Of a stretch of DNA of 26,632 bases, positions 1-26,632 are shown in pieces. Under the pieces are notes generated by a model. That model searched no databases. It was not told the origin of the DNA and worked only from the letters and a program-made list of their open reading frames with translations. How positions within the stretch are numbered: the stretch's first letter is position 1; each line of letters opens with the position of its first letter. Position numbers and translations under genes: made by a program. Origin of the DNA: a virus; the IMG/VR virus record IMGVR_UViG_3300036766_001879, positions 1 through 26,632 of that record. One strand, 5' to 3'.

Positions 1-500
1 TGATTGTCCTTGATGAGGACGTGCTCGCCGAGCGACGCGCGGTGGTTGGCGCAGCCGCCGCAGCGGACGGCGTATTTCTCGAGCGCGCGCCAGCCGGGCG
101 TGGTCTTGCGCGTGTCGGCGATGCGGACGCCGGTGCCGAGGACCGCGGCGGCGAATTTGCGCGACTGCGTGGCGACGCCGGAGAGGCGCTGGAGGAAATT
201 CAGCGCGGTGCGTTCGGCCGTGAGCAGCGACGCGGTCGGCCCGGTCACGCGCAGCACGGCGCGGCCCGCCTTCACGCGGTCGCCGTCGCGCGCGGCGAGT
301 TGCACTTTCAGCGCCGGATCGACCTTCGCAAACACCCGGGCCGCCACGTCGAGTCCGCAGACCACGAGATCCTGTTTCGCCTCGATGAACGCGCGCGAGC
401 GGTGCGCCGCGGAGAAAATCGCGCGGCTGGTGACGTCGCCGAGCCCGGCGTCTTCGTCGAGCGCGAGGTCGATCAGGTGGTCGGTGCGGGGAGTGAGCAT
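1..500 (-). CDS. nadC: Nicotinate-nucleotide pyrophosphorylase (carboxylating), C-terminal part beyond window
   Basis: This enzyme converts quinolinate and PRPP to nicotinate mononucleotide with loss of CO2, the step after NadA in de novo NAD synthesis in the cytosol. The first 166 codons are visible, from the ATG at 500-498 to the window edge. The N-terminal domain ends in the family signature DTRKTTPG, then LEKYAVRCGGCANHR and LIKDN, which hold the quinolinate- and PRPP-binding Arg, Lys and His residues. The usual third Gly of GGG is Cys here (GGCANHR). The gene follows nadA by 97 bases on the same strand, so an operon is likely, with a large hairpin in the spacer. The start has no clear Shine-Dalgarno site. 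The family is typically about 280 aa, so roughly 40% is missing because of the window edge, not because of damage. Confidence 0.95.
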   Translation of the reverse strand, partial: MLTPRTDHLIDLALDEDAGLGDVTSRAIFSAAHRSRAFIEAKQDLVVCGLDVAARVFAKVDPALKVQLAARDGDRVKAGRAVLRVTGPTASLLTAERTALNFLQRLSGVATQSRKFAAAVLGTGVRIADTRKTTPGWRALEKYAVRCGGCANHRASLGEHVLIKDN

Positions 501-522
501 GTCAGTTGGTTGTCGAACGCAG

Positions 523-597
523 AAAGTAGCGCGGTGCTTCAGCCCGCGCACGTCTGCGCTGAGTGTCCAAGCGCGGGCTGAAGCACCGCGCTACTTT
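523..597 (-). repeat. 27-bp perfect inverted repeat between nadA and nadC
   Basis: Bases 523-549 and 571-597 are perfect reverse complements (27 bp) around a 21-base loop. The right arm starts directly beside the nadA stop codon (600-598). In nadA-nadC mRNA this would fold into a very stable hairpin just after the nadA stop. There is no U-tract, so an mRNA-stabilising or dispersed palindromic repeat is more likely than a rho-independent terminator. Confidence 0.9.
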
Positions 598-1584
598 TCA
601 CGTGGCGGCAGTGAGTTCAAACATCCTTTCGATGCAACGCGCGGCGCGCACGCGGAGGTTCTCGTCGAGCGTCACGATTTGATCGGGGCGCGGGGCGGCG
701 AGGGCGGCGCGGATTTTTTCGAGCGAGTTGAGCTTCATGTAGGGGCAGAGGCGGCAGCCGCCGATGAAGTTTTTCTCCGGCGCCTCGACTTCGAGCCGGC
801 CGACGAGGCCGCACTCGGTGAGCATGAGAAAGCAGGGCGCGGCGGTCGTCTTCACGTATTTCATCATCTCGCCGGTGCTGCCGACGAAATCGGCGGCGGC
901 GGCGACCTCCGGCGGGCACTCGGGATGCGCGACGACCTTCAGGCCGGGATATTGCGCGCGCGCGGCGGCCACCTGCGCGATCGTGAATTCTTCATGCACC
1001 AGGCACGTGCCGTCGGACGAGATGATTTCTTTCGCGACCCCCCGGCGTTTCAACTCGGCGCGGAGATTTTCCGCCATGAGCCGGTCGGGCACGAAGAGCA
1101 CGCGGCGTTGCGGCAGCTTCGCGACAAGGTCGTAAACGTTGACCGAGGTCACGCACACGTCGCACTCGGCTTTCACCCCGGCGGTGGAGTTGATGTAGCA
1201 GACGACGGCGGCGTCGGGGTAGAGCGCCTTGAGCTTGCGGACGCCGTCGCCCGTAATCGAGTCGGCGAGCGAACAGCCGGAGCCGCGGTCAGGCACGACG
1301 ACGAGCGCGTCGGGCGACAAAATTTTCGCCGTCTCGGCCATGAAGACGACGCCGGCGAACACGATGATCTTCGCCTGCGATTTTTTCGCGGCGAGGCTGA
1401 GAAAGTAAGAGTCGCCGCGAAAATCGCCGACGCCATAGATGATCTCCGGCTCGACGTAGGAGTGCGTGAGGATGACGGCATCCTTTTCCTTTTTGAGCCG
1501 GTTGATCTCAAGCGTCAGTGTAAATTCCGGAGAGGTTTTGGAATAATTCCAGTATGTTTTGGAATCTGGGCTCAGAGGGGCCAC
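598..1584 (-). CDS. nadA: Quinolinate synthase A with phage-derived N-terminal codons
   Basis: NadA condenses iminoaspartate with dihydroxyacetone phosphate to quinolinate using a [4Fe-4S] cluster. In the 328-residue reading the three cluster cysteines are present: C104 (GSGCSLAD), C194 (DGTCLVH) and C280 (CPYMKLN). Other conserved active-site positions include H41/Y43 (THSY), Y130 (CYINST) and H220/E222 (AHPECP). The catalytic core begins at about residue 23 (LTLEINRLKKEK). Codons 1-22 lie in what appears to be the right end of the prophage: the proposed junction at 1519 falls exactly between codons 22 and 23. No ATG is available before the core. GTG at 1584 is the best in-frame start and has no obvious ribosome site. 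The native start and promoter are probably at the other prophage end, outside the window. The core looks intact, but expression from here is uncertain. Confidence 0.9.
   Translation of the reverse strand: MAPLSPDSKTYWNYSKTSPEFTLTLEINRLKKEKDAVILTHSYVEPEIIYGVGDFRGDSYFLSLAAKKSQAKIIVFAGVVFMAETAKILSPDALVVVPDRGSGCSLADSITGDGVRKLKALYPDAAVVCYINSTAGVKAECDVCVTSVNVYDLVAKLPQRRVLFVPDRLMAENLRAELKRRGVAKEIISSDGTCLVHEEFTIAQVAAARAQYPGLKVVAHPECPPEVAAAADFVGSTGEMMKYVKTTAAPCFLMLTECGLVGRLEVEAPEKNFIGGCRLCPYMKLNSLEKIRAALAAPRPDQIVTLDENLRVRAARCIERMFELTAAT
1519..1565. repeat. Proposed phage right end: TG plus two tandem transposase-binding-like repeats
   Basis: Reading rightward from host DNA, TGTA (1519-1522) is followed by two adjacent imperfect repeats, 1523-1544 and 1545-1565. 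Both have the form AATTCC, six to seven variable bases, then GTTTTGGAAT or TTTTGGAAT. Transposable Mu-like phages end in 5'-TG and carry about 22-bp transposase sites side by side at the right end (R1 and R2 in Mu). The spacing of about two helical turns and the terminal position match that arrangement. The assignment is inferred from architecture; the sequence is not one I recognise from a known phage. Confidence 0.65.
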
Positions 1585-1641
1585 CCGAGGCCACTGAGCT
1601 AGGCCGACCAGCAGGGGCGTTGCAAGGGGTTTTCCGAGGGG
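1566..1641. other. Non-coding right-terminal segment of the prophage
   Basis: This stretch lies between the last phage gene and the end repeats. It contains an imperfect hairpin with CTCAG/CTGAG outer arms and GGCC inner arms at about 1570-1598. There is no T-tract on the transcribed side, so it is not a convincing terminator. The proposed GTG start of the hybrid nadA lies within it. Read-through from the leftward late operon would enter nadA directly. Confidence 0.5.
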
Positions 1642-1998
1642 CTATACATCCGCCGCAGCCGCCAGCTCTACTTGGCCAAGGCACAAGCCGAAGCCGGGCA
1701 GTAGCGGCTCCGTCCGCGCGGCGAGATAGAGGCGGTAACGAAGGGGATCGGGCGTGCCGGCGGGCACAGCCGCCAGCGCCGCAAGGCCGAGCCATTCGTC
1801 GAATTTCGGGCCGGCGAGGCGGAGCTTGGCCAGCAGGCCGAGGTGCGCCAGCGGCGCGCCGTTGCGGGCGGAGGCCGAGACATAGAGCACGAAGTGCGCG
1901 GAGGCCGTCCGGTGAATGTAATCGACGTTCGGTTCGGCGAGGCGGATGTAGTTGCCGGCGGTGCCATTGGGCAGGGTGAAAGTTTTTTGCAGGGCCAT
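1642..1998 (-). CDS. Small protein at the end of the tail gene cluster
   Basis: This 118-residue protein begins MALQKTFTLPNGTAGNYIRL and is the last gene before the proposed phage right end. I do not recognise a named domain. It is soluble, with no signal peptide or membrane helix, and its N-terminal half looks beta-rich. The ATG at 1998 was chosen because it lies ten bases after the stop of the tail-tip gene; the longer open frame upstream overlaps that gene and is low-complexity. Its place after the tip protein suggests an accessory distal-tail or fiber-attachment role, by position only. Confidence 0.75.
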   Translation of the reverse strand: MALQKTFTLPNGTAGNYIRLAEPNVDYIHRTASAHFVLYVSASARNGAPLAHLGLLAKLRLAGPKFDEWLGLAALAAVPAGTPDPLRYRLYLAARTEPLLPGFGLCLGQVELAAAADV

Positions 1999-2008
1999 GG
2001 GAGAAAAA

Positions 2009-4549
2009 TCAGGCGTATTCGGTGAACTCGGCGGTGAAGCCGCGGGTGCCGGCGGCGATGTTGCCGCCATCCGCGCGATAAACATAGAGGACCGCATTGG
2101 TGCTCGAACTGCTGCCGAGGTTGTAAAAGGCGACCAGGCCCACCAGGTCCACGGAGACCAGGCCCACCTCGGGCGCGGTCGAAAACCCCCGGTTGGTCAG
2201 GTCGATGTTGAAGGTCTCGTAATTGGCCCCGCCGGCGAGCGCGAGGCTGACCTGCGTCTGAAACCGCGCCAGCACCTTGCGCACGCTGGCACCGCTGCCC
2301 GTCGAAATGCCCGAGACGGCCACGGCATCGCTCGCCTGGTCGACCATGTCCTTGGCCGGATAACCCCACAAGCCGCTCATGCTCGTGCCGCCGCCCGCCC
2401 AGGCACTAACGACGTCATGGAGCACGGTGCGCACGCGGAAGTAGAGCGCGGAGAGCAGCGTGTTGACCAGGACGACCTCGGCGGTATCGGCGCGATAATG
2501 TGCGCCGACGGTGGCGGCGGCATCGGAGTCCGTGCTCGTCAGCGACCACTCATAGTAATCCGGCTTGACCGTAGGCGGCGTCCAGTTGACCCGCACGGCG
2601 AACGCGCGCACGGTGCCCTGGAAGGGCTGCGCGCGCGCGAAATTGCTGTCGGAGCCGCTGACATAGGCGAGGCCGGTGGGCTTGGCGAGGGGGGGCAGGT
2701 TGAGGTCGGCCTCGGGCACCGAGGTGTCGGAGACGGCAGCGGCGTTGTAGGCGACGAGCCGGGCGTAGATGGTCGAGCCCAGCAGGGCGGGCAACTGGGT
2801 ATGCTCCCAGGCCGTGAGGTTGACTCGCGGGACGATCCAGACGGTCGCGGCCGTGGTCCACGCGCGGGCCACGGTGCCGAGCCGGCCGCGCAGCACACTA
2901 TATATATGTGTAGTGCCCGAAACGAAGGTGCGGTCGACGATGGAGACGAACTCCATGATCGGCACGTCGTCACTGTCGAGAGCGATGCGGCCGTAGCTGT
3001 CGAGCGTGGCGAGCAGGGCGAGGAGGGTGTCATCCGCCGCCGCCGCGCCGTTGCCGGCGGGCGTGTTGGCCGCGAGGCCGGCGTCGGGCGCAGTGAGGCC
3101 ATCGGTCTCGGTGAAATTGGCCGACGCGGCACCGGAGATGATGTTGGCGGCAAGTGTGGCGCGAACGGCGAATCCACCCTGCGTGCCAAGCTCGGCGAAC
3201 GGATCGGTGGCGGCGGCCGCAAAGAAGACCTGGAAGCCCACGATGTCGGCGCTCGGCCGCGTGGCGAGAAAGGCCAAGGCCGGCGGCCAGCCGGTGTAGG
3301 CGAGAGGGAGCGGGACGCCGAGGACGTGGACGAGCGGCGAGCAGAGCGCCTCGGGTGCCGTCGGCGTGGTCCACACGGGGGTGTAAGCGCTGGCCGGCAG
3401 CAGCGCGTCGGTCATCACGGTGACCACGGCTTCGTCGGTGCGATCCTGAACGATCTTCTCGACGCGGCAGAGCTGGGCGAGAGCGGCGCCACCGGGCTCG
3501 GGGTTGACGTTGACCTTGATCTTGTCGCCGACGCTGAGAGCCGTGACGAAGGGCTGGCGGACCTTGAGCGTGCCGGTGCTGGGCGCGGTGCCGGCGCGGC
3601 AATTATATTCCGTCCCCTGGCGGTGAGCCTGCGCGATGCGCGTGACGTGCTTGCGGTCGAGGCGGCCCTGGTCGTCGAGCTGGCGGATCTGCTGGGCGCG
3701 GGCGTTGGGCACGAGCACGGTGTTTTCCTGAAACTCATAATTGCGATCGACGAAGCTCACGAGCGTCTCGGTCTTCACCTGCGTCCAGTCGCCCGCGACA
3801 AATTTCGGCGCGGCCGAGAGGTGGCGCTCGTCGAGCACGGTGAGACCGCCGGGATCGAGGCCCCACTCGTAGATGCAGCAGGCGAGTTTGCCATCCCTGG
3901 TCCAACGGAGAAACCCGTTGAAGGGATCGAGCAGGGCTTTGACGAGATCGGCGAAGGAGCTCTGGTCGGTGACGAGGGGCGAGCAGAAGGTGTAATCGCG
4001 GCGGGCCTGATCCTGGGCGCACCAGTGGGCGGCGGCGAGCCAGGTGTCGGCGACGAGGAGGCTCTGCGGCCAGCCCATGCCGCGTTCATCGAGGAGGAAC
4101 TCGGCGAGAAAAGCGATGGGGTTGACCTGGCCGTCGTCGGCGATGTTGTCGATCGCGGCCACGATGGAGGTGGAGACGCGCGGGATTCGGCCGGCGATGA
4201 CCTGCAGGTTGGGCGGCTGCCCGCTGTCCTGCCCAAAGAAAAGGTGCCTGGCGATGAGCCAGGCCGTGCCGCGCATGGCGGGGTGCCGGGGCAAGGCGGG
4301 CTCGGTGGGCTGGGTCTCGGTGCCGCGGTAGAGTTTCACGTAGCCGCCCGGAGCGAGCATGGCGGGATCGAGCAACGCGCCGGTCAGATCGGTGACATCC
4401 GCCATGATCGTGAGGTTGCCTTGAAACAAATAATTGCCGTTCGCCACGATGGCGTTGAGCCAGTCGAGCGGACCCCAGCCGAGGGCGCCGGCGATGGTGC
4501 CGTAGTAGTTGAGGCTCTTTTGTGCGCCGCCGCTTTTGTCGCCGCTCAT
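2009..4549 (-). CDS. Large tail-tip / baseplate hub protein
   Basis: This 846-residue protein is the largest of the distal tail cluster. It follows the DUF2163-like and NlpC-like genes, exactly where transposable siphophages and gene transfer agents place their central tip (megatron or GpJ-like) protein. The first ~400 residues look like a hub with mixed alpha/beta content, including WLNAIVANGNYLFQGNL and GKLACCIYEWGLDPGG. Later parts include PPLAKPTGLAYV followed by a fibronectin-III-like beta stretch (VRVNWTPP, YYEWSLTS, YFRVRTVLHD), common in tail tips as a receptor-proximal module. The start ATG at 4549 lies three bases after the preceding stop. No signal peptide or membrane segment is seen. 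The tail-tip role is well supported by order, less so by family-level sequence recognition. Confidence 0.8.
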   Translation of the reverse strand: MSGDKSGGAQKSLNYYGTIAGALGWGPLDWLNAIVANGNYLFQGNLTIMADVTDLTGALLDPAMLAPGGYVKLYRGTETQPTEPALPRHPAMRGTAWLIARHLFFGQDSGQPPNLQVIAGRIPRVSTSIVAAIDNIADDGQVNPIAFLAEFLLDERGMGWPQSLLVADTWLAAAHWCAQDQARRDYTFCSPLVTDQSSFADLVKALLDPFNGFLRWTRDGKLACCIYEWGLDPGGLTVLDERHLSAAPKFVAGDWTQVKTETLVSFVDRNYEFQENTVLVPNARAQQIRQLDDQGRLDRKHVTRIAQAHRQGTEYNCRAGTAPSTGTLKVRQPFVTALSVGDKIKVNVNPEPGGAALAQLCRVEKIVQDRTDEAVVTVMTDALLPASAYTPVWTTPTAPEALCSPLVHVLGVPLPLAYTGWPPALAFLATRPSADIVGFQVFFAAAATDPFAELGTQGGFAVRATLAANIISGAASANFTETDGLTAPDAGLAANTPAGNGAAAADDTLLALLATLDSYGRIALDSDDVPIMEFVSIVDRTFVSGTTHIYSVLRGRLGTVARAWTTAATVWIVPRVNLTAWEHTQLPALLGSTIYARLVAYNAAAVSDTSVPEADLNLPPLAKPTGLAYVSGSDSNFARAQPFQGTVRAFAVRVNWTPPTVKPDYYEWSLTSTDSDAAATVGAHYRADTAEVVLVNTLLSALYFRVRTVLHDVVSAWAGGGTSMSGLWGYPAKDMVDQASDAVAVSGISTGSGASVRKVLARFQTQVSLALAGGANYETFNIDLTNRGFSTAPEVGLVSVDLVGLVAFYNLGSSSSTNAVLYVYRADGGNIAAGTRGFTAEFTEYA

Positions 4550-4552
4550 GGT

Positions 4553-4738
4553 TCAGCCTTTTTTGCCGGCGCCCTGGACTTGCTGGGTGACCCGGTCGAA
4601 GGCCGGGCTGATCCAGCGGATGGCGACGAGGCGCGTGCCGGCGAAGCAGGGCAGCGGTGCGCTCTGCTGGTTGGTGGCGACGCTTTCCTTCTGGAAAGGC
4701 AGAAGGTTGACGGTGGCGGGAGTTTTAGACGAGGACAT
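4553..4738 (-). CDS. Small conserved-position tail cluster protein
   Basis: This is a 61-residue protein, MSSSKTPATVNLLPFQKES to VQGAGKKG. It starts at 4738, 14 bases inside the end of the NlpC-like gene, and stops three bases before the tail-tip start. That tight packing supports a real, translationally coupled gene. It is basic with a Lys/Gly-rich C-terminus and no membrane helix. I do not recognise a family. By position it may be an assembly or attachment factor of the tail tip. Confidence 0.65.
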   Translation of the reverse strand: MSSSKTPATVNLLPFQKESVATNQQSAPLPCFAGTRLVAIRWISPAFDRVTQQVQGAGKKG

Positions 4739-5135
4739 GAGGCCTCCAGATTTTTTCGAGGCGTTTGAGCCAGGCCGCGGGGATGCAGGGCGCGATCAGC
4801 ACGCCGTGGGGCGCGAAGACATGCACCAGGCGGCCGCCGCCGAGCTGGATGGCCACGTGATGCAAGGTGCAACCGAGACGGAAGCCGAGGAGGTCGCCCG
4901 GCTGCGGCGGCGGCCCGACGGCGGTGAAAAGGCCGCAGTTTTCGACAAACCCAGCGATGAGGCTGCGACCTTGCGCTCGCGCCCAATTGCGCGGGCCGCG
5001 GGGCACTTCGAAACGAACGAGCAGGCCGGCGTCGAAGTAGATCCCGGCCATGGCGAGCTGGCACTGCGATTCGCGGCGGTGTTCCCAGGCGGCGGCGGTG
5101 GCTTCGAGGGCGGCGAGTTGGGCGGGGGTGAGCAT
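4725..5135 (-). CDS. NlpC/P60-like cell-wall peptidase of the tail tip
   Basis: This 136-residue protein contains FVENCGLF with a candidate catalytic Cys at 67. It is followed by PQPGDLLGFRLG, LHHVAIQLGGG (H92/H93) and a further His at 105. That is the Cys-His-polar order of the NlpC/P60 papain-like fold, where the usual DC motif is NC here. Phage and gene-transfer-agent homologues sit in the tail tip and cut peptidoglycan during DNA entry. The gene lies between the DUF2163-like and tip genes, matching the order of gene-transfer-agent genes 13, 14 and 15. Start at 5135; it overlaps the next gene by 14 bases. Family identity is a reading of motifs and context, not a search. Confidence 0.75.
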   Translation of the reverse strand: MLTPAQLAALEATAAAWEHRRESQCQLAMAGIYFDAGLLVRFEVPRGPRNWARAQGRSLIAGFVENCGLFTAVGPPPQPGDLLGFRLGCTLHHVAIQLGGGRLVHVFAPHGVLIAPCIPAAWLKRLEKIWRPHVLV

Positions 5136-5195
5136 TGGTTTCTCGCGACAAACGCGACGGGCGCGACGGTTTCGGATTTTAGAATTTGGGACCGG
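5136..5195 (-). repeat. Spacer repeat upstream of the NlpC-like gene
   Basis: The 60-base spacer, read on the minus strand, holds CCCAAATTCTAAAATCCG followed by a GC-rich CGTCGCG...GTCGCGAGA block and then the ATG. This is the same A-rich and CTCGCG-type vocabulary seen in other late-gene spacers, here with the two parts in the opposite order. Confidence 0.55.
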
Positions 5196-7286
5196 CTACT
5201 TTTTCGCCCCGGTCGTGTGGCGCTCGGGAATGATAAACGCGGGCGCGACGGCGGGGACGGCGAAGAAGCCGCGGAAGCTTTGCCAATTGTCGAACTTGCC
5301 GAGGGTGCCGAGGGGGCCGGAGCCGTCGGTGCGGGTGGCATCGTAGGGCCAGCAGCTGGCGTCGGTGCGGTCGCAGCCGGGCACGAGGGCGAGGGCGGCG
5401 CCAGGGGCGAGGCCAGGGGCGCGGTCGAGGGTGAGGGTGACGTGACCGCTGGCGAGGACGGTGCTGGTGAGAATGCCGGCGCGCTGGGGCAGCGTGGTGA
5501 GGCCGGTGGTCACGTCGAGGCCGGGCCATTGCACCCAGCCGAGGGCAAACCAGTCGGCGAAGCCGAAGCCGCCGGGCAGCGCATCGGCATTGGCGCGGAC
5601 GATGGAGTTGACGGTGACGACGTGGCCGGAAGCGGCGGTGATGACGGCGTTGAAGGTCCAGTCGGAGATCAGCACGCCGCAGCGGGCGGAAAAAAGATTG
5701 GTGCCGCAGAGGAGGCTGAGGAGCTGGCGCGGCGTGCGGCGGGCGAAGAGCGCATTGGCGCCGAGGGCCTTTTGGGAGACGAGGGGCCCGTCGGTCGTGG
5801 GGGCGGCGAGCTCGAATTTTCCGAGCGCGGCGAAGTTGGAGAAGGTGCCGTCGGGGGCGGCATCGGCGCGATAAATCGTGAGGTGGCCGCGCGCGGCGAG
5901 ACGGCCGGGCAGCCAGTTTTCCCATGGGCCCCCGGCGAACCAGCGCGCAGTGAAAGTGCAGGCGTCGTCCTGCAGGTCGATCGAGGCGGTGGCCTGGTCG
6001 AAGTCGCAGGGGTTGTAAACCCAGTCGTGGCCATCGACGGTGGCGCCGGAGGCGAAGTTGGTGAGATACCAGGTTTGGAGTGCGCCGTTGTAATCGAGGT
6101 CGAGCTGAAAGCCGAACCACGCGCCCGGCAGGCGGCCGAGCGTGGTGCCGCGCGTCTCGCCGTCGGGCACGGTGTATTCGGCGGCGACCTCGCGCCAGTT
6201 GAGCGTCGTCTCGATGAGCCAGTCGTCGCCCGCGCGGCGGCAGTCGAGCACCAGCTCGTCGTTGGTGTGGCGGGCCAGCATCGCCAGCGCGACGTTGGTG
6301 GTGCGCGCGGGCCAGGCGTGCGCCAGTCCGGCCGCGAGGGTGAGCGTGGTGGAGGTCGCCGCCGTGACGCGCGTCAGTTCGAGCGTGCGCACGTCGTAGA
6401 GCGCGAGCGCGGAGTTGGGGCCGAGCGGCTGGTGGCCGGCGGCGAAGGCGAGCGAGGTCGCGGCGGCCGCGGCATCGGCCGTGAGGCGGCCCATCGACTG
6501 CGTCTCGGCCACCCAGTGGGAATCGGCGGTGCCGGCGCGGCGCGACCACCAGCCGAGCAGTGGCACGGCCGCTGCCGCGGTCTTGAATTTTACCGTGGCC
6601 GCCAGCGTGCGCTCGGCCGTCTGCGGATAAAACGTGGGGGCCTTCATGCGACCCGGCCCGATGGCGCGGCGGTCGACCTCGGACACGGCCGCGCCGGGCA
6701 CGGGCAGAGTGCCGCCCTCGGGCACCCAGGGGAAAACCGGCGCGTGGTAGCCGCTGGCCGTCGCGAAGGTCACATCGCTCGCGGTGGGCGGCACGAGGGC
6801 AAAGCTGGCGGGGCCATCTTCGTCGAAAGAAAAATCCGCCAGGACCTGCTCGCCATTGCGACTGGCGAGGCGCGGCGGCGCGTGCAGGCGGCCGTAGAGC
6901 AGCGGGGCGTGAAAATCGAAACCCGCCAGGCTGCCCGGATTGATGGCCCACGCGGCCCAGCCACGCGTCCACGCGACGGAAAGGCCGGAGGAGATGGGCA
7001 ACGCGGTGCCCGCGGCGGTGGCGAAGATCCACGCGGGCACGAGCAGCGGCTCATCCTGCGCGGCCTGGCTCGCGTTGCGCAGCGCGGAAAATTCGGCGAG
7101 CGTGATTTCCGCCGTCCATTCCTGCGAGCAGCGCAGCGCGAGGTCCTGCGGGCGGCGCGAGGAGCGGCCGGTTTTCCCGCGCACGGTGCTGACCGGCAGC
7201 GTGACGCCGAGCCGCACGCTGGCGTCGGTGTTCGGCGCGCTGGGCAGGAGCCAGCAGGACTGGCTGTTGACGGTGGTGGGGAGCAT
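5196..7286 (-). CDS. Distal tail protein, DUF2163/BR0599-like (gene-transfer-agent gp13 type)
   Basis: This is a 696-residue protein. The C-terminal ~220 residues carry the BR0599-type cysteine pattern: LLCGTNLFSARCGV, later LVPGCDRTDASC, then KFDNWQSFRGFFAVP near the end. The last matches the family's Lys-Phe-x-Asn...Phe-Arg-Gly-Phe motif. The N-terminal ~400 residues probably hold further distal-tail domains, since the family alone is usually under 350 aa, so a fusion of two tip proteins is possible. Homologues form the hub ring between tape measure and tip. The gene lies directly after the tape measure gene, as expected. Start ATG at 7286; the spacer upstream holds a palindromic repeat. 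Confidence 0.8.
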   Translation of the reverse strand: MLPTTVNSQSCWLLPSAPNTDASVRLGVTLPVSTVRGKTGRSSRRPQDLALRCSQEWTAEITLAEFSALRNASQAAQDEPLLVPAWIFATAAGTALPISSGLSVAWTRGWAAWAINPGSLAGFDFHAPLLYGRLHAPPRLASRNGEQVLADFSFDEDGPASFALVPPTASDVTFATASGYHAPVFPWVPEGGTLPVPGAAVSEVDRRAIGPGRMKAPTFYPQTAERTLAATVKFKTAAAAVPLLGWWSRRAGTADSHWVAETQSMGRLTADAAAAATSLAFAAGHQPLGPNSALALYDVRTLELTRVTAATSTTLTLAAGLAHAWPARTTNVALAMLARHTNDELVLDCRRAGDDWLIETTLNWREVAAEYTVPDGETRGTTLGRLPGAWFGFQLDLDYNGALQTWYLTNFASGATVDGHDWVYNPCDFDQATASIDLQDDACTFTARWFAGGPWENWLPGRLAARGHLTIYRADAAPDGTFSNFAALGKFELAAPTTDGPLVSQKALGANALFARRTPRQLLSLLCGTNLFSARCGVLISDWTFNAVITAASGHVVTVNSIVRANADALPGGFGFADWFALGWVQWPGLDVTTGLTTLPQRAGILTSTVLASGHVTLTLDRAPGLAPGAALALVPGCDRTDASCWPYDATRTDGSGPLGTLGKFDNWQSFRGFFAVPAVAPAFIIPERHTTGAKK

Positions 7287-7367
7287 GGCGAGCAGCGGTA
7301 AGCGGTAAGCTTTAAGCGATAAGCGGCGGGGTTCGGCGACCCCGCCCTACAACGGAGGAGGTGGGGA
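7287..7367 (-). repeat. Spacer with palindromic GGCGGGGT/ACCCCGCC repeat and a TAAGC repeat
   Basis: Bases 7325-7332 and 7339-7346 form an 8-bp perfect stem with a six-base loop, followed by CTAC. The same ~26-base unit occurs at 16300-16325 and, with one change, at 26484-26509. Bases 7295-7326 hold repeats of AGCGGTAAGC/AGCGATAAGC. The tape measure stop flanks one side and the distal tail start the other. The hairpin lacks a U-tract. Confidence 0.8.
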
Positions 7368-10300
7368 TCATGCGCGGCTTCGCTGTTCGTAAACTTCGTG
7401 CGCGAGGCCGGTGAGATCGTTCTGCACGGCGTCGAGCCACGCACTGCGGTCGAGGTAAATGTGGATGTTGCGCGCGCTGTCGCGGCCGCTGGCGGCCGAG
7501 CCTCCAACACCTGAGTTTGCGGACGTGGCGCTCGTGGCCCTGGTGGCCCTGGTGGCGCCGGAGTCCGCATAGTAGTCGTAGTTGCCCGCGGGCGCGCTGG
7601 TGCTGAAATCGTAACCGCCGGCGGACTGGCCGGAGAGACCGAGCATTTTTTTGAAAACATTCTGTCCCGCCGGATGCAGCAGATTATCGGCGGCGCGCTT
7701 GAGCCCAACCTCCGGGTGCAGCGGGTTGAAAAAAAACTGTTTGAAAAGGCCGCCGAAAAAGCCACCCGAGGAGAAGCCCGGCGCGCCTTGCCGCGCGGCT
7801 TCGAGGCCGGCGATCTGTGCGCCGTAGAGCGGATGGCGCGTCATCCACGCTGGCGCGACCCACTCGTTGGCATGGACGACACCCATCACTTCGTTCGAGC
7901 CACCGCGACCGGTCGGGCCACCCGTTTTGAAACCGCCGAAGGCCGCCATCGCGGCGAGGATCGCGGCGACGCCCACGGCGGCGGCGATGCCGAAGGAAGA
8001 GATGGAGGTCAGCACGGCGCCGGGCGTCTTGGCCACGGTGTCGGCCGTGCCTTCCTCTGCGCTGAAGAGGATATTTTTCACGGCCGCCATGCCGCGGTTG
8101 ACGATCCACGTGGTGAACATGTCGGCGATGGCCTTGGTGATGCCGCCCATGATCGGGCCGGCGATGTTGCCGAGTTTCTGCGACCAGTAGGTGGTGTCGC
8201 CGATCAGTTTTTGCAGGCCGGCCGAGGCGTTGGCAAAGGCTTCGCCGAAACCGCTGGCGATCGACTGCTGCCACGTGCCCATCTGCTCCTGCACCGCGGT
8301 GAGTTTGGATTTTAGCTGCGCGAGAAAGTTCATGGGATCGGCGCCGAGCCGGCCTTGCTCGCCCTGGGCGGCGCCGAGCCGCTTGCCGAGGCCGGCAGCG
8401 GCCGATTCGTGCTGGTTCTTCACACTGAGATCGGTCGCGGCCTTCACGCGATCCTGCTCCAGTTTCAGCGCGGTTTGCAGCGCGGCGATTTCCTCCGCGA
8501 TCGCCTTTTTGCGCTCGCCCCACTTCTCGGCGGCGGTGCGGGTGTAGTCGGCCTCCAGCGTGATGAGATTTTCGCGGATGGCGGTGAGCTGATTTTCGAG
8601 CGCGAGTTTTTGCGCCTCGATCTGTTTGCGCGCGGCGGCCTGCGCCTGCTTTTTTTCGTCGGCCTGGTCGCGCGCGGCTTCGAGCTGCTGCACGAGGATG
8701 AGGTCCTGGCCTTCGAGCCCGAACTTTTCGCGCAGGGCCTCGATCTCGCGCTTGAGGTGCGCGGCGCCGGCCTCGTCGCCGGCGCTGGCTTTTTCGAGGG
8801 CCGAGGTTTCGAGCACGAGGATCTGCCGCTTCAGCTCCTGCTCCGCGGTTTTCTTTTTTTCCTCGGTGAGCTTGGCCGTGGCCTCGGTTTCCTTTTTGAC
8901 GATCTCGAAGAGTTCGTTCTCGAGATTTTTTTGCTTGGCCGCAGTGGCCTCGGGCGAAAGACCCGCGGGCGTAGGCGCGGAGAGCTGGCGCTCGACCGAG
9001 GCGCGACGGCCGCGCAATTCCAGCAGTTGCTGCGCGGGATCGAGCGTCTCGAACCTGAGCTTGTCGTTCTTCTCCGTGATCTGCGTGATCTGGTCGACGA
9101 GCGGCTTTAGCGAGGCCTCCATCGCGTTGAGCTGATTGGTGGCGAGGTTCGCGGCGGCCTGCACCTGGTTCGCGAGCTGCACCTTGATGAAGGCGCCGAG
9201 CTTGGTGGCGGCGGCGCTGACGGTGTCGAATTTATCCTGGGCGTCCGGGTCGTAGTGGTCAGTGCCCTTGCGGTTGGCTTCGAGCTGGGCGGCGAGGCGC
9301 TTGCGCTCGGCCATGAGTTCGTCGAGCTTGGCTTGGGCGGCGGCCAGCGTCGCGGCCTGTTGGTCTGAAGTGAGATCCTGCGCGGCCCGGTCGCCAACCG
9401 CCTGGGTGGGCGCGCCGCGCCCTTGCGCCTCCGCGAACATTTTCTGGATTTGGTAATCGTTCCATGCGGCGATGATGCCCAGCACAAGCTGCGCGGTGAC
9501 GGCGGCCGCGAGCAGGTAGGGATTCCACGCGGCCGCATCGGCCATGCCGTTGCTGACGCCGCGCACGAAGGAGCGCGCGGTGCCCTCTTCCATTTTGGCG
9601 AGCAGGCCGTAGAGCGCGGAATCGACTTTGCCGAAAGAGTAGAGCAGCGCGCCCGAGCCGAGCAGACCCGCGCCCGAGGCGCCGAGAAAGGCACCCGCAC
9701 CGCCGAGGCTGAGATGGCCCAGCAGGCCGGCAATCGTCTGCAGCGTGGGCAGCAACTGCGCGGCCGCGACCTGCCACATCTCGCGAAGTTTCGCCGTCAC
9801 GCCGTTGAACTGGACTTCGAGCTCGTGCGCAGCGCGGGCGTTTTGCGCGATGCGGCCGGCGAGGCCGCCGGCCTGTTCCTGCGCACGCGCGAGCGCCTCG
9901 GGATCGCCGAGGAGCTGGAGCATCTGGCCGCCGCCGCGGCCGAAGAGTTCACGGGCGACCGACACTTTGTCGCTCTGGTTGGCGAGATTGGCGAAGCCCC
10001 GGCTGAGCACGTCGAGCTGCTGGGCGTAGGCGAGCGGCTTCAGCTCGGCGATGCTGGTGCCGATCCGGCGAAACGCGGTCTCGGTTTTTCCGCCCATGTC
10101 GTTCACGCCGCCGAGCGAGCGCTGCAGCATGTTGGCCGAGAGGCCGATCATCTCCGCGCCGAGACCGGCGTTGCGAAACGCCTGGTCGAGCACGACCAGA
10201 TTGCGCACGTTCTCCCCGGTGCGCGCGGCGAGGTGCTCGAACGAGGCGGCCTCGTCGATCGCGCCCTTCACCTTGTCCCAGGCCAGACCGACGCCGAGGG

Positions 10301-10424
10301 CGGCGGTGGCCATGCGGCCGAGGCTGCCGGCCATGTCGCCCAGGCTGGCGTTGACCTTGCCGACCGAGCGCGCGACTTCCTCGGTGCCGACGGCGGTGAA
10401 GATCAGTTCGACGAGGGAGGACAT
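7368..10424 (-). CDS. Tail tape measure protein
   Basis: This 1018-residue protein sets tail length and travels with DNA into the cell. The N-terminus is MSSLVELIFTAVGTEEVARS. Hydrophobic stretches lie near residues 225-270 and 300-320 and again near 830-860. Between them is a long Ala/Glu/Lys/Gln-rich coiled coil at about 355-745. The C-terminal part has GGPTGRGGSNEVMGVVHANEW, typical of tape measure ends in transposable siphophages. ATG at 10424 is preferred over a longer open frame because the upstream in-frame codons are the A-rich spacer repeat. At roughly 1.5 angstrom per residue the length would imply a tail near 150 nm. It directly follows the frameshifted chaperone genes, as in lambda-like phages. 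Confidence 0.95.
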   Translation of the reverse strand: MSSLVELIFTAVGTEEVARSVGKVNASLGDMAGSLGRMATAALGVGLAWDKVKGAIDEAASFEHLAARTGENVRNLVVLDQAFRNAGLGAEMIGLSANMLQRSLGGVNDMGGKTETAFRRIGTSIAELKPLAYAQQLDVLSRGFANLANQSDKVSVARELFGRGGGQMLQLLGDPEALARAQEQAGGLAGRIAQNARAAHELEVQFNGVTAKLREMWQVAAAQLLPTLQTIAGLLGHLSLGGAGAFLGASGAGLLGSGALLYSFGKVDSALYGLLAKMEEGTARSFVRGVSNGMADAAAWNPYLLAAAVTAQLVLGIIAAWNDYQIQKMFAEAQGRGAPTQAVGDRAAQDLTSDQQAATLAAAQAKLDELMAERKRLAAQLEANRKGTDHYDPDAQDKFDTVSAAATKLGAFIKVQLANQVQAAANLATNQLNAMEASLKPLVDQITQITEKNDKLRFETLDPAQQLLELRGRRASVERQLSAPTPAGLSPEATAAKQKNLENELFEIVKKETEATAKLTEEKKKTAEQELKRQILVLETSALEKASAGDEAGAAHLKREIEALREKFGLEGQDLILVQQLEAARDQADEKKQAQAAARKQIEAQKLALENQLTAIRENLITLEADYTRTAAEKWGERKKAIAEEIAALQTALKLEQDRVKAATDLSVKNQHESAAAGLGKRLGAAQGEQGRLGADPMNFLAQLKSKLTAVQEQMGTWQQSIASGFGEAFANASAGLQKLIGDTTYWSQKLGNIAGPIMGGITKAIADMFTTWIVNRGMAAVKNILFSAEEGTADTVAKTPGAVLTSISSFGIAAAVGVAAILAAMAAFGGFKTGGPTGRGGSNEVMGVVHANEWVAPAWMTRHPLYGAQIAGLEAARQGAPGFSSGGFFGGLFKQFFFNPLHPEVGLKRAADNLLHPAGQNVFKKMLGLSGQSAGGYDFSTSAPAGNYDYYADSGATRATRATSATSANSGVGGSAASGRDSARNIHIYLDRSAWLDAVQNDLTGLAHEVYEQRSRA

Positions 10425-10545
10425 TTTATTTTCGATTTTGGATTCCCGGTTTTGGATTGCCGGCGCGACCTTCGCGGGCGGCGCGAGCAACTATTTTCTG
10501 CTTTTGGATTGGGCGTCGCAGTCGTGGCGGCCGGCGCGAGGAACT
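10425..10545 (-). repeat. Spacer with two copies of the CTCGCG block plus AATCCAAAA leader
   Basis: Read with transcription, the spacer holds CTCGCGCCGGCCGCCACGAC followed by CCAATCCAAAAGC. A second CTCGCGCCGCCCGCGAAGG unit follows, then GGCAATCCAAAACC and GGAATCCAAAATCG just before the tape measure ATG. This is the fullest example of the recurring late-gene leader. No Shine-Dalgarno site is present. Confidence 0.75.
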
Positions 10546-11144
10546 TTATGTTTCGTGAATGGTTTTCAGCAGTTCGGCGGCGAGGTCGGCGTAGCCCTGG
10601 CCGCCGGCGAAACCGCAGTTGACGGCTTGCATGAGGTCGAGGCGCTGCTGGGCGCGGCGGCGGGCGCCGGCGCTCAGGTAGCGCCGGAGGGCGGCGGGGG
10701 TGTGGTGGCAGACGCGCTCGGGGTCGGCGCCGCAGCAGCCGTGGGCGGCGGCATCGTCGGCGAGGCGGTTCCACCCGGCCAGGCGACCGAGGGCATAGGT
10801 GACGAGCTCAGCCCATCCAGCAATTTTAACGTCTGGCCGAGCTGCAGCATGAGCGGGCCCACCTTCAGGCCGGCGATGGGATCGCTCATCGTCATCTCCA
10901 TCGCCTTCGAGAAATTTAGCCGGATGCACTCGGCGCAGAGGCGGTTGTAGCAGTCGTCGGCGAGCGAGTCGATCCAGCCGAGGTTTTGGCGGAAGCTGAG
11001 GGCGACGATTTCCGGGGTGCGGCCCTCGACGAGGAGATCGATGAACTTGCGGCGGCCGGTGATGGGGAGCGGCTCCAGGGGGAGCGACTCTTCGAGCCCG
11101 GCGGCCGCGCCCGGCAGCGGGAGATATTTGATGAGTTGGTTCAT
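10546..11144 (-). CDS. Tail assembly chaperone, -1 frameshift fusion (lambda gpGT analogue)
   Basis: A -1 shift at G TTA AAA (10830-10824) would join codons 1-107 of the chaperone gene to a second open frame that starts with codon ATT at 10824 and stops at 10548-10546, about 199 residues in all. The heptamer is in exactly the right register: zero-frame codons TTA (10829-10827) and AAA (10826-10824). The shifted frame encodes a well-composed sequence (IAGWAELVTYALGRLAG to LAAELLKTIHET), unlike the zero-frame tail. The second frame has a possible own ATG at 10929, but no ribosome site is visible there. In tailed phages the fusion is made at low frequency and the T part contacts the tube. Confidence 0.75.
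10674..11144 (-). CDS. Tail assembly chaperone, unshifted product (lambda gpG analogue)
   Basis: This 156-residue protein is upstream of the tape measure gene. The first ~107 residues (MNQLIKYLPLPG to LMLQLGQTLKLL) look like a compact helical protein. After the proposed slip site the zero-frame tail turns into Pro/Ala/Ser/Thr low-complexity sequence, as expected if the other frame is the selected one. In lambda-like phages such chaperones coat the tape measure during tail assembly and recruit tube subunits. The start ATG at 11144 follows an A-rich leader. Assignment rests on gene position plus the overlapping frame and slippery site. Confidence 0.8.
   Translation of the reverse strand: MNQLIKYLPLPGAAAGLEESLPLEPLPITGRRKFIDLLVEGRTPEIVALSFRQNLGWIDSLADDCYNRLCAECIRLNFSKAMEMTMSDPIAGLKVGPLMLQLGQTLKLLDGLSSSPMPSVAWPGGTASPTMPPPTAAAAPTPSASATTPPPPSGAT
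10824..10830 (-). promoter_or_regulatory. Putative -1 ribosomal frameshift site G TTA AAA
   Basis: The sequence GTTAAAA on the minus strand sits where the two chaperone frames overlap, in the zero-frame phasing required for a -1 slip. The A-site tRNA re-pairs perfectly (AAA to AAA). The P-site change TTA to GTT is imperfect but resembles GUUAAAC, a slippery site used by equine arteritis virus. I did not find an unambiguous downstream stimulatory hairpin. Confidence 0.7.
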
Positions 11145-11213
11145 GGGAAATTTTCGGTTTGGGATTGCGGATTTGGGCTGGCCGGCGCGGGCGGCGCGAG
11201 AAACTTTCCGGGC
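11145..11213 (-). repeat. A-rich leader spacer upstream of the tail chaperone gene
   Basis: Read with transcription, the fiber stop is followed by CTCGCGCCGCCCGCGCCGG, then CCCAAATCCGCAATCCC and AAACCGAAAATTTCCC immediately before the ATG at 11144. It has the same block order as at 10425-10545. No Shine-Dalgarno site is visible. Confidence 0.7.
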
Positions 11214-13703
11214 TCAGTAGAGCCGCACCGCCACGAGGCTCGTGCCGGCCGCGGTGGCGTCGAGCGTGCCCGCGCCGAGGCCGGCGCTGACTTGGGCGTA
11301 GATTTTCAACGAGTCGTCGGTGTTGGCCGTGGTGTAGACAAACGGCGGGAGCGGGAAGATGCCGTAGGTCTGGCTCAGCAGCGTGGCCGCCGGCAGGGCG
11401 AGCGCCACGACCTGGCTGACATCGGCGGCCGTGTGGTTCGTGCGCCGCACTTTTATGGTCGCGGTTTCACCCGAGATCGTGGCCCCGTCGAGGGCGAGTT
11501 GCACCTGGGCGAAGACGAGCCAGGTGCCGGCCTGGTCCAGCACCTGGGCCGGCGAGGTGGTGCCAAACGTCACCGCGGCGGCGGTGGCGGTCAGGGCATA
11601 GGCGGTGCCCGCGCCGTAGACCGCGAGCGGGTAGTTTACCTGGCCGGTGGCGGTGAAATAATTTCCCGTGGCCGTAACTTTGCCGGGGAGCGTCAGGCCC
11701 GCCGCATCGAGGCTGGCCCAAGAATTAGCGCGAACGCCGTCCGACCCATTGAAAAAAAATGGAGCACTGTCGGAGCGAAACATGACCCCCGCTCCTTCAC
11801 TGTGGGTTGTTCCCCAGACATTGGTGTATAATCCAACGTCGTTGGAGTAAATTGCTGTCCTCGCAGTCGCACTGGAATCTGTGCTGTCATTACCGGCCTC
11901 CAGCACTAGCCGCTGCCCATTAATGGCACCATAGGCTTTCAGAGCGGTGGTTTCCAGGCCGGTGGAGGTGATCTTGGCCCAGTAGCTCGTGGTGGGGTCG
12001 GCGGGGTTGTTGCCGGCGAAGTAGAAGGGGGCGTTGGGCTGGTTGAAAAATAAATGCCCGCTTGGGGCATAGCTGGCGAGGGACGAATACCCAGCCTGAT
12101 ACTCTGCCGCTGAAGTGGCGTAACTTGGGTCAACTGTGAACAGTTCAACATAGTTTCCTGCACCGGTATCGGCGTAAAAACCTGCCGTGGCATCCACAGA
12201 CGATGAGGCATACAAAACGAGGTCGGATTCCTTCCCACCATTGGAAACAATGTTCATCTGCGGGGTTTCACCCCCGACATTGAACGTAATTATTCCATTT
12301 CCTTTTGCGCGGAGGTTCAAATTCAAATCCGCCGTCGTGCCGGTGCGCGCAATCCCGGTGGCCGAGAGCGTCAGCCCGTCCGCGCCCGCGCTCGCGGCCC
12401 GCTCCAGGTCGCTCGTGATGAGGCCGCCGGCGAAGGAGCCGCCGCCCGCCGGGGTGGCCCAGGTGCCGTCGCCGCGCCAGTAGGTCGTGTTGCCCGCGTC
12501 CGTGCCGCCATTGAGGTTGCTAACCGAGAGGTTGCCGGTCACGGCGGTGGCAAGCGGGAGGTCGGTGACGGTGTTGCTCGCGCCGGAGAGGGTGTGGTTG
12601 GTGAGCGTGACGGCGGCGGCGTTTTTGGCGGCGTCGCCGGTGTTGTCCACGTTGCCGAGCGCGAGGTCGGCGGCGGTGACGGTGACGTTGGCGCTGAGGG
12701 CGTAGCCGTTGACGGTGCGGGCGGCGGGCACGGCGGCGTTGACCGCGCCGCCCCACGGTTTCCAGACGAGCGCGCCGGCGGCGTCGAAATAGAGCAGGGT
12801 GTTGCCGGCACTCTCGCCGGTGGGCGGGGCGGATTTCCAAGCGCCGCGGAAGCCCGCGGCGGTCTCGATCAGCGCGCTCGAATAGAGGACGAGGTCGGTC
12901 TGCATGCCGAAGTTGTCCCAGCCCAGGGCGGTGGTGCCGTTGGGGCTGGTGAGGACGCGCGAGTTGAAGTCGAGGATGGGGTTGCCCGCGCTGTCTTTGA
13001 GCGCGTAGGTCCAGGAGCGGGCGCCGGCGGCGGTGGCGGTGAGGACTTTGCCGTCGGTGCTGGGGTTGCCGAGGGCGGCTTCGGCCCCGAGCGTGGCGCG
13101 CGCGGCGGCGGCATCGGCCCCGGCCGCCAGCGTGCGGCCGAAACTGGTGAAGGCCGTCACGGCCGCCGTGCCGCTGCCGGTAAAATAGGGCAGCTTGTCC
13201 GCCGCGCTGGTCAGGCCGCCCAGCGCGCCCAGGTTGGCGGAGTAGGCTTGCACCTGGGTGCCGACGACGAGGCTCAGGTCGGCCGGGGTGACCGTGACGT
13301 TGCCGGAGAGGGCATGGCCGTTGACGGTGGTGCTGGTGAGGGCGCGGTTGCCGAGGGCGGAGTTGAGGTCGCTCTGGCTGCCCAGCGTGCCGGTGATGCT
13401 GCCCCAGGTGCCGCCGCCGGCGCTCAAGCCGGTGACGGTGGCGTTGCCGGAGACGGCGAGGGTCGAGCCAGCGCCGAGCGTCAGCGTGCGGCCGGTGCCG
13501 AAGGTGAGGTCCTCGTTGATCAGGTTCGAGCCGTCGGTCTTCTTGGTGACGGGGCCGTTGGGCGTGTTGGTCGCATGGAGCGCGGCGGCGGCCAGCAAGC
13601 TGAAAGCGACAAGCTTCAGACTGCGGCAGCCGGGGAAAATTGTGTCCGGCGGCGCGGTCTTCGCGGACGGCGCGAGAAAACAGGGAGAGAGGAGGTTTTT
13701 CAT
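11214..13703 (-). CDS. Tail fiber-like protein with N-terminal hydrophobic signal segment
   Basis: This 829-residue protein is rich in Ala, Gly, Thr, Ser and Asn with typical fiber repeats. VNGHALSGNVTVTPADLSL near the N-terminal third is echoed by VNGYALSANVTVTAADLAL further on, and TLAAGADAAAARATLGA is a classic fiber linker. The last ~120 residues are beta-rich and look like a C1q/TNF-like receptor-binding head. The N-terminus has LKLVAFSLLAAAALHA at about residues 29-44, a Sec-signal-like helix. Residues ~9-26 are encoded by a spacer repeat element (13632-13686). Bases about 11720-12330 are visibly less GC-rich than the rest, suggesting exchange of the receptor-binding region. Location between tail tube and chaperones is unusual for a fiber. 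ATG at 13703 was chosen because a longer frame would overlap the upstream gene. Confidence 0.75.
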   Translation of the reverse strand: MKNLLSPCFLAPSAKTAPPDTIFPGCRSLKLVAFSLLAAAALHATNTPNGPVTKKTDGSNLINEDLTFGTGRTLTLGAGSTLAVSGNATVTGLSAGGGTWGSITGTLGSQSDLNSALGNRALTSTTVNGHALSGNVTVTPADLSLVVGTQVQAYSANLGALGGLTSAADKLPYFTGSGTAAVTAFTSFGRTLAAGADAAAARATLGAEAALGNPSTDGKVLTATAAGARSWTYALKDSAGNPILDFNSRVLTSPNGTTALGWDNFGMQTDLVLYSSALIETAAGFRGAWKSAPPTGESAGNTLLYFDAAGALVWKPWGGAVNAAVPAARTVNGYALSANVTVTAADLALGNVDNTGDAAKNAAAVTLTNHTLSGASNTVTDLPLATAVTGNLSVSNLNGGTDAGNTTYWRGDGTWATPAGGGSFAGGLITSDLERAASAGADGLTLSATGIARTGTTADLNLNLRAKGNGIITFNVGGETPQMNIVSNGGKESDLVLYASSSVDATAGFYADTGAGNYVELFTVDPSYATSAAEYQAGYSSLASYAPSGHLFFNQPNAPFYFAGNNPADPTTSYWAKITSTGLETTALKAYGAINGQRLVLEAGNDSTDSSATARTAIYSNDVGLYTNVWGTTHSEGAGVMFRSDSAPFFFNGSDGVRANSWASLDAAGLTLPGKVTATGNYFTATGQVNYPLAVYGAGTAYALTATAAAVTFGTTSPAQVLDQAGTWLVFAQVQLALDGATISGETATIKVRRTNHTAADVSQVVALALPAATLLSQTYGIFPLPPFVYTTANTDDSLKIYAQVSAGLGAGTLDATAAGTSLVAVRLY
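13632..13686 (-). repeat. 55-bp repeat copy inside the fiber gene (pairs with 15587-15641)
   Basis: This segment matches 15587-15641 at 53 of 55 positions. The other copy is in an intergenic spacer. Here it is read in frame as fiber codons ~7-24, between the initiating MKNLLS residues and the hydrophobic signal segment. Confidence 0.9.
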
Positions 13704-13722
13704 TTTCGGAGAAGTTCGGGGC

Positions 13723-14229
13723 TCAGAGTTGCACGAAGACGAAGGCGTTGGTGCCGGCGTGGTAGTTCGCCGGGCGGACGAGGCCGGGGAGCGCCGGCGC
13801 ATCGGTGCCGGCGCGCACCTGGTAGCTTTTCAGCTCGGTCGCGACGGTGCCCTGGATGATGCGGCCGACATCGTGCGGGGCGACGGTGAGGTGATCGAGG
13901 GCGGCGGCCGAGCCGGTGAGTTCGACAAAGGCGGGAGAAAAGGTGGCGGGCATGACGAGGAGGGGAGTGGGTGAGGTGACGTCCACGCCGGTGCCGGCGG
14001 GATAGGTGGTGGGCGTGTAGTCCGCGATGCTGACGTCGTCCGGCGCGATGGCCGACGGCGCCGCGGGCGTGGTGTGGCCGGGGGCGGTGCCCGTCGGCGC
14101 CTCGGGCGTGGTGTGGCCGGGGGCGGAGTTGCTGGGGGACGAGGGCGCCGTATGACCGGGCGCCGTGGCGGAGGGGATCGCGGGCGTGGTGTAATCGATG
14201 ATTTCCGGCGGAGTCGTCGTGTAGGGCAT
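13723..14229 (-). CDS. Pro-rich repeat protein between tail tube and fiber genes
   Basis: This 168-residue protein starts MPYTTTPPEIIDYTTP. Residues 23-61 are three tandem 13-residue repeats: APGHTAPSSPSNS, APGHTTPEAPTGT and APGHTTPAAPSAI. At DNA level two of these share an exact 23-base direct repeat (14065-14087 and 14104-14126, period 39). The C-terminal ~100 residues look globular and beta-rich (LLVMPATFSPAFVELTGS to TNAFVFVQL). I do not recognise a family. A Pro-rich stalk joining a globular domain suggests a structural linker, perhaps for the neighbouring fiber. An in-frame upstream ATG exists at 14325, but its codons are spacer repeat, so 14229 is preferred. Confidence 0.65.
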   Translation of the reverse strand: MPYTTTPPEIIDYTTPAIPSATAPGHTAPSSPSNSAPGHTTPEAPTGTAPGHTTPAAPSAIAPDDVSIADYTPTTYPAGTGVDVTSPTPLLVMPATFSPAFVELTGSAAALDHLTVAPHDVGRIIQGTVATELKSYQVRAGTDAPALPGLVRPANYHAGTNAFVFVQL

Positions 14230-14338
14230 GGGGGGATTTTCGATTTTTCGATTCTCGATTTTGGATTGCGGAGGATTTTGGATTGGGCGTCGCGGCCTTC
14301 GCGGGCGTCGCGAGACCCAATCCAAAACCGCAAATGAC
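14230..14338 (-). repeat. Spacer with 12-bp inverted repeat around a CTCGCG core and A-rich leader
   Basis: TTTTGGATTGGG (14276-14287) and CCCAATCCAAAA (14316-14327) are perfect inverted arms around a GC-rich core. Downstream with transcription come CCGCAATCCAAAATCG, GAATCG and AAAAATCGAAAATC, then the ATG at 14229. The leader motif therefore occurs in both orientations here. Confidence 0.8.
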
Positions 14339-14896
14339 TCAGGCGAGCGTGCCGACGTTGAGCGTCGAGTAGAGGACCGTGGCCTCGATGGGCGTCTCGG
14401 CGGCCTTGTCGTCGTTGTTGGTGTCGCCGCTGGCCTTGATCGCGACCCAGAGGTCGACGGTGTTGATCAGCGTGTTGAACTGGTCGTATTCCTGGACGTG
14501 CAGCCAGGCGCGCACGACCGGCGAACCGGCGAGCGGATTGTGCACGCCACCGGCGGTGGCGGGGATCGCGAGCGGCGCCGTGGCGAGCGCGAGCTGGTAG
14601 GCGAGGTTGGACTGCTTCTCGATTTTGCCGGTGTATTTCAGGCCCTTCGAGAGCACGATCTCATCCTCGACGACGTAGGCGCCGGGCTGCGGTGACATGT
14701 ATTCCTCGGTCTTCGAGGTGGGCTTTTTGGCCCATTTGATCGGGCCGGCGGAGAGCCAGCCGGTGTCGGTGATGCCGGGCTTGGCGGTGCCGCTGGCGGC
14801 GCCGGCAGATGGCAGGGTGAAGGCCACGCCCTCAAGGAAGAACTGAGAGAGCGAGCCGATGACAACGCGACGGACATTCAGGGCGGAGTCGGACAT
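14339..14896 (-). CDS. Major tail tube protein
   Basis: This 185-residue protein starts MSDSALNVRRVVIGSLSQFF. It has the size, position and alternating beta composition of siphovirus tube proteins. It includes DTGWLSAGPIKWAKKPTSK and AYVVEDEIVLSKGLKYTG, and ends in EATVLYSTLNVGTLA. It lies after the tail terminator candidate and before fiber, chaperone and tape measure genes. It is cytoplasmic until assembled, with no signal peptide. No sequence-level family match is claimed; the call rests on order, length and composition. Confidence 0.75.
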   Translation of the reverse strand: MSDSALNVRRVVIGSLSQFFLEGVAFTLPSAGAASGTAKPGITDTGWLSAGPIKWAKKPTSKTEEYMSPQPGAYVVEDEIVLSKGLKYTGKIEKQSNLAYQLALATAPLAIPATAGGVHNPLAGSPVVRAWLHVQEYDQFNTLINTVDLWVAIKASGDTNNDDKAAETPIEATVLYSTLNVGTLA

Positions 14897-15068
14897 GGTT
14901 TTATGTGGTTAGGGGTTGCTGACGATTTTCGATTTAGATTTTCGAGTTGGGATGGGCCGGAAATTTTCTCGCGACGAGCGCGGATGGGATCTATTTTGAA
15001 TTTGGGATTTTCGCCGGGTCGGCGCGGTCGGCGCGGCCGGCGCGAGACAAGTTTTGGTTTAGATGGGA
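14897..15068 (-). repeat. 172-base spacer with two leader-type repeats before the tail tube gene
   Basis: With transcription: TCTCGCGCCGGCCGCGCCG, GCGAAAATCCCAAATTC, a CTCGTCGCGAGAAAATTTCC palindromic block, then CTCGAAAATCTAAATCG and AAAATCG. About 30 bases of other sequence (CAACCCCTAACCACATAAAA) precede the ATG at 14896. It is the longest repeat-filled spacer inside the tail module, and no gene was seen in it. The distance suggests room for a separate promoter, but none was recognised. Confidence 0.65.
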
Positions 15069-15536
15069 TCAGAGGAGGCGGAGGCCGGCGGTGACATAGA
15101 TCTCATGGACGGTGCAGTTCGCCGGCGCGTCGACGCGGCGCTGGTGGCCGGTCACGCGGAAGAAATCGTGCGGCCGCTGGGCGGGCGGCGCGGTGGGCTG
15201 CACACTTTGGCCGTGAATCGCCGCGAGGGCGGCCGCGAGGGCATCGAGCGCGCTGTGCGCGGGATCGGTCTGCGGGTTGTGCACGATCGAGACGTTGAGA
15301 TCCTCCAGCGTGACGAGGGCCTCGTAGTCGCCGGCGCCCTCCATCGCCTTGCCGGAGGCGGTGGTGATGACGACGCCGAAGCCGAGCGGCAGCAGGGAAT
15401 TTTCCACCTGAAACTCCAGGCCGGCGATTTTCTCGGTGAGGATCTGCGCGGGCGACAGGCCGGCGAAATAACTTGCGGCCGCGACGAGCGCCGCGAGCCG
15501 CTCCTGGAGCGCGAAAAAGGGATTGGGCGTGGGCAT
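15069..15536 (-). CDS. Tail terminator / minor tail protein candidate
   Basis: This 155-residue protein is MPTPNPFFALQERLAALVAA to YVTAGLRLL. Its N-terminal helix followed by beta segments (FGVVITTASGK, EALVTLEDLNVSIVHNP, HEIYVTAG) fits the gpU-like tail terminator fold, and its place just before the tail tube gene is the standard one. A clear ribosome site, AGGAGG, is centred ~10 bases before the ATG at 15536; this is an exception in this region. The call is by position and composition. Confidence 0.65.
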   Translation of the reverse strand: MPTPNPFFALQERLAALVAAASYFAGLSPAQILTEKIAGLEFQVENSLLPLGFGVVITTASGKAMEGAGDYEALVTLEDLNVSIVHNPQTDPAHSALDALAAALAAIHGQSVQPTAPPAQRPHDFFRVTGHQRRVDAPANCTVHEIYVTAGLRLL

Positions 15537-15648
15537 CAGGAAATGCCTCCTGCCTGGGGTCTCGCGACGCCCGCGACGGGCGCGACGGGGAAAATTGTTT
15601 CCGGCGGCGCGGTCTTCGCGGGCGGCGCGAGAAAACAGGGAAAGGAGA
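15537..15648 (-). repeat. Spacer carrying second copy of the 55-bp repeat
   Basis: Bases 15587-15641 match 13632-13686 at 53 of 55 positions, in the same orientation. The rest of the spacer holds a CTCGCGACGCCCGCGACGGG palindrome-like block and the AGGAGG site of the next gene. The two copies enclose three tail genes. Confidence 0.9.
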
Positions 15649-16284
15649 TCATGAACTGCCTCCGGTGGGGCCGTGGCGGCGGAAAAAGGCCTGGGCGGTG
15701 GCGCCGAGGGCGGCGCCGAGCTGCGCGGCCGGGGGCAGGGCCTGCGGGTCTTTCGGCACAGTGACCTGCGGCACGAGCCAATAATAAAAGGTGAGGTTCG
15801 CGAATTTGCCCGTGCCCTCTTTTTTCACGAGGTAGGCGCCGTTCGTCGCGGTGAGGCGCAAAACGAAGAGCCCTGGGATGCGCGAGTGCTCCTTGTCGCC
15901 GGGCGAGCCGGTGGCATAGGCCTCGGCATTCATCGGGAGGGTGAGCGCGCGGCGGCCCTGCGTCGGGCGGATGGTGGCGCCGTCGATCTTCGCGGCGAGC
16001 GCGGGATCGGCGACGACGACGGTGGCGGAGTCGGCCGTCGTCTTCGACGGATCGAAGGCGGTGCGCTTCGCGATGCGCGACCAGAAGTGCTGGCGCGGCC
16101 AGCCCATCTTGTTGGGGTTTTCCGAGTCGCGCCGCACGAACCAGGCGCGCAGCTCCTGCTCGGCGCGCAGGCCCACGGCCTTCATCAGATCGCGCTGCGC
16201 CTCGGGCGAGGTGAGCAGATCGTGCACGAGCGCGACATCGCGCGAGGCCTCGTCGCGGCGGGCTTTGACGATGACGTAGCTCAT
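15649..16284 (-). CDS. Mu G-like virion morphogenesis / tail completion protein
   Basis: This 211-residue protein is MSYVIVKARRDEASRDVALV and following. An N-terminal helical part (LLTSPEAQRDLMKAVGLRAE) leads to MGWPRQHFWSRIAKRTAF, resembling the family's Trp/Arg segment around residues 80-95. A beta-rich middle and a basic Gly/Ser end follow. Homologues (Mu G, P2 S type) act in tail completion or head-tail joining. It follows the F-like gene as in Mu, although the pair has moved downstream of the capsid gene. The start ATG at 16284 overlaps by ATGA the end of a short open frame in the preceding spacer. Confidence 0.7.
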   Translation of the reverse strand: MSYVIVKARRDEASRDVALVHDLLTSPEAQRDLMKAVGLRAEQELRAWFVRRDSENPNKMGWPRQHFWSRIAKRTAFDPSKTTADSATVVVADPALAAKIDGATIRPTQGRRALTLPMNAEAYATGSPGDKEHSRIPGLFVLRLTATNGAYLVKKEGTGKFANLTFYYWLVPQVTVPKDPQALPPAAQLGAALGATAQAFFRRHGPTGGSS

Positions 16285-16456
16285 GCGGCACCTCTGGGCG
16301 GCGGGGTTCGGCGACCCCGCCCTACCACCGGGCTTGCAAACCGCGGGCAGAGGTGTTGCATGGTGACTGCGCGACGGGGGGCGGCTTGGACGTAAAGCAC
16401 CGGGAGCCGCGAAAGCGGTGGTATCGGAGCACCCGACGGCAGGCGGAGGGCGGCTG
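16285..16456 (-). other. Spacer with palindromic repeat and a possible 59-codon ORF
   Basis: Bases 16300-16325 hold the GGCGGGGT/ACCCCGCC palindromic repeat. An open frame from ATG 16460 to TGA 16281 would encode 59 residues (starting MTAALRLPSG). It overlaps the F-like gene stop by ATGA and the G-like gene start by ATGA. That double coupling is suggestive. However, the C-terminal codons are the repeat itself and the composition is Pro/Arg-rich, so the frame may exist only because stops are rare at this GC. Listed as a possibility. Confidence 0.4.
16300..16325. repeat. Palindromic repeat, copy 2
   Basis: This has the same unit as 7325-7350: GGCGGGGT, loop TCGGCG, ACCCCGCC, then CTAC. The 8-bp stem is perfect. 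It lies in the spacer between the F-like and G-like genes. Confidence 0.9.
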
Positions 16457-17758
16457 TCATGGCCGCCCTCCCTCTTTTTTGACGTAGAGCGTTTTCAGGC
16501 CCCAGGTGCCGGCGGGCTCCGCGCCGGCCGCCACGCCACGATCGAAGGTCACGAGCGTGCGCCGGCCCGCGAGGTCGGCCGTGAACACCAGTGTGCCGGG
16601 CTTGCCACCGGCTTTGACGGCATCAGGCGCCCGCCAAACCTGCGGAATGAGCTGGAAATCCATCGCGGTCAGCGGGCGCTGAGCGGGATCGGTCTCGCCG
16701 GCGCCAGGGCCGAGCGCCGCTGGTAAGCCGTGCTCTTTCAGGGCATGGCGCAATTCACCCGCCTGCAGCACCAAGCGATCATCGGCGAGATCGACGCCGG
16801 CCTGCTGCGCGGCGGCGATGGCCGCCGGGGTGGCCTCGCCCAGATCGAGCGACCATTTGCCCTGAGGATCGGCGAGGGCCTCCTCGAACAGCCGCTGCAC
16901 GCGCTGGCCCTGCCAGGTGATCTTGCCGTCGCGGGGGCTGACGTCGACCTGGTCGCCGAAGCTCGCCTTGAACCTTTCGAGGAGGGCGGGCGTGGCCTCG
17001 GGCACGCTGGCCGACAGGTTGTGGTTGAAATCGAGGTGCTGCGGCTCGGGTGCGGGCGCTTCGGGCCCGATCACGCCGAGCTGTTCCGCCTCCTCGCGGC
17101 TCACATCGGCCAGGCCCATGCCGCTCATGAAATCGAACGGCGGCCATGGCCGGCCGAAGCGGGAAATCCTGCTCCAGATCGGATCGTCCTTCCGGGCAAT
17201 CATGCGGCCGCCCACGAAGTCGCCGCCGGCGGCGGCCCAGCGCGCGGGCCAGCTCTCGCCGGGCACCTCGATCAGGCGGCCGTGCGCGCCCTTGCGGTAG
17301 CCGCGCGGCACCTCGCGGTGCTCGACGCGGATGAGTTCGTTGCACGGGAAGGCGTCGAGGATCGCGGGGTCCTGCCGGGCGAGCCAGCGGCCATATTCCA
17401 TCGCATCCTCAACCTGGAAATCGTAAATGAGGCCGAGGCGCTTGGCGCTGGTGAGGTCGGTGAGCTCGCCGCTGTCGCCGGGCGCGGCGCCGAGGACGGT
17501 GCGCAGACTGGCGATGAACTTGTCGCGCGACATGAACGCGCCGCCGTCGCGCCGGGTGAGGGTGAGCGCATCGCCGATCCGCGACTGCATTTCCGCGAGC
17601 GTGCGCATATCGTTCACGCGCGCGGAGAAAAACGCGCGGTCGCGCAGGCCCACGCCGATCTCCTGCCACTGCGCCGACGAGAGCGCGGCGGCGACGGGAG
17701 TCTTGGACTCGAGGCGGGCCACGGCGGCGGGAAAGGGTTCGGGGGCGGTGAGGAGCAT
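16457..17758 (-). CDS. Mu F-like head morphogenesis protein with C-terminal PBECR-like nuclease domain
   Basis: This is a 433-residue protein. The first ~250 residues resemble the MuF minor head family: WQEIGVGLRDRAFFSARVN near 30-50 and RPWPPFDFMSGMGLADVSRE near 205-224. MuF proteins sit at the portal, and a few copies may be ejected with DNA. The last ~80 residues follow a different pattern: RPLTAMDFQLIPQVWRAPDA, then beta strands TLVFTADL and RRTLVTFDRG, and GLKTLYVKK. This matches my recollection of the PBECR nuclease-like domains often fused to MuF or portal proteins. The start ATG at 17758 overlaps the preceding stop by one base. No immunity gene is obvious, although the short frame just downstream is in the right place. 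Confidence 0.75.
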   Translation of the reverse strand: MLLTAPEPFPAAVARLESKTPVAAALSSAQWQEIGVGLRDRAFFSARVNDMRTLAEMQSRIGDALTLTRRDGGAFMSRDKFIASLRTVLGAAPGDSGELTDLTSAKRLGLIYDFQVEDAMEYGRWLARQDPAILDAFPCNELIRVEHREVPRGYRKGAHGRLIEVPGESWPARWAAAGGDFVGGRMIARKDDPIWSRISRFGRPWPPFDFMSGMGLADVSREEAEQLGVIGPEAPAPEPQHLDFNHNLSASVPEATPALLERFKASFGDQVDVSPRDGKITWQGQRVQRLFEEALADPQGKWSLDLGEATPAAIAAAQQAGVDLADDRLVLQAGELRHALKEHGLPAALGPGAGETDPAQRPLTAMDFQLIPQVWRAPDAVKAGGKPGTLVFTADLAGRRTLVTFDRGVAAGAEPAGTWGLKTLYVKKEGGRP

Positions 17759-18096
17759 CAGGCGGCCTTTTCCTCTCCAGCAGTCGCGGGCAGACGGCCC
17801 GCCACGGCGCGGGTGAGTGCATGGAGCTGTGCGAGCGTGTCGCCCTCATACCAGCGGAACGTTTCGTTGTAGACGAACGTCGCGGTGCCGGCGGTTTTGG
17901 CCGTGCTGATCAGTTCGACCACGCGCTGGAGCAATGCCTGCTCCCATTTCGCGAGCGTCTTTTTGTCTGGAACGAGTTCGTTCGTGGCGAGGCCATGGCA
18001 GAGCGCCACGCGCAGTTTGCCCAGGGCGGCGATGTCGGGCGCGCGGGCGATCTGCTCCAGGATCGCCGGCCGGTAAGTGGTGAGGACTCGGCTCAT
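17758..18096 (-). CDS. Unknown 112-aa head-region protein
   Basis: This is a mostly helical, soluble 112-residue protein, MSRVLTTYRPAILEQIARAP to ATAGEEKAA. The ATG at 18096 lies two bases after the stop of the adaptor candidate. Its own TGA shares one base with the start of the F-like gene, so the three genes appear translationally coupled. I do not recognise a family. Its place suggests a head-tail connector or small head protein. Confidence 0.7.
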   Translation of the reverse strand: MSRVLTTYRPAILEQIARAPDIAALGKLRVALCHGLATNELVPDKKTLAKWEQALLQRVVELISTAKTAGTATFVYNETFRWYEGDTLAQLHALTRAVAGRLPATAGEEKAA

Positions 18097-18098
18097 GG

Positions 18099-18548
18099 TC
18101 AGTAGGCGGTCTCCCTGGAGAACTGGCGCGGGCGGGATTTCGTGACGGGGACGACGACGGAGGTCTGCACGGGGGCGACGGCGACCGGGGTGTCGGCCGT
18201 CTCAACCGGCCACTGGCCGAGGCGGATTTTGTCCAGGCGCGCCTCATAGGTGCGCTCGTCGGTTTTCTCGTCGTCGGTGAGCGGCAGGCTGACGGCCTTC
18301 GAGCAGTCGCGGACCATTTTCTTGACCGCGAGGTCGAGCAGGCTGTGCGGGATCTTCGTCGTGTCCTGGTCGACCAGATATTTCCCGGAAAAACCGATGG
18401 CACCGCGCAGCTCGGCCGTGATGTTGGCGATCGCGGCCGGCGCGGGATCGGGCAGCGACTTGGCCGCCGCGATCGTGCGGATGGTCGCGACCTTGCCCGA
18501 GGCGCTGGAGGCGTTCAGGTGGGCGAGAACGATGGCGGTCCAGTTCAT
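18099..18548 (-). CDS. Head-tail adaptor candidate (Mu gp36-like position)
   Basis: This 149-residue protein is MNWTAIVLAHLNASSASGKV and following. A helical core (PHSLLDLAVKKMVRDCSKAV, then LTDDEKTDERTYEARLDKI) fits small connector proteins placed after the major capsid gene. The C-terminal ~35 residues are Val/Pro/Thr-rich and probably disordered. The start lies directly after the leader repeat, with no Shine-Dalgarno site. The call is by position and general fold only. Confidence 0.6.
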   Translation of the reverse strand: MNWTAIVLAHLNASSASGKVATIRTIAAAKSLPDPAPAAIANITAELRGAIGFSGKYLVDQDTTKIPHSLLDLAVKKMVRDCSKAVSLPLTDDEKTDERTYEARLDKIRLGQWPVETADTPVAVAPVQTSVVVPVTKSRPRQFSRETAY

Positions 18549-18652
18549 CGAATTTTCGATTTTGGATTGCGGATTTTGGATTTCCGGAATCGGAGGAGTT
18601 CTAGGGAGCCGCGCGGCGTGGGCGCGCCGCGCAGCTCGAAGAACCCACCGCG
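18549..18652 (-). repeat. Spacer with 13-bp imperfect hairpin and A-rich leader
   Basis: Arms 18606-18618 and 18625-18637 pair at 12 of 13 positions (GAGCCGCGCGGCG type). Next, with transcription, come AAATCCAAAATCCGCAATCC and AAAATCGAAAATTCG, which abut the ATG at 18548. The order is again hairpin, then A-rich leader, then start. No U-tract follows the hairpin. Confidence 0.75.
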
Positions 18653-19120
18653 CTAGTTGTTCCGCGTGATGGTGACGCTGTTGATCGTGAGGATCTGCGA
18701 GGAGCTGCCGTTGGTCACGGAGGCGAGCCGCGCATAGAGCACGTTGTCGGCGCCGGTGCCGGCGATCGGGGCCGGGAAGTTATAGAACCCGATCACGGGC
18801 GTGGCCCCCGTGGCGGCCACCGTGTAGACAAACGGCTTCACGGTCGACCAGGTGGTGCCGTCGAGCGACACCGCGAAACTGAACACCATATTTTCGGTGC
18901 CCGTGCTCGCGAGCTGGAAGTTGGGCATCACGGCAAACCCGCTGCCGGGTTTGAGCGTGAACGCCTGGCTCGTGATCGCCGCCGTGGTGCTGGTGCCCAC
19001 CGTGCTGGCGCTGAGCGTGAGCACCGTGACGTTGCGCGGGGTGACCTGGGCCTGGGCCAGCGGCACCGCCAGCACCAAGGCCAGCAGCCCCGCGAAGAGG
19101 AAGGAGAGGAATTTCTTCAT
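18653..19120 (-). CDS. Exported beta-rich protein between capsid and connector genes
   Basis: This 155-residue protein has a textbook Sec signal peptide: K2 K3, a hydrophobic core at residues 4-21 (FLSFLFAGLLALVLAVPL), and cleavage probably after AQA at 24. The mature ~131 residues are rich in Thr, Ser, Val and Ala with regular beta alternation (NVTVLTLSAST, MVFSFAVSLDG, ILTINSVTITRNN). Homologous families are not recognised. A virion decoration protein would not need export, so it could be a lysogenic-conversion (moron) protein, or the signal could have been captured. Its leader carries the common spacer motif and no ribosome site. Confidence 0.75.
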   Translation of the reverse strand: MKKFLSFLFAGLLALVLAVPLAQAQVTPRNVTVLTLSASTVGTSTTAAITSQAFTLKPGSGFAVMPNFQLASTGTENMVFSFAVSLDGTTWSTVKPFVYTVAATGATPVIGFYNFPAPIAGTGADNVLYARLASVTNGSSSQILTINSVTITRNN

Positions 19121-19168
19121 TTGGGATTTTGGATTTCCGATTTTGGATTGCGGCTGGGCGGGCGAGGC
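19121..19168 (-). repeat. A-rich leader upstream of the exported protein
   Basis: Read with transcription, CCGCAATCCAAAATCGG and AAATCCAAAATCCCAA run up to the ATG at 19120. There is almost no other sequence between the capsid stop and the start codon. Confidence 0.75.
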
Positions 19169-20131
19169 TCAGCTGATGTTCAGGCGCCTCACGCTGAGCG
19201 CGCTGGTCGCCTGGAGGTCGCGGCTCCAGTCGAGCAGGTGCCCGCGCCAGAGCTGGTTGGGCGCCTGGTAGCTGCGGACGCCGGCGGTGAAGGCGCGCGG
19301 CCCCACGGTGAAGGCCTTGAACGCGCTGGGATCGTAGATCGTGGCGTTGGGCACCGAGTAGTGGATGAGCAGGACGCCGTCGAAGATGCGCGCCTTCGAG
19401 GGGGCGACGCCGAGCTTCGTGGTGTCGTAGACGACGTTGGCCGCCATGATGTCGCAGGGGAAGAGCAGCGCGGCGTTGAGCTGCGCGAGCGAGATCGACT
19501 GCAGGGCGTCGGCCGCGCCGAAGACGGCGCGCGACTTGACCTTGGCATTGGCGCGGAGCTTGGCCCACACGCCGAGATCCATCGTGATTTTGACGTTTTG
19601 CGTCGAGCCCACGTCCTGCGAGAGCGCGAGGAGCAGGGCGTTGATCTGGTCGATCGGGTCGATGTCGGGGCTGGAGAACTGGCCCTGCCCCGCGACGGGC
19701 GAGGTGTTGGCCAGGACGAAGTCGCTCACGTCCTTCACGTGGGAGAGCGCCACCTTGTTCATCAGCGCGGCGATCTTGCCCTGGTCGAGCAGCTGCGCGG
19801 CGACGGGGTCGCCCTCGCTGCCGGCCTGCTGGTCCTCGACCTTGTCCACCCGCACTTCGAGGGCGTTGGGCGTGCAGTTGTAGAAGCCGTCGGTGGCGGA
19901 GAACTTGATGAGCGTGGGATCGCCACCGAGGGCGCGTTTGGTGTTCTCGGGCATGAACGAGTTCTTGTCGTCGAATTTTTTGAACTGGCCCTGCGCGCCG
20001 GGGACCGGCGTGGTGGGGGCGAGGCGTTCGGCCAGGGAAACGACGTCCTTGAGGTCGTTCCAGAGTCCTTGCGCGTAGGCCGTGAGCTGATAGTTCAGGG
20101 TGGCTGAACCGAGGGCGGAATTTAAAGCCAT
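19169..20131 (-). CDS. Major capsid protein
   Basis: This 320-residue protein is MALNSALGSATLNYQLTAYA and following. It has the length and place (after protease/scaffold and decoration genes) of a HK97-fold capsid subunit. Features include a helical N-arm (LWNDLKDVVSLAERLAP), a Gly/Pro-rich loop, and a C-terminal domain with KITMDLGVWAKLRANAK and RIFDGVLLIHYS. It ends in LQATSALSVRRLNIS. There is no signal peptide. The spacer before it contains a different short motif (CAACTCCCAACTC), not the AATCCAAAATC leader. Confidence 0.85.
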   Translation of the reverse strand: MALNSALGSATLNYQLTAYAQGLWNDLKDVVSLAERLAPTTPVPGAQGQFKKFDDKNSFMPENTKRALGGDPTLIKFSATDGFYNCTPNALEVRVDKVEDQQAGSEGDPVAAQLLDQGKIAALMNKVALSHVKDVSDFVLANTSPVAGQGQFSSPDIDPIDQINALLLALSQDVGSTQNVKITMDLGVWAKLRANAKVKSRAVFGAADALQSISLAQLNAALLFPCDIMAANVVYDTTKLGVAPSKARIFDGVLLIHYSVPNATIYDPSAFKAFTVGPRAFTAGVRSYQAPNQLWRGHLLDWSRDLQATSALSVRRLNIS

Positions 20132-20187
20132 GGGAATAATTTAGCTGAGTGCTATGAGTTGGGAGTTGAGCGATGCGGGAGGGGCGA
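20132..20187 (-). repeat. Spacer before the major capsid gene, second leader type
   Basis: On the minus strand CTCAACTCCCAACTCATAGC and ACTCAGCTAAATTATTCCC precede the ATG at 20131. This is A/C-rich and lacks a Shine-Dalgarno site, like the other leaders, but is a different sequence. It resembles a short dispersed spacer motif family; copies elsewhere in the genome cannot be checked here. Confidence 0.5.
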
Positions 20188-20808
20188 TCAGGCGATCGCG
20201 AGGATGCCCTGCGCGACGAGCGCGGTGTGGAGGGCGGCGAGCTTCGTGTGGTCGGCGTAGAAGTCGGCCTGGAGCTTGCCGGCCTCGGCCAGGAGCAGAT
20301 CGTAATCGGCCTTGGTCGGATTGACCGCGGTCGAGTTGAGCCCCGCGATGGTGCCGGCACTGGTTTCGGTGAGCGCGCCGGGCGCCGTGACGACGCTGGG
20401 CGCGGCCGTGGCGACCGGGCGGAAAACCACCGCGGCCACGAGCTGGCCGGCGACGGCGCCGGCGGGATCGGTGACGACGCCGCAGATGCAGCGCGCGTTG
20501 GGCGCGCCGGTGTCCTTGGTGAACGTGCCGTCGGCCGCCTGCTGCAGGTAATCGCCGAAGGCGAGGGCGGCGGAACCGGCGGCGATCTGCACGAAGCAGG
20601 CGAACGGAACCGCCCCGAGGATCGCGAGCGTGGATTGCCTGGCGGCGAGGTTGCCCTCCAGGACGAGGGCCTTGGCGGGCACGGTGGCGGAGTCGTTGAC
20701 GGCCACGGCGCCGGCGGTGATTTTGACGAGCTTGCCGAGCGCGGCGGAGAGATCGACCCCGGTGCACGGGACGACATTCGGGCCGGCGGAGAGAGATGAA
20801 TTACTCAT
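20188..20808 (-). CDS. Head decoration protein
   Basis: This is a 206-residue protein. The N-terminal ~130 residues resemble the DUF2190-type capsid decoration fold: VDLSAALGKLVKITAGAVAV, ALAFGDYLQQAADGTFTKD and GQLVAAVVFRPVA. The C-terminal ~50 residues are helical (KADYDLLLAEAGKLQADFYA). Such proteins bind the outside of the expanded shell and strengthen it. The gene lies between protease and capsid genes, the usual order. The start ATG at 20808 follows an A-rich leader. Confidence 0.75.
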   Translation of the reverse strand: MSNSSLSAGPNVVPCTGVDLSAALGKLVKITAGAVAVNDSATVPAKALVLEGNLAARQSTLAILGAVPFACFVQIAAGSAALAFGDYLQQAADGTFTKDTGAPNARCICGVVTDPAGAVAGQLVAAVVFRPVATAAPSVVTAPGALTETSAGTIAGLNSTAVNPTKADYDLLLAEAGKLQADFYADHTKLAALHTALVAQGILAIA

Positions 20809-20856
20809 GGTATTTTGGATTTTGGATTTTCGATTTCGGAAAAACGCGGAGCTGGG
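20809..20856 (-). repeat. A-rich leader upstream of the decoration gene
   Basis: Read with transcription, CCGAAATCGAAAATCC and AAAATCCAAAATACC run to the ATG at 20808. No Shine-Dalgarno site and no hairpin block are present in this copy. Confidence 0.7.
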
Positions 20857-21882
20857 TCAGCCCTGGGGGGTGGCGATTTCCTGCTGGGCCTGCTGCCAGC
20901 AGGCGTCGAACGAGCGGGCGGGCGTGGCGGCCTTGAGCTCGTTGGCGCGGTTGGTGATCTTCTGGGCGGTCTGTTTTTCGTCGGCCTCACCACCGGCGGC
21001 CCCGCCGGTGGGCGGCGTGGCGGTCGCGCGGTTGGTGATGCGCTTTTTGCCGGTCGCCGGATCGACCTCGGGGTCGCTCAGCGCTTCGAGCAGCTCGATC
21101 GTGCCGGCGCGGTTTTTGGTCAGCGCCGCCTTGAACTTCTCGCGCTGGTCGGGCTTGAAGCGGTTTTGGTATTTGGCGAGGTCGGTTTCGACCTGGGCGC
21201 CGAGGAGCGTGGTGTGCTCCGTCTGGAGCGTGACCAAGTCGCCTTCGGCTTTGGTCGCGCGGTTCTGGATCTTCTGGATCGCCTCGGTGGCCGACGCTTC
21301 AGACGCGTCCTCCGCCAGGCCCAGCAGTTTCATGATGTTTTTCATCGTGGGTGGATTTGGGTTTTCTGCCGCACCGGCGGAGTTGCCGTTGCGATTCGAA
21401 ATGGGTTTGCCGCCCTTGTTGTTCGGGTCGTTGGTCAGCGCCAGGCGGTCGAGGAGGAGGGGGCGCACGAGCGGCACCGTGCGGTTGCCGACCTTTTTCG
21501 TGCCGACCTGCTGCACCGCGGCGGGGTCGTAGACGGTGGAGAAAAACTTGAAGCGTTTGCCCTTCACGGCCTTTTCGCCCGTGTCGGACCATTCGACGCG
21601 GCCCTCCAGGTGGCCGTCGCGGTTGCGCAGCTCCAGGAGCCAGCCGTTGGCCTCGCTGGTTTTTTCGGGATCGAGGCTGAAATGATCGCCGTCGATCAGC
21701 AGCCCGGCGAAATTTGGCTGGGCGGCCTGCGCCTTGAAACGGTTGACGATGGCCTCGAACGAGGCCGCGTCGCAGAGCTGCATGACGCCGGCGGCGCGGT
21801 TGAAGTGCTCGCCGGGCGTTTCGATTTCATACCAGCCGTCGGCCGGCAGGGCGGCTTCGCGGTTGAGGATGAGGGGGTTCAT
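20857..21882 (-). CDS. Mu I-like prohead protease with scaffold C-terminus
   Basis: This is a 341-residue protein. Residues 1-155 resemble the Mu I protease family: GLLIDGDHFSLD with H67, an internal WLLELRNRDGHLEGRVEW segment, and FKFFSTVYDP with S115. Residues 180-341 are charged and helical (MKNIMKLLGLAEDASEASAT and onward), the scaffold part. The protease matures the capsid and destroys the scaffold. An internal ATG at 21345 (Met180) at the domain boundary could give a separate scaffold of 162 residues, as Mu makes gpZ from within gene I. The start ATG at 21882 overlaps the portal stop by ATGA. Confidence 0.85.
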   Translation of the reverse strand: MNPLILNREAALPADGWYEIETPGEHFNRAAGVMQLCDAASFEAIVNRFKAQAAQPNFAGLLIDGDHFSLDPEKTSEANGWLLELRNRDGHLEGRVEWSDTGEKAVKGKRFKFFSTVYDPAAVQQVGTKKVGNRTVPLVRPLLLDRLALTNDPNNKGGKPISNRNGNSAGAAENPNPPTMKNIMKLLGLAEDASEASATEAIQKIQNRATKAEGDLVTLQTEHTTLLGAQVETDLAKYQNRFKPDQREKFKAALTKNRAGTIELLEALSDPEVDPATGKKRITNRATATPPTGGAAGGEADEKQTAQKITNRANELKAATPARSFDACWQQAQQEIATPQG

Positions 21883-23726
21883 TTTGAGGGGAGGTCCGCG
21901 AGGCCGTCGACGAGGGCGGTGCCGAGCACCTGTTCCCAGACGGCGGCGATGTCGGGCGTGTGCAGGCGGGCCTCGGCAAAGAGCCGGGGCAGGTCGCGGC
22001 GCAGGGCTTGCAGGCCCGCGGCAAACTGGTCGGCGGGCAGTTCTTTCAACGCGGCGATCCGGTCGAGCAGCGGCAGCACCGCCTCGGTCTGCGCCGTGGT
22101 GAGGCGGCGCTGCGCGTGGCGGTCGAAGACGGCGCGGCCGGCGTCGACCAGGGCGCGGTTGGCGATCGAGGCCGGGTCGCCGGTGGCGGGATCGGAGTTT
22201 TTACCGTCGAGGCCGCCCGCGGCCTGCGGCTTGCCGGCGGGGGCATTGGGCACGAGGGTGACGGTGTAGCCGGTGCGTTCGCAGACTTCGTCGGCATCGA
22301 CCTGGTAGCCGGCGGTCTTGAGCGTGGCGATGTGGGCGACGATTTCGCCGAGCTTCGTCTCCTCCTGGGCGGAGAGGTCGAAGTAGGCGAGCTGCGGCTG
22401 GCCCGGAAAGCCAGCCTCGAGCCAGGGCTTGACGAGCTGCTTGTTGATCGTTTCCGAAATTTTCCGCGCCTCGCCCTTGGCGATCTGCTCGAAGGCGTCG
22501 GTGTGCGCGCTGCCGGCCAGGGTGCCCGAGCCGCTCTTGGCGATCATCGTGAGCATGCCGCCGGTGCCGACGAGGATCAGCTTTTCGGTCAGAAATTCGA
22601 GACGTTCCTTGAAGGGGGCGCCGGCGCGCGGCATGTCGTTCTTCGTGTAGAGCGAGCCGTAGGGCAGGTAACCGCTGCCACCCTGGCTGATCTCCTCCGC
22701 GGCGGCACGAAATTCCTCCTCCTTGCCCTGGGGGACCGCCGGCGGCCCGGTGATGACGCCGCTCGGGATGCCGTAGATCTCGCCGAACGCATCCCAGTCG
22801 ACCTCGGCGAGTTTCTTCGAGGTGAACTTGAGGAGCGCGATCCGGTTGATGTGCCGGCGCACCTCGCGGCTGAGGAAATTCGCCGGGTCGATGACGAGGT
22901 CCGGGCTGAGCGCGAAATAGCCGCTCTGCCAGGCGCGGGGGTTGTATTTCCAGCCACCGCGGAGGCCGTCGCGAATCACGTTCCACTGGTCGACGATCTC
23001 CAGGTGGTTGATCTCGCCGTCGTCGCCATGCCACTTCTCGCAGTGGGCGTAGCCGCGGAAGCTGGCCATCGCGAGGTGCTCGATCGCCTCGTAAAGGTTG
23101 TCGATTTTTTCGAGCTTCTCGCGGAGGAAATCCTCCTGTTCGCCGGCCAGCGCGCGCAGCGGCGACAGAATCTCGGAGTTCGGAGCGGGGGCCGGCTTTT
23201 TCGCCTTCGGGTCGTCGTCGTCGGTCGCCTTTTTCGCGAGCTTGACGGTGTAGTCCATCTCCAGGAGCCGGCTGGTGCGGCGGTCCACGAGGGCGAACAG
23301 GTCCGGGTCGGTGCCCTCCAGGAAGAAGTAAGTCCACTGGAGGTCGGCCATCCAGCCGCGGGTGTAGTCCTCGGAGAGGGCGCGGGCGCGCGCGACGTTG
23401 AAGCCGGCGAGCGGGTCGTAGAAATCGCGCCAGCGGGAGATGGCGGCGAGCCGGCGGGTGAGCGAGACGGAGCCCGAGGCATCGAGGCCGGCCGCGGTGA
23501 TGATGGCCGTGCTGGCATCGGGGGCGAAGGCCAGCGCGGCGGGGTTGCCGGCGAGGGCGGCATCGGCCGGCCCGGCGGAGGCGGCTTCGCGGTTGGCGAT
23601 TTTCGGGGTCTGACGCGCCGCAGATTGCCTTCTTGCAGCGCTTGCAACCGGGGTTTCAGCCACTTTGGCGCCCCCGCGGGATAGAGGGTGGCCGTTTTGG
23701 GCCTGCGGCGGTTTGGCGGGCTTCAT
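21879..23726 (-). CDS. Portal protein, Mu gp29-like (DUF935)
   Basis: This 615-residue protein forms the dodecameric DNA channel of the head vertex. Family features seen: WRDFYDPLAGFNVARARALS, a region describing remaining trimming of the membrane-free core (DRRTSRLLEMDYTVKLAKKA), ALLKFTSKKLAEVDWDAFGE, then EIYGIPSGVITGPPAVPQGK, matching the AEVYGIP-type motif of DUF935. It continues with EKLILVGTGGMLTMIAKSGS. The first ~60 residues are Lys/Ala/Pro-rich and variable. The C-terminal ~120 residues are helical. ATG at 23726 has a good ribosome site (AAGGAG, six bases upstream) and overlaps the terminase stop by ATGA. A longer frame upstream was rejected. Confidence 0.88.
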   Translation of the reverse strand: MKPAKPPQAQNGHPLSRGGAKVAETPVASAARRQSAARQTPKIANREAASAGPADAALAGNPAALAFAPDASTAIITAAGLDASGSVSLTRRLAAISRWRDFYDPLAGFNVARARALSEDYTRGWMADLQWTYFFLEGTDPDLFALVDRRTSRLLEMDYTVKLAKKATDDDDPKAKKPAPAPNSEILSPLRALAGEQEDFLREKLEKIDNLYEAIEHLAMASFRGYAHCEKWHGDDGEINHLEIVDQWNVIRDGLRGGWKYNPRAWQSGYFALSPDLVIDPANFLSREVRRHINRIALLKFTSKKLAEVDWDAFGEIYGIPSGVITGPPAVPQGKEEEFRAAAEEISQGGSGYLPYGSLYTKNDMPRAGAPFKERLEFLTEKLILVGTGGMLTMIAKSGSGTLAGSAHTDAFEQIAKGEARKISETINKQLVKPWLEAGFPGQPQLAYFDLSAQEETKLGEIVAHIATLKTAGYQVDADEVCERTGYTVTLVPNAPAGKPQAAGGLDGKNSDPATGDPASIANRALVDAGRAVFDRHAQRRLTTAQTEAVLPLLDRIAALKELPADQFAAGLQALRRDLPRLFAEARLHTPDIAAVWEQVLGTALVDGLADLPSK

Positions 23727-25789
23727 GCGAGGCTCCTTTCGCGGCGGGCGATTTGGCGGAAACTTTTGCGCCCAAAGCTGGCCGGCACGAAGAAGCCGGA
23801 AGCCTGGACGACCTTGGTCCCCACGGTTTCGGCCAGGGCGCTGTAGCCAGCGGCCAGCATGAAATGATTCTCGCACTTATCGACGTAGTCCCCGAGTTCC
23901 CCGCCCTCTTCCTCCGCGCGCTCGGAGCCGACCAGCAGATGCGAGTCGAGCTGGTCGAGCACGATCGGCGCACCGGGGCCTTTGCGCGGCAGGCGCATCG
24001 CCGGCTTCTCGCGCACGTAGGGCTTGCCGCCGGCCGGGTGGATGACATCGGCCACGCTTTCAGCTGGCGTCATGAATTCGCGCACGGCCCGGTCGATCGT
24101 CTCGAAGCGGTTGCACTCGATCAGCGGGACGAACATCGTGTGCGGCCCCTTCTCGAACACATCGAAGCCCTGGGCGATGCCGGCGCCACGCTTTTTCTTC
24201 GTGAAGGCCACGACCGCGCACCGCACGCCGGACCAGCTCTCGGTTGCGCCATTCCATACGAGGCCGCTCGGGAACTCGATGCGGGCATCCTTCGAGGTCG
24301 GCACCTTCGGCCAGTCTTCCAAATTTTCGAGGCCGTTCAGCCGCAGCGCGAGCGTGCGTGCCTCGTCGGTCGCGGGATTCTGGTCGATGAAGAGGACGGA
24401 GATCCCGAGCCGCGCGCAGAGCGACGCCGTGCGGTCGACCACGTTGCCGAGCGAAATTTGTTCGACGTGCTGGACTCGCTTGATGTCGGGTGCCTGCACC
24501 TCGCGGCTGAAGAACCAGCAGCGGCGGCCGGTATCGAGGCCGGCATAGCTCACACAGCCGGGCCGCATCTGCGGCGTCATATCGTAGACTTCGACGGCGC
24601 GGGAGCGATCGAGGATCGCGTCGGTGATTTTCTGCGCCGTGCTCTCGGGCATCGCCTTGCGATCACAGCAGAACGAAACCATCGCCTCGGGATCGGCGAC
24701 CGCGCGCACCCAGTCGGCCACGATCTGCGAGCCATCGATCGCGGGAATGCCGAACTGAGAAACGCGGAATGACCAGTTGCGCAGGCGCACCTGATCCGGC
24801 CGGCGGTGCACCCAGCGGAAGCCCTGCGGCGAGCGGTCCAGGGCCGTGCCGCATTTGACGCACGCGAAATAATAGTGGTTCGACGGATCGTGCGTGGCGA
24901 TCGAGGCGCCGTTCGGATCGTGGCGGAAATCGCCGGTGTTCTGGCACTGCGGATCGTTCAGCGACGGCGTGCCGCCGAGCGCGACGCGACAGCACTTCGG
25001 CCAGTTCTCTTCGAGATTCTGCTCGGCGCGACAAGCCGGGCAGGTGTGGATCTTCACGCCCTGGCTGCCGTCCTTCCACGCCTTGTGCATGCCACGGCCG
25101 GCGATGCGCTGCGTGCCAATCTTCGCCATCAGGCGAAGCGCGCTCGCCGTCATGCGGCCGCGCACGAACTTCTCGCGCGCCGGGTTGATGTCGTCGACCT
25201 CGTCGAGCGTCGTGAGATCGAAGGTGAAACTCGTCGGCACCTTGTTCAGGCCGATGATCATGCCCTGGCTGTGGCGCTCGCCGTCGGTGACGGTGAACGC
25301 GCCCTTGCGATTCACCGCCCGGCCCGACTTGTTCACGGCGCGGCCGACCTGCGTCATCTGCGCGAACCAGTCGAGCTGATCGAGGATGTCGGGGCGGAAC
25401 TTCGTATCGACCATGCCCTCGACGAGATCGTTGTCGGGCAGATAGAATCCCCAGTTCAGCCAGGCGCAGCTCGTGCCGTAGGCGCCGAGGTTCAGTTCGA
25501 GCGTCGATTTGCCCCACTGCGCGCCGCCGGCGATCGCGATCGTGGAATCCGGCAGCGGCTTGCCGGTGTGCGAGCCGAGCACGAGGTCGATCGTCTCGAC
25601 GATCTCGATCAACGCCTCGCGGCCGTTGAACGAATAAGGGCCGTGCTCGCCGCGCCCGATCGGCACGCGGGCCTGCGTGTCGAGGAACTCGCGGAAGCTT
25701 TTGCAGCGCGGCGCCTGCACCGCGCGGCCGTCGGCGTGGATGCGCTGGTCGAGCGAGGCGATGGCGGAAGGTGCGGGACGGATGGCCAT
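23723..25789 (-). CDS. Terminase large subunit, GpA-like
   Basis: This 688-residue packaging motor and nuclease has Walker A GGAQWGKS (88-95) and a Walker B-like TLDEVDD (194-200). Two Cys pairs (C250/C253 CPAC and C310/C313 CVKC) form a likely zinc site, characteristic of the GpA branch. The nuclease domain begins near YAGLDTG (415-421), followed by VLFIDQNP. The ATG at 25789 shares one base with the small terminase stop (TAATG), and the gene ends in an ATGA overlap with portal. An uninterrupted frame continues far upstream, but it crosses the small terminase gene and is a GC artefact. Confidence 0.92.
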   Translation of the reverse strand: MAIRPAPSAIASLDQRIHADGRAVQAPRCKSFREFLDTQARVPIGRGEHGPYSFNGREALIEIVETIDLVLGSHTGKPLPDSTIAIAGGAQWGKSTLELNLGAYGTSCAWLNWGFYLPDNDLVEGMVDTKFRPDILDQLDWFAQMTQVGRAVNKSGRAVNRKGAFTVTDGERHSQGMIIGLNKVPTSFTFDLTTLDEVDDINPAREKFVRGRMTASALRLMAKIGTQRIAGRGMHKAWKDGSQGVKIHTCPACRAEQNLEENWPKCCRVALGGTPSLNDPQCQNTGDFRHDPNGASIATHDPSNHYYFACVKCGTALDRSPQGFRWVHRRPDQVRLRNWSFRVSQFGIPAIDGSQIVADWVRAVADPEAMVSFCCDRKAMPESTAQKITDAILDRSRAVEVYDMTPQMRPGCVSYAGLDTGRRCWFFSREVQAPDIKRVQHVEQISLGNVVDRTASLCARLGISVLFIDQNPATDEARTLALRLNGLENLEDWPKVPTSKDARIEFPSGLVWNGATESWSGVRCAVVAFTKKKRGAGIAQGFDVFEKGPHTMFVPLIECNRFETIDRAVREFMTPAESVADVIHPAGGKPYVREKPAMRLPRKGPGAPIVLDQLDSHLLVGSERAEEEGGELGDYVDKCENHFMLAAGYSALAETVGTKVVQASGFFVPASFGRKSFRQIARRERSLA

Positions 25790-26307
25790 TATTCTTTCGC
25801 CTTCGCCAGCGCGGCCTTCATCGCTTCGAAATGCTTGAGCGCTTCGGCCTGGCCCTTGATCTCCGCGAAGAGCGCATCGAGCCCCTTCTCGATGTCCGTC
25901 TTCTTGGCCCACTCGTGCTTCTCGCGCTCCAGCTGCAGGCGCTGCGCTTCCAGCTCGCCCTTGCGCAGCGCGGCAAAGAGCACCGGGTCGCGATCCTGCG
26001 CGGCCTGAATCTCGAAATTCACCTGCGCCACCGAGCGCGCCTGCTCCGCGGTGACTTTCAACGCCGGAAGATTCCGAAGCGTGGCTTCCAGCTGCGACGA
26101 GGTGCTCGCCGCCAGCCGCAGCGTGAGCGAGCGCGGATACCAGGAGAAGAACACCGAGAGCGTGGCTTCGGAGACTTCCACGCCATGCGTGGCCTGCAGC
26201 CAGGCGAGCGCCTTGGCCAGCGTGGTGCGGCGCGCCGTCTGCCACAGTTCCTCCTGCAGGGCGTCCGGCAGGTTCTTCAGGATGGCTTCGCCTCGGGGCT
26301 TTTTCAT
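25789..26307 (-). CDS. Putative terminase small subunit
   Basis: This 172-residue protein is MKKPRGEAILKNLPDALQEE and following. The N-terminal ~60 residues could form a helix-turn-helix DNA-recognition domain (LAWLQATHGVEVSEATLSVF). The rest is a long charged coiled coil (AALRKGELEAQRLQLEREKH and onward) as used for oligomerisation. The pattern is similar to Mu gp27-like (DUF3486) small subunits. It directly precedes and is coupled to the large subunit. ATG at 26307 was chosen; no Shine-Dalgarno site is visible. Confidence 0.78.
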   Translation of the reverse strand: MKKPRGEAILKNLPDALQEELWQTARRTTLAKALAWLQATHGVEVSEATLSVFFSWYPRSLTLRLAASTSSQLEATLRNLPALKVTAEQARSVAQVNFEIQAAQDRDPVLFAALRKGELEAQRLQLEREKHEWAKKTDIEKGLDALFAEIKGQAEALKHFEAMKAALAKAKE

Positions 26308-26483
26308 ACATGGGCGGGCGATTCAAAATTAAACCGCTGGCCGGCAGCGTGGGCCGTGAACGCGGCCGTATGGCTTGCACCGGGCACAGGAGGGCAAAAA
26401 CCGGCGCCCGTATCATGGCGGGAACCGGCCAGCGGGTGGCGTGGTTGGGCCGAGCCGCGGGTGACACCGCGGGATAAGTGTGC

Positions 26484-26509
26484 GGCGGGGTTCGGCGATC
26501 CCGCCCTAC
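26484..26509. repeat. Palindromic repeat, copy 3
   Basis: This is the same unit as at 7325 and 16300, with one change in the right arm (ATCCCGCC instead of ACCCCGCC), which becomes a G-T or mismatched pair in the stem. Upstream of the terminase genes. Confidence 0.85.
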
Positions 26510-26608
26510 AAGCGGACAAAGGACCACGACGCGCCGGGATTGCGGAGCGATGCGGGGAGGCAATGGGAGCTGGGCATTCTCCGGTTGCCGGCGACATCGT
26601 GGAAAGTG

Positions 26609-26632
26609 GTAGGGCGGGGTCGGCGGCTCGGG
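26609..26632. repeat. Palindromic repeat, copy 4, inverted and cut by window edge
   Basis: GTAGGGCGGGGTCGGCG matches the reverse complement of the other copies (GTAGGGCGGGGTCGCCG) with one difference. The rest runs off the window, so its full length cannot be judged. Confidence 0.65.

Follow-up and report, generated by a model that had tools for sequence, protein, structure and literature searches.

Period-7 repeat arrays as candidate Shine-Dalgarno-independent leaders between co-directional genes of Opitutus-type bacteria and a Mu-like prophage

What does a short A-rich repeat do when it stands in front of one late phage gene after another, and does its sequence matter? The question is raised by an IMG/VR virus record of 26,632 nucleotides (26.6 kb, 67% GC), the whole of which was analysed here and is called the window. 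A preliminary description of this DNA had offered three possible roles for the repeat: a translation enhancer independent of Shine-Dalgarno (SD) sites, a boundary for module exchange between phages, or a mobile spacer repeat that tolerates only gene borders. The left edge of the window (1-1584) holds the host genes nadC and nadA, recognised by eye and by homology, so the prophage-host border of the record probably lies near 1585-1640. A MAG of Opitutia matches the window nadA at 82% identity and one of Opitutus at 77%; judged by sequence, the host of the virus is an Opitutus-type bacterium. The remainder of the window is a Mu-like prophage with every gene on the minus strand. Pfam searches identified a portal protein (PF06074, E 3e-36) and a Mu-like protease (PF10123, E 3e-16), and gave a weak terminase match under its cut-off; the capsid gene (19169-20131) was named from its position and from homologues in other Mu-like loci. 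Searches of the window yielded 0 Rfam matches and no tRNA, and a near-mode search of GenBank phages gave no nucleotide match to the prophage.

The repeat is a heptamer tandem, (AAAATCS)n, where S is C or G, with the variants GCAATCC, GGAATCC and GAGAATC (Table 1). All seven spacers named in the preliminary description carry AAAATCC/AAAATCG arrays on the coding (minus) strand, as it had reported, and TRF independently returned period 7 at 14235, 14923, 18552, 19119 and 20812. The observation that the repeat mostly adjoins the ATG was also borne out: the last unit lies 3-6 nt before the ATG in 6/7 of these spacers and ~28 nt before it in 14897-15068. The proposed check by motif count, enrichment and strand bias was carried out with two-unit matches at a limit of 2 mismatches, 3 mismatches being too noisy. 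It gave 9 sense matches and 1 antisense match in window spacers against an expectation of 0.70 (maximum 5) from 500 Markov-simulated versions of these spacers, and 3 further sense matches of the AAAATCS pair were found inside window genes. Genes coupled by ATGA overlaps lack the repeat, as had been noted, and so do those with TAATG overlaps. AAAATCS does not stand alone, however: at least two heptamer units occur in the window, the other being GCTTACC (7294-7326), and an AACTCCC-like stretch precedes the capsid gene.

Table 1. Positions of repeat arrays, GC blocks and related leaders in the window
Feature	Position	Strand	Remark
AAAATCS array, leader of 206-aa gene (20188-20808)	20812..20842	-	ends ~4 nt before ATG; TRF
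Heptamer array, leader of 155-aa gene (18653-19120)	19119..19152	-	TRF, motif matches
Heptamer array, leader of 149-aa gene (18099-18548)	18550..18585	-	downstream of GC hairpin at ~18600-18645 (fold)
Heptamer array, leader of 185-aa gene (14339-14896)	14920..14950	-	ends ~28 nt before ATG
Second, degenerate array in spacer 14897-15068 (AAAATCCCAAATTCAAAAT)	14990..15015	-	motif matches
Right A-rich arm, leader of 168-aa gene (13723-14229)	14232..14288	-	TRF, motif matches
GC block TCTCGCGACGCCCGCGAAGGCCGCGACG, palindrome core	14287..14313	-	fold -43.2 kcal/mol
Left T-rich inverted arm (TTTTGGATTGGG; contains GGTTTTGGATTGGG)	14316..14336	-	soon after upstream stop
Degenerate heptamer array, leader of 156-aa gene (10674-11144)	11150..11177	-	motif matches
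Heptamer array, leader of tape-measure-sized gene (7368-10424)	10425..10463	-	motif matches
GC block CTCGCGCCGCCCGCGAAGGTCGCGCCGG, upstream of the array at 10425..10463	10460..10487	-	sequence
Second array CCCAATCCAAAAGCAGAAA, after a second GC block, same spacer as 10425..10463	10494..10513	-	motif matches
Degenerate eighth copy, ~30 nt before NlpC/P60-like gene (4725-5135)	5165..5191	-	GC block follows rather than precedes
GCTTACC heptamer array, leader of 696-aa gene	7294..7326	-	TRF; lag-7 test
G-poor AACTCCC-like leader without AAAATCS, gene in major-capsid position (19169-20131)	20132..20187	-	

The GC-rich block described as preceding several arrays is a less regular companion. It accompanies some of them (10460-10487 and 14287-14313, partially at ~11180 and ~15030) but also occurs without an array at ~13640-13672 and ~15600-15628. 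The exact block CTCGCGMCGCCCGCGAAG was found at 9 places in 6-7/252 family genomes; we therefore rejected the idea that it is a family-wide repeat and regard it as a local feature. In spacer 14230-14338 an inverted left arm is present, which makes the arrangement a palindrome, and this is the one window spacer with both arms. Palindromes of the GTAGGGCGGGGTCGCCGAACCCCGCC type occur elsewhere in the prophage (7325-7350, ~16300-16326 and ~26487-26513) and resemble GTAG REPs.

The leaders themselves share physical properties. No SD is present in the leaders of the seven named spacers, in agreement with the preliminary description. The mean MFE was -6.8 kcal/mol at repeat-led starts of the window versus -14.9 kcal/mol at other starts, and against swapped coding leaders the repeat leaders scored z +2.24, the other starts +0.49. 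We compared the leaders of the capsid gene in 21 phages whose capsid proteins are 28-69% identical in amino acid sequence. An SD was found in 0/21; the mean G content was 2.5 per 30 nt (range 0-7) and the mean MFE -5.8 for -35..+35, so that nearly all are G-poor and weakly structured. Pairwise leader identity was 0.32, with no common sequence. A lag-7 score of 11/14 was reached by 5/21, and many of the G-poor capsid leaders have no clear array, so the property does not depend on period 7. Comparison of homologous prophages, as had been suggested, thus gave a divided answer: the AAAATCS sequence is not kept, but G-poor, SD-less, loose capsid leaders are. Orthologues of gp433/gp211, which lie close to the upstream gene, had SD frequencies of 0.53/0.80, ~9 G per 30 nt and an MFE near -16, a contrast in G content with the capsid that arises in part because gp433/gp211 starts mostly fall inside the preceding coding sequence. 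The proposal of an SD-independent enhancer gains support from the folding energies and from the capsid starts, but its corollary, that the particular sequence is the signal, does not hold up, since at least 24 heptamers are used alike.

The same comparison bears on the suggestion that the repeat marks a recombination boundary for the exchange of phage modules. Many gene borders of one phage do carry the same repeat, which speaks for such a role, yet related phages lack AAAATCS at the homologous borders, so that the repeat gives them no homology in common; we find this explanation barely credible.

We also asked about the period independently of the unit sequence, scoring spacers of 25-330 nt for a run in which at least 12/14 positions match at a chosen lag. 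With lag 7, 12/99 co-directional spacers scored in an unselected 300 kb of the host-type genome G055, 15/116 in prophages picked solely by capsid homology and 8/68 in the window and its IMG/VR relatives. The rates of 43/201 in G006 and 25/149 in G119 are inflated because their loci were mostly chosen for AAAATCS, whereas G055 and the prophages were not so chosen. Overall, period-7 arrays occupy 12-21% of co-directional spacers in the family and its prophages. Divergent and convergent spacers scored 0/47 in G055, 0/53 in G006 and 2/44 in G119 (Fisher p 0.009, 2e-5 and 0.047 against co-directional spacers, respectively). Among other phyla 1/202 co-directional spacers scored (Fisher p 2e-6 versus prophages), and other lags either stayed close to the values of shuffled sequence or fell several-fold below lag 7. 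Upstream of starts in G001 and G003, pooled, there was no lag-7 excess; the class is therefore spread unevenly over the family. Host gene starts in these analyses came from a purpose-built 3-periodic Markov caller run on unannotated stretches.

The period is constant and almost confined to co-directional spacers, and the unit is variable: at least 24 heptamer unit families occur on the start side, with 7-9 families per host genome. C exceeded G in 48/57 start-side arrays, versus 9, and some G119 arrays are G-rich (TTGGAGC) and next to starts. Along host spacers, from stop to start, G becomes rarer (p 4e-5 and 3e-7), versus p 0.88 in other phyla; within long phage spacers the drop toward the start was just borderline (p 0.07). 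In unselected G055 an SD precedes 0.38 of starts with a gap of at most 10 nt and 0.07 of spacer starts. The mode of translation start in this host is mixed, SD and SD-less, and between sister species arrays alternate with SD/ATGA junctions. That hosts and prophages use so many different units points away from any single special sequence and toward a common way of building loose starts.

The AAAATCS repeat itself belongs to the host lineage as well. AAAATCSAAAATCS is present in 91/150 family genomes, with a reversed control near zero, and the heptamer unit occurs in 5/40 genomes of other groups, where it is rare. In the family genomes it often forms the right arm of a palindromic element that fills co-directional spacers. 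In G006 the full element runs from a stop through T-rich heptamers, two GC hairpins separated by a linker, and A-rich heptamers to an ATG; the two hairpins differ and are found there in both orders, which means that the core has no fixed orientation. All of its intergenic sites in G006 (24/24) fall between co-directional genes. Two claims of the preliminary description did not survive these findings. The repeat is not tied to start codons only, since in hosts the opposite arm borders stop codons and copies lie inside genes too. Nor does constant orientation by itself argue for function, since the A-rich arm of the full palindrome always faces the next start.

An element of this shape could act as an intercistronic RNA hairpin whose arms pair and join stop and start, for translational coupling or protection of the upstream mRNA. 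The full host element is predicted to fold into a long stem (-62.9 kcal/mol), the co-directional restriction is strong, and the same idea has been published for cyanobacteria, where STRR hairpins between hupS and hupL were suggested to serve transcript stability or translation coupling (PMC2670836). We nevertheless judge this explanation improbable: only one phage spacer has both arms, and on inspection the S letters of the host arms are often mismatched, so that pair conservation is not evident.

Sister genomes provide junctions that are filled, empty or swapped. At one junction of an apparent cobalamin transport operon, G055 shows ATGA coupling with an SD (AAGGAGGCAGGCATGAAAACC), and there G006, G083 and G106 carry the element right after that ATGA with a new ATG behind it; at this one site, loss from G055 cannot be told apart from gain in the others. 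G006 and G055 are syntenic over ~128 kb, and at several junctions of this stretch the two species hold different heptamer elements, for example AAAATCG versus GGAATGC/GCATTCC, and the genomes with such swapped elements are ~94% identical. Inside one protein-coding gene, both species have a palindromic heptamer element in frame at the same place (G006:C4:151453-151568 and the corresponding site of G055), and the two elements belong to different families. Of the traits of a MITE, terminal inverted repeats (the inverted heptamer arms) and an empty site (the G055 junction without the element) are present; the one clean filled/empty pair showed no clear target-site duplication, and no related transposase was identified. 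Furthermore, one 112-bp element copy gave 70-99 BLAST matches per genome in four genus mates, mostly with the same borders. The earlier suggestion of a mobile spacer repeat restricted to gene borders is therefore partly upheld for the host lineage, with 70-99 matches and filled and empty sites.

Intragenic copies were found in G119, G003 and G001 and in 80 virus loci, nearly always in the sense direction (29 sense versus 1 antisense in the virus loci). At the S position C or G outnumbers A or T by ~465 to 19 in 15 genomes, and C or G there keeps all six frames free of stops. AAAATCG arrays in G119 genes (L175, L164) encode KIENRKS-type stretches; one G119 array lies, by eye, in the linker of an apparent dihydrolipoamide acyltransferase and another in a uvrA-like gene. 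A small ORF at L142:6990-7481 stands between two half elements, one made of the left arm and a hairpin and the other of a hairpin and the right arm. By eye its product looks like a four-helix-bundle protein, and the arrangement gives the impression of an element that has captured a gene.

Could the repeat then be a passive or selfish dispersed heptamer element, with no role at starts, that survives where it is harmless, at co-transcribed borders and in flexible linkers? The high copy number with mostly constant borders in one genus, the filled and empty sites, the sense bias of the intragenic copies with their KIENRKS-like stretches and the stop-free choice at S all speak for it. Several observations fit it poorly: in the phage the left arm is hardly ever present, which leaves the A-rich side by the ATG, the property of the capsid-start leader is kept without its sequence, and mere tolerance does not obviously explain why 0/25 divergent spacers of unselected G055 hold a lag-7 array. 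We regard it as unlikely.

Many bacteria have an excess of heptameric repeats, the STRRs being the classic case. The present arrays resemble the STRRs of filamentous cyanobacteria (PMC2670836, PMC2408588) in their 7-bp units, several families per genome, location in operon spacers and hairpins, and both the host element and window 14226-14341 are predicted to fold in the STRR manner in co-directional spacers. They differ in occurring in Opitutus-type bacteria and phages, in having inverted heptamer arms around GC hairpins with the G-poor side by SD-less starts, and in being short (2-5 units). Intergenic heptamer tandems that are sometimes inverted and vary among close relatives are also known as GGGAATC and GGGGA(C/T)T in Xanthomonas and Nostoc, but those are G-rich and quadruplex-forming; among the explanations published for such a surplus is slippage governed by the footprint of the polymerase (PMC4692102). 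The element further recalls the REP/REPIN elements (GTAG and CGTC families), which are high-copy extragenic palindromes and of which the GTAG kind is reported to be abundant in Opitutus terrae (PMC3733652); unlike these, it shows on inspection hairpins with GGNA loops and no GTAG/CGTC terminal tag. RAYT (Y1_Tnp) genes are present in 4/4 host genomes, and 0/9 of those examined have an element within 1.5 kb; REPIN mobility driven by RAYT was rejected because the Y1_Tnp genes are not linked to the element.

A close parallel at starts is the TAACTGA repeat of marine Beggiatoaceae, which occurs in 2-6 forward copies ending a few nt before starts that mostly lack an SD, and for which a post-transcriptional role was proposed (PMC4679880). 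By analogy, the present arrays might be sites for a sequence-specific RNA- or DNA-binding regulator, and the similar layout favours this. The unit here is AAAATCS, however, with at least 24 units in place of one main unit, opposite arms after stops and carriage by phages; because the units vary among phages, spacers and orthologous junctions, no single protein would recognise all of them, and we consider a regulator site very improbable. Flavobacterium johnsoniae (Bacteroidetes) naturally lacks SD sites and tunes initiation by mRNA structure and base identity (PMC6847099); the available part of that report mentions no repeats as a means to this end, and unlike there, the mode here is mixed.

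On balance, we favour the reading that the window leaders are a local family of a lineage-wide period-7 intercistronic class and would serve as SD-independent translation leaders in the phage. The copies inside host genes weigh against it, as they cannot be leaders there. In the mechanism that we envisage, period-7 arrays, often the inverted arms of a GC-cored palindrome, would fill co-directional spacers in hosts and Mu-like prophages, and the right-hand array of the phage would be the SD-independent leader of virion genes. By keeping the 25-40 nt before the ATG low in G and in structure, the array may let the ribosome load without an SD on an mRNA of otherwise 67% GC. The unit sequence would not be the signal; a repeated, stop-free, G-poor heptamer could simply be a cheap leader to arise and persist. 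Both the better ribosome loading and the way in which arrays arise are steps that we infer. A stronger version, in which a rule that fixes the period and leaves the sequence free (tandem 7-mers with an exchangeable unit and a G-poor start side, rewritten from unit to unit at the same junction between sister species) is produced by a dedicated process beyond slippage and selection, is offered only tentatively and seems doubtful to us.

What is conserved here (period 7, a G-poor start side, co-directional spacers) separates cleanly from what is not, the sequence. The function of heptamers in bacteria is a long-standing question, and natural filled, empty and swapped junctions make it testable by simple reporters. 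For high-GC hosts, the heptamer arrays also provide a stock of leaders without an SD.

Several minor features were observed in the course of the analysis. Period 8 rather than 7 is apparent in a few arrays, among them the L436 capsid leader (AGCTTACT) and one in G055 near c4:102386 (CAGYCYTT). The 168-aa gene of the window carries 39-bp tandem repeats at 14045-14147 (GCGGTGCCCGACGGCGCCGCGGGCGTGGTGTGGCCGGGG). The ORF at 10674-11144 is overlapped by a second ORF in another frame that ends at 10546 (window 10546-11144), directly before the tape-measure-sized gene, a layout that we take to be usual for a frameshift-made pair of tail-assembly chaperones. Finally, contigs C1 and C2 of G276 hold 7 capsid homologues in one genome, which fits several Mu-like prophages per host.
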